Source: Monosiga brevicollis MX1 (taxonomy: Eukaryota > Opisthokonta > Choanoflagellata > Craspedida > Salpingoecidae). Taken from it: a stretch of DNA of 64,000 nt. The translations under genes and the position numbers were made by a program. The notes under the pieces are model-generated. The model was not told where the DNA came from, made no database searches, and was given only the letters and a program-made list of their open reading frames with translations. Shown in pieces: positions 1 through 64,000 of the stretch (the first letter of the stretch is position 1; each line of letters starts with the position of its first letter). The stretch is from assembly GCF_000002865.3 (NCBI RefSeq), contig NW_001865072.1:44435-108434 (forward strand), given 5' to 3'.

Positions 1-3000
1 ACGCAAACACATTTGCAGCTCGCTAAAATTCTGAGAGCCGGAAACCGGGTCGATGCAGCGTTGCAGGGTTCCACGCAAGCTATCTTGAGGACAGCAGTTG
101 GCAAGTGTTGTCACAATTAGGCGATCTTCCGGTGCAATCTCCAATCCAAATGACGATGCTGTATTCTCTCCTTTGCGCAAAATTGCAAGAATGCGCCATT
201 TTGACACATGCTGGATGGGCGAACGCAGGACATCGAGAACCCATGCCCTCAGCTCAGGTTCCTCCCTCTTTGACGAAAAAAAGTCAAGAGAAAGCAGCAT
301 TGCAATTGTCTGAGTGTCACCAGCCTCGAATGCAATTTTGTCGTCCTTGCGCTGGCGAAACAGATCGAAAAAAAGGATGTCGTCCTTGGAAGTTTGGCTT
401 TGCGCGAGCCGTTCACACAGGTTTCTTGCAGGCTCTCCCCACCATTCCTCATACATAAGCGCCACAAACATGGCTTGTGCCAACGTTTCCTCTGCTTCAA
501 ATTCACTGCCAGAGCTCCCTTCGCAATCCTCAGAGCTGATCAAAACGCGGCCTGAATCTTCAAGCTTCTTGACTTTGAGACTTGCTCTTTCGCGGTTGTT
601 TGGCTTGCAAATGGTTTCCAACATTTGCACGGCCTCCAACGCGTGCCTGTGTTTGAGAACCTGAATGATGGGCTCCGGTACAACTTCACACCAGTCTGCA
701 AGTTGCTTGCAAATCTCCACTTTGTGCGAACTTGCGGTGGCCTGGATCCATGATTGGGAAGTGTCGCGATGCCACAAGAACCTGTCAGCTACAAGCAGAG
801 AATTGGGCCCAGTATGTTTGTCAAGAAAAAGCCAGGCTTCCTGGAAATTTGCAAATGTCTGAAGAACATCAATGTCTGTGCAGTCGTGCGGTAGCAGGGG
901 CACGATCTCCAAAACGTTACACGGAAACCGTGCCGTTCCATGTTCTGTTCGCTTTCCAGTCGAAGCAGAGGCTCGATTCACAAAGGAAGCATGGCGCTCG
1001 ATGAGAAAGCCATGCTGGCTTGCATTGACGTCAACTGTGGAGTAGGACACTTCACCAAAGCTTTCGCTGATTCGGGGGCTGGCGTGATGCGTGAGTCGAA
1101 GCAACGGCTCGACGAAAATAATGACATGGCCACCAGACAACCGCTCAACCCCAGGCTGCTCGACGGCAGTAGCAAAGCGCAAATCTTTGGATAAAACGGG
1201 GCATGGCGCAGCTTGAATCAGCAAGCCCTCTGTCGACTCCTTTGTTCCGGAACGCTTGGACGATGATTTTTCACGTGGGTCTTGCGTGCTCATGGCCGGC
1301 TGCCCGGCCGATGCTTGTAGGACGGAAAGGAAGCCACATTTATGATAAACTTGAATCTTGTTGTCTCTGGCCTTGGATACTAAATCATACGAAAGCGCTT
1401 GGCCAGATAGCTGGCGGGGCTTCATGCCCTTGGACTCTAAACTGACCACCAGTGGGTGGCATTGATTGAGTTGATGAAGTCGTTCCAACATGAGCGCAGT
1501 AAGCTCTTCCGCTTCTTTGAGCAATGGCCAGATGTTGTCAGCATAGAAGGCTTGCTCGTTCTCTTCAGGAGCCCGAGCGGCAATACTCAAAGAGTATTGA
1601 TGGAATGCATAGGCTAGACTGCCAGCAAGCCCAATCATCTGCACATCATCTAGCTGTTCCAAATAAGAAGGCGCAACCAAATGCTTGACAGCACAGGTAA
1701 GAAACTCATCTGCGTTGCTTTGATAGTTTTCGAAAGAGCAAGAAGAGAGAAAGGTAGGAGTCAAGGACGTTGCATCAGCCGCAGTTAGAATGTCTACGGT
1801 TGTGACATAGTTGGCCAAGCCAGTCCCAAAGAATTTGCGATGGGTTTCAGGTCGTAGCGAGGCGTCTAACAACGTCAACCAGGGCCAACCCCCTTGATTG
1901 ATATCCTGCTCTGGCTTTGACAGGATGGCATCGACTTTCTCGGGTTTCACTGGCCGATCCATGAGGATAGACAGGCAATCGTCAAAGCGGGGCCCATCTA
2001 AATTAGCGATGGCAGCTTTCCATTCCTCGCGCACCATGAACACCAGATCAAAACTTGCTTGATGGAACCAGGCCAGGACAAGCAACATTTTTGAAACTGT
2101 CGTGTTGAAAACGTATGTCGAGTCGTCGTCGCTAATGCTTGATTTCGAAAGCCAATGTAGGAAGAACTATCGCATCACCAGGAATAGTCAAGAATCACAT
2201 GAGCAGGCGAAAGGTTGCTTTCTCGGAAGTTGCATCATCCTTCGTAGGCGTACATACCAAACCACGGCAGAAGGTGCTGGCATTCAGGATTGCCAAGTCT
2301 GAAGCAAAGCCACGGTGCAAAGCGACATTTAGCGGCTGATTGCTAAGAAAGTGATCTACTTCGTCAATCGACTGCAGACTTGCCAAGTCTGTATCAAGCT
2401 GAGCTAGAACATCATCCAACCCGAGCTCATCGCTCAGTTTTAGCTGTGAAGCACCGTCACCAACAGGAACGGAACATCCCGGGAAAAGAGCAACACATTG
2501 GTTCTTTCCCACTTTGACAAGGATGCTGGCGGCTGGTGGGTTGCACAGCTCCAGCTTCTGATAGACCTGCGCACGGAACCCGGGATTTGCATAGTCCGGC
2601 GCAAACAGACTCAATGCCATCTGACCCGATGGCGATTCTGAGCCAACAAACTGATAGTTCAAACCTTGCAAGGTATTGAACGTCTCGAGGGTTTCGCGCA
2701 GCGCACGGTAATCCCCAATAAGCCATGACGCGGGTGCGCAGGCGCTGCCAGGGAAGAGACACCACACCAGGTCTGCCACCTTTATAGTATTAGAAGGTAA
2801 CCCTGATGCTCCTGCTGTGCACAGCAAAGCCTGGATGCCGTTCATGGCGTCGATTGCGTTCTGTTCCAGCTTGACTGACTTTGCGACCCACGACAGCAAT
2901 CTTGTAGTTCGTTGGGGATCATGACTCTGCTCAGCAAACGCCTTGGCTGCCAGCTGAATGACCAACGGGATCGAATTTTGGTCCTTCAAAAGAGAGCTCA

Positions 3001-6000
3001 AACAAGTCGGCTCATCCTTGACTAGCGACAAGCATGCCTCTGTGTCCTGATTGCTCAGCCAACATAAAACCGCGTCCCAATAGTGATTGGCTACTGCAAA
3101 TGGTTTTGCATTGCCAATTCGGCGGGCCATGACGCCAGCAGTCCACCATTGACGAGAAGGAAGGCTTGCTTCCTCCACAGCTGAAGCCGTTCCCATGGCT
3201 TTTAAGAGCTGGGCGCCTTCTACATGCGGTACCGACGGGCCAAGAGCCGTCTGTACCAATGCACCAGCAGAAGGATTCTCCCAATTTGCTTCGCAGGCGC
3301 GGAGCGATGCCCACATGAAAAGCCGGACAGCTGCTTTGTCGGACAGCTTCAAAAAGGTGCCTTCAAAGCTTATTTCCAAAAACGCATTCGCTGGCTGCGC
3401 ATTTTTAGAGGTGTATGCTAAGAAGAGACTGTTGGCTTGCAGCCAGTTCTGTGGTCTTGAATCGCAAGGCTCATTGCGCTCCAGTTGATCAATGAGCTGG
3501 TCAACGAATGCAACGCCAAGTTTGTCGGGTAATGGCACGCCGGGCTCCAAAAGTGCAGCTTGCAAAATGCCGCGACCACCGCTGACATCAATATCCTGTT
3601 CCGCGAGCAATGCTGCAACGTCAGCTGGCAGCTTGTCTGCGGGTGCCATGATTTTGATTAAGGCGACAGCCTCAGCAGATGTGAAGGGCAAAGCACTGGC
3701 GTCGCCTGCATTGCACAAGCGTCTCGCAATTAGCTTGACTGCAGCTAAACGTGAGACTAATTTATTTGGAATTGGTGCTAGCCCATCACCGTCGGTGTGC
3801 TTGTTGTACGTCGAGATCAAAAAGTCTAGACCTTTGAGCTGCCTGAGCAAAGCAGCAGTCGCTGTTGAGGTCAGCCAAGCACCTTCATCCTGCCGTGCCT
3901 CCGCAGTCAAGCTCAACAGCCTAGAGCTCTGAATAGCAAGCAGGTAGTAGGGTTTGATAGCCCCTGCCTCGAGCACAAGGCGCAGCTCCTGCGAGTCGTA
4001 TGCGAAAGACTCCCAGCGATGGCACAAGCTATTCCAATCGGTAGCCGTGTGACCTTGGACTGATAAAAACAGCTCGCCTTGCGCACTGTCTTCCTGGGCC
4101 GCAGCAGCAAAAAAATAACTTGCAGGGATTTGTTTTGCCGAACTGTAGCAGTACCACAAAGGAAGTACATTGTCGCTCAACACATTGCTCATGCAAAGCA
4201 TCGCAGACCGGTGGCTGTTCATGGCAAAATACCCCAGAAGTGGTTTCAGGTCAACTTCTTTGCCAAGTTTGAGGCAAGCGACGTGAGCAACGTACAAAGC
4301 CACTCGCACGTTTTGTGTGCAGAGAGGGGCAATGGGGCTTGCTCGTAGAAAAGCTTGATATGATAGATGCTGAAGAGCAGGTTCTTGCACAGTGATAAAA
4401 GAAGCCGCCAGAAGAAGCATAAACGGCTCTGAGGACTGCTGAAGGGTTTTGGCTGCTTTGTGCGGTGAGGTTGCCCAAAGCCATAGATACACTGAAACGT
4501 CGACTGCCACTTCCAGCTCAATGGAAGCGCTTAAAAGCGTACTTGCTCCTTCTAATAATACCTCATTCATTTGTTCAGACTGGGTCTCAGCCAGATTGTC
4601 AAGCGATGATATGCGTTGGCGGAGCAAAGCCTTGAGATCCGGGCTGAAAGTAAGGCCCTTGGCTCCAGGGCTAGAAATTTGCCCAAGCCGTGTACCGAGC
4701 TGGTGTGCCACAGCCCTGATGAGGTTACAGTGCGCATCTACCCCCAGGTCACATGAGGCATCCAACGCCCGTGAATACACCTCGTGAATTTTGATCGGCA
4801 CGCCATGTGGAAGAGCTAATGTGAAAAGACGAGGATCTAGCGTTGCTTGAGTCACCAAGAGGCATATTTTGAGCTGCAAATTGACAACCTCACGCAAGAG
4901 CTGTTCTCGTTGATGCCAGGAAATAAGCTCAAAGTTTTTGATCAAAACATGTTTAGGTGGTGAAATGCCGTTGAGAGCCTGGCGGAAATTTTCGAGCGCA
5001 GCTTGGTCTGTAGCAAGATCATAAACGTGAAAGACTGCGTGCGAAGCGGGCCATCTCGTCGGGAGTGATGTGTCAACCGCAAGTGCCACAATTTGAGTGC
5101 AGGTCACTTCCTCAAGAGTTGTGTCAAAGTATTGTTCTAGGCTTCGGGGAAACGATGCCGCAGCCGTCGCTTGCCCCTGCAAAGAATCTCCTTGCTGCTC
5201 TGCATGAAGTTTTACCATGGTTTCAAATTCCGTCGGGTGGGCTTTGAACAGGCCTTCCGCCATGGTAAAGAGCTTGGTCACAAGGCTCTCCGGCTGCTCA
5301 TCGAACGGAACAATTTGAGCGCCCGAGTCGGGAAGCAATCGACACCGCCTCACAAACGATGTTGAGGAACGATCCAATTGTTGCTGCAGGCGAGGCGTGT
5401 ACATTAGCAGAGACGTCGTATTTGGGGATTGGTTCAGAAGTTGTAGAAGCCGCTGCAAGTCTGCCAAGCCTACCCCGGCGTCGATCGAGAGGATGACTAG
5501 GCGGCGGTTGCGCCAGTACTGCGAAAGATGGTTATGCTGTAACTGAACAATTACACCATCCAAGTTCTCTTCATCAACAGCATAGGCCGACACAAACAGT
5601 GGGGCAAGGTCGCGTCGAATTCGGGCCAACTCTTCCAAATGAGCCTCTACTATCAGCCATATCTCTGGTTGAGCATCATTGAGACCACGATCCAGGCAGG
5701 CAATCATGTCCTGGTATGCAATCGAATAGCCCCGTGAGACAGAGCTTTGGATCCCAGATGCTTGCTTCAATGCGTCGCTTGGCAGTCTAGCCGAAGACCG
5801 CTCACATGCAGCATGATGTACTGCCGGAGAAACTTGCCAACGTAAATTCAGGGATCCAAATGTCGAATGCGGTCCTTCAACATCTTGATCAAGCAGTTGG
5901 GCGATCATGTCGTTGCTCAAGCTAATTGGATGCTTCTGCGCCTCTTGCTGGAGTGCCTCAAGCGCGTGGCGAAAGCCCTTGCTTGGTGGCTGTTTAAGCG

Positions 6001-7952
6001 CTCGGATTCTCACGCAAAGAGCAGTCATCTGAACGGGCCGACTTTCTGAAGTACCAGAAAAGGCATCTGGAGACATAGGCAAGATCACAGATGCATCAGC
6101 CAGCTGACACATTCGCATAGTTTGCGTATGTAGGTCGACCATCAAAGTTGCGGAGGCATGATGCCCATCAAGACAGGCAGCAGCTGAAGATGGCAGCTGA
6201 AGTGTATCGAAACGCTGCGCCCGTAGGACATCGAGAAGTTCATGCCACGCGTACGGGCGTAGCTCGGCATTGTAGTTGGCTCCTTGAGATTGCGCCCACC
6301 AAGCTCCCTGTTCCCGTTCGCGGCAAAATTCGTCTTCTGACACGAAGGCCAACACGCAAAGTTTGCGCGAAGGTCCGGCCAAGGACGCCTGGTTCCCCTT
6401 TTCACGCAAGGACAACCCGTGTTTCCAAGAAGCACCGTCCTTCTCATTACCATCATCAGTCTGATAAACAAGCACGAAGCACGCGCTTTGGAGAATCCCC
6501 AGCATTGCCACGTTGGCATCTTGCACGCTGGTCTTAAGAGCTTGGAACAGCTTGCTGGTTTCGCTCGTGTTCTGTGGCTCCACTGCCACGTTGATTCGGA
6601 TCGTCTGACGTCGCGTCTGGCCCACATCAATCTGATCAGCATCGACTAGTGTTTGCAAACAGGCAACTGGATTGGAAAGTAGTTGGTCCAGGCGTTTCAG
6701 CTCTGCAAAATCCTCCATTGCCGCTTGATATTCTTTCATTCGACGACGATTAACCTCGTCCGGATCTGCAAAATACTGCATGAGAAGCTTCGCTTCATCT
6801 GCTTTGTCTCGTGGATGGCCAAGAAGCTCAGCTAAAGAGCAGTTTGCAGGGTCAAAGGCCGAATTTGGCGACTCGCTTTCAGAGTCAAGGCCTTTGAAGC
6901 ATGCAAAGTGTTGTGAATGGATGTGCTGCATCTTGCCTTTTAACTTGCACTGTGCTTCTCGCCAATCTGCAAACATCAGACCCCGTGTTAATGAAGGCAC
7001 AAAGCACACCGTCGGCAGTGTATCAACGTGACGCTCTTGCGCGGGTTGGCGAGTGCTGACACTCAACTGACCTTGTGACTGGCGAGCAAAGGTTTTGCCC
7101 CACAGAGTGATGTCGCTCCAATCCAAATTTTCAAAGACGTGCTGCATTTCCTCATCCAGATTAAGCAGGGGACTTGTGCGAAGCTCTTTTACAGAGTGCT
7201 CGGTGTCCGAGGTTGACCCACTGCGCCTCGGGAGTCGACGATTACACAGTGATTCGAGCGCATGGAGCAATGACTCGACGTCCTCATCGCGCAAGGCAGA
7301 CTTGGCTGACAACAAACCAAAACAGTCAAGCTGAAGCAAGCGCACAATCTCGATCATATAGCCAGTGTCGGCGTCGGTTGTCAGCTGGTGCAAGGGAGCA
7401 TCTTTCCGACACCAAGCCTCAAAACGATTTTGGAAGTAAGACTCTTCCTTGAGAATCCAGCTCTCCAAGCAGTGCTCGGCCACAAAGGTAAAGCCTTCTT
7501 GGGCCGAGACCAGTGGTTGAAAGAGGGAGCGAAGATTCTTCACAGCAGACTTGCGCGCGTCTACGGTCGTCGTATCAGAGGCCTCGCATAGCGTCGCCAC
7601 GGAGCGCTGCCATCCGGGCTCATTCAGCTCCAGGGCAATTGTGGCCAAATGAGAAAGATTGATCTCCCATCGCAATTGGTCCGTCCCCAACTCCTCATTG
7701 AGAGTTGGATCCTCGAGCGGCGCAGTGAGCGAATTGTCAACAGGGGCCTCCGATTCAAGGATGCGGGTCCAGGCATTCTGATCCTCAATGGGAAGCTGGC
7801 TCACATGGAACGCGATGGAGCGGATATCCAACTCCGCACGGTCCAGTGGACCCTGCGATGCAAGGCGGAATCAGAGAGTGAATGAGCGATTCGCGAAAAT
7901 ACTGTGGATGAGTGATGCAGTAACGCACTTCGTTTGCAGCCGATTGCGCCAT
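1..7952 (-). CDS. Giant uncharacterised protein, 3' end beyond the window (at least 2595 aa)
   Basis: I do not recognise the family. The model has exons 7952-7929 (MAQSAANE), 7852-2258 (5595 nt without interruption) and 2166 to beyond position 1. Intron 1 (7853-7928) is GTGCGT...GCAG in phase 0. Intron 2 (2167-2257) is GTATGT...ATAG in phase 0 with a TTGACTA branch-like site. The frame read through intron 2 stops at 2195, but splicing opens 722 more codons to the window edge. The start ATG at 7952 gives MAQ; the long frame itself has no ATG near its 5' end and is preceded by a stop, so a small first exon is required. The protein looks mostly helical, with Leu/Ala-rich stretches; I found no P-loop, RING or membrane segment. 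It is divergently paired with the 4019-aa ATPase gene, which suggests shared control and perhaps a shared process. A RNF213-like or other giant scaffold is possible but not shown. Confidence 0.75.
2167..2257 (-). other. Intron 2 of the giant minus-strand gene
   Basis: The donor GTATGT begins at 2257, directly after a complete Leu codon. The acceptor ATAG ends at 2167. A TTGACTATTCC branch-like sequence lies about 20 nt before the acceptor. The flanking exons join in phase 0. Without this splice the gene would seem to end at 2195 and the coding region 1-2166 would be missed. Confidence 0.8.
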
Positions 7953-8770
7953 GACGGACTCTTGAAGGCGGGGTAGAATGATATTGATGCCGAAGCAGGA
8001 TGCGAAGAGTCAGCGATCAGATGCTTGCGCATCAAAAAGGCTTTGACGTGATTGACATGATTTCAGTCAAGTCAAGAAAGCAAAAAATCAAAAAAGAAAG
8101 ATCAAAAATGAATGATCGTTGAAGGAAATGGAGGTGGAGCTAGTGGTGGGTAGTGGAGCTAGTGGTGGAGCTACTAGTGGTGGAGCTAATGGAGCTACTA
8201 GTGGTGGTGGTAGTGGTGGTGGTAGTGGTGGGCTAGTGGAGCTTGGTGGTACATGTAGTGGTAGTGGTGGTGGTGGTGGTGGGGCGGTGGTGGTAGTGGG
8301 GCTAGTGGTGGTAGTGGACCAACGCTGGTGTTTGGTGCTAGTGGTGCTAGTGGTGCTAGTGGTGTTTGTGGTGCCAAGTGGTGCAAGGAGGGCAAGTGAG
8401 TGGCCAGTGGTGGGGTGCCAGTCAGTGACCGTGGTTGTCGGACTGGAAGGTTGAAATTTCGGACTCGCTTGGTCCGATCTCCTCCACGTGGCAAGCTTGT
8501 TCCCTTCTTATTCATTTCTTTGGTTTTGTTTTTTGTTTTTTGTTTTGGTTTGTTGGTTTTCTTGGAGAAGAAGACCTTTCACCATAAAAATTATTTGACG
8601 TGATCAACGATTGGAAGGTCTCTCTTTCATTTCTTTTTTTTCTCAAAAGAGAGCGGCCTCCAGTCCGCCGCGGGCTCATGAGAGCCGCCGCTCGCCCACC
8701 TCGCTGAGTCACTCAGCCAGCGCTCCATGGTCGGGCCACCACCCTCTTAGCTGGGCTATCCACGTCGATC
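7953..8770. promoter_or_regulatory. Bidirectional spacer between two giant head-to-head genes
   Basis: These 818 bp separate the ATG of the minus gene (7952) from the ATG of the plus gene (8771), so both promoters and 5' UTRs must lie here or overlap. The content is an A-rich stretch (8080-8110), a G/T-rich repeat (about 8126-8400), and T-rich tracts (8515-8560 and 8630-8640). I see no clear TATA box. No convincing ORF is present; the open frames here follow the repeat. Confidence 0.6.
8126..8400 (+). repeat. GGT/AGT/GCT-rich imperfect trinucleotide repeat
   Basis: The plus strand is a run of GGT, AGT, GGA and GCT triplets built around the unit AGTGGTGGAGCT, with very strong G over C asymmetry. 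It lies in the bidirectional spacer. It opens long frames in both directions (Gly/Ser/Val one way, Pro/His/Leu the other) that are best explained as repeat translation. G-quadruplex or R-loop potential is plausible from the GGTGGTGGTGG runs. Confidence 0.8.
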
Positions 8771-11700
8771 ATGGACGCGAATCGCCGCCACCGCCCCCGC
8801 CGAATGCAGCCACAGCCTCCGATCGAATCAAGTCAAGAGCTCAGGTGTGTCCGATCGCGTGTACGCTTTGGCTTCACTGGCTCAGGCTCATGCACCTATT
8901 GCTTGATGATGATCATTGTTAGTATTTTGAAATTCATCGACTTGCACGAAAATCAACCGGCAGTGAGGCGGCGGCTTGCTCAGTTGCTTCGCTTGAACGA
9001 AACGTATCAAGACAACGAAGAGTATCAAGACAACATCATCTTCGATGATGACCGACACCGCGAGCTAGCCAGGTTCGTGCCAGCTTCCCAACAACTCTCG
9101 CGCTCTCGTTGACAGTTAATCTCCTCACCATAGAATGATTTCTTTTCTAGACTCGACATCCTCAGTCATGTTGATCAGCAAGCATTCAAAGAGACGCAGA
9201 AGAGATTGCATCAACTTCTGCGTGAATGCCCTCTTTTTGAGCTCTTGGCTCGCTGCAATGATGACATGACAGAGCTACCTTCGGCAATCAATACCTCTCA
9301 CAACATTTGCCACACCACTCTGATTCAAGAATATCTGCTCGATCGCGAGCAATGGCTTCCTATTGCCCAGTCACTCTGCAAGTGGGTGCAGGAGCGCGTA
9401 GTTGCTGAGCCAACTTTAGCCGCGGCGCTTGGCGAGTCTGGCGCTCATAGCCAGAGCAAAGCCGTGGGTAAACGACTTTGGCAGCGCCATCTGCTCCCTG
9501 TGCGCTGGCGATGTTGCGCCCTTGCTCTTCAGCCAAACTGTCCGCCCTGTGTGTCCCAGCTGGCCTCGAAACAAGCTGATACGGGAGATGCGCTGCGCGA
9601 GCTCAAGCACATTGCTGGCCAGATGGAGCAAATTGCTAGTTGGCTTGAGGGACTGGCTTGGGTTGCCATCGCACATACCAAATCAAGAAGCAGCGACCAA
9701 CTCTTGCAAATATGGGACACTTTTCAGGAGATGTTGGTGCCAACCGCCGACGAAATTAACTTTGAATTTGCCCTCGCTGTGCTCTTCCAAAATCAACTAC
9801 CTGCCCTGTCAAACGCACTGCTGAGATCCAACGACTTGGTGAAGGATCTCAACACCCTGAAAAGCAACTTGAAGAAGCGCAACGACCGAAAGTTATCCTT
9901 GAAAAAGCCGTTGCAAAATGATCGAGCCAAAATCATCCTCCAGGTGGCTATGGTTCCGTTCCGCGAATTCTCGACCGACACTGACATGCGTGCCAATTTG
10001 GACTGCTACGACGGCACTCCACAAGATTTGAAAACAGTCAGTCTGACGATAAATCAACCCCTTTCCAGCAAGCCTGCGCGGCCCACGCGATCTGAAGCGT
10101 TGCTTCAGAGCAACATCATCTGCCGCATCGAAGGGCCAAGCGTTAAGATGGTCGGCGGCGATACTCTCCAAGTCATTCAATATGTACTGCCCTTGGATAT
10201 CCAGCTTTGCCTTGTCGACTGCGACCAGAGTTACTTTGCTGACTTTCGATCGCATCTCTTTGCCACCAATCCCAATGACCTCTGGCTTCTCCAAAGAAAC
10301 TCAAAGTTGACGGAGGATCCACAAGCCACGGACCTGGATACGTGGTACACCCCACAAAAGGCAATTGAAGACTGTGGCGCCTCTCGTCTTGTCTTCAAGA
10401 TCAACAATCAGACGTTTGAATACAACCGCAACACGCTGTGCTTTCTACCACTGGATGGCTCAGCATTTGACTCACACGAGTTTTTGCGCGTAGCACCCAC
10501 CCGTGCTCACTGCCAACTGAACGGCATAGTTCGTCCTGTGCTTGTTTTGGGCATGCAAGTCAACTGTGGGCGACGCCGAGCATCGAATTTGAGCGAGCTG
10601 GAACAGCTTAGGATTCAGCAAGACAAAATGATCGGCACTGGCAATTTGCAAACCATTTCTGTGGACGCTGAAGTACTGACGGTCGCCCTCTTTGCCTACT
10701 TTTATTGCTGGGACAAGCTTCCTCGAAACGGGTTTGATCGATTGCGTCATCATCCTCTCATTGCCGATTTCAACGCTCCAGCCATGCGACAAGCTTTGCA
10801 GCAGTTGACCAACAAGTCAGGCTTTGTGCTTGACAGCTCGTACTGGAATGAGCGACTCTGTCTGGAGGCCAACGCCAGAGCACAACCCGCCGAGCAAGTT
10901 TTGCGGCAACTCCTTTCCGAAGAGTCTCACTATGAGCTCAACTTAATTGCCGTGTTGAGCCCAAAGCTCTTCGATGAGGTCCAACGCCTTTGCTTGCAGG
11001 GCTCGGGAGGAGACCGGCACAGCATGTGGCGCCCCACAATCTTGCGCTTCAATGTGGATCGCAGCAATCTTGAAGCTGTCAAGCAAAAGCTGTTTGGCCT
11101 CGCCGCATCCTTTTTATTAACTATTGCGGTCGTGCAACTTTCTTCCCAGCTGGCGGCCAACGACATCTTGTGGCTGTTGGCCCCCTTTGCCTCCCCCGCT
11201 TGTTCGATTCGCTTCATTCTCCTTGACACATGCTTACACCTCGAGGAGCTCGAGACTTCAGACATTGGGCAATACCTATTTTACGGCGAGACCAGGCCTG
11301 AGACGAAAGCTCCACGGTTGACATTGCTGGGCGCCGAATCCCAGGTGGAGCAAGCCATGCTCAAAGCACCTGTTGTCACTGAGCCACTGTGTGAACAGGC
11401 GTGGTGCGACTTGAAAGACCAATGTGCCAAAGCTCGACAATGGATTCCTGAAGCCTTGGATGCCTTTGCCAACAAGCGCATGGTGTTTTTTGTGCATCCG
11501 GACCGAGACACGTGCATCAATGCTTCTCGTCAACTTTGCCAAGAGATGGAAAACAAAGAGCGAACCCGCCTCGAGACGTCCATGAGCACTTCGCGAGATA
11601 GTGAGGGTCACGAGTCAGATTCGAAGCCCATCTGCACGCTGCTCAAAGAGCTTAATGCCACCGCATCAGACTTTTTTCAGTCGGTTTCGGCCATCATTCG

Positions 11701-14700
11701 CAACAGGGCCAAGCAGAGTGGTCATGCGCGCGTCCAGCCAGTGGTCGCTGTGTCCTCAGCCAATATCTTACAACCACAGACTCTCAAGGCTCTGCTTTCT
11801 GAAGCCAACGATAACGGGGTTTGCTTGGCTTTCTTCTTTTCGTCTCTTGATCCCCAGATCCTTATGACCGCAAGAGATGTTCTGAGCATTGACCCTCGTG
11901 TATTGAATTACTCTCGTGGATTCTCTGCCTTGAGCGTCCTTGGTTGGCCCGAGGCATTAGTGGATTCCAATGCATGTCGCCAAGCATGGTTCCTCAGCGT
12001 TCTTTTTGGCTCGCGTTTTTCCTGGAATATGCTCAATGCTGTAGCCAAGAAAAATGGCGTCCCAGTGCCTTTGCCACATAGAGCAAGCGCAAGAGAGCAT
12101 CGCCTAATCGATGCCATCAATGCTTTGAATGCTCCGGATGATGAGCAGAAGGACTTGCTTCAGCAGCTCGTGGCCCGTTTGCACGATGGATGGTGCGACC
12201 TGTGGGGAGAAGGTCAAGACCAGGCCAAGTCCCAACCTTCCCTGGAGCTGGTTTTCGCAAATCCAGCCTGGCAGCTTTCTTGCCCTGGCCATGCGGTGCG
12301 CAAATGGATTTCTTGCGCCTTTGGGATCAAGATGGATGAAGTGCAACGCAAGTTCGGTCTTGTGCCAGACGTCTTGCAGACAACGGCCCCTGATCTGTTA
12401 TGCTTTGCTGCAGACGAGAAGGTCAATGCAAAGTCCCCTCCGGCGCTATTTCAATACAATGTGAAACGGCGCTCTCCTCGGCAGAGCCTGACCGAATACT
12501 TGATGCGTGCTGCCATGCTCGGATATGCCTTGGATTGGAGAGCGCTCCCTGCTGCATTTACAGAGCACACCATGAGTACTCAGACGTTCTTAACCATCCT
12601 CACCAGCAGCGCACAACCCATTGTATTGCTCTGTGCCATATCTCCTGCAATTTTGGACACTCAGTTGCAAGGCGCCTCACGTGTCATGCTGCGACGCTTG
12701 TATTCTTGGCTAGCTCCGACCGAATCAGAATTTTCTCTCCTCAAGCTGGCTCAATTCTACATTGAGCAGGGGTCAGATTCAGCTCAGCCTGGTCTAGCAC
12801 AGCTCGCCATTTTACTACTTCATGCTTGCAAGGATAACAACCCGTCCTTGATTTCCACACGAGTTGTAGAGCTGCTGATGAAGCATCACATTTCATTGCG
12901 CGTAACGGCGGACAAGGTTCTGCCTGTCTTGAACATTTTGCTGCGACTTGATGGCCCCCCCAATGCACTCTTACAACAGCAAGAGCTACTGGCAGTAGTC
13001 GAAACGTGTCGTCCACGCGACCTCGACGGAGCCTTTGAGGAGCTAGCCGGCAGGGAAAAGAATGCTAGCATCGGACGCGTGCTGTCAGACACACTTCGCG
13101 CGCCCACATTGCCACCAGGCAGCGTGTTGCGGAAAACAAGGCTTGCAAAGGTCTTGAGTGGCATGTGCGGCGCGTCGGTTTTACAAGCGAGCGCAGAGCT
13201 GGTTGAGATGGGCTTGCGACTCTCTGACGGACTTTTGGCTGCTTTGTTTGAAGACGTCTGTCGTCACCATTCTACGCAAAGTGTTGCTGCCACATTCAGC
13301 CTCCTTTTAAAGCTTGAATCCGCTGTTGACCCATTGACTCGACTACTTCAAGTGCTGAACGCAAGTCACCAACTACCAGATGGGCAACTTCTTCTTGACG
13401 TATTGCAGAACGTTCGCCCAAAGGACAACACTTGGGACAACACTAATCTTCAACACCACCGCTATGAACGGGAATTGCAACTCCTGTTTGCACTCATTGG
13501 CGCAGAGCCTCATGCAGCAGCTCGTAACATGATTGCTCTGCTTGAAAAAGAGTCTGTGGCTTCTGATGACTTGAAGCAAGCATGGCGCTCAAAGAAAAGC
13601 CAGCGAGTCATTCCATTGGAGCTTGACGAACTCAGCAGCATCCGCGAAGAGTTGGTGAGTGCACTGGCCATTTGCCACGTCGATGGCCTTGCATCTTTGG
13701 TCTTGACTTTGGAAAGATTTACGGGATCACGAGGCCTGGCCAGCATACTCAGGACCACTGCCAACATGCTCAAGCGTCCACAACCCAATACTGTCCAGCT
13801 TCAACAGCTGTATTTGGGCCTATGGATGTGTATTCCGACGGAGCACTGTGAGGTTGACCCCGCGGCTCAACAGGAGGGATTGCAAATGAAACCAGGCGCC
13901 TTTGACCAACTCCTCAAGTGGGCACAGCATGATTCTCTTGGCCTGTACCAACGCTCCAAGACCATGAGTGGCTTATCGCAATTGGCTCAATGGCTGTATT
14001 GGCCCGAAACCTTGCCATTGGTGTCTCTGCTCTCAATTGAAGAACGATTTAGACCCGTTTCACGGCGAGAGGCGAAGCAGCGCAGTTTCAGCCTGGCCCA
14101 AGCGGCTTCTTCTGAGCGGCAGCTGTACACAACGGTCGCCCCACAATACGTTGACATGAATCCGGCCTTGAATGAGTCCCTGCAAGCTGTGAAAGTGCTT
14201 TTGCAAGGATACACTCAACGACCACCGTATCCCTCCATCGTCTATCTTGTGGACTGCGGGCACAACAAAGACATCTGTGTTTACAACTTGGCAGCAATGG
14301 CCATGCTTCACTCAAAGTGCCTGCGCCCCCGATCCTTGGAGGAGACTGATGAAGACAAGAAGAATGTTGCTGCAAATCTGGCATATATTCACAATCTGCT
14401 TGGAGTGTGGTTTGCTTTGGGTCGAATCTCACATCAAGACCTACAATCTCACCTGCGAGGCCTTCTCGAGGAAGACTATGAGGCCTTTGCGCCACTAGCC
14501 AATTATCAAGCCGAGCCATGCCGTGTGGCGGTCCCATCATGCATCGACGTACATCACACTGATTCAGCTGTCCTCGTGGAGCTGCTATCTCCAAACCCCC
14601 AGCCCGTGGACCGTCGCTCGACGATTGAAGTGCTGAACCTGTTTGGTGGCCCATTTTCTGTTGCTGATGTGGAAAAAAGTAATGATCTGGAGAAGTTTCT

Positions 14701-17700
14701 TCAGATCGCAGAAGACCGCATGCTTGCTGGCTTGAATGACGCCACACCTGTTTCTTCGAAAGCAGCGGCCTATGCTTTGGCGATGCGACTGTTTTGGGGT
14801 CGAAGTGAAGGCTACAGCAGAAGCGCTTCTAGGGCATCTGTTTGCAGAGTTTTTCAAAAGGTCGCGCAGAATCGCTACCATCGTCACTTTTTCAGGCATT
14901 TTTTGCGCACGTTAGGCTTCAACGCCCAAGCGTTTGACGTAGATTCGAGCTCCAAGTCTGCAGCACTGCAGATTGCCACACACCTGGCGTCGACGTTGAT
15001 AGACTTGGAAGATCCCTTTCCGGTCTGTGCTGCCACTTTGCGAGAGCTTGTGGCTTTTGTTGAAGGTCATGGCATGCTATCAAGCGATGAGATCAAGCGT
15101 CTCAAGAATTTGCGCAACGAGCCTGTAGATGAGCCAAAAGTACCGCCTTTAGAATATACCACGCCAGCGTGTGAAAGCGAAATTGCCAAGCTCTTGGAGC
15201 ACCGCCACTTGTGTTCACGCCAAGCTGATGGCTTGGCCTCTGAGCCACACCAGGGAGTCGCATCGCGGAAAGCCAATCCATTAAATGTTATACCTTGGTC
15301 AGACGGTGGTGCTTTTGACAGCCCGTCGCGCAAGTTTGGATCTCTTCCAGGCGACAACGGCCGACAGGGCTTGATCAGTTTCTCACTTCAAAGTCAGGAG
15401 GGAGTTGTCGTTCGCGCGCCAGCATTATTTCGGATGCAACAAATATTCGCTTCCAAAGATGATCCCAACAAGGCATGTTCTGTGCTTGGCATTGAAATTT
15501 TACAAGGCCCCGGCGGCGTTCTCGTTGCACAAGATGTGACGGTTGGCGGCTTATTGGTGGCGTCCAGCACCCTTGTTTTTCTCGACAAGCGTCACCTCAA
15601 CGCCAAGGAAGGAATCCCTTCCGGATATAAGCCTGTCCAAGCTTTTCCTTCACATGCTGCAGCCTTTTCGTTCTTCATTGAGGACGCCCCCGCTAGCACG
15701 CTTCTCGTGGGTGAGAATGTGATGTTGAAGCGAGTAAGCGGTGGCAATTGGCATCCAGTTTTTACCCACAACTCTCGCGACTCCTTGCCTGCCGCTCTCA
15801 AGCCAAGCTTATCAGCACCGACGAGGCGACTGCTCAATGATTTCGGGCTAGCCCAAGAGTTTGTTGAGTTTGTTGCACAATTAGTGGAGCTGAGCCGTTC
15901 TCTTCCAGGACAGGATGCCGAAACGCGACACCAGATTGCAGATGCACTTCAAAAGTGCGAAGACACAGGATCAATCGCGCCATTGGAGCAATTGACAAAA
16001 AGGCATTTCTCTGGCGAAAACGACGGTCTGCAAAGGCTCCTTCAGCAGAATCTGAGGCATCAAAAAACTTGTTTTGAAGTTTTGATGACCCCTGGGTTAC
16101 ATGACAACTTTGACATAATCAACTTTTTGCTTCGTGGATTGCCATCTTTGCCCGAGCGAAACGAAGGCCAATTTGCATTCATGCCAGCAAAGCCCGAGGA
16201 TATTGTTGAAAAGTCCGAGGATGCTGTTAATCAAGACGATTATTTGTTGTTCGATTTGCCATCCAACAGCTCGCGTGCTTCTTCAGCTGCAGCTGTCGGG
16301 TCTGAGGAGTTCGTCTACGTCTCAAGCGACTCTGAGGATGTGGAGGAGTCTCGCGCCAGCAGCGCTTTGAGCCTTTTTGATGCTGACGAAGAAGCTTTTA
16401 CGCGCAATACGAGCGTCAATTCTATGGAAGAGCCGTGGCCAGCAAGATCCGTGTGGCAGGTGTATCCACACCAGCGCCTGTCTGCAGAGTTTGAGCGTGC
16501 CAGTGACAGCCTTCAAGGGAATTTTTTCGGGTTTATCGTGGATAGCCCGATGAATTACACGAGCCATGACATGAACTGGATTGTGCAATGTGCTCGAGCC
16601 CCCCTTGCCCCAAACTTGCGAGACTGGATCTTGAAGACGTTTTTGGATCAATCTTTTCTTCAGTGCGCTCCTGAGTTGCAGACAAATGCAAGGATCAGTG
16701 AACACATTGTTGCCTATAGCTTAGCAGAGCGGTGCCCGATTCCCAATGTGGCTAAACGCTTGATGGCTGCCTTTGCCCTGCCACACCCCCTCAACAAGTA
16801 TTTTGGGCACGTCTCGGGCGAGTTTGGCATCTATATTTGTGACCCGCCCGTGTATCAACAGCTGCACAACGTGCTGCACATTCCCATGCGCACTGTGGAT
16901 GTGGAAGTTTTGCGAACGCGTGGCGTGATTGGTGAAGATCAGCTACTTTTGGAGATTCTTGGTCAATTCAAAGACAACATCACTCTGGTGTATGTTCGAG
17001 GCATGGACACCATTCCAGATCTACTCCTCAAGTGGTGTGCCGAGTATACCAAAAGCGTGGCCTACCATTACATTTACCTCGAATCCACAAATACAACCAA
17101 GAACTTTGTAGAGAATCGAGATCGCTGCAACACATCCTTGTATCATCCACCTTCATTGCAAGAACTAGAGCTTGCTGCAATTTCACAGCCCGGCATGACC
17201 TCACCGCAAGGCGCTACCAACATTGCTTTGGCCACTTTTGCTCCTCAGTTGGATATTTCTTTCTCCGATGCCAGCTCCCTGGAGAGCCATCACGCTTGTG
17301 ACTTTCAAAAGATGCCCAACACGACATTGAAAGGCAGCTGGAAGCGGAAAATGCTGACATGGCTTGGCTTGAGCAAGGCACAGACTGCAGAGGAAAGTCA
17401 GGCAGTGAGCAGCGGTCAGCTTTCTGCTTTTGTTGTGTTTTCGCCGCCTGGAGCAGGCAAAACTCATTTTTTGGACAAGGTCGTGCGGCCACAATGGGAG
17501 ACAGTGGCGCGGCGAGAAGTCAGAGATTTTGACTGCAGCTCAAAGCAGCTTGTGGAAGAATCTTTGGCATCCGTGCTCTCCAGCCGTTGCTCGGGCGCTG
17601 CCAAAGAGTTGCTTGTCGTGGCGGATGAATTTCATATGCTAAATAAAGCCCAAAAGCTTGAGCTCTTTGCAACACTTGCCGAGAGGGCATTGAGTCAGCC

Positions 17701-20700
17701 ATTGCGAGTTATCTTGATTGGAAATCGTCGGGAAAAGGACGACGACGATTTATTGGCTGCGTGGAAGGCTATGCCTGCAAGTGGCAACATTCAAGACGTG
17801 TCAGCGCGGCTTACGGTCGTAGAGCTCCATGCAAGAATCGTCCAACTCGGTCTGAATGAGAACAAACTCCTTTGCTGGTATGCCTGTTGTCGGGCCCTTT
17901 TTTCTGACCATGTGTTGACCCTGCGCAATGTTGAGGCAGCCGTCAAATGCAGAGCCGAGCCTGCCAAATTGGCGCATTTGCTGTTTTCAAAAATGCCCTC
18001 GCTTGGCCAGTTGGCCTCTCGTTGCATCACTGAAGCCATTTTTAGCTATGTGGAGCAGTTTGCTCTGGGATGGAAGAAGGAAGATCGGGACACACCAGCT
18101 TCCGTTGGACTCCTTCGACTACTCCAAGAAAGAGATGATGATCCTTTGCGTCTGCTGGCCAGAGTGGGCCTTGCATCTGCCTCGTTTACCAGCCAAGCTA
18201 GGGCTCATGCACGTGTCGAGAACACAGAGGTTGCAAACAGCATTCTCAACAGCGATGGGAGCGTGGAAATGCTTGAATCAGACGAAACAGTCTTGATGTC
18301 CTATCCCGAATTTGCTGATGCTTTCCCAGGAAGCCACAAAATGCATCCTGTGCTTCGACTGCGAACGTGGATTGGATACATTCAATACAGATTGAGCGAA
18401 GAACTTGAGACAAAGATTGAGCTGGACTGTACGTCGCTAAGGCGCTTGGTGTTGATTGATCAGCCGGGATTCCCACTTATCACAGGCGTGCTTGCCATGC
18501 AAGGGCAGCCCAATTTGAGTGAGTGTCGAGCCTGGAGTGAGACTGGTGACTATACAGACTTGGAATGGATTCGCGTCTCCCTGCAGCGAAATTTGGCTAT
18601 CGACTGGCAGCGTGCGCGTGACATTTGGAGCACGTACTTTGTGACTGATTGTGTGGCTTTTCTCAACTTGCTGGACGAGGCTCCAAATAAGGCAGTTGTG
18701 CTCTCGGCCGTGGCTCCCATGAACCTTGCCGCGCTACTCCTGTCGTCTCGCCATGCCAAGCATGGACAGCAGCTCGCTGACCTGGTAGTTACCATGATGT
18801 GCAAAGATGAGTCTGCTGAACACACACAAGGAAACCTAGGGGATTGTCTCGATCCTCTTTTCCTCTCCCAATGGCTCACGTTTACTTTGCGAACACCAAA
18901 CCTTTTGACAAAGTTGGTTCCCCAGCAGCGCCGTCGGTTGTTGATGTGGGCAGCGCAGCATCTAACCAAGGACCTCAGCAGCACTTTAAATTCCGAATGT
19001 AACGCTGCCTTGCTTGCGGCTCTCGAAGAAGAAACATTTCAACTGATGGAACAAGCTGATTTTGACGCTGTGCGTCTGTTGTGGTCAAATCACTTTGCAT
19101 CTCACTTTCCAATACGCACATTCACTGCCGTGCAAAGTTGCGACGCACATTTTGTGGTTGCCGACCAGCCGTCAGCACACAGTGCTTGGCCCGAGGAGCT
19201 CGGCTGTCTCCATCGCATTCTTCATGGACAGGTTGAGCTGCAGGATCTCAACCTTTTGGCTAGCTGCTTAGCAAGCCAAGAAAACACAACGATAGCCGGG
19301 TTTCCGCACGAATCGAGCCTACACCGGCGCTTTGTTCAAAGCTTGGTGAGTGAAACTGTCGTTGATCCTCTGCCAGCAGCATGGCAACGAGCACTCGTTG
19401 CTCAGGTCGCCGAGCCATGGATGAGAGACGAGGACCTTGCAAAAGTCTTACGAGACAAGGAATACGTCACATGCAAACTGTTGGCCGGTTTCTTAACAGT
19501 ACAGCGCGCAGCTGACATCTTTCCCAAATGGGACCGCAGGCTGAAGTCGTGCGCTGTCGTCAGAGAACACTTTGTTCAACTATTTGGTGTGGATGACCTT
19601 CTAGAACGCCAAGGGCATTTGAAGACACTTCACGAGCAGGCAGTGCGGTCTGAAGAACAACGCCAGAAGGAGAAAATGAAACACATTCGACGCGTCTTAC
19701 CGCACGTGGCCGAGCGACCGCAGATCTTGCGCTTCTTTACGGACCAAGTTGGTCGGACGGCCCTAGCTCAGCTTTTGCACCAAGGCAAAGCCGAAGAATT
19801 TGACGAATTTCGCAATCCGCGCACAAGCAATTTTGACTTGGCGCGTGATGGGGCCTTCAATCAGCAGAAGATTTTGATTGGCAATTTTTTTCGTGATTGC
19901 TTGCACCAAGCCAATGTCAAAATTCCGAGCGGGACTCAAGATCGTGTGAGGGCGCTCTTAAAAAACGGCGGCTTTGACGATGACGAGTTTAGTGTTGGAT
20001 CTGATTTTGTTCGAATCATTACGCCATATCAATCACTCTCCCGAGTGGAACAAGACGCACGACTCCAGCGATTGCTTGCCGTGCTCCAGCAAGGCCAGAT
20101 CCCGTCGAGCGTGACGTCAGTTAAAGAGATTGCTTTCAAATTCGAAGGTTTCTCTCAAAACCAGCTGCGAGACAACATTGCAGATCGTTTGCACCAAAAA
20201 GGATTTCAATTGCAGATTGAACGCGATGAGGAAGAGTTTTCATGCCTACTCTTGACGGGCAACTATTCAGTTGCGTGGGTCATTTCTGGCAGCTCCTATG
20301 TCATGACAAAGCGAGGCAAAGCGTCGACTCGACGCAGTCTTCGACGATTAGCACAAGCATGTGCAACCTTTCACGCTGCTGGAGGAGGTTTGTTTATCTT
20401 TGGTGACAATGACCCATATGTCCTGCATGCCAATGCAGTGCTGGCAGCCGTGGACGTTGGCTGCAGGCTTGACGGCAATGTAGACGGTAACAACTTTGTT
20501 TTGCACAAGGCCAACACCAATCCGCCCGCAACAGTGGAAAGCAAACGGTCAGGCGGCTGCATCAACAACGAAGACCACCCAATCATGACCGGCATTGCTA
20601 CTCTGTTTGAAGGCATTACCATTTGTGTACCGGACCCCTCAGACAAGTTCGAAGAATTCTTTGATGTTCTTGCTGTGGGCGGGTACAAGCATGACTCAAC

Positions 20701-20986
20701 GGAACGCCCAGTGCCCCTGATTTTGGCCAGCAAGGATGCGCGTCGTGCTGCTTCACGGGGACGCATTGTGGTCGATGGAGGATTTACTAAATTGTGGTCC
20801 AACTGGAAGGTGGGCGGAACAGATCGCTATGTTACCAATGCAACGGCCTGGCTCACGGCCGTTGACCAGGAGTTGGCCATCAGCCCCAAGCAGGAAGGCA
20901 TTTTCTCCATACCTCGCAAAAGGGTTGGTGCTGAAGTCGCTCTCCCCCCCTCATTTGAGGGCTGGCTTCAACTAAATTGTCCGTGA
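8771..20986 (+). CDS. Giant P-loop ATPase with C-terminal amidotransferase-like region, 4019 aa
   Basis: Exons are 8771-8844, 8923-9072 and 9151-20986 (11.8 kb without an intron); both introns are 78 nt, and the total is 4020 codons including the stop. The first intron is open in frame, so retention would add 26 residues. A Walker A motif (SPPGAGKTH, residues about 2839-2847) and a Walker B-like LLVVADEF (about 2895) define one nucleotide-binding module of AAA/STAND type. Residues about 2418-2505 are acidic and Ser-rich, likely a disordered hinge. The last 240 residues (about 3770-4010) contain AGGGLFIFGDNDPY and RGRIVVDGGFTKLW, which recall class I glutamine-amidotransferase-like folds; that is inference from memory. 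The remainder is long helical sequence of unknown type. No signal peptide or membrane segment is evident, so a cytosolic location is likely. An AATAAA lies 42 nt after the stop. Confidence 0.8.
17320..18060 (+). other. P-loop NTPase module inside the 4019-aa protein
   Basis: This is the codon range of the only clear nucleotide-binding site in the giant protein. GAGKT follows a hydrophobic strand (FVVFSPP). About 55 residues later LLVVADEF gives a hydrophobic strand ending in Asp-Glu, as in Walker B. A further hydrophobic strand, RVILIGNRR, could carry a sensor-type residue (Asn). Helical sequence with Leu/Ala repeats follows, as in AAA lids or STAND winged-helix regions. The subclass is undetermined. 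Confidence 0.6.
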
Positions 20987-21027
20987 AGCTATAACAGGCC
21001 CGCAGTCATGTGATCGCTTCAAGTCTT

Positions 21028-21033
21028 AATAAA
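21028..21033 (+). terminator. AATAAA polyadenylation signal of the 4019-aa gene
   Basis: AATAAA lies 42 nt downstream of the TGA at 20984-20986 and just before the CT microsatellite. It is the best candidate 3' processing signal for the giant plus-strand transcript. Confidence 0.6.
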
Positions 21034-21052
21034 GCCCTGGCGTGTGGGTCAA

Positions 21053-21394
<342 letters not shown>

Positions 21395-21838
21395 TGTGCA
21401 CAGCAAAACAAAATTGTATCTGATACACTCGCCACTCTCCACCTGTCAACAAGCATTTGCACAAGAGACTAACTCGGAATTCACTGCGATTCATTTGACT
21501 TGGAGATTTGATCAAGCCAGTCCAAAAAAGCGCTTGCATACAATTTTACACTGCCGAAAGTATTGTGATAGAGAACGCACAGACTCTACGGCTACTTTCA
21601 CAGTGGATTGAATCAATAAACGAAGTGGTACCCGGCCAGATATTCTGAACCCATGAACTTGACCTTGTGTTTCAAAACTCAATTATTTGTTGGCATTGAG
21701 CAAACAAGAGTAGTCGAGTTTACATCAAACAATCAGCTCGAATATACATGGGGCTCAAAGCGCCGAGAGCATGGCAGCGCCACGGCACAAAATACGGTTA
21801 CAAAATATAGCACACGGGTCACCCATGTCGGGCTCGGC
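21395..21838. other. Intergenic spacer after the gap
   Basis: These are the 444 bp between the assembly gap and the 3' end of the receptor-L gene. An AATAAA on the plus strand is present near 21614 but no gene is attached to it. I see no supported coding sequence. Confidence 0.5.
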
Positions 21839-24364
21839 TTAGCCGGTGACTAGGGTGGTGTTGGTGGAGATGGCGTTGACGTCAAAGACAATGGCGTTGA
21901 CGTCCACGTCGTTGTTGACGATGATGAGGTCGCCGGTGACGCTGAGGAGGCTGCCGAGCGCATCCACGTTGGTCAGTGTGGGATTGTTGTAAACCACGAG
22001 CTGGCCCGCTGTCTCCAGGCTCTCGAGGCCATCCAAAGTGGTCATGTATTCGTTGCTGTCAATCTCCAGGCTGTCAATGTGCGTGACTGCACCAAAGAGC
22101 GACATGTCAGAAAAGAGCGTATCAAAGATGCTCACATAGCCCAGTCCCGCCGGGATCTGGCCCTGGTAATTGGTGGACTCGTCAAAGTAGAGAGCGGCTG
22201 CGTATGTCACCGTGTCCAAAAGTCCAGAGCTGAAGCCATCGCCACAATATTCGAGAAGGACTAGAGGGCTGTAGAGGTGGGTGACGCCAGCAAGCATCGC
22301 CTTGACGTCAGTGGCGGTCGACACGTTGCAGATCAAGTCATCGCCGTCGTAGCCGGTGCACATGTAGTCTGTGTAGCCTGGGTTACAGGCGCAAGACAGG
22401 CTACCAGCCGGCACCGTGCCAAAACCGCCACAACTAGACCACGGCACGCTGACGCTGGCGCCGTCAGCAATCTCGACCGTCTCCACCAAATGCGACCAAA
22501 GAGCTTCGCAGTCTGCGCACGCATCGATGCTCAGAGCTGGGGCAAAGTTTTGACCGAGCAGAAGCACCGGCTCGGCGCCGTTGAGGGCTGAAAAGTTGGT
22601 CAAAAGATCCGATGAGGCGATGGCGAGCGAACCAATGCGCGCCACATTATCAAGGCCGGCGAATGAGGTCAGCACAGGACACACGATGATCTCGAGCGCC
22701 CCGTCGATGGTGGTCAGCGCGGCAAGTCCCGAGAAATTGGTGAGCTGGTCATTGTTCTGGATGCTCAGCGAGCCCACCGTCTCAAGCTTGGGCAGCCAAT
22801 CGATGCTGGTTGCAGGTACAGACTCAATGTGCACAGTTGAGACAGACTTCAAACTTGGAAAGCCTGGCTCGACAATGGGCATGCCGAAAGAGTTGACGAA
22901 CAGGCTGCCTTCGATGCTGGTGAGGTAGGGCAGGTGAAGGTAGGATGTCTCGAGGCACGTGTCAGTCAGGTGAATGTCGCCAATCACGTGGCGCACGTTG
23001 GCTAGGGTCTGGTTGAGGGTCTCGGCTTGGGCAAAGTCCGTGCAGAAAAAGTCACCGGTGATGGTGTCGCACAGCTCGCCCGAGTACTCGGGCGAGGCGC
23101 AGGTACACTGGGTCTCGGGAAAGCCCGAATGATAGCCGTTCTGGCATACGAGCTGAAATTCAACAGAGGTGCCGACCGTGCCGGTGCGCTCGATAATGGT
23201 GGGGTTGAAGGCCAGCACGTTGCGGAGGTCCTCGTTGTCCATAATTTCGACAAAGCCCAGAGTGACGGTTTGAACGCCGGCAAAGTCGTCAAGAGTCTCA
23301 AAGCCAGTCCCGCGAAGGAACAGACCGTGCTCGCCGATGGAGGACAGGTGAGGCATGCCCAGACCCTTGAGAGCCGGACTGCCACGGATGTAAAGTCCAC
23401 CAAGGTGCTCCACGAGCACATCGTTGAGGTAGCGGGCCGGGAGGTCGAGCAAAAAGGCGCCGGGCATGGTGCGCAGGTGGGAGAAGAGAGTAATGTCATC
23501 GCATCCTTCAAAGCATTCGTAGAGGCTGCGCCCAAAAGACACTAGCATCATCGAGATCCGAGGGGCGGTGGAGCGATTGACAAAGTCCTCCACGTAGTTG
23601 GGTGTAAGAAAGTTTTGCACCTTGCTCAGTGGGCATGAGCCGATCGAGGTGAGTTCGGAAAAGACGGTGCGGCCAACGAGCTGGATTCGGGGGATGTAGG
23701 CCATGGCCACGCAGCCCGTGACAGTCTGCCAATGGTTCTCGGGCCAGTCTCCAGTAAATTGCTCAAGATACTCTTGGTCGTAGATAAAGGCGCTGCCATC
23801 GATCGTGGTAAGTTGGTTGGCTGCAATGATGGCCTCGGCCACGATGCAGTAGCGCTTCATGATGAGATCGCCCCGAAGCGTGGTGACACCTTCAAGGGCT
23901 GCAACAAAGAGAGGCACATCGCTCGTTTGTGAACACTCAATGTCGCCCACGTAGATGCTACATGGAACAGAGATGGGGATGAGTGTGCGCAAGTGTGGGG
24001 AAAGCAGCGCCGGGGCTAGGCAGTAGGCGCAACATATTGTGGGGCACTTACTCGCAGGCCGGGCCCTCATAGCCGCTGTCGCAAAGGCAGGTTTTGGTTT
24101 TCGTGACATTGTCAATGACGCTAACCCCGTGGGTCGTACACCGGGGCAGCAAATAGTCCTTGACGGCTTCCAGAACTACAGTTTCATGGCCGTTATCCGG
24201 CACACCAATGAGGATGGAAAGCTAGCCAGGCGGCCTCGTGATTGAGAGCCAGGGGTACCAGGTGTTTGAAAGCGGCTCGTACCGTCATTGTCAAAAGACT
24301 GAGAGGCTATGGTGGGGACGGTGAGCAGCGCCGCGAGGGCGACAATGGCGATGTGGCGCAGCAT
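21839..24364 (-). CDS. Secreted receptor-L-domain / EGF-like protein, 774 aa
   Basis: Exons are 24364-24283, 24175-24052 and 23957-21839; the spliced total is 775 codons including the stop. The start MLRHIAIVALAALL opens a clear signal peptide ending near TIAS. After splicing, an EGF-like end (CLCDSGYEGPAC) precedes the first of three related units. Each unit begins with GD.xC and a run of about 200 residues with repeated hydrophobic turns and NNxxLTNxxAL phrases, typical of receptor L domains (the leucine-rich beta-helix of EGFR and insulin receptors). EGF-like CTCASPEYSGELC and CSCNPGYTDYMC separate the units. No transmembrane segment or kinase follows: the frame ends in TNTTLVTG, so the product is probably secreted or peripheral. 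Ligand binding or cell adhesion is a reasonable inference. Confidence 0.82.
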
Positions 24365-26148
24365 GATGCTGGTGGCTGATGTGTGGTCGCTGTAACACGG
24401 CAATGGCACACTCGCAGCAGGCGGTGCTGGTGGCAGTGGACGTATTGGTGTGGCACGCGAGGTCGGATGCAGTGGTCGATGGTGGTCACTCGAGATCGAG
24501 GAAAATGAGCTGTCTGATCAAGACGCTGCACTTGTATCAAGCCATGGACGGTGGGTGGGGAAGCGGGGCATGGAGGTGGAAGGGTGCAGTGCAACAGAAG
24601 CAAAGGGCTTGAGCTTTGGCTGCAGATGGCACTTGGAAGCAGTGGATGCTGTCATTGTGCACCGTGGCGAGATGAAATGTAGCAAGATCATGGCTTGCTG
24701 CTCACGCGAGGCCCTCGTGGTTTGAGATCTTGCTCGAGAGGTTCAACGCAATGCTCATGAGTACAGTGCTCATGAGATACAGTGCTCATGAGATGTGCGC
24801 TGCCAGGTTGCTTTGAAGGAAAAAGGACACCAGCAGGACCAAGGTCAGGGCTACGGAGTGAATACGGTGGTTGTCAAATGGCATGACAAGCCTCTTTGTT
24901 CTCGTAAGCACATCCCAAAAATAGAATAGAAAGCAATAAAATTTTAAATGTGTGTCAGGTACTGACTGCTGCTTTTGACTTTATGAAGGATACTTTGATG
25001 ATGATGTATTTGATGGCCATATAAACACTGATAGATTAAGGATGTTTTTGTAGATGATAATTGATTAAATGTAGGTAACTATCAGCCTCACAAGCAAGGG
25101 GGGATACAGGTGCCTGGAAGCATGCTTGGGTCTGGAAAAAGAAGGAGACCCAATGGGGTGGTGCTGCAGGTGTGGGTTTTGCCTGATTTACTCGTGAGCA
25201 TTGCTTGAAAGGCTCTGCTGTTATCACATGGTTCCTGACCATGTCCTGACCATGTCCTGACTATGCCCTGACACCAAGCTGACTCCAAGCTGACTAGGCC
25301 CTGACTATGCCCTGACACCATGCTGATTCCAAGCTGACTAGGCCCTGACCATGTCCTGATCATGTCCTGACTATGCCCTGACACCATGCTGATTCCAAGC
25401 TGACTAGGCCCTGACCATGTCCTGATCATGTCCTGACTATGCCCTGACACCATGCTGACTCCAAGCTGACTATGCCCTGACTCGGGTTCTTGCCTAACCT
25501 CCACCCATGTCTGATGCTGGCTGCACCTGCTTCCTTTACCTTGCTGTCTCCACGCTAACGGTGTATGCTGGCGCTCTGCTCTACTTTGCAACCAGTGACC
25601 CATGAACTTTTTTTATCGCCGCATCACACCAGGACCGAGGCTTGCTTTGATCGAATCAGCTGTGGCCACAACGACGCACCAAGCCTGCATTAAGTTAATG
25701 TCGAAGAAATCCAAGCAGATGAAGAAGTCATAATGTTGCATAAGGAAACTTATGCTTAAAATGTTTAACAAAAAAAAGAATAAGATAGAATCACAAGACA
25801 AAAAAATATAGAGTAAAGGCCAACAGCACCATGTATTCCCATCTGGTCACCCACGATAGTACTAGCATGGCCCAACATGGCTTAACTGCGGCGATCGGAC
25901 GAGAGCCGGTGTATTCTATGTGGTATGACCGTTGGCGGGAGCAGGTACAAAAAGTAAACATAAAAAAAGGTGTTGGTCTTAGCACCTTGAAGCACAACCT
26001 TGCTGCACTCCGAGTGACGAGAAGCTTCATCTGGATCAGGTCAACTAGTGAGAAAGAGTGTGATCTTAGTATTGATTCGGCAAGCTGAGGCCGGAACAGC
26101 TAGAGTGTATCCATAGATCCATCCTGATGTGCAGTTGTTCTTTTTTTG
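24365..26148. other. Intergenic region holding a minisatellite; no supported gene
   Basis: These 1.8 kb separate the receptor-L gene start from the 3' end of the single-module receptor cyclase. They contain an 11-bp minisatellite (25239-25480), A/T-rich segments around 24900-25080 and 25690-25830, and scattered short frames without splice support. The upstream 200 bp (24365-24560) should hold the receptor-L promoter. Confidence 0.6.
25239..25480. repeat. 11-bp minisatellite with 66-bp higher-order period
   Basis: Twenty-two consecutive 11-mers all end in CTGA, for example CCATGTCCTGA, CTATGCCCTGA, CTCCAAGCTGA and CTAGGCCCTGA. Part of the array repeats as a six-unit (66 bp) block. The minus strand reads as an 11-residue Ser/Gly/His repeat without stops, which I regard as repeat-driven and not coding. 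Confidence 0.9.
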
Positions 26149-29100
26149 CTAAGCAAAGGTCATGGCTGATCCGTCACTATCGGGAGCATCACTGAGAATT
26201 TGAACAATTGTATCGACCGGTTTGCTGGGTGCTTGATCTTGGAGATGGTTGTTGTGCTGTTCAGACCCGGAGGGTTGGGTGTTGTTTGCACGAGTATTGC
26301 CGGCCATCTCCACCGAATCGCTGAGAAGCGACGATTTGCTCTGGCTGATCTCAGCCATTGAGCTTAGACTGACGGGGACGGTATCCGAGTGCTCAAATAC
26401 CACGCCATTGTGAGGCAGCGACAAGCGATTTGCTTGGTCTGTCCGAGGTGAGCTAGGATGACCGCCGGCGCTGTGCTCGTGTGGGTGCCGAGGATTCAAC
26501 GAGACGCGGGGGCTACGTGCACTTTGGTTTGAGACTGTGCTAAACCGCGCTTTTCGCGGCATCTTGACAGTTGCTTCCACGTCATCCATCCCCGGAGCAT
26601 GGCCCAGCCAGTAGGTTTGCATTTTGCCCAATCCTTTGATGTTCACAACTGGATCGCGCTGAATCACGTGGAGGGATTGGTCGTGCTTCTGCACCAATGC
26701 CGCGGCCTCTGGGGACATGTGAATGCAGTTCCGCACGCTGTTGCTCTCCATTCGTGATGCACAGTTGACCGTCGATCCAAACAAACAGAATCGTGGCGTC
26801 AAGGTCCCCACCACATTTGATACAACCGGTCCGCTGTGAAAACCGACGCGAATGTTAATGTGATCACCCTCGGGCTCGTCCTCAATGATGGGGATTGCAT
26901 TTGCTCCCGCCAGGGCATCCATAGCAAACCGAGCCACGCGAGCTGCATGATCTGGTTGGGGTACAAACAAATTGCCCACGCACATGTATGCGTCACCAAT
27001 GGTCTCGATCTTGTACAGGCCGTGCTTATCGCAGAGTTGGTCGAATACTGTGTACAGTCGATCCAGCATATTGGAAACCTGAACTGGCTCTAGCGTGGCA
27101 CTCATGTCCGTAAAACCGCAAATGTCCGAAAAGAAAATGGTCACCTCTGCATGATGCTCCGGCTCTATACCATGTCCCCAATCAACGGATTTCGACCAGA
27201 AAAACAAGTGGCGGTGAGCAGAAATGAGAAAGGGCCACGCTTCATGCATTACCTGGAAGACCATGGTCACTGCTGCAACAACTTTGCGAACGACGTACCA
27301 ACAGTTCGGCCCTCGCGCAGTGCAGCTGCGATGTGCTTTGGAAAGACCTGCTCTAGCAGCTCATTGTCTTGAATGCCGCCCTTGCGTGAGTTGGCCCGCA
27401 TCTTCCCCTCCAGGGGTTCAATCCGTCGCAACAGCTCGACAAACGTCGGGCGCATGTCGGGATCGGCTGCAAATGCCTCCTACGGGATACCAGATGAAAG
27501 ATGTGACATAATGCCAGGCGGCCAAATAAAGAAAACAGGAGAAAGAAATAAAGAAGCAAGAGCAAGTGTGCAGAGATAGTATTCAGGGCACATATTTGCA
27601 TTGAACGGACATTCATGAGGACGGCGAGCTCAGGTGGCATGTTTTCGGGTGTAACAGGACGCAGCTTGCGACCGAGAATGTTCTGAACCAGTGTGTTTGA
27701 ATCAAAGCTCATATCCTCGTAAGGGTCCTCGCGTGAAAAGACCTCAAACATGACCATGCCAAAGCTATACACGTCGCTGGCAAATGTACACGGACCGCCG
27801 CGCAGCAGTTCTGGGAAGATGAGGCACGGAGAAAGAAAAAAAGGCCCGGTGATGAAGGCGGAAAAAATATACATATACAAGAACCACTGGTCGGCCAAAG
27901 CACGAGGCAAAGAGCACAGACCAGGCGCCATCCAGGCCAAAGTGCCGCCCCGTTGGCTGTGTTCCGAGGCAAAGCCTGCCATCCCAAAATCCGACACCTT
28001 GACTTGGAACTTGCTATCAACCAGGCAGTTCTAAGAACACCCGCAGAGAGCAAAGCACGGTTAAGCGCATTGCTGTGCATTGAAGAGCTCGGTGTGGAGA
28101 CATAAAACGAGCACATACCAGAGCCTTCAGATCACCGTGGATCAGATCTGCGTTGTGCAAGTGTCGCATGCCGCAGGTTATGTTGTGCAAGCTGTTGTAA
28201 CGAAACTCATCATCCAGTTCCATTGCTTCGTTGTGCAGCATGTTGTAAAGCGACCCCATTTGCATGTACTCTCTTGGAAGCACCCAGCCGTGTTGAACAG
28301 GGCAGGCGGATGAGAAGAAAACGAGACCGCCTCGTTGAACGATGGTTTTGCAGAAAAACTTACAACACCATGAGTGGCTCCATACCCGACTCCACAACAG
28401 CACCCACCATGCGACAAATGTTGTCATGCTGCATGCGGCTCAACAGGCGCATTTCACGGAAGAGCTGACGGCGCGCGCGTGTTTCTGCTGACGGGCCAAA
28501 GAGTCTACTCCAACAAGGAACATACGTATCATGGATGGTTCGACTTGGCTTGGAGCTTGATGCGTTGTTTGCGGATGCTTTGTTCACAGCTGCTTCGGCC
28601 TCGATAAAAAAGGTGCGCATGCGATTGCGGGCCGTATGATCCGTGCGCTTTGTTGTGGTTTTGCGGCTCGAGAGCGAGAAGTTTAAACTCGAGGACGCGA
28701 CAGCGACGTCACGCCCGCTTGCCACCCTGCTCTGGCTGTGTTGTTTGCGATGCTTGTTGACGTAGGCGCGCTTGACTGCCACAGCTTGCCCACGGAGCTT
28801 GGCGGCCAGTACGACGCCAAATGAGCCAGAACCTAAAACTTCAGGTGGCTGATCCAAGACGAGATCCTTGGCGTCGATTTGCCAAATACCATCCGTTTTC
28901 AGGCGTTGTCGATGGTTGTTATAGAGGATCAGCGAGGCAATGACGATAATCACGGGTACCAGCACTTGTACAATCAGGATGCCAAAGGGTACGCAGGTGC
29001 CAGCCGATGTGACGTAGCCTGAGTCACACTCACAATTGCCGTCGCTGTATGTCTCGTGCGCAGCACAAACGGAAACGCAGGGGTAGCAGACACATTGATA

Positions 29101-30901
29101 TTGCACGGTCTCACTCGTTGGGCATGGGTATTGATGGTGGGTGTCACACGAAAAGTCGTCGCGCAGCCGAAAGCCGTAGGGGCATGACATGTGTTCCAAA
29201 TCAGCGTCCATGTTGCCACATGTCAGCGTTTTGTCTGCGTTTGTGGTTAAAAACGAGAGCTCGCGCTATATGCACACCAAAAACGAAATAAGCAAACCAG
29301 CGCGTGGAACCAAGAATGAAGCATCTACGGGCGCAAGGAACAGTTTGTTTGGTTGGGAAGACGAAGAACCAACCAGCAAGGCAAAAACCCTCACGGTGGA
29401 GAGAGGGGAGCGCCAGTAGCTAATGGAAGAGGCGCCAGCCTTTTCAAAGTCCGAGTGGTTAAACCCAAACAGAGCCGAAACGGGTCCATGTGTTTCCTAG
29501 TGAAACAGCCTTCCTGTGAGGTTGTCCCTCGCTTTGGCTCCACGGTTGGCCAGAGACGTACCTCCTCACTCAGCCCGGTGATCGAAGACAAAACCCAATC
29601 TGCGGTCAAGGGATTCAAGTACGGACGACAGGTCGCAATGGCACCTTGAGATAGGATAGAGCTGGATTGGGGCATTTGGTTCTTTGAAGGCGGCCCATCG
29701 CTGCTGCAATCCAGTTTTGGCTTACCACTATACAAATTGGTTGAAGAACGAAAGGGATAGGCCTCGCCCAAGGCGTTGAAGTGGTTGTATTCGTTGAGAA
29801 ATTTTATGTTGGAAACAAACACAAGGCCCAGATCCATCATTTCTGAAGCAAGAAACGGCACGACGAAACATGCATGAGTGGCATGTTGTCACACACGATC
29901 TGAAGGCAACGAGCAAACCACTCTGACCGAACACGGCAGTAGCTACCTTCAATAATGCCGGTCTGAACAAAACCAACGTCTGCCAAGCCGTTGACAACGT
30001 CCAAGACCACCTGGTACTGATCTGCTGTGAAAATGATCTGACGAAAATCGGACAAGCATCACAAGCATCATGAGCTGATGATGTAGTAAAGCAACAACAC
30101 AGTCTTTGTGCCCGGCTGTGGCCATTCCTATGTCTGTCTGTCCATTGATTTGTCCATCTGGCACAAACCTGGGGGTTGGCGGTTAAAATCTCGATGCCAT
30201 GACGCAAGATTTCATGACGCTGTGCCGCATACCCAAAGAGGGAGTCACGCCCCACCGCTGAGATCACTTTGCCTTCGATATCAGCGAGGGAAGCTATATC
30301 GCTGCGATCGTGCTTTGTAAAAATTACGCCTCCCGCTTGCGACACGTCAACAGCTGCATCAGGGGGTGGGAAATCGAAAACAAAATTCAAGGCCATGAGT
30401 TCAGGATGTAAGGGTCAGGCAAACGCGTGAAGCAAGCTCTGAGGGGCGCGGCTCAACAAAACCCACTTTTGTGGTGGCGGACGATGGATGAGATGGGGGC
30501 AGCGCTCGTCTCCGCCGATAAGCAAGCAAAGATGTGGCTCGGTGTAAAGGCAAGATTGATCATGCCGAGACGAGCGTACTCGCGAATCTCTGACGTGGTT
30601 CCGGTCACATACACGGCTTCAACGCCAAGCAGAGACATTGAAGCATTGATGTCTCGCATTGCCCGATCATACAAGGCTATTTGCACGGCCAAAAGAGTAG
30701 ATATTAGACAGATGGCAGACTCTTTCGATCCACAAACGCGACGAGATCGATTCGGCACAATTCAGGCGTGCTACTGGCAGGAGCTGAGCTGCACGTACAG
30801 TTGTTGATGAGGCCTACGCGAGGCATGACGAGCGAGGCCTCGGCTGGCACCACCAACAGGCTGGCAGCCAACGCCACGGCGAGAGTGATCCAAACTCCCA
30901 T
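26149..30901 (-). CDS. Receptor kinase/guanylyl cyclase with one PBP-like ectodomain, 1135 aa
   Basis: Thirteen exons: 30901-30799, 30676-30467, 30353-30169, 30037-29947, 29842-29726, 29599-29562, 29496-29395, 29265-28364, 28272-28119, 28030-27922, 27810-27611, 27479-27299 and 27164-26149, totalling 1136 codons with consistent phases. Order: signal peptide (1-24), periplasmic-binding-protein type 2-like domain (about 35-285, PhnD-like phrases GYAAQRHEILRHGIE and VVNGLADVGFVQ), Cys-rich EGF-like stalk (298-372), transmembrane helix (376-399), kinase (about 414-755: GSGSFG, VAVK, HGDLK, DFG, APE), coupling helix, class III cyclase (803-995), Ser-rich tail. Cyclase metal sites FSD and IGD, guanine-type KIETIGD and FCLFG, and the Asn/Arg of VNCASRM are present, so GTP is the predicted substrate. 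Likely a plasma-membrane sensor making cGMP. Confidence 0.85.
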
Positions 30902-32331
30902 CTTTTGTTGGATCCGATGGCCAGCGAGCTTCAAATTCAGCAGCAGCAGCAACGGGCAGACCGACAAATGTAAAATGCCCCGAGAACATGTCGGAGCACA
31001 CCACAGCGGCAGGTGTGGTCTGGGGTCGGGCAGCTCTCAGCACAAAGCCGGCCATGCAACCTGGCGGTGGCAGGTGCACAGGGAAAACGTTCCCAGAGCC
31101 CGAGCAGGCCGCGAAGAATCGGCAGCAACCAAGACAAAACGCACAACAGGACACGTGATGGGTTTGTTGGGTGTTTGAGCTTGTGCCTACTCTGCTCAAT
31201 TGATGTCATGCATAAACCTATCTCGTCGTGAATTGGGTTCTGAGAACAGTGAACCGATGTAAATTTGATTTTCTATGCTTTGGGTTGTTTTCCTACGCGA
31301 CCTCCCAGAGTTCGAGTCGGCAACCACGCATGCGCGCCCCCGTCGTGAATTGGATTGATTCAAGCATGGGTTCTGAAATGATGTAGATTTGGCCCACAAA
31401 AATGATTTTCGATACTTTGGGTTGTTTTCCTACGCGACCTCGGAGTCGGCAACCACGCACGCGAGCCCAGCAACATGGCACGGCTCGGCTCGTGTGCCGT
31501 GTGTGGGAAAATCATCACGAAATCGCAACATCCTTGGGGTGTTTTACATCCTTTGTATTGGGGTTTCACACACATTTGTGACACAACAATTTTTAGCAAA
31601 TTTTTGCTTTTTTTTTGTCTATTTTCTTTGCCTTGGCATCGACGACTCGATCAGTGCACACCGAACGCACTCGGCCGGAATGACTTGAGCCTAATGAGTC
31701 GACTGCCCGCTATCATGTTTTGTTGTCGGCTGCATTGCATCAGCCCTTTACCCATGTACACATCAGCAATAAAAGTTCACACCTGTAGCCTGTATTGGAA
31801 AGACCTCTTGTGGTGAGAAGAACCAAGAGACCAAGAGTAAAATTTGCAGCAGAAAAAAAAAGGCCATCGAATTGCTTTTTATCCAGACAGCATCTCGTCA
31901 ATCTTTGCTCTCCCTGTGCCCATTGTTTCAAAACCCTTTGCTCTTGTCTTTGAAGCTGTCGACTCAGTGTTATGGCAACTAGATCGACACTCATTGCCAT
32001 ATCGCGTCAATTCAAAAAGGCGTGCCTTAAAGGGCACGTTGGCAAAACGCACAAAAACAGCGCCGCAACGAAGCGACGTTTCGAGTGAGCTACGCTCTTG
32101 ACACAACTTGATGTCTCGCAGATGCGAAAACGAAAAGGTGTGAAACAAAGAAGCAAACTTTTGACAAATCAAAAGACCTAGGGTTCGGGCATGACCAGGA
32201 CCTTGTAAAAGCGTCCTTCACCACCTATGCACCACGCCATTCATTGTTTTTTCTCATGAGCGATAGACTAAGACGGAAAACACGCACATTTTTTTGTCCC
32301 TCGTCCCACCAATAAACCAAAAACCAGCGAG
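30902..32331. other. Spacer between the receptor cyclase and the adhesin gene on the minus strand
   Basis: This 1.4 kb stretch holds the promoter of the receptor (just above 30901), the direct repeat at 31225-31470, T-rich sequence around 31590-31630, and the 3' flank of the adhesin gene. I find no frame with splice or motif support. Confidence 0.5.
31225..31470. repeat. Two-copy direct repeat of about 115-130 bp
   Basis: Copy 1 starts at 31225 and copy 2 at 31341, both with CGTCGTGAATTGG. Both contain CTTTGGGTTGTTTTCCTACG, then a CGACCTC and a GAGTCGGCAACCACGCA block. The copies differ by several small insertions or deletions. They sit in the spacer upstream of the single-module receptor cyclase. 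Function unknown; the motif in copy 1 resembling a tRNA T-loop does not form a T-arm. Confidence 0.8.
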
Positions 32332-35300
32332 CTAGGCGAACGCACCTTGGCCACCTCGTTGAGAATCATGGTCTCCATCCCAATCTTGCCACATGGGGCG
32401 GGCACCACCGTTGATGTCATAGGTGAGCTGGTAGTCGTTCTCCGAAAAGAGGTGAATCAGACCGCCTGAACCAGCACCACCCGAGCCGGCTGCAAGCATC
32501 AAGACCCAAAGTTAGCAAGCAGCAAATCAGCCTGAAAAAGGGCAGATGGGGGGTCACATACCCTGAGGGTTGCCGTTGTCTTGACCCCACCTGCAGGTAG
32601 CCTGCTTGGGGTTACCTTGCTCACCCGCAGCACGGAAAGAGGCGTGGGTCACAACGTTGCGTGCCGCAATCACAATGGCACCACCACCACGACCACCCTC
32701 GCCAGGCGCACAGTAAGCTTCAGTTGTTCCGGAATGGCTAGAGTTTGCGTGGCAGTAAACATTCCAGAGCTTGATCAAAGACAACGCGTCGGGCATCTGG
32801 TATCACAGTAGCAGCAACATCGATGCAGACGTACCCTGGACCACCTGCACCGCCGCCACTGCCCAAAGGCGCTACAGAATTGGTATTGCAGGTTTTTTTT
32901 GGGCGTGAGCAGCATGTGGCTTGTTTCAGGCAGACACGAAACGCGGACATCTGAATACTATCATATTTTTTCAGCTCACATACCATCAGCTGGGCTGAAA
33001 TCCACCACAGCGCGAACATCGTAGGTCGGACCACCCACAGCCGAATAATCACCATTGCAGCGGCCACGGTCCGGCGAGCCTGTATCAACCAAGCCCAAGC
33101 AGGGCAAGCCAAAGTGGTTGCAATGAGCCAGAACAATGAGTTGAGAGCGATGAGCCGATGAGCCTTTGTGGCCATTGCCCTTGCAAGGCGATCCCAACCA
33201 CATCCCAAGCGCAATTCGCACCGGTTTGGCCCTGAGTACCAAAGCTGCCGCCGCCCCCACCAGCACCGTGGGCATTGCAATCGTTGAAGTTGCCACCTGC
33301 ACCCGCGCGAGTGTCACACGTTGAACATCAAAGCAACACGAGCATCGGGGAGAATGAGATGCACGCCATGAGTCCGTTTTGCTCGAGCACGACGGGGCTT
33401 TGGTAGATAGGTCTGGGCTTGACTGACCGCCGCCGCCGGTGCCACCACCTGGACCATACCCAGCTTGGTTTCGTGTGTCCTCTACACGAAAACCGCACCC
33501 ACAGCAAGACCATGTGATGAGCGCGATTCGACTTTGCCAACGTGCCTGTGCCACAATCTTTGGAGAAGACATACCCATAATGTCAACTGTGGTAACAAAG
33601 TTCCATGCGCCATACCAGCCAAGCTCCGAAACATCGATGCGACACGAGTCGCAGATATCGAGGGTCTGGGCACGGAAGGCCACGATGCCACCGCGGTTGG
33701 TGCGTGGATCATATGCGCTCGTCGTTAGGATGGCGGCATCTCGGAGTTGCACGGTGGCATAGTTGGGAATGATTCCCTTGCGAGGATCATAACCCGGGAA
33801 GACGTCCTCCATCAAGTGAACACCACCAGAGAGCTCAAGGTTGTTGTTGGCTCCGGTGCCGAAATGTACACCGACGCCCTCGCCCTCGCAATATGCTGGT
33901 CTGATAGGGCCTTCCGCTGAGGGTACCCGAAAATAGCCATACTGCTCACCACGGCGCTCCAGCTCCTTGCAGGTGCGGCCATGGAGGCACACACCTGTGC
34001 AGCTCTTGTCCACGATCAAGCGATAGACGCGACCAGCCCTGAAGCACCAATGATATTTTGATTCCGAAATATCGGTGTCCCACACACATCATAAGCCTGG
34101 TCACGCGTAGAGAAGCCAAAGCAAGCCAGGTCTGCATGCCACTTACCCGCCATAGCCGCCCCGCTGGCCTTCAGCCCGATTGCGTTCATTACCCCAGCTT
34201 TGACGCGAACCACGATGGCCACCATCGACCTCAATTGCACCGAAAGAATTGGTCTGGGTAGATGTTTGCAGGCGAACCAAACCGCCTGAGCCGCCACCGC
34301 TTGAACCCACTTGAGGATTGCCATCAGGCCAGCTGTAAGGAGGCAGGGACAGTAGGGTAGACGTCGAGCAGCATCGTCAGCGAAATACGACAAGGGAGAA
34401 AGTAAAAGATCAAAACCAAAAAAACAAAACCAACAAAACCCAAAAACAGTAACAAAAAACAAACCCACAACCAAAAAATAAAAAAAACCGCCTCTTACCT
34501 GCAATCGGACCCCTGAGGTAGACCATCTCCACCATTGGCTCGAATGATGCCCTGTTCAAAGAAGACAGAGCCTGAGTATTCGAACGGCTTCATTGAACAC
34601 CCAAGACGAAGTCTCGATCTGAACAAACATTGTTTTGGATCTGCTGGGCAGCAATCTGAATAGCACCGCCACCGTGGCCACCAGGCTTGGGCGCGCAACT
34701 GCACCAATTGAGCATTAGCAAATACATGAGCTTGGGACGTGTTGATGCGTCGTAACCACAAATCAGCAGGTTGAGCACGCTTACGCTGATGTAGAAGGAT
34801 GGCCCGGTCCACCGGCGCCGCCACCACTGAGCACAAGGAAAAAAAAAAAAAAATGACAGGGCATGTATAAGATTGCCACAACATCTATTGTTAAGACATG
34901 CTGGCGTGTGCCTGGTTGGTACAAAAAAGGCGATCGGATCTCTCACCTGCCCATGACGGGGCGACTCCAGAAAGGACCGGACTCAACGCCGTAGGTCTTT
35001 CCAGCAACAGCCGATTTGTCATTAATGTTCCGTTGAACGCTACAGACAAACGCAAGGCGCAGCAAAAACGGCCATCAGATTTGCTGTCAGGAAACAAATG
35101 CAAGTGAAGCGTCCCAGGCAAGTGCGGGCAAAGAATGCTTCACTTACTCTGGGGTGCCCAACTGGCCGGCAACGGCAAATGAGCCACTGAAGCCAATGCA
35201 CGCAAAACGGGCACGGGTAAGATTATCACGAAGGGTACAGGATTGATGGCGGTCATGAGCAAGAGAACATCCGGAACACTTTTGTAGAAGCTATGCCATC

Positions 35301-38060
35301 AGATCGAACACGCACCCGCCACCACCAGATCCGTGCCAACCACTAAAACCTCCAACACCACCGCGACCACCACCGGGACCCTGCCACGTTAAGAAAAGGC
35401 ACATGTGAGCGGGTTGCACGGTTCAAATATGCAACTGGGTGTGCTTGGTCAACCCACCAGTCCGGGCCCATTGCGAACGTTGTCGCCGTAACCACTGGAT
35501 CCATAAATGGCGGCGCCGCCGGACCAGCCCAGCGCCGAGGCATCAATGGAGCACGTCTCGCAGATGGAGAGGAGTGAGCTGACGTAGAACATGATAACAC
35601 CGCCTGTGGTTTTGTCATTGAATTTGTTGCAAGTGAGGCGGGCGCCATTGATGAGCGATAGGGAATTCCAGTTGGGGACGTTGCCGGTCATCCAGTTGTA
35701 GCCCGGGTAGAGGTCTTCGATGGCGTGCACGCCACCATCGAGGACACGATCGCCGTCGGCGCCGGTGCCAAAAGACACAGTCTCGGCGCGATGCTCCACG
35801 TTGAGGAAGCAAAACGCTTGAAATGGGGTTGTTCCACCCTGTAAAACCCAGTACAGACCGTCCGCACGGATGCCGCGCTTGTACAAGTCTTCACAGTCCT
35901 TCGCAGGCAGAGACTGTTCAGTGCCAATGCCGATGGCTGAGAGAGCCATCCATGTACCGCTCTTGCAAATCTGAGGCGTCACAGTCAGCAAAGACAAAGG
36001 TTAGTGGGTGGAGGGGTGCGTGAGGGGTGCGTGAGGGCCAGCTCTGACCTCAAGATTGTGAAGGGGGGTGGTGTAGCGGAGCAGGCCTTCGGTGGTGCCA
36101 GTGCAGGCAGCATCGGGCAGGTCTTTGGTCACCACCGACGCGTCGTGGCATGCCGAGCCGTCCCAAATCTGGCCAGCATTGGCGCAATTTTGCATCGTGA
36201 CCATGGCCTGCTCATTCCTGAGGTCGTTCAAGCACCAAGAGCAGGGAGGATATGCGGACAAGAGTTGGCGTGTGAGGGTACCGGCGAGGCGCGAGCCGTG
36301 GTGTGAGGGCAAGACCATGAGCCAAGACCATGAGCAGCGTACACAGTGATGCGACCACCGAGGCTGGTGGCGTCTGAGGCTTGTTGAAGGCTGACGTCGT
36401 TTGTCAGTGTTGTGAGATCGTCGATGCGACCCGCTTCGGCATCGACGTCGTCCACAAGATCGTAAAGAAGGTCAGAGAGGGCAGCCGTGAGGTTGAGATG
36501 CGTTGTGTGGTTATCCACGAGATCGGCGATGATGCCAGCCTGCAGGCGCAGGACCTGTGTGCGGCGGGTGCATGTTGTCCGGTCGTGCAGCCGAAAGAGT
36601 TGATTGTGAGCAAGTGGCGCGGCGCGGCACGGCACGGCACAATACGAATGCCTGTTAAGGTGCAAGGCGAGGGGCAGAGGCATACGTCGGAGGAGACGTT
36701 GTCGATGCGGTGGCTGAGTTGGCCCAAGGAAACATGGTGTTGGTCAATTTCCAATCCCTGCGACTGCACCGAGGTCATGGTGTTGCCCAGGTTGGTGGAG
36801 AGAGTGGTGGCCAGGTTGCTGGTGTCCGCAGTTGTGTCGGCTGTGTTTGCTGCGGCCTGGGAGTGGCGGAGGTTGGTCGTGAGGCAGTCGGGTGGCAAGG
36901 GTTAGCCGCGCAGGCGGGATCGGTTCGAACTTGGCTGAGGGAGTTGAGGAGGGTGGAAACGTCGACGAAGCCCTGGGGCTCATGTGCTGTGTTGGTAGAA
37001 ACGGTCGTGACCAGCTAGAAAAAAACCAAGTGGAGACAATCAAGAGCCGGGAGAGCAGGGCCACAAAGTGAGGAGAAGACGGCACTCGAAGCTGTGATTG
37101 CGCAGGAAGATCAGCGACGGTCTGCAAGTGAGGAAACGGGCACGCGCAGGAGAACTGACGTTGGAGAGAGCTTGATAGTTGGAGGCGGTGATGCTGGTGC
37201 CGAGGCGAGCCTCGAGGGCCTCACGTTGGGTGCGTTCAAACTGGACATCGCTGGCCAGGGTCTGGGCGTCCACCTCACTGTTCGTAAATTTAAACTAAGG
37301 TCCAGGAAGGAGGCGGAGGAATCAATGAGCAGACCAGGAAGAGAATCAAGTGGGGAAGCGGGAGAGGCAAAAGAGAGCCATGGATGCGGCTTCCTCATGA
37401 ATCAAAGGCGATGGCGTGGCTAGGCCAGTGAGGGTCGGGCTGGGCGATAGTGTGGAGGGCACCTTGATGCCCTTGGAGGGGCGGTTTACGGCAAGGACGA
37501 GGTTGCCGTCCTCGATCTCAATATAAGGGTCCTCGGGCTCATTACAGGTACCAGCACCGTTGCAGGTGCCACCGTTGGAGCCGCAGGAGGCGCCGGCCGG
37601 TTTGAAGGGATTGGAGCAAGCGTTGATGCCGATGCATTCACCGATGGCATGGCAGTCGGACAAGGCGGTGCAGACCACGGTCTCACACACGTCCTCACCC
37701 GCGCAGGTACCTGTTTGCGGGTGCACACAAGGTCAGTCGGTCGAAGGAGCCACAAGTTGGATGGCAGATTTTGGCTTTGGTTTTGCGTGAAGAAGCCAGC
37801 GCGCGCAAGCGAAGAACGAGCCTCACCATTTTGGCACGAGTCGTTGATGGTCGTCGCGCGGCCATCATCACAGGCCGTGCCATTGGGCTGTTGTGGTTAG
37901 TGATGCGTCGAGGCGGGTTGAGGCGGGTTGATGCGCGTGAGTCGGTCGTGGTGCGGGTGGGGGGCTCACAAACCTGGCCGACGCAAGCATCCAGAGCAAC
38001 GACGGACAAGGGACCCACGGCCACATGAAGGAGCAGAGCAAGAAGGACAAAGCCTCCCAT
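32332..38060 (-). CDS. Secreted Cys-rich / coiled-coil / fibrinogen-like / Gly-rich adhesion protein
   Basis: The signal peptide MGGFVLLALLLHVAVG starts at 38060. Exons assigned with matching phase: 38060-37974, 37887-37827, 37710-37463, 37273-37160, 37014-36931, 36856-36686, 36554-36345, 36207-36049, 35970-35458, 35380-35316, 35186-35148, 35039-34947 and 34826-34785. More Gly-rich exons follow to a TAG at 32332-32334; their exact borders were not all resolved. Order: Cys-rich region (DSCQNGTCAGEDVC), heptad coiled coil (DVDAEAGRIDDL), a unit ending TTEGLLRYTT, then a fibrinogen-like fragment (KDCEDLYKRGIRADGLYWV) with a beta-rich domain. A second copy (TCKELERRGEQYGY) is encoded near 33950. 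Gly-rich units of the type GGHGGGAIQIAA and GGRGGGAIVIAA repeat between and after them. Probably extracellular matrix or adhesion; no membrane helix was seen. Confidence 0.75.
34838..34853. repeat. A-run (T-run on the coding strand) in an adhesin intron
   Basis: An uninterrupted A tract on the plus strand lies in the intron of the minus-strand adhesin gene, just upstream (in gene sense) of the acceptor at 34827. It thus acts as an extended polypyrimidine tract. Similar T tracts occur in introns of the plus-strand genes. Confidence 0.7.
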
Positions 38061-38110
38061 GGCGCCCCTCGCCTCGGATCGGCAGTGACCACCCATCATC
38101 ATCATCATCC

Positions 38111-38111
<1 letters not shown>

Positions 38112-38156
<45 letters not shown>

Positions 38157-38157
38157 C
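38112..38157. repeat. (CAG)n trinucleotide repeat in the adhesin 5' flank
   Basis: About fourteen GCA/CAG triplets lie 50-100 bp upstream of the adhesin ATG (minus strand), where they read CTG. They are probably 5' UTR or promoter sequence. An in-frame poly-Met run lies just upstream of the ATG, but the signal peptide supports the downstream start. Confidence 0.85.
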
Positions 38158-38189
38158 AGTATAAGAGCTGCGGCTCTCTACGTAAAATA

Positions 38190-38447
38190 GAGTTTGTGAG
38201 AGAGAGGGGAGGGAGAGAGAGAGAGAGAGTTTGAGAGAAGAGAAGAGAGAGGGAGACTTTGAGAGAGTTTGAGAGAGAGAGAGAGAGTTTGAGAGAGTTT
38301 GAGAGAGAGAGAGAGAGTTTGAGAGAGTTTGAGGGAGAGAGAGAGGGGGGATAGTGGTTGAGAGGAGAGAGAGTGTGTTAGAGAGAGTGTTTGAGAGAGT
38401 GTGTATTTGAGAGAGAGAATTTGAGAGAGAGAGAGAGTTTGGAGAGC
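38190..38447. repeat. GAGAGTTT/GA-rich minisatellite upstream of the minus-strand adhesin
   Basis: GA dinucleotides are broken at intervals by TTT, giving repeats of GAGAGAGTTTGAGAGAGTTT. The array lies about 130 bp upstream of the adhesin start. The same unit occurs at 51146-51285 upstream of the second adhesin gene. Confidence 0.9.
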
Positions 38448-39280
38448 GAGAATGAATAGGTTCTCACGTTTTAAGAGTGGCACGTTCCACGCAAAGGGTC
38501 ATCGGACCTACCGCATCGTAACCAGTGGCACCAAAAGGCCACACCACCAAAACAAAAGGAAAAGTAAAGGAAAAATTATGACAACAATAACATTGAAAAC
38601 AACGTTACAAACATTTATTGATGTCCTCAATATATACAACTAAAGATCATCAGAATCTACACAAACTACAATAAAAGACACATAAACTAGCAAAGCATAA
38701 TCATTATAACACTTTGGTCAACGTTTTGGTGCCATCTCCAGACTGAAGAGCCAAATTTTGTTCAGAAAAGCTGTTTGGAATTGTGGTTAAACATTAGTGT
38801 TTGTAGATGCTGTTGTCTTTATCTGTTGTGGTGCCAAACTTCTTTGCTATGGAAGACATGCCACGAGCACCTGCCCTGCCATTGAGAGCGACGAGCCGCC
38901 CGAGGGAGAGCTGGTTTAGCCCAAACAAAAAAAGGAATACGTCGTGTCGATGGATCTGGCTCTGAAGTTTGGGACTGCATCGGTTCGAGCTCAACGTTGG
39001 ATCACCGCCGATAGCTCGCGCTTAAAACGGCGACATCCCCCCTTGCAGTCTGTTTTGCAGCAACACTTTCGGCGGACTCGAGGGCGTGCGTGGTCGGACT
39101 CGAGGGCGTGCGTGGTCGGACTCGGAGCAACAACATTGTTTGTAAACTTGTTTGTAGGCTTGTTTGTAGAGCGGACTGCTGGTGGTTGCTTGATTAAGGA
39201 TAAAGGCGATAAACAAGTGCTCACGACGGAACAACCATCTGATGCATTTTTCTTCATCACCTGCCCTGCGACGCTGCGAG
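38448..39280. other. Intergenic region between adhesin and small secreted protein genes
   Basis: About 830 bp, A-rich between 38550 and 38800. It includes a short tandem copy of ACTCGAGGGCGTGCGTGGTCGG near 39077-39122. No supported coding sequence. The 3' part should carry the promoter of the secreted protein that starts at 39281. Confidence 0.5.
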
Positions 39281-39907
39281 ATGGCACCCTTGAATGCACT
39301 GCGACGACTGGGCCTTGGGGTCTTGTTGTTGACCGTGCTCTTTGCTGCACTGGCTGAAGCAGATACCTACTTGAGCAAATGTTGCCACAAAGGACACAAC
39401 TGCTGTGGTTCGTCCGACGTCAAGACGGGCGAGGAGCGTGATAATTGTGCGCTCGGTCAACGCCGATCCATTTGTGAGCGTGCCGACACTACAAGCAGGC
39501 CCACCCAGCCGCCGGGCAAGTGTGGCATTTCAATGCCCGACTGCCAGTTGTTCGATGATTGTCTGGGTGCCCATTGTAGTGTCGATGTTCCACCCTTTGG
39601 CAATCTCGGGTTTGGCTTTGAGCTCGCCCCGTGTGGTCCGGCCGGCCCCTATCTGGAATTGCAGCTTGAAGCGGTCGGAAAGGACCTCGCCTACAACATC
39701 TCCTCTGACATTGACGTTGCCACTCCTCTCTCAGTTTCAGCTGCTGGCGCAAAGGAGGGCCTGTACATTCGCGTCCATATTGGCAGCTTGGCCAATCACT
39801 CGGTGCCCCTGGAGATTGAGCTGGTGGCCAAGACCGACTTGATCGTGAAGGAGACCAAAAAGCTTGCCACCATCTACCAAGGCGCCTTTCCCGTCTCCGT
39901 CTGCTAA
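39281..39907 (+). CDS. Small secreted Cys-rich protein, 208 aa, family unknown
   Basis: A single exon. I chose the ATG at 39281 because it opens directly into a signal peptide (MAPLNALRRLGLGVLLLTVL, cleavage near ALAEA); an in-frame ATG at 39242 would add 13 residues ahead of it. The mature N-terminus is very Cys-rich (KCCHKGHNCCGSSD) and is followed by a Pro-rich linker (TTSRPTQPPGK). A second Cys cluster leads into a roughly 110-residue beta-rich domain with alternating hydrophobics (GPYLELQLEAVGKDLAY). Two N-glycosylation sequons (NIS, NHS) fit secretion. I do not recognise the domain. It sits alone between the two receptor/adhesin cassettes. Confidence 0.7.
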   Translation: MAPLNALRRLGLGVLLLTVLFAALAEADTYLSKCCHKGHNCCGSSDVKTGEERDNCALGQRRSICERADTTSRPTQPPGKCGISMPDCQLFDDCLGAHCSVDVPPFGNLGFGFELAPCGPAGPYLELQLEAVGKDLAYNISSDIDVATPLSVSAAGAKEGLYIRVHIGSLANHSVPLEIELVAKTDLIVKETKKLATIYQGAFPVSVC

Positions 39908-42398
39908 ATCCCCTCAGCTCTGGCAGGCAACGAAGCAGCAACACGAGCGCACTGCTTTTGGCAAAGTGTGAAATGTCTTGTTGAAGAGACTTGTTGGTGG
40001 TGTTGTTGTGAGTAAAAAGAATTGACAGTGGTCGAACGAAATACCTAACGAGACAACGATTCTCGAAATTTTCTTCGTTGGCTTTTTATGGGGTGTGCTT
40101 TTATGGTTTGCAAGTTGTCCAGACGCGATACAAATTGAGCGGAACGAGAGCGGCCCCAATGACCGAGCCGGGAGGGTGCCGTTTCACACCTCTCAACGCG
40201 CTCATGACCAAGTTTAATCGCCGAAAAGCGCGCTGGCGGGGATGCCGGGGCGCGATCCTGCGGCTACACGGCAAAAACAATTGTAACTTTGGTTTTTGGA
40301 AACATTTTTGAATCAGCTTGCAAAACACACGACAGTTTAAACGTGGTAAAACAGGGTGGGAGATGCGACTTTTGACCACTGTGAGCTTTCTTTGTGCTTG
40401 AAAGCCCTGAATACGAGTTGAGCAAAAAGCAAGCTTTGAAACAGACTGCCAGAAAAAGGCACTAGACCAGGAGAGAGCAGTAGCTAAAACGGGGAGAGAG
40501 AACACGAGAACAAGACACCACCACGTCTCTGCGAGAGTGATTGCTTCGCAAGCTACAAGAACACAGTGCAAGACAGACCCGATGCAACATCAGGTTGGCG
40601 GCTCATGCTGCCCACCCTAGGTTGGTCCGGTTTTTCGAAAAAGCCATGCGCTTGTGACAGGACAATGACACAGTGAATCGACACCTGAAAGCGTCTTTTT
40701 CAGCCGTTGGGAGGGGGAAAAGACTGGTTCCCACACCCTGGTGTGCCGGCTTCGGCATGATGCATCATTCGAGCTCGCCTCATCTTGCGTCGAGCAACCT
40801 ATAGCCCTCGAAACGAATCTGGAAAGCCTTGTGGCTACCAAGGAAATGTGGGGAGTCAGGACAGAACTTCGAGGCCCCAATGTTCAAAAGAACTGTACCC
40901 ACATCTCGAGTTTGCTTTTGTCCTCTGTCCTCTTGTTGGTGAATGACCTTTTTTTCCTTTTTTTTTTTTTTTTGGGCTGCTCCGACGTTGCTAAGCACGA
41001 CAACGTGAGGGTGAATGAGGAAGACGCTGTCAAGTCAGTGGGAGAGAGTATGACAGGGTGAGGTGAGAGAGACTGTGGAGATGACAAGCAGAGAGAGAGA
41101 GAGAGAGAAGTGTAGACAGACAGACACAAGAGGCAGCGATGAGAGTCAAGCAAGCGGTTGCGATCACGTCGTGTTGGGGCACGTGTGTGGTCGCCAAAGC
41201 AGTGCTGAGGTCCACTTCCAGGAGCGATTGAAGACGACATCGCGTTGTCAAGCACTGCGCCCAAGCCATTGGTCCGCAATCACGTCGTGCACACGAAAAG
41301 CTCACGCGCCAACGCGAGAGCTTGGCACAAAGTTTTTCAGCAACATTGTGGTGCGGAGCCATCAACCCCAAACCTTTCGTGATTGGCAAGCCTCTCACAA
41401 TGTCGCGCGCCAACACTGACCATTGTCTTCTTTTCCCTCTGCATCAAAAAGGTCACTTTGCATTACAGCCCGTAACCGCTCCGATTGACCCTGGCCCCCA
41501 AAGCCGCCCAGCCCCAACCACAACCCCTTTCTTTGACTTGCTCCGGTTCGACCCAACTCTGTCCAAACCAGCATGGGACCCAACCACTTCTTGCTTTTTG
41601 TCCTATTCTACACCACTCTACAACAACCCTCGTTGTTCGCCCCCCACCACACCAACACACTCACACATACTCACTCGTGTGCACAACACAGTTACAACAA
41701 TTCCCTCGCTTTCCCCCCATACACGATCACCACCATCATTGACTCGCACCCCCATCGTAACCCATGACCCAACCCATCCATTCCCCCCCTTCCCCAATTG
41801 CCAAACCAACGTCTTTTTCTTTGTAATCGGCACACACTGATAGACTCGCCGCCACACATAAATCTAACCTTACCACACAAATAAACGGTATGATAACGCT
41901 AAACATTACAAATATTCACGAATATATCACACATATCAACCACATTCTCATACATAAATGCCTTGCGTCCCACACACCCACAATGATGGGGGGACCCCAA
42001 GAACTTTTTTTACAGCAGAATGACGTCCGCTCCGTTGCGCCCCCTCGACACCCAAATGCCCGCCCCTCGTCTGCCCGCCTTGCTGCCTCACACGCTTCTC
42101 CCCCTTTGAACCTCGGCTGACCAACCTCTCCCTCCACTTACCTACCTGTCTTACCCTTCCTTCTCTCCCACCCCAGTCCCCGACCTCTCGCTTCAAAATC
42201 CAGCCTCGCCCCGCATTGAGGCATTTTCCTCGCGCCCCCCTCTGCCACTTTCCCCGATTGGCCCCTTTGCCTTTGGTTGGCAACCACGCTCAGCCGTTTT
42301 TTTTCTCTTCTTTCGGCATCAAGTCTTGACTTGACTGAAACCTAGTGTCTGCGCGCGCTCGCCCACGCTCGCTGTTCTCGTCCTGTGCCAAAGCCACC
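39908..42398. other. 2.5-kb intergenic region without a supported gene
   Basis: It contains a T run at 40961-40973 and a GA-rich patch at 41090-41107. From 41420 on the sequence is C/A-rich with many short frames but no coherent splice pattern. The pyrimidine-rich stretch 42120-42310 and the segment up to 42398 probably hold the promoter and 5' UTR of the large receptor cyclase. A 156-codon minus-strand frame (40101-40571) lacks further support. Confidence 0.5.
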
Positions 42399-45300
42399 AT
42401 GGTGGCGGCGTCTCAGCGACTTCCAGCCCTGCTGGCCCTGCTGTTGGTGGCAGCACCCCTGGTTGCCAACGCTCTCAACGTGGCCTCACTCACCATCTCC
42501 AGTAAGTCTTGCTGCCACAAGCTGACCTTGGCAACTTAGTGATCAGTCCTTGATTCGACTCATCACCCCTTTCCCCTGGCAGCCGCCTATGACCGAAAGC
42601 TTGCCACTACTATGGCCTACGTCGCTCAACAGGTACGTTTCTCCGCGCTCTGGAAACGCTTCATCAACGACCTTGGCAACCACGAAACGTGAAAGCGAAA
42701 TTTGGCAACCATCCCAATCATATCGTTCTGGCACCCCGCCCGGCCTTGTGTATTGTCTTGGTTAACCTTGACAACGCTTGCACGGGGAATTGTTCACTTC
42801 TGTAGCTCAACATCAATGTGACCATCACCAAGTTGTCCGTGAGCCAAATGCACCAAGCCGCTGACCAGCTCGCTGTGAATGGCATTCTCTTTGACATGAT
42901 GGTCGTCGATCCAGCCGTCTATGCTTGTTTGTCGACTGACAACGACGTTTATGCCATTGCCTCCTTTGACATGCCAGGTATGCTGGCGATAGCCATTCTT
43001 GTGCACCATCCATCCCATCAGTTCTTCTCTCGTCACACTGAGCTCACTCACATTTGTTCGTCTGCTAGACGTGGCCGGCCTTATCGTCAGCACCAAGCCC
43101 ATGACCTCGGCCAACCTGACTGCCAGCGCCGGTCTTCGCGTTGGTGGTGCATCGGTATGCTTTTAATTGTCATGCCTTTGCAATCACTCGTTTGTCAAAT
43201 CGTCTTACATACATTTTGACGCGCACGACTGATGTAGCCCTTCACCTTGGGAGGTGGCCTGGCTCATGCCCTGACCCTCAACGAGCTCGGCTTCAACGTT
43301 TTCCAAGACAGCAAGCAAGTCATCTTCTCGCAAGAGGACAGCAAGACGCTGCGTTTTCTCGACGATGGTTGGATCGATTTGGCCTTCATCTCGCGCGCCA
43401 CGTGGCAAGGCCTTTCTCCCGCTCAACAGACCAACTACTTTCTCTTCAACTCGCAAGCCACTGGCTCGCTGGCCAGCCGCATCTCGACTGATCTGTACCC
43501 CACCTGGGTGCTGGCTGCCATCGGCACACCCACGGATGAAGCCGATGAGGTGGCGACTCTCCTGTTGTCCATCGATCCCCTCAACAACCCAGCTGAGAGC
43601 TCACTCCAAGACTTTCGAAGTGCCGACTCCTTTGCCAATCTGCACATGACACTGCGTCGTGTGGGCATTGTTGACATTGACGAGACTACCAAACTTGAGT
43701 ACTGCGTGCCCATGACCACCCCCCGTCAAGGTCTCTTCTGCCCTAGCGACATGTCGCTGCGCTCTTCCGAAGATGCCGTTGATGTTGCTTGCACCAACCT
43801 GGTTTGCCCTGCCGGTGCCTCGTGCATTTGCAAGCCTTGCACGGATCGGGATAACTTTGCCGTTTCCGTCAATGGCCACGAGTGCGACCGTTACCACACT
43901 TGCGCCATGGTCCGTCAGCTCGATCACATCACGTTGGTGCTGGATGATCGCAACTCGCGCCTGGTGGCCTCACCTCAAGTCAGCATCTACGTCATTCCAT
44001 TCAACACGACGTCGGCCGATTTCCTTTACAATGCCCCGATGACCTACAGCCAATCGGGCCATGTCCACTCGTACGTCATTGAGCTCAAACGTGCCGGTAC
44101 CATCTTGATTGTGCTGGAATCAGGCATCACTGAGAAAGTGGAGTCTAGTCCGGTCATCGTCACCGTACACGAGCGCCTTTGTGACTCTGAGTTTGCCACG
44201 CCTGGCCTGAACGGCGAGTGCCTATGCTTGCCGCCCATGGAGCTCAACGGCCTCGGCGAATGTGCCCCTGATGGCCAACATCCCACACCCAAGCCCGTCT
44301 ATCGTTTTGCCTACTACGAGCCCAGTGGTTTGTTTTGCATATCACTCGAGGCAACCTGTTCATGTAAGTTTCATAGTGCTTACCTCTGCTTTGCGTACTG
44401 CATCTTTCGATGACCCGTAGATAAACAGGCAGCAATCACCCGCTTCACGCCGACCATTGAATACCTGAATCGGATCATGCCACCTCGGTTTGAGATGCCA
44501 GTATGTTTACATTTGCGCACAGAGGCTAGCCCCTTTGCCTTTACTTGCTCACGCCGCTTCGCTCGTTGGATGGACCCCGTAGATCAAACTCCAGTTGGTT
44601 GCCATGACGGCCGATGAGCTTCATCAAGCCATCGAAGACGAAACTGTGGACTTTGTTTTCACCGAGCCCGCTCAATTCACATGCTATGAGGTTCAGCACG
44701 GCCTCGTGCCACTTGTGACTATGCAGCGCGAAGTTCCCAGTACGTAGGCGCTACAAGAGAGTGCTCCCACAGGTCCTTGTGTACAAGCTGGTCAAAAACT
44801 GACGTATTTGTTTCCATCTGTGCTAGCTCCCGATGGCGACACTGATATTCAGGAGTTGGCCGGTGCCATTGTCGTTCGCACCAACGAGGCCCACATGTAT
44901 CAAAACTACTCCAATTTGGTCGGCAAAGCCGTGGCCATGGCTGGCTTTATCGACCTTGCTGGTGGCATGGCCCAGTGGTGGCAGCTTCGCGAAAACGGTG
45001 TTGAGCTGCTAACTGACGTGGCTCAAGTTGTCATCTCGCGCTCGGACGAAGCCAGCCTGCAACTGCTTCTCTCCAACCAAGTGGACGCCGCTTTTGTCAC
45101 CGATGGCTTTTTGCAACGCAAGTATGACGCCAACGAAACCCAGCGGTCAAGGGTCTCCGTCTTTCGCCCTCTGAGCGGTCTTGTGGCAGGCCATCAGCCT
45201 TACCCACGCGAAAGCTCGACACCCGTGTTTCCCGAGTGGATTGTCGCCGCCATCCACAACGTTGATGCAGATGTACGTGTATTCCTTTCGCTGTGCTTGT

Positions 45301-46267
45301 GCAAAAGCGCCATCGCGAGCATGACTCGCAACCTGTTTCTCTTATTCTTCTTTGTCACTCTTGCAACCTCTCCCACAGGTGGCCAAAGAGGTGGCACAGA
45401 TCTTGCTGGACCAGATGCATTACGAAGATTCAGCCATCGTCGGTCAACTGGAAGGTTGGCAACCGGGGATGTCGTACGAACCTGTGCGTGAGGTGCTGGT
45501 AAGTAACCACTCTCATTTTACTTCTCGAACATTTGTACTTTCCTTGTTGATGATTGGACACGCACGCGCGCTTACCACCCCGCTTGACATGACATAGTAT
45601 CACCTTGGCTACATCTTCATGAACACGTCAACGCATGATTTCGTCTGCCCCCGCGTTGGCGACCCTTACGAGGACATCCATTGTCCCACCGGTACCTACA
45701 AGCGAGCTGCCAGTCAAATGCAAGCAGATTGTATTTTCCGGTGCCCAACCGGCATGTCATGCTACTGCAAGCCTTGCGCGGTCGCCGATGCTCAAGAGGT
45801 ACGCTTCAAAGCTCGTGGGCGTGCCAAAAGACAATTCGCTTGTTTTTCATCGGGTGCTGCACTGAAAAATACCAGGTCTCTCCTGTCAGGGTCTACACCG
45901 CTGACGGGCGCCGGTTGACGACGGCTGAGTTGGAAGCGCTTGATCTCCACGACACCTGCACCGAGATGGACGTGTGCGCGAGTGTGGAGCAGCAAGGGTA
46001 TATCCAATTCCAAATCGAGGATCATTTTTATGCCAAGGATGGCCTTGTGACAATCCGAGCTACGGTGCACGACACTTTGGCAGGTGACACGGAAGACACG
46101 AACCGTTTCAGTGTGGGTGTTCATCAAGGCAACGGCTTTTACCTCATTAACATTTCAGCTCATTATGTCGGTGCCCAACTGGTCGAGGTAAGTGCCACTG
46201 TTGCAGCATTCATTTTGGGTCTCTGCTCAAGCTCACAAAGTGTGCGTTGTTTTCCTTTTTTTTTTTT

Positions 46268-46328
<61 letters not shown>

Positions 46329-49300
46329 GTTGTTGTTTCCCAATAGATAGCTCGCAACGGTGTCGATCTGGCTCAATCTCCGTTCCTGATCTCTGTCAAG
46401 CGGCGCACCTGCTTGGAGGATCTGCGCGAGGCAGATGACGAGGGCGAATGCGTGTGCAGCAGCATTGCAGATGATGTTAACGGAACTTGCGTCCTCAAGG
46501 GCATTTTTCAGTCGACGCGCACCGAATTCGTCATCGGGGCCACCTCCATCACGGACAAAGCTGGTGTGCAGACCTTGTACGCCCCCAGGGTTGCTTACCT
46601 CAACGAAGTTGGCACCAAGTATGCGCCTCCTTTAACCTTCACGGTTGACTTCATCTGGGTGGATCCCGCCATCTTCACTTGCTTTGAAGTCCAATACGAC
46701 TACAAGCCGCTCTTGACTCTAAAGACCGAGCATCTCGGTCAAGGATATGACCATTTTGCTGGACAGATTATTGTGCGCGCAAATGACATGAGTATTACGT
46801 CGGTTTACAACTTGACCGACAAGATTGTTGCTGCCGAGTCTTTGATGGTTTTGGGCAGCGGCCAATCGCAATGGACCATGCTAATGAACTCCGGGTTTGA
46901 GCTTATGTCTTCCACCAGAGAAATCATTATCACTGGCAATGAGATGGACACCATTACGTACGTTTTGCAGGGTTTTGCCGATGCTGGCTTTGTACGTTCC
47001 TTGACCTTAGCCAAGCTGGATCAACTTGGTGATGTGGATGCTTCCCTCTTCCGGGTCTTGTCAGCCCCACTGGAATCGGACAGGCCTTCGGCTGAGTATC
47101 CCGTTCCGGTGTCAACTCGTCTTTACCCCGAGTGGCTTTTGGCCACAGCCCCCGGGATCGACGAAAATCTGCGCAACGAACTTGTGTTGGCCTTGTTGGA
47201 TCTTGAACCCACTTCGCTGGAGGCACGGAGCGGCTTGTACCACTCTTTTGAGATGGCTCAGTCATACTCGCCCGTGCGTGATGTCATGCGTGACCTGGGT
47301 TACATTGTTCGCAACAACGATGGTACCTACTCGTGCCCTGACCGCACAACAACCTTTCAAACCATTCGCTGTACCGATGGATTTTATCGTAAGACCAGCG
47401 CGGAGATTGACACGGGCTGCGCCCAAGCTGGCATCTCTTGTCCGGCCGGCAAAACTTGTGTCTGCAAGCCTTGCCGAAAGGCCGACCCCGTGGAGATTAT
47501 TCCGATCATTGCAGACACAGAGGAGGGTGAAGTCAAAGACATTGAGCTCGACTCGGCGTCTCGCATCAATTGCGAACGCATGACAACGTGCATCACGGCC
47601 GTGCAGCGTCAGCCCATTGGCTTCCATGTGTACGACAATCTCTATGCCGAGCGCGGCGACGTTGCTGTAACTTATATTTTGCACGACCGGAGATCAACTG
47701 AGGAAGCTGATACCTTTGGAGATAGCTCGCTTGCTAGCGTTTCCGCTGACATCCGTGAGCCCGGCCATTACTTCTTTCAGCTGAGCTCTGCTGCTCGCGG
47801 TTCGCACGTGATGGAGGTCTTCATTAATGGTGAGCAAGCACCCAATAGTCCGCTCATTCTGGCGATTGGCGAGCGCACCTGTACGGCCACTAACACGGAA
47901 GCTGATGAAACTGGTCTGTGTGTGTGTACGAGCACCTCAACCAGTGTTGGTGGCAGCTGTTTTGACACCAACTACCTGATCATCTCCATCGCTGTTCCCG
48001 TGGCTTTGCTGCTCGTGATCTTGATTACGGCCTTTGTTCGTTACCAGCAAAAGAAGGCAGATGCCCTCTGGACCATCGACCGCAGCGAGTTGTTCTTTGA
48101 TGACCCTCCAGAAGTCCTGGGTCGTGGTACCTTTGGTCTTGTGCTCAAGGGCACCTACCGTGGATCTGCCGTTGCCGTCAAGCGCACCATGCCCGCCAAT
48201 TTCTTTGCTGGAGATGCCGATTCCCTCTTTGCGCGCTCCTCTCGTACATCGGCTGCCACGCGCACCATGATGGGCTCGCGCAGCGCCAGCGCCAATACGC
48301 TGGGATCGATGCGTAGCGATGACCCCTTGAAGAGCCGTGCCAGCAATGCTTTCAGCAAGTCACTCCTGAATCGTATCAACAGTGACAACGAGGAGGACAC
48401 AGACGCCAAGTCTAAGCGCACGCAAGGCAGCATGGCCGGCATGGGTCAAGGGGGACTGATGACACGTATGGGTGCGGGCATCTTGGGCAAGACCTTTGGT
48501 GTGCAGCGCCGCCGAGCTGCCATGCGTAAGGAGTTTATCACGGAAATGCGTCTGCTGTCGAAGCTGCGTCACCCCAACATTGTGACGGTCATGGGTGCCG
48601 TTACCGAGAAGGGCCAGGAACCACTGCTGATTCTGGAACATATGGAGCACGGTTCACTGTACAGTTTGCTACGCAATCCCCAGATGGAGCTGGATGCCGA
48701 GTTGACACTGCCCATTGTTAAGGACATTGTCAGCGGTATGCTGTTTCTGCACACGTCGCGTGAGCCGATTGTGCACTGTGACCTCAAGGCCATGAACGTG
48801 CTGTGCGACTCCAACCTCCGAGCCAAGATTTCCGACTTTGGTCTGACAGCCAAGACACAATGTGGTGGTATTGGTACACCCTACTGGATGGCCCCCGAGC
48901 TGCTTCGCGGTGAAGTTTGCACCACGGCTAGTGATGTGTATGCCTTTGGTGTGACTGTATGGGAAACAGTGGCTCGCACCGACCCCTATGACGGCTTGGA
49001 TATGATCCCGACGCTTCGCGAGATTGCTCATCCCCACAAGTCCAAGAAGCCGCTCCGCCCCACCATCCCCAAGGATTGCTCGCAAGACTTGTCCGAGCTC
49101 ATGCAATCATGCTGGAAAGAGAATCCTCTTCAACGCCCAACCTTTGAGGAGATTGACACGAAGCTGCGTTCGTTGCAGGTCCGCAACGTGGGCATGAACA
49201 TGATGCAGGCACACATTGACAAGAAGCGCCAAGGCAATGTGTTGCAAGATGTCTTCCCGCCTCACATTGCCGCAGCCCTGGCTGAGGGTCGCCGCGTCGA

Positions 49301-50740
49301 GCCTGAGCACCATGAATGGTTGGTTTCCCGACCCGTATTCTGCATTTTTTTTATTTTTTTTTTTATTTTTTTATTTTATTTTTTTTTTTGTTGTTGTGTA
49401 TGCTCTGCTTTCAGGGTATGAGTTTGGCTCGTTGCTCATTTCCTTCCTCGTCATGTTTGCAGTGTGACCATCTTCTTCAGCGACATTGTGGGCTTTACGG
49501 ACATCTCGGGCTCACTGGCACCGGAGAAGGTGTCTGACATGCTGGACCGTCTCTACACACAGTACGTCGCGTCGCGTCGCCTCTTTGTGCCTTTGGACAG
49601 GGACAATGCGCCTGCTTTGTTTAGCTTTTTGGTTTTCAACTCACACCTTGGTCGGCATGGCCTTCTTGACATTTCAGGTTTGATTCGTTGTGCGAGATGC
49701 ACGACATTTTCAAGGTGGAAACAATCGGTATGTGTGGACTTTGTTTGCCTGATCTCATCGATCGATCAAATGGCTTGAGAACAGCGGCAAGTCGCCCTCA
49801 CAGCGTCTTGTTGTTCTCGCATGGTGCAGGTGACGCCTTTATGTGCTGCTCCAATTTGGTCAAGACACAGGATGATCACGCTGCTCGTCTGGCTCGGTTT
49901 GCCTTGGACGCCATTGAGGCAGCGGCCGCTACGATGATTGATGAGGATGATCCTGATCGCGGAACCATCAAGATTCGCGTTGGCCTGCATTCCGGACCGG
50001 TCGTGGCCAACGTTGTTGGCTCGCGCAATCCTCGGTTCTGCTTGTTCGGCGACACGGTCAACGTGGCCTCTCGCAGTACGTCTTGATTGTGTTGCGCATC
50101 ACGCATCGCGTATCGTGCGTGCTTTTTTTAAGCTTGCTCGTGCTAACAAAATTGTCTTGATTTGTGTGACGTAGTGGAGAGCAACTCCGAGAAGGGACGC
50201 GTGCACTTGTCCAAGCCAGCTGCAGACCTGGTCAAGGAGCAGGATGCCAACTTGAATCTGGTGTCGCGCGGCAAGGTCACCATCAAGGGCAAGGGGCAGA
50301 TGCATACCTACTGGCTATTGCCGGATGGCGTCACTCTGGAGGAGGAGACCCGCATCAAGCGCACTGTTTCCTTTGTGGATGAGGTGGCCGATGCGGTTGC
50401 CGTGGACATGGACGCCATTAGCGTGATCGATGAGGCCAGTCGCCGTGCTTCCGAAGCCAGCCGTCGGGCCTCCGAGGCCAGTCGCCGTGCTTCCGAAGTG
50501 CCAGGAGGCCCTGGAGGCCCGCGCCGTGGATCGGGCTACGTGTTTTACAGCGAAGACGATTACACGACGCCTACAGGTCCTGGTTCCCCAAAGGCACCTT
50601 CGACGGCAAGCTCGGCCATCAACTCGGCCACGGGTAGCGTCTCGGTGCACATGGGCGACGACAACTTTGGCGGGGCCAGCAACGCAAGCCTGCTAACGGA
50701 GATTGCCGGAGAAAACAACGGCACGAGCAGCCATGTCTAA
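42399..50740 (+). CDS. Receptor kinase/guanylyl cyclase with three PBP-like modules, 2261 aa
   Basis: Sixteen exons: 42399-42501, 42583-42632, 42806-42977, 43069-43154, 43238-44363, 44421-44500, 44583-44739, 44827-45272, 45379-45498, 45598-45798, 45876-46187, 46347-49318, 49463-49561, 49678-49727, 49830-50075 and 50175-50740, totalling 2262 codons in consistent phase. The ATG has a full Kozak context (GCCACCATGG). Order: signal peptide; three modules (about 30-510, 513-1000, 1005-1470), each a PBP2-like domain, a Cys-rich segment (CKPC motif) and a filamin-like domain (SPFLISV, SPLILAI); transmembrane helix (about 1493-1516); kinase (about 1523-1893: GRGTFG, VAVK, HCDLKAMN, DFG, APE); coupling helix; class III cyclase (about 1940-2130: FSD, KVETIGD, FCLFG, NVASRM). 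The tail has three EASRRAS repeats. Predicted role: membrane sensor producing cGMP, with possible kinase activity. Confidence 0.88.
46258..46327 (+). repeat. Poly(T) tract of about 65 nt in intron 11 of the large receptor
   Basis: An almost pure T run, broken by one CCC, lies about 20 nt upstream of the acceptor CAATAG at 46346. It lengthens the polypyrimidine tract. It creates spurious poly-Phe and poly-Lys frames. Confidence 0.9.
50432..50494 (+). repeat. Three in-frame EASRRAS heptad repeats in the cyclase C-tail
   Basis: Three 21-nt repeats encode EASRRAS. Synonymous codon differences (AGT CGC CGT against AGC CGT CGG) in the middle copy show they are not a fresh slippage product. RRAS matches the R-R-x-S consensus of cAMP- and cGMP-dependent protein kinases, so these are candidate feedback phosphorylation sites. 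Confidence 0.85.
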
Positions 50741-51581
50741 CTCAACAGTCATGCTGCAACATGGTCCTCCACTGATGGAACAGGAGGGCTTCTCTGTAAT
50801 ATTTCGGGGCTCGTGCACATGTTGGAAAGCAACTCTGGCACATCCCCGTCGCATAAATGATTCATGGCTACTCTTGATGCCGGATCTGGTTCCTGATCAA
50901 CTTGTTTGGTCGGTCTCCCTGTCAAGCGTTTGCTGTACACACTGAATTGACAACTGATTGAGCGATTGATAATCTTCTCAGACCTATTCTGCCCTCTCCC
51001 ATCTTCTTCCGACCCTGACCCATGCCTCGATCACATGCTTGCATTGAGGAGAAAATAATACACCCAGCCACCCCCGCTTGCTATACATCCTCGATGGTGC
51101 AGCCTCACCGCCGTCCAGCAAACTATGGGTCCCATAGGCAGGCACAGCGCAGACAGAGAGAGAGAGAGTTTGAGAGTTTGAGAGAGTTTGAGAGAGAGTT
51201 TGAGAGAGAGAGTTTGGGAGAGAGGGAGTTTGAGAGAGAGTTTGAGAGAGAGAGTTTGAGAGAGAGAGAGAGTTTGAGAGAGAGGAACGGATGGGCACAC
51301 ACACATTATGCCACACGTTCTGTCTGTTGTGAAATTTCAGTCATAATCGTATTCCAACAAAAGGATAATCTGATGTAGAATATATAAGAGTTTCTGCAGC
51401 ATCTCAATGAATAATCGTATGGTTTGGTGCATGGTTTCTGTATCAGATTATTTAGTTTTGGTTGCTGGCCGAAACTCGGAGCGCGACGTCGCGAATCTCT
51501 CTCTCTCTTGCGCGCACTCTGTCGCATTCGCGCACACACTCTCTCCTGGTTCGAGTGATTTCGTCGCGAGCACGATCAGAG
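50741..51581. other. Spacer between large receptor cyclase and second adhesin
   Basis: 840 bp containing the receptor 3' flank, a GAGAGTTT minisatellite (51146-51285) and the adhesin promoter. I see no gene here. Confidence 0.55.
51146..51285. repeat. GAGAGTTT minisatellite upstream of the plus-strand adhesin
   Basis: Repeats of GAGAGAGTTTGAGAGAGTTT, the same unit as at 38190-38447, lie about 300 bp upstream of the adhesin ATG at 51582. Relative to the gene the strand is opposite to the first array: GA-rich on the sense strand here, CT-rich sense there. Confidence 0.9.
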
Positions 51582-54500
51582 ATGGCGGCGGGACAGCAGC
51601 GAGGCTGGGCCTGCTGGGCCGTGGTTGTGGCAAGCCTGGTCGTTACGGTCAGCGCCGAGCCAAACATGACCGTCAACGATGGCAACCTGATGATTAATCT
51701 TGATGCTGGTGCCACCATGGAGGTTCAAATTGGCAGCGACTCCGCGTGCCGCATTGATAGCCTTTGCGAGGATCTCCAGCTCGAGACCACGACTCGACAG
51801 TATGTTTGCTTTCTGGCACGCGGGACAGGGGAGAAAGACGTGATGCTGAATGCTCGGTCTTGTGCTCAAGGTCGAGTCCAAACGCCCTCACACAAGCGCT
51901 ATTTACCCGCCTCAAACCCAGAGCCAACGAGGAGGCGCTAGAAAATCGCATCACCAACCTAATCAACACCACCGTGTATCCGGAGCTGGCCCGCCTTCAA
52001 GCCAACAAGGCTGATGGAGCTGCTCTTGAGGCCCTGGAGCATCGTGTCAAGGAAGTGAACGACACCAAGGGCAACGCGGCCGATATCACCGCATTGGAGA
52101 CTCAACTGGCCGATTTGATTTCGCAAACCATCAACCCTGGCTTGGCCGATCTGCAAGCGTCAAAGGCCAACGTGACCGACCTTGAAGCCCTCGAGCTCAG
52201 TCTGCAACTCCTCAACGTCACCAAAAGCAACGCTGCCGACGTCGATGCCGTACGCCTTGCCTTCAGTCTTTTGCTCGCGGGTGACATCGTGCCTCCACGC
52301 ATTGGCACCCTTTGTTCACGAGCCTGCCTCCTCGCCCCGCCCCGCCCCGTGTATCCCAAATAGCTCTCGCATTTTCTGGCACAAGTCCACGCCTGTCTCA
52401 CTCAGGTGCCCCCGAGCGCCTACGATCCCATTACGGACCGCTGCGTGGATGAAGGTTTCCTTGAGGCCAACATCACAGCCCTTGCCGCCAACGTGGCTCA
52501 TCTCATGAACCAAGAAGCCCAGGCTGGCACACACGCCGCCAAGCTTGAGGCTTGCCTCAACAGCTCCCGACCCGGTCGCTACAACCCGACCACAGACTCT
52601 TGCGAGCCCCTGGTGGTCCGTCCTCGGCTTCCCAATCTCGTGTTGTTCTTCATACTTTTTTTTTTTTTTTTGTTTTTTTTTTTCAAGGGGCGGGTTTCTG
52701 GGGGATAGTGCATCCGCCCGGGCTTTCATCGAGTCGGTAAAATTCTTGATGGTGCACTCCTCATGTCCCTGTTGTCATCCTGTATAGCTGGACGCTTGCC
52801 CGCCAAGTGCATGCCCAGCTCCCTCCCGATGCCGCCTGCAAGCCATTGGCTACAGCTGTGACTGCCCGCCCAGCACCTACCGCGCTGAGGTGATTTCTTT
52901 TTGAGGCGTTCATCTCAATGCTTTGTTTCAGGCAGAGAATTCTCATGGCGCATCAATGTGCTTAGAATGGCACTTGCTTCGATTGCGCAAGTGGCACAAC
53001 CACCCACGAATGGAACCTTGCTTGTACGGAAAAACCCAACGCCCTTGCCCTGTCAAGCATCCACATCGCTGTCTCGTGGGCCTGGTCTTCACTTCTCGAT
53101 ACTCTCTTTGCTTGGATACCATCGCGCAGCCTGTCCGTTGAACCTCCACAAGTGGACCTACTTTTCCACCACGCTGCACTTTGATGCCCTCAAGGAGGAA
53201 TATGACGACCTGCATTACGAGTATGGCTGCTCCTACAATGGCTTTACCGTACGTTTGTCTACCAATCCGCTTGCTGAACTTTGCGCATCATTTCGTACTA
53301 AAAGATACCCATATCTTGTCGTCGCCATCTGGGAACAAGCGGCAGAAGGGGGGGCGAAAAAAGGGCATTAGTGTTGACATGGCATCGTGCACCTAATGCT
53401 CATTTCAGTACAAATTTGTGATCAATAGAGCTGCCACTGGACGAGTCCCAACGAGGGCGCGACCATGCTGATGGCACATCCCTTTTACCCACAAGGTGAC
53501 ACACGTACTACCTTGGTCTGGGGTACGACCACTATCAACCAAGGCTTATACTTTTCCGAAGCCCAAGGCAATCGCGTAAGCTTTTTTGGCGGTGGCAATG
53601 AACCAGGGCTGGTGTTGGCATTCGCACTTGGTCTTGGTTTGACTTGTTGTTCATGCACAATTTGTGGTCAATTTGGTAGTGGACCCACTTCTACTATCAG
53701 CTCGATGACAATGGCAATCCCAACTATCTCGGAAGCAACGGCATCAGGGAGGATGTGCGGGTACGCTTGCCAGCGACATTGTTGAGGGCTGCAATTTTTG
53801 AACTTTGCCGCCACCTTCAATCACGCACGGGAACGCACGACGTTGCAGGTGCACCACCGTCCACTCTACACACCCTGGGAGCGCGTGGGTCGCTTTCAGG
53901 ATTTTGATACGATTGCCGCGCAGTAAGATGTTTTGGCTGAACTCGTTGCTCATCTCGGCCAGCGGCCTGACTTGGGACTGCTGAGTGGGGTTTGGATGGC
54001 TCAATGCTTTTTTTGCCCCCTTGACCCGTGCTGATGAATAACAGATATCCACAGGAAGAGTACTGGTGGGGGACTCGCATCACAGGACAGATCCAATACT
54101 TGGGGTATTCCAAGTGGAACACACCGTCCGAAGCCCTGACAGCCTATCCATTTCGCATGTACAGTGGCGACCCGAACAACGTGCAATATGTTGCTGACGT
54201 GTTCACTCGTAACTCCAGAGACGGCGGCGATTCGGGTGACGGGTGGAACCACCGAATTTACCAGCTTCCCAATCAACAGTTGTACGAAGCCGGTGAGGTC
54301 GCGGAGCACTTTCCGTTTTATGTTCGCAAGCGCCAGAACAGCTGGGTTACTGATGACGAGGTAAGTGAGTGCAAACGGCCTTATTGTTCAATGCGGGCGT
54401 CAGACTCTCACCTGCGTTTGCGTGGGGTTGAACAGTTTACAACGATGGCCGACTTTGCAAACCTGGCCAACAAGTATCCCATCACCGAGTATGAAATCGG

Positions 54501-55633
54501 CGTGGTGGCCAACGGCGCTACACGCCTGAGCATCTTCACGGGTGCGCGTTTGTGCCGAACCAGCATCTTTGGTCCCTGGTGGCGACGGTCTCACGGCACA
54601 TTGACTTAACACCTATAGGTTGGAACTTGGGACAACGTGTTACAACATACCCATTCCACCTCCAGGGCGACAATGCAGATGAAATGTGGCTGGGCACAAG
54701 CGTGATGAGCTACAACGTGCCCTTGAGCAGTGGCACAATTCCCAATTATTGGTATCATACGTACTATGCAGTTGGAGGAGGCAACGACGTTGTGAAGACT
54801 AGCAATGGTAAGTTTCCAAGACACCCACCATTCTTGCGCGCAGACTCATCCTTTGATTCACGTCAATTAATTATTCTTTGAGAGCCTTTGTCAAAGCGGA
54901 TTGGTCGTTCTTTTCAGTCTCACTTTTGCGTTGCTTCCCACTCAAGGTGATGTGAGCACGCGGCCCATTCGCGTGCGCAAGCGCACCGCACCCTGGGTGC
55001 AGATCGGAACCTTAGCAGACCTTTTTACCTTGTCTGCGTCATATCCTCAGGCGGAATACGACTATGGCTTGGCCTGTACGTAGCTTTGACCCCTGCGTAT
55101 CGCCGTTGGTCGACACTGATGTGGCTCTGCATATCATGATCAAAGTCCATGTCTTACTCTTCGGATCACACATCTCTTTGCAAAATAGACAATGATCATG
55201 TGCTGCCAATAACACTCAACGGCTGGAATTTGGGCACTCGTGCAGCTGTTTATCCCATGTACCCAGTCAGTATACCGCGTTGTTTTGTGGCTGACAATTG
55301 CTGTCAACGCTCACATCACATTGTGGTGTATGTCTGTAAATTCAGATCTATGATGATGCCACAGAATACGAGTTTGGCGCCGCTGTTTTCACGTACAACC
55401 TGGCAAATGAGGTGGACAACAACTGGCGTCACAGCTGTACGTGTTTGAAATGAGCTGGATCTTTTGCGTTGTGTCGGCCACCATGTGCACTTGATGAAAC
55501 TTATGTTTTTTTGTGTGCGCCAGATTACACCTTTCCCCGAACGTTTGTCGGCAGCAACAACAATGCCGGCCTGACACCCTTGTATGTCCGTCCAACACAG
55601 TTTGATGAGTTGGTCTACGCCTCCTTGGTGTAA
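51582..55633 (+). CDS. Secreted coiled-coil protein with C-terminal W/Y-rich repeats
   Basis: The signal peptide MAAGQQRGWACWAVVVASLV starts at 51582. Early exons joined in phase: 51582-51799, 51922-52249, 52406-52612 and 52788-52889. Later ones are clear in part, ending with exons from about 55350 to 55438 and from 55525 to a TAA at 55631-55633; junctions between 52890 and 54050 are uncertain. Order: an N-terminal DGNLMINL segment (compare DGNLVLAV in the other adhesin), a long heptad coiled coil (LEALEHRVKEVNDTKGN), short Cys motifs (CPAPSRC, SCDCPPSTY), then a C-terminal half with about three related units of 90-100 residues. These share GWNLGQRVTTYPF / GWNLGTRAAVYPM and FYVRKR / IRVRKR phrases. 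I do not recognise the repeat. No membrane helix was seen; probably extracellular. Confidence 0.7.
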
Positions 55634-55920
55634 ACAAGACGTGTGACTACTTTGACGTTTGCTTGGTCATTTTTGAAGTTGCATACCATTTGTTGCACGC
55701 GCATTATTGTTTTATTTTTCGTCCATGCTGCCTGTCCGTGAAAAATACAGGTCAGATTTTTGTTAGTCGAGCATTGGTCATCTCATGAGACAGGCACCAG
55801 GCGATCTGCGTAGCGAACTTTTATGGCAGCAGACAGGACTATGAATGAATTGGTTGATCAGAGAGAAAGAGAGGGAAAAAAAAAAACTCAACAAGCCAAG
55901 GTGTAGCATTTGACAACCAG
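55634..55920. other. Tail-to-tail spacer between adhesin and ZFPL1
   Basis: Only 287 bp separate the two convergent stop codons, so the 3' UTRs probably meet or overlap. An A run lies at 55877-55887 (a T run for the minus gene). No other feature is seen. Confidence 0.6.
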
Positions 55921-57360
55921 TTACTCGGAATGAATGTTTGGGTTCATTTGCGGGTCGAGCAAGGGGTCGTTGGCAAAGCTTTCCGGTCGTGCACGGGTCA
56001 TCAGCTGTCGTCGCAGACATCAAAGTTGAATGTGAGCTGGCCCGCTGGGGATCGAAGCCAAGAGGTTGGCAGAGGGGCGAAGAAAAGCCTTACCTCAATG
56101 ACAGTAATAAAGGCCACGAGAACAAGAATGACAATAATGACGGTGCGTTTGAGACTTGCAGCTCCGTCATCGCTTTGAACAGGGCGTCGTCGCGTGGCCA
56201 TGGGCAGAGTCTCCTTTTGATTTCTGCTCCAAGAAAAGGAAAACCCGTGAGGGATCTGAAGATGGATCGACTGACACCGAGGAGGGCTTGAGCCAGGCCA
56301 GGCGGTTGCAGTCACTTACTCAACCATGCGAGCAAACCATTCGTTGGCAGCCTTGGGTTTGTATTTGGACTCATCAGCCGATTGCGCCTCGTGGTCGTGA
56401 CCAAGGGCATGGGCTCCTGTGGAATGGCGGCCCCCCTCCCGCGCAGCGGGTAGTTTGCGGGGCGAGGCTTGGCTACAGGAGGACAAGTTTTTGGGGTGGG
56501 CGGTGAATTTGCTGCCACGAGGCACTGAGCGCGGTGGGGGTGCACGGGCCAGGACTCACATGCGCGTGGTGGGTCCGGTGTTGACCGTCGACGCCTGAGC
56601 CGGGCTGAGGGCATCAGTGTTTCCAGGCGCGGGCCCGTGTGCCCAGGCCTTGTCCTTGAGTTTGGCTCGCACTTGCTGAGCTACGGGACCTCCGTTATTG
56701 TCATCTGGAACAATCCGAGTCTGTGATCGAGAAAGACAGAGGCGCACAAGAGCCGAGGGTCAGGGGGAGGAGGGGGGAAGCGAGTGACGGGCGAGGCGAA
56801 GGCAAGTGGTGCATGAGCTGCCAGCATCTGCAAGCACGCACTGGACACACGGGACACTTGTAGCCGGCGGGCGCAGTCGTGGCGGAAAAGTCCTGGGCAT
56901 ATCGGGAGAGACATTCGAGGTGAAACACGTCTGGCGTTGGCGAGAGGAGCAGCGCGGCACACGTGTGATCGGGAGGGGTGAGGGAAGGTCGCGATCGGCG
57001 AGAAAAGGAGGCAAGGGCGCAAAAACAGCAAGGCGTCTGTACCATACCAAAGCAAGTTAATCTGATGGTTTCTCGCCCATCATTGAGGTCTCCACGGCAG
57101 AGTTTACACGCTCCATCATAGTCGGTGTCTTGGAGCCATTGCAGGTAGGTCCGTACTTGACACTGCCATGGCCAATCAGGATGCAAACACAACCGGGGGA
57201 TAAGCTCTGACTTGGGTGTCACTCGTGGCGCGGGCGAAAGTGCTGCTTGGCAAGTGGGTCGTACGTTGGGATGTTGACTAAGCATGCACTTCTCGCACAC
57301 GTTTTTGGTATGCTGGCAGCAAAACAGGGACGTGACGTTGCGACAATCACAGAGGCCCAT
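55921..57360 (-). CDS. ZFPL1: Zinc finger protein-like 1, Golgi membrane protein, 275 aa
   Basis: Seven exons: 57360-57265, 57162-57048, 56930-56842, 56720-56560, 56472-56320, 56223-56094 and 56004-55921, totalling 276 codons in phase. ZFPL1 is a cis-Golgi integral membrane protein that binds GM130 and helps keep cis-Golgi structure (established for the animal protein). The N-terminus has the B-box-like MGLCDC..NVTSLFCCQHTKNVCEKC, then YLQWLQDTDYD and a RING-like finger (CKLC, TCF..FHLECL, CPVC). The C-terminus has the conserved DESKYKPKAANEWFARM segment, one transmembrane helix (TVIIVILVLVAFITVIE) and the terminal LLDPQMNPNI motif found in animal ZFPL1. The human protein is about 310 aa; the shorter length here is in the linker before the membrane segment. 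Confidence 0.95.
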
Positions 57361-57839
57361 TTCGCAGGTTGGCGCGTCCGAAAACGCGGAGAGAGTAGAG
57401 AGAGTAGAGAGAGAGACCAACACCGACACAATCTTCTTGAGCAGCAGCAGCAGCCGCAATGGTAGCGGCAAGCGACAGACAGCAACAGTGGCGACGGTAG
57501 TACTGATGCAGCACTCGAATGCAAGGGACCGGCGGTCCGAGCCGAATGCAGCTCGTTCACAGCGCAGCCCCCAGCGAGCAGCGAGGCGCTCAACGGTCGT
57601 TCCAAAGCTCACAGCAAAAACCAGCTTCCAAATCCACCATCAAATCACCTCAGCCACTCGCTTCCACATCCACGGCTCCTCAGGGCTCTCCTCCACCAGC
57701 AAGCGCAACACACACCACCAACAGCACAGCCCTCCCACAGCATCTGCCCCCGCCAATGCCACTGCCAAATTGCCCCGTCGACGTTACAAAACCCGGTAAA
57801 AGAAGCTGTTGATGTCAACCCCCTCGGTTTCTCCGTTTC

Positions 57840-57952
57840 TCTCTCTCTCTCTCTCTCGATGTGTGTGTGTCTGTGTCTGTGTGCTCTGTCTCTGTCTCTG
57901 TCTCTCTGTCTCTCTGTCTCTGTCTCTGTCTCTGTCTCTGTCTCTGTCTCTG

Positions 57953-57988
<36 letters not shown>

Positions 57989-58077
57989 TGCGCCTTTTCT
58001 CTCTGTGTGCCTTTCTCTTTCTCTTTGTGTTGTCTCTCTCTGTGTCTCTCTCTGTGTCTGTCTCTGTGTCTCTGGTT
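57840..58077. repeat. (TC)n / (TCTG)n / (TCTCTG)n compound microsatellite
   Basis: Pyrimidine-rich tandem TCTCTG and TCTG units, with TGTGTG near the start, cover about 240 bp. Confidence 0.95.
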
Positions 58078-58136
58078 CTGGATCTTAGGAAGAGGTTCTG
58101 CGCTGCTATTATCGTATTCGTACTACTACTGCCACG

Positions 58137-58232
58137 ACTACTTCGACCGCCACTGCCACTACTACTTCAACTGCCAGCACCACTGCGACTGCCACTGCCA
58201 CTGCCACTGTCATTGCCACTGCCACGGCCAGA
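58137..58232. repeat. CACTGC hexanucleotide-type repeat
   Basis: Imperfect repetition of ACTACT, CACTGC and GCCACTGCCACTGC units in the ZFPL1/VTI1 spacer. Confidence 0.8.
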
Positions 58233-58772
58233 TATATTTTTCTTGCTTTCAAGCAAATTTGAATCATTCATTACCATGACCAAGCGGAACGTCACCCCGG
58301 CTGACGTCTCCACTGCACCCATTCTCTGGATTCAGCTTGAAATTTAGCTAGAGAGTAGCCCACCAGTGGATCATTGCTCTGAACCGGTTCAGTTTCTTTT
58401 GTCTTCTTGGAACCAGAAGAAAAAAAAGGTACAAAAGAAACTTTTCCAACGCCGACGCCGTCAAATGGCAGCCGGTCCCCCCGCCCCCCGCCACCGACGG
58501 CCTGGGCGCCCTGGATGGACGTACAGGCGCCCTTCACGACCATAAAGTGTCTCTGTTTGATTGGTTGCATTACATGCAAGGATCAATGGCGTACCCTTTG
58601 GCTCGCGATGGACATGTGGGAAGGCACCCCAAGGGAGGCGTGCCTGTAAACACTCGCAGTGGTCGCGTCGTCTCATCATGCGTTGTGTCGGTTGGCAGCG
58701 GGTAGATCCAGCAAGCACCAGCTGGCAGCCAGGCAGGCAGGTACACGGGCAGCGCAAAAGCAACCACCCATC

Positions 58773-60021
58773 ATGTCTTCGGAGGCGTTTGAAAACTCGG
58801 AGATGGATCTCCAGGCGGAGATTGACAAGCTCCGCCGCCTTCAGTCTCAGATCTCAAACTACTCTGGAGGTACGAACCAAAAGCCGCGTGTTCATGCGCA
58901 CGTCCCGCGCTTTCTTGCCCATGCTCACCTCGTAACAACCATCGTGACAAACGCGGAGCAGAGCAACGCCGACAGGCGGTGCAAGAAGCGCAGAGTCACC
59001 TGGATGAATGCGAGGACCTGGTAGGTCAAGACGATTTTTTTTTTTCATTTTTTTTTTTTTTTTTTTTCCAAATCCATCGCTGTTTACTCAACTCACAATG
59101 GCTCGTTGCACACCTCGCTGGACGGCCTGCCTTGTAGCTGTACGACATGTCAGCCGAGGTGCAGAATGCCCCGCCCAGCTTACGGCAGCGCATGAATGCC
59201 AAGGTCACCGACTATAAGCGCCAGGTGGCCAACTTTAAGAAAACGATTGTACGTCTTGTTTCTTGTGCCCCACTTTTCTTCCCAGGGCAGACCACTTTCC
59301 AACCATCAAGTTCTCACAACTCGGCTTGTTTGTGATAGACGGCGGATGGTGCTCGCAGCGATCTTTTGGGTGGTGCTACTGGCCGTCCTGCCTACGTACG
59401 TGTTTGGCGGTTTCACCTGCCTTCCCGAGTCGAGGCGCACCTTGCATTGATGTTGCGCCGTTCTCATGCCACGCTGCCCCCCGCTGTTGGACATGCACAT
59501 ATTGTATCGGCAGTCAACGCGTGACAAGGCGTTGGGCAACCGTCAGATGCTGGACGAGAGCTCAGCGCGCATTGCCAACACGCAGCGCCTCGCTGCCGAG
59601 TCGGAGGAAATAGGCCATCAAGTCATGGTGGATCTCAACGATCAGCGCGAGACTATCATTCGCTCTGGCCAAAAAGTGCGTCAAAAATGCACCCTTGCTC
59701 TGTTCTCGCCCTGACAGAAGGCTCATGCTCATATTTGTGCGGCTGTCCACCTGCTCCAGGTGAGTGCTGTCGACGCCAACTTGGGCAAAGCCAATCAGCT
59801 CCTCAATGGCATGACCCGCCGGTACGTACCCTCTTCTCCCACTCGAGAAAGGACCTTCCTTGACACTCTGAGAAAAGCCAAAACGCCTCGACCCTCATGC
59901 TCTGTACTTTCCACCTTGACTTGCCGGTAGCATTATGACACACAAGATTGTCATGATGAGCACAATCTTGCTCCTCATTGGCATCCTGGGCGGTGTCGTG
60001 TACCTCAAGTTTTTCAAATAA
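58773..60021 (+). CDS. VTI1: VTI1-type Qb-SNARE, 213 aa
   Basis: Seven exons: 58773-58869, 58959-59020, 59138-59248, 59339-59395, 59514-59675, 59760-59821 and 59931-60021, totalling 214 codons in phase. Vti1 is the Qb-SNARE of Golgi, endosome and vacuole fusion complexes. The N-terminal helical region includes AVQEAQSHLDECEDLLYDM and the SLRQRMNAKVTDYKRQV stretch of the Vti1 Habc domain. The SNARE motif continues through LNDQRETIIRSGQKV and DANLGKANQLLNGMTRRIM, close to animal Vti1a. A single C-terminal anchor (IVMMSTILLLIGILGGVVYL) ends in KFFK. The length matches animal VTI1A/B (about 217-232 aa). Confidence 0.95.
59035..59068 (+). repeat. T tract in VTI1 intron 2
   Basis: Two T runs broken by CA (59035-59045 and 59048-59068) sit in the intron before the acceptor at 59137. 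They are one of several T-rich expansions in introns of this window. Confidence 0.85.
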
Positions 60022-60022
60022 A
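60017..60022 (+). terminator. VTI1: AATAAA overlapping the VTI1 stop codon
   Basis: The last codons are TTC AAA TAA followed by A, so AATAAA spans the stop. If it is used, the 3' UTR would be only about 10-30 nt. Confidence 0.5.
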
Positions 60023-60624
60023 GCCGCTCACACCCCTCGTGTGCGTTGTTTGTGCAAGCAAGACCCTTGCATGCTGCAGTCACCAGTTGTGCATGCTGCA
60101 GCGAGTTGCCGAGGCCATCCAGGCCCTCTGGCTAGGTTTTTCCATATCTCTGCTCCTGTATTTGTGTTCCTCCGTTTGTGCGCTTGTGTTTCGCCTTGTG
60201 GGTGGCATTGTGCAGCTTGGCTGTCCCTGTGTCCCTTTATTGTTCATGGGTTTTATGCATCACTGCTCGCGCTCTTTGGGTATAGTTACCCTGCCCCTGC
60301 CCCTTCCTTCAGCAAAGCGTGCCCGGCCATGTTTTGCAATTTATAGGAATCTGCTCTGTCCTGGCGCTGCCTTTCACCAACGTTAACGTGCACACACACG
60401 CCCATGAATGGGCCGGGACAGACAGGATCACACAGCTCTTGGCCGCCGTCCATCCGTTTGGTTGACGAGGGAAGGCACAGCGGTATTCAAAATAACGTCC
60501 GGTGGACGCCCATCACAATGGCGCCAAGCTGTCGTGTGGCTTTCAAACTAGATTCAGATTGGGAGGTTCGAGAAAACAACAGGGACTCGGACACGCATGC
60601 TGGCCAACCTCGCCACCTTCTCGA
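60022..60624. other. Convergent spacer between VTI1 and a small coiled-coil gene
   Basis: 600 bp with T/G-rich sequence and no supported gene. It should hold both 3' UTRs. Confidence 0.5.
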
Positions 60625-61116
60625 CTACTCGCTCGGGTTTGCACCGAGCTCTTGGGTTATCTCAGCGCGCAGCGCTTCCACGTCCATGCCAACCCCGGCC
60701 ATGTGCTGCAGCAGGAGATGCAACTCGGTCGTAGATCCATCAACTTCTTGGGCGAGGGCGTCCACGCTCTCACCACGCGCAGCCGCCGTGGCGTCTCCAC
60801 CAACATCGCCATCCTCGCCCTCACCAAAGCCCGCCAGCATGCTTAGCAGCTTGCTCTCCAGCATGGAGCCCGAATCCTCCATGGCATCGAGCACCGCTGC
60901 TATCCGGTCCATGGTCGCATCCACATCCGCAATCTCCTGCAGATCCGTGAGCAAGTTGTTCTCTGCTCCTGCAACCTCGACACTCGCCGCCGCCTCGTTC
61001 TCGAGGCTGCTGCTGACGCCGTTCTCCTGCACATCTGCCCGCCGCGCCAGCTCCGCCTCCGTGGGAGCGGCAAACAGATCTGCCAGCTTATCCTCACGCT
61101 TGCTCTGATCTGCCAT
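60625..61116 (-). CDS. Small acidic coiled-coil protein, 163 aa
   Basis: A single exon starting at the ATG at 61116 (MADQSKREDKLADLFAA). The reading frame extends further upstream, but that part translates the GT microsatellite (Thr/His runs), so the internal ATG is preferred. The sequence is Ala/Glu/Asp-rich with heptads, notably DVDATMDRIAAVLDAMEDS and LESKLLSMLAGF, and a second helix, TELHLLLQHMAGVG. No signal peptide or membrane helix. The central helix recalls short coiled-coil adaptor families such as UPF0184/bublin or BLOC-type subunits, but the match is weak and I assign no function. Confidence 0.6.
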   Translation of the reverse strand: MADQSKREDKLADLFAAPTEAELARRADVQENGVSSSLENEAAASVEVAGAENNLLTDLQEIADVDATMDRIAAVLDAMEDSGSMLESKLLSMLAGFGEGEDGDVGGDATAAARGESVDALAQEVDGSTTELHLLLQHMAGVGMDVEALRAEITQELGANPSE

Positions 61117-61229
61117 GTTGATCAATTGCCTCAATCTACGCCCGCACCACCCGATCCGATCCACCACACTTGCGGCCAGCTGCCCTTTTGCAGTCTCAGC
61201 CCTCACCGCTGCCGCTCTTCCGCAACAAA

Positions 61230-61273
<44 letters not shown>

Positions 61274-61601
61274 GTGTGTGTGTGTGTAAGTGTGTGTGTG
61301 TGTCTCTCTCTCTCTCTCGTCTCTGTGTGTGTCAGTCTCTGTCTCCCTGTCTCTTTGTCACGCCTTTTTCTCTTCGATGAAACTGTGTCACGCATCACAC
61401 TCTTTAAGAACAATGATACAACCAATGACATGGCACGTTTCGTAGTCTGGTGGTTCCGTGTCGGGCTGCAGAAGGATGGCATTGCATTCTGTGAAAACGC
61501 TGTGAGGGGGGTGGCATCAGGTAATCACTACACATGCATGTCGATAAATTATAAAGCTTTCCAAAACCTCTATGTACAGTGAATGTCGCCCACAGTGGCG
61601 G
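61117..61601. other. Spacer with (GT)n microsatellite between two minus-strand genes
   Basis: Contains (GT)n at about 61219-61302 with adjoining TC-rich sequence, upstream of the coiled-coil gene. It also holds the 3' flank of the glycosyltransferase gene. No gene supported. Confidence 0.7.
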
Positions 61602-62831
61602 CTAGAAGAAGGGAGTCTGGTCTGGTCCATGAGCCCCCGGACACTCGCGGTGTCGAAGTGCCAGCTCAGGCGCTTGACAAAGCCATTCCTGGAAGAGGTC
61701 CAAGTTCAACTCAACATTGCCCCATGACCAAGTGCCACGGTCCTCGGTCAGCTCGTAGTACACGTGGTCGACGCTGTTTGCAGCAGCAAGGCTGTGATAG
61801 TAGCGGCCCGTCTGGGTGGGCGCGGCCAACTCAATAAGCAGTTGACGCATGCCTTGTGCCCGAGCGCCCCGCATCCATACAACGTTGGTGGTTCCAGCTC
61901 CGTGCGGAGCAATGACCACGTCAGCGTCATACCACAAATGCTGAGTCATCTCCAGTTCTTGCTCTTTATAGCTGAAGATTTTGACGCGATGCTGAGTGAA
62001 CACGCCTCGGAGCATGGCCACCATGGCCGCATGATTGGCCACGGCACGGTGATGGTCTCCTTGCGGGTTTCGCTCGACAATGAGTAGGATTGGAGCCACA
62101 GCCAGTCCGGCTCGCCAGTGCCGCGGGTTGGGCTGAAGATGCCGCTGAAGCAAGCCGATGCGTTCTTGCACGGTAATGGTCAAAGACTGCGGTGCGACCA
62201 GAACCCGGGTGCTACAAGCCACTGTGGTGTGGTTGAGAACGTAATGTTTTGTGCCAAGAAAGCGCTCCAAAATCCGGCTGCTGGACACCACCGCAGCTCG
62301 GGCTGTCAGGGCCGGGTGAGCCTCGACCAGTCGATACCAGCGTGGGAGCACGTCCCACACGGTATGAAAATACGTCTCGCCGTGACTTTGTGCCAGGTTG
62401 ATGACGGGGCTGGCCACAGGCAATACCGTGCAGCCGTCGTCGAGGCTCGAGCAAAAGGCCTCACGCTGCTGTGGCGCAAAGTTCTGGTGACAGCAGCCCC
62501 CAGCCACGTCAAAGGTTACGCCACTCGAGTGTCGCACCAAGCCATTGTCGTTGATGCAGAGTGGGGCACTTTCGTGGGCCGCTGTCAGATCCAGCGCATA
62601 TGACTCCTCAGCAACTGGAATCAGCAAGCTGACAAGCCCAATTTGCCCGATGCACTGGCGGACGGGGCCGTGAATCATGGCGCGGAGGAGTGCGGTTGAC
62701 TCGCGGGTGTTGGGGGCGTAAAAATAACACGAGGGCGTCATATCCAGACTGTCTGGGCCCGGGATCGAGTGCCGCCCGGCCACAAGGTTCAAGGCAAGCA
62801 ACACCAGCAGCTGCAGGCGGAACATGGCCAT
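61602..62831 (-). CDS. GT61-type glycosyltransferase, 409 aa
   Basis: A single exon. I chose the ATG at 62831 (MAMFRLQLLVLLALNLVAG) because it starts directly at a signal peptide or signal anchor; an in-frame ATG at 62891 would add 20 residues. GT61 (DUF563) enzymes include plant xylosyl/arabinosyltransferases and animal EOGT/POMGNT2, which act in the ER or Golgi lumen. Family-like features: YFHTVWDVLPRWYRL (about 155-169), a strand LLIVERN (250-254), and the hallmark PHGAGTTNVVWM (309-320). The Cys-rich N-terminal half and an NHT sequon fit a luminal enzyme. Donor and acceptor cannot be told from sequence alone. It lacks introns, unlike VTI1 and ZFPL1 nearby. Confidence 0.85.
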   Translation of the reverse strand: MAMFRLQLLVLLALNLVAGRHSIPGPDSLDMTPSCYFYAPNTRESTALLRAMIHGPVRQCIGQIGLVSLLIPVAEESYALDLTAAHESAPLCINDNGLVRHSSGVTFDVAGGCCHQNFAPQQREAFCSSLDDGCTVLPVASPVINLAQSHGETYFHTVWDVLPRWYRLVEAHPALTARAAVVSSSRILERFLGTKHYVLNHTTVACSTRVLVAPQSLTITVQERIGLLQRHLQPNPRHWRAGLAVAPILLIVERNPQGDHHRAVANHAAMVAMLRGVFTQHRVKIFSYKEQELEMTQHLWYDADVVIAPHGAGTTNVVWMRGARAQGMRQLLIELAAPTQTGRYYHSLAAANSVDHVYYELTEDRGTWSWGNVELNLDLFQEWLCQAPELALRHRECPGAHGPDQTPFF

Positions 62832-63390
62832 GGTGGCGCACCGTTCTGCTGTTTTTAGCAGGCTTCTGGTGTCTGATGGACCCAAACACATTAGTCGTCC
62901 AACGCCGTCGGGGCCTGGACTTTAGGTTGGATGAGCGACTCTGCTCTTGAGGCAACGCACACGTGGCGTGCCTACGTCGCCGTCGGCATCCACAAGACTC
63001 TGTGCTTTGAGATCAGCGTGGCAAGAGCGAGTTTCTGCGCAGTTCTGTCTGCGGAGGTGGGTTATTCACTTAAAAAAACCAAACCCGCGCAGCCAACGCG
63101 CTCAGCTCTCCAAGTAACAAATGCACTCGACCCTTTAAAACATACCAACGCGTTCAAACCCTCCTTCATATCACCCGCTTCACCCGCACCAACACCACAG
63201 CCATCCACAGCCACAGCAGCCCTCCATCCACATTCAGAGACAGAGACAGGCGTCGACCAGCTTGCCAGTCTGATCTTGCCAGCCAGCTTGCGGTGTGTGT
63301 GTGTGTGTGTGTGTGAAACAAGTGCACAGGGTGAAGTGTGACTATATGCACACTTCCGTATAGCGCCATTTTTTTTTTTTTTTGTATTTT

Positions 63391-63424
<34 letters not shown>

Positions 63425-63610
63425 GCGCGGCGCTCTCTGTGTCGCTCTGTGTCGCTCCGTGTCCCTGTGGGCCTCTCTCTCTGTCTCTCTGTCCCACTCG
63501 CGGCTGCCGAAGTACCCATCTGCGTCGGTATTGGTATTGGTGTTTGTATTCTGCGGGTGTGCGGCTGTGTCGTTGTCGGTGGCGCCGTGTTCGTCGCCGT
63601 CTTGGTGGCG
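62832..63610. other. Head-to-head spacer with GT/CA repeats
   Basis: Contains (TG)n at 63295-63315, a T run at 63369-63383 and (AC)n at 63394-63423, followed by TC-rich sequence. It lies between the glycosyltransferase start and the last gene. Open frames here (63166-63930 minus, 63338-63727 plus) run through the repeats and are not supported. Confidence 0.6.
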
Positions 63611-64000
63611 ATGAGTCGAACCGGGTTTGGCCTCGCACGGCCATCAAGCGAGCCGCTGGCCAAACGAGACAAGTACGTGGATGGGTGTGGGTGCTTTGTG
63701 CTGTTGTGTGGGGTGGCAAGAGTCTGATGCTCGCGTGCTGTAGGATTGACTTGGGACAGGTGGATGAAAAACTGGCCAAACGTGTCACGCAACAGCTGGG
63801 CCGCCTGCAGGCCGAAACGCAACTGGAGGATGCGGCTTGGTCCTCTTTGCCCGAGGCGTGGCTGCACAAGAGCTATGCCACCACCTTCAGCTATGTGGGC
63901 AAGAAAAAGGCCAAACACGAGCAGCAACATTCAGCCATTCTGCGCCTTTATGAAGCGCACGCCCCCCTCCTGCCCGACTCCAGGTACCACCATCCCCGGC
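63611..64000 (+). CDS. 5' part of an unidentified gene, cut by the window edge
   Basis: Exon 1 is 63611-63672 (MSRTGFGLARPSSEPLAKRD). After a 71-nt GTACGT...GTAG intron, exon 2 is 63744-63983 and ends in a CCAG|GTACCA donor in phase 2. The visible 100 residues are Lys/Gln/Leu-rich and probably helical (DEKLAKRVTQQLGRLQAE, HSAILRLYEAHAPLL). No signal peptide. I do not recognise the family. An alternative upstream start within the long frame from 63338 cannot be excluded, but it would translate the microsatellite. Confidence 0.6.

Follow-up and report, generated by a model that had tools for sequence, protein, structure and literature searches.

Gene Structure and Domain Layout

Within the analyzed window, a 64,000-nucleotide stretch of the Monosiga brevicollis genome, a single spliced gene (gene A) runs on the plus strand from an ATG at 42399 to a stop codon at 50740. 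It comprises 16 exons, its introns are all of the GT-AG type, and the 2249-amino-acid reading frame contains no in-frame stop. Together, the gene model, Pfam matches, and hydropathy describe the product of 42399..50740 as a putative type-I receptor with three ectodomain modules, a transmembrane helix, a kinase, and a guanylyl cyclase. Just two hydrophobic stretches were found in the protein: residues 1-25, a putative signal peptide (42399..42473), and residues of about 1480-1500, where hydropathy places a single transmembrane helix (aa 1481-1501; 47970..48032). The ectodomain spans residues 1-1480, a correction to the 1-1490 given before. Ectodomain and transmembrane helix extend to about 48032, and the kinase and cyclase occupy the rest.

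Each module consists of a binding-protein (PBP) domain, a Cys-rich segment delimited by alignment, and a filamin-like domain, all on the plus strand. In module 1, these are located at 42474..43702 (aa 26-292, intron-split; PF12974 E 5.4e-8, TtrS profile E 1.8e-4), 43703..43882 (aa 293-352), and 43883..44182 (aa 353-452). The corresponding parts of module 2 lie at 44291..45645 (aa 489-784, intron-split; PF12974 E 4.3e-25, TtrS profile E 1.2e-17), 45646..45956 (aa 785-862), and 45957..46412 (aa 863-961). Module 3 has an intronless PBP domain at 46500..47333 (aa 991-1268), missing the beta2-alpha2 stretch of modules 1 and 2, and is completed by a Cys-rich segment at 47334..47570 (aa 1269-1347) and a filamin-like domain at 47571..47882 (aa 1348-1451). 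Exon 12, open from 46347 to 49318 on the plus strand, reads from the last strands of the second filamin-like domain through module 3 and the transmembrane helix into the kinase. The protein kinase domain (aa 1520-1884; 48087..49181; PF07714 E 3.2e-52) keeps VAVK, HCDLKAMN, DFG, and APE, with the VAVK lysine at residue 1551 and the HCD aspartate at 1751, and the guanylyl cyclase domain (aa 1931-2115; 49464..50335; PF00211 E 1.6e-59) has the GC-type motifs ETIGD and CLFG; both are plus-strand.

The original prediction of three tandem PBP, Cys-rich, and filamin-like modules in one receptor cyclase is borne out by the gene model, the module alignment, and PF12974. The cyclase is present, as that label implies, but the label is incomplete, as the cytoplasmic side combines a kinase with the cyclase. 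We consider it extremely improbable that the gene model fused adjoining separate genes, and the model argues against such a split: both module junctions fall within open exons without a stop, which led us to reject a fusion artefact, and no hydrophobic stretch interrupts the chain between modules. Because the modules share only 22-30% identity (calculated on an earlier gene model), duplication during assembly is excluded.

Relationship and Identity of the Three Modules

In pairwise BLASTP comparisons, the modules are mutually homologous: modules 1 and 2 scored 95.9 bits, 1 and 3 scored 100, and 2 and 3 scored 224, against at most 25 bits for shuffled pairs (50 per pair). The E values, 2e-25, 4e-27, and 7e-71, respectively, were obtained with the earlier gene model, in which two splice borders in module 2 were wrong; that model was also used for the full-protein Pfam scan, the Cys-rich alignment, and phmmer. 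Every module contains 14 cysteines, and the modules share intron positions and phases.

When scanned singly, each of the three modules passed the curated cut-off of the PF12974 Phosphonate-bd family (27 bits), with 32.9 bits (5.4e-8), 88.9 bits (4.3e-25), and 63.4 bits (2.7e-17), and by sequence each is a member of this family. The top NCBIfam match of every module was TtrS. The original prediction that the modules fold as PBPs holds for module 3 by modeling, its predicted structure matching ArrX/HtxB/PtxB; a phmmer search of module 3 alone against the PDB (earlier gene model) returned no match up to an E value of 1. Modules 1 and 2 are assigned as PBPs by profile, the structure predicted for module 1 from exon 5 being of low confidence (mean pLDDT 51.9); half of that PBP is encoded outside this exon.

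The strand motifs named at first, SPFLISV (aa 950) and SPLILAI (aa 1440), were located, and SPVIVTV (aa 441) was added for module 1. Taken singly, the domains fall below the Pfam Filamin cut-off (PF00630; 26.9 bits): modules 1 and 2 were unmatched, and module 3 reached 14.1 bits (E 0.088), so that by sequence the gene A modules are not members of the PF00630 filamin repeat family. The best PF00630 score among the paralogue domains was 20 bits (C33), and a whole-genome search matched one place (C38) and no receptor of this family. A profile of six filamin-like domains, in which all three gene A domains are rows, matched solved repeats of filamin-A at 3.2e-10 and 5.2e-8, chiefly across the C-terminal strands. 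The suggestion of a filamin-like Ig fold comes from this profile match because pLDDT is under 70 across the Cys-rich segment and filamin-like domain in the structure predicted for module 3.

A Family of PBP Receptor Cyclases

The genome contains at least 13, and about thirteen, members of this receptor-cyclase family. The paralogues of gene A are gene B, C13, six genes on C44, C49, C33, C27, and C55; all have a PBP domain, a Cys-rich segment, a transmembrane helix, a kinase, and a cyclase. In the gene models, gene A has three modules and the other 12 members have one each. The filamin-like domain is also found in C49, C33, and C27, and by eye in C55. Gene B (26149..30901, minus strand; 13 exons, 1150 aa) is a one-module paralogue with PBP, Cys-rich segment, transmembrane helix, kinase, and guanylyl cyclase; its PBP alone preferred the transporter family TIGR01098 (E 0.0018) over TtrS (E 0.21).

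In the phylogeny of the modules, the three modules of gene A stood apart and were joined in 0% of 200 bootstrap trees; module 2 grouped with C49 (support 98/97). The triplication may reflect either duplication inside gene A or the joining of paralogous modules; the tree speaks against the former, but its branches are very long, which also caused a warning from the program.

Prokaryotic Relatives

Relatives of the PBP domain were sought in plasmids and prokaryote genomes. With the PBP of C13 as query, 20 records were retrieved from a plasmid collection, and the three whose proteins were scanned were all sensor kinases with PBP, HisKA, and HATPase_c domains (3/3). A wider scan was seeded with these three sensor kinases, and its composition is skewed accordingly; among 39 ORFs from 80 loci kept of 129 confirmed, PF12974 was present in all 39, HisKA in 24, HATPase_c in 24, and GerE in eight. 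In a tree of 12 choanoflagellate PBPs and 41 prokaryotic rows, selected by likeness to Sulfitobacter sensors, the choanoflagellate sequences fell on one side of a branch with support 98/94; module 1 and C49 were on very long branches. The PBP domain of the receptor cyclases is probably of prokaryotic sensor-protein ancestry, judging from these comparisons.

That PBP receptor cyclases instead date far back in eukaryotes and disappeared from other lineages, without any late transfer from prokaryotes, appears unlikely to us. In its favor, deep divergence, many introns, and shared intron positions show that the family is not recent, and M. brevicollis was the sole eukaryote searched. Against vertical descent, the relatives that were found are prokaryotic, in a search confined to plasmids and prokaryote genomes; the reading retains some weight because the prokaryotic rows were chosen by their likeness to Sulfitobacter and one eukaryote was searched.

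Comparison with Known Receptors

Among PDB entries, the cyclase matched ANP receptor 1 best (E 2.8e-50), suggesting a cyclase of the animal receptor type. The kinase best matched CTR1 (E 1.7e-42), with EGFR, TAK1, and others behind, and it appears intact, keeping its catalytic residues. With one transmembrane helix, a kinase-like domain, a linker, and a class III guanylyl cyclase, gene A is by its sequence a receptor guanylyl cyclase in the broad sense, like NPR-A (ANP receptor 1). Unlike in the animal receptors, its ectodomain is a type-II PBP (PF12974) in three copies; the gene A Pfam scan found no type-I PBP (ANF_receptor, PF01094) up to E 1, although filters remove most matches above 0.1. 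A whole-genome ANF_receptor search matched two places, none at a cyclase locus, and a spliced C35 gene matched weakly. For the kinase domain of animal receptor cyclases, published descriptions give an apparently inactive enzyme or a pseudokinase (PMC1592074, PMC10400071), whereas that of gene A has VAVK, HCDLKAMN with the catalytic Asp, and DFG; in both ectodomain and kinase, gene A thus falls outside the animal ANF-type receptor guanylyl cyclases.

As in the sensor histidine kinases TtrS and ThsS, gene A places a PBP sensor outside the membrane, and by eye the two share a W..P..Y..V tail after the PBP. Unlike in these proteins, the output is a eukaryotic kinase and cyclase (HisKA and HATPase were unmatched in the Pfam scan), and the modules are tripled with filamin-like parts between them. 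The TtrS profile scores of modules 1-3 (20.1, 63.7, and 48.1 bits) are below the 750-bit cut-off of the NF040750 equivalog.

To our knowledge, trypanosome receptor adenylate cyclases pass from the transmembrane helix to the cyclase without a kinase, and Venus kinase receptors have no cyclase. Gene A, having a kinase, falls outside the former class, and its PF12974 domains, its cyclase, and a kinase closest to CTR1 separate it from the latter. Most of the trypanosome receptor cyclases carry two VFT domains (PMC6027212), and like gene A they thus join more than one VFT domain outside to one transmembrane helix and a cyclase; more than one binding-protein domain on a cyclase is already known. Two VFT domains and an adenylate product, as given in that description, set them apart from gene A. 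Venus kinase receptors, with VFT and active kinase, resemble gene A in joining a VFT-type ectodomain to a kinase, and VKR-like receptor tyrosine kinases are reported in M. brevicollis (PMC4026697); as that source describes them, their tyrosine kinase is near insulin receptors and their VFT is class C GPCR-like, unlike in gene A. In agreement with the original prediction, we found no described receptor with this architecture among the matches listed in the full-text literature, subscription papers being outside the scope.

Proposed Ligand Binding and Mechanism

The oxyanion-contact motif of PtxB, STS...H, was taken from the description in PMC5700983. It was complete in none of 14 choanoflagellate rows (two partly gapped); at these places, gene A has TLG/D, DLA/D, and VLG/E in modules 1, 2, and 3. 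By this motif the modules do not classify as phosphonate/phosphite-binding proteins (PtxB/PhnD function), and reading phosphonate sensing from the name of PF12974 was rejected on account of the incomplete motif. The loss otherwise says little because the 41 rows of prokaryotic sensors also depart from the motif (36 of them have F and G at two places) and C44_1 retains the S and H.

We give a probability of about 0.6 to the explanation that the product of gene A is a surface receptor, single-pass and probably dimeric, with triple PBP sensing by domains of prokaryotic derivation and with kinase and cGMP output. Binding of small molecules or anions, whether waterborne or bacterial, would close at least one PBP cleft; the Cys-rich and filamin-like parts would relay the change to the transmembrane helix; the activated receptor would make cGMP; and the kinase could phosphorylate the receptor and its partners, or modulate the cyclase. 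The narrower proposal that the three sensor-derived PBPs have different pockets, read different dissolved compounds, and drive an active kinase and cGMP synthesis is speculative, and we regard it as improbable. Multi-ligand or cooperative sensing, as originally suggested, is likewise conjectural.

At least one module may be unable to bind ligand, because the STS-H motif is incomplete and module 3 is without a beta-alpha unit. A single module, for example the top-scoring module 2, might do the sensing, with the rest serving as a stalk to raise it or to aid dimerization; though rather doubtful, this arrangement is in keeping with the shortening of module 3 by about 16-20 residues of lobe 1, the lowest profile scores being in module 1, and the single module of the other 12 family members. 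It is still less likely that the modules now recognize proteins or surface polymers of bacteria, either prey or partners, in place of any small molecule. The incomplete PtxB motif of the choanoflagellate rows would suit such recognition, as would the report that M. brevicollis selectively avoids one bacterium, presumably via surface chemistry (PMC10770216); however, solved relatives of the PBP fold bind small solutes, PF12974 sensor kinases described in PMC5408782 sense small anions (thiosulfate and tetrathionate), and the alteration of the motif extends to prokaryotic sensors.

Under the preferred explanation of a triple-PBP surface receptor, a sister lineage of animals would carry a prokaryotic-type sensor domain on the kinase-cyclase output that animals join to another binding-protein fold. 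If the three-input proposal were true, the receptor would constitute a eukaryotic class built on a two-component sensor domain, separate from animal ANF-type cyclases. Two questions become testable in a culturable organism: how cGMP serves choanoflagellates in sensing solutes of bacterial or environmental origin, and, given the apparently intact kinase of gene A, whether the receptor-cyclase kinase was once an enzyme. The triple ectodomain also provides a natural test of multi-domain cooperativity.

Gene structure

The hand-built model of gene A, the three-module receptor gene on the forward strand, uses GT-AG introns only and reads as a single ORF over 16 exons, from the ATG at 42399 to the stop at 50740. 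A second model was calculated by dynamic programming, with splice weights trained on the hand-built gene A and on gene B, its one-module paralogue (26149-30901, reverse strand). Fourteen of the 16 exons were identical in this run; two borders in module 2 shifted and fit the module alignment better in their new positions. The corrected protein has 2249 residues and comprises a signal peptide, three modules, one TM segment, a kinase and a guanylyl cyclase. Only two stretches are hydrophobic (aa 1-25 and ~1480-1500), which means that the modules are not separated by any internal signal peptide or TM segment. Exon 5 (43238-44327) opens midway through the periplasmic-binding-protein (PBP) domain of module 1, spans the first Cys-rich and filamin-like parts and reaches the first strand of module 2. 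Exon 12 (46347-49318, 2972 bases) takes in the final strands of the second filamin-like part, module 3, the TM segment and the kinase. Because both are open across module junctions, split genes would need a start or end within these exons. As far as the sequence can tell, gene A is one gene rather than three, which bears out the original prediction of three modules in one receptor cyclase gene.

The modules are related to one another, scoring 95.9, 100 and 224 bits in pairwise alignments versus at most 25 in 50 shuffles per pair. They are mutually 22-30% identical; duplication in the assembly as their source is excluded, the modules being too dissimilar.

No paper describing this architecture was among the full-text matches listed. 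The earlier claim that no such receptor had been described holds for those matches; prior mention is possible in subscription papers, which lie outside the search (for example, in a survey of M. brevicollis tyrosine kinases). The closest precedent for a multi-PBP cyclase is provided by trypanosome cyclases, which have two VFT domains according to excerpts of PMC6027212, compared to three PBP domains in gene A.

The receptor cyclase family

Of the 67 residues aligned between a syntaxin fragment of the assembly and chain B of 2xhe, which we take to be M. brevicollis syntaxin, 65 match; both mismatches are at an exon edge. Searching the assembly with the cyclase profile PF00211 gave at least 34 matches, grouped by place into at least 20 loci. 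At least 13 of these carry a PBP of the gene A family (A, B, six genes on contig C44, and one each on C13, C49, C33, C27 and C55), the counts being lower bounds since only the best candidates were scored. Apart from gene B, the paralogue models are single automatic predictions, and some of them (C44_1, C44_3, C44_5, C44_6, C49 and C13) have doubtful or missing exons. A single module is present in 12 models; gene A alone among the at least 13 members has three. The filamin-like part occurs in five members: A, C49, C33, C27 and C55 (the last by eye).

The largest cluster of the family is on C44 (~932-968 kb), where six one-module PBP receptor cyclases (L041, L042, L046, L018, L006, L012) lie in tandem at ~6 kb spacing. 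Four of their PBPs were detected by the PBP profile PF12974 and two by BLAST to a neighbor. The C49 PBP (25.5 bits) is just short of the PF12974 cut-off; that of C55 (L145 with L019, ~1.138-1.142 Mb) has an E-value of 1.9e-7.

The remaining seven cyclase loci, classified by eye only, comprise four that are soluble guanylyl-cyclase-like, two that are soluble adenylyl-cyclase-like, and one on C35 (L146 with L029, 62.5-72.1 kb) that resembles an animal receptor cyclase. The latter has EGF-like matches, a weak match to the animal ectodomain profile ANF_receptor (E 1.4e-4, 21.5 bits versus a cut-off of 25.4) and a kinase without the catalytic Asp (HGKLCSRN). PF12974 also matches an open frame on C34 (L045, 117-124 kb); the receptors' kinase and cyclase were not matched in the 7 kb read around it, 1398 bases of which are N.

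Kinase and cyclase domains

The gene A kinase retains the glycine loop, VAVK, HCDLKAMN, DFG and APE, and among PDB entries it matches CTR1 best (E 1.7e-42). Eleven of the 12 gene models read keep both DFG and the HxD-K-N motif; the C49 model has DFS for DFG and an interrupted HxD motif. The gene A cyclase, nearest to the ANP receptor (E 2.8e-50), has the GC-type sequences ETIGD and CLFGDTVN. The thirteenth member, C55, looks decayed: its kinase reads HGHLTSKN, without the HxD-K-N motif, and its cyclase has VDVIGD and LLGDTMN at the GC-type positions. The gene A product carries three tandem SRRASEA-like units in its C-terminal tail (50438-50497). RRAS resembles the consensus of cAMP/cGMP-dependent kinases, and the repeat is a possible feedback site.

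Since the kinase motifs are kept in most members, most PBP-family receptors could be double enzymes, combining kinase and cyclase. In contrast, the kinase of animal receptor cyclases is described as apparently inactive in excerpts of PMC1592074 and PMC10400071.

Introns and module ancestry

Introns were compared in 11 modules from nine genes (C44_1, C44_3, C44_5 and C55 excluded). Many modules have introns at common alignment columns and phases: columns 18-20 in phase 1 (9/11 modules), 105 in phase 1 (8/11), and 286, 337 and 417 in phase 0 (6/11, 8/11 and 2/11, respectively). These shared positions indicate that the PBP modules descend from an intron-bearing ancestor. Module 2 of gene A has all five common introns and lacks those at columns 187, 217 and 271, which are found in most B-type genes. 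In module 1, the intron at columns 18-20 is present, with two more near those of module 2; module 3 has none. The intronless stretch from module 3 to the kinase perhaps arose via a cDNA copy. Module 3 (46500-47333) is also without the beta2-alpha2 segment found in modules 1 and 2. The module tree places the three modules of gene A apart, on long branches.

Origin of the PBP domain

Relatives of the PBP were sought in plasmids and prokaryote genomes, with M. brevicollis as the only eukaryote covered. The C13 PBP as query matched 20 plasmid records (Sulfitobacter 11, Azospirillum 9), and all three plasmid-encoded matches scanned combine the PBP with HisKA and HATPase_c. A scan of prokaryote genomes with these three sensors confirmed 129 places, and 80 loci were kept. 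PF12974 was present in all 39 prokaryotic ORFs scanned, HisKA and HATPase_c in 24 each and GerE in eight, in a set skewed to sensor kinases by its query. In the PBP tree, a branch supported at 98/94 separates the 12 choanoflagellate sequences included (C33, C27 and C55 omitted) from 41 prokaryotic ones; C49 and module 1 form very long branches. In a term search, "cyclase" and "phosphonate" were absent from the main text of two choanoflagellate gene-transfer surveys (PMC4046809, PMC7971027).

Putative ligand sites and proposed mechanism

Thiosulfate and tetrathionate sensor kinases with PF12974 are reported in an excerpt of PMC5408782, and the PtxB motif is given as STS...H in one of PMC5700983. 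The full motif is found in none of the 14 choanoflagellate rows, two of which are partly gapped; C44_1 retains the S and H. The 41 prokaryotic sensor rows mostly have AFG at the STS place, and 10 have the H. At the motif places, gene A has TLG/D in module 1, DLA/D in module 2 and VLG/E in module 3. Because the modules are unlike here, binding of different ligands would be allowed.

The most likely reading, to which we assign a probability of about 0.6, is that ligand would close one or more PBPs of gene A, that the Cys-rich and filamin-like parts would relay the closure to a dimer, and that cGMP would be the output. The ligand, stoichiometry and kinase role of gene A are points that we infer.

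Other open frames

Two very long frames with no stop, of 3926 aa (9206-20986, forward) and 1878 aa (2195-7831, reverse), gave zero Pfam matches at E 0.001. A further open frame (21839-24115, reverse strand) matches the Receptor L domain with an E-value of 2.1e-8.
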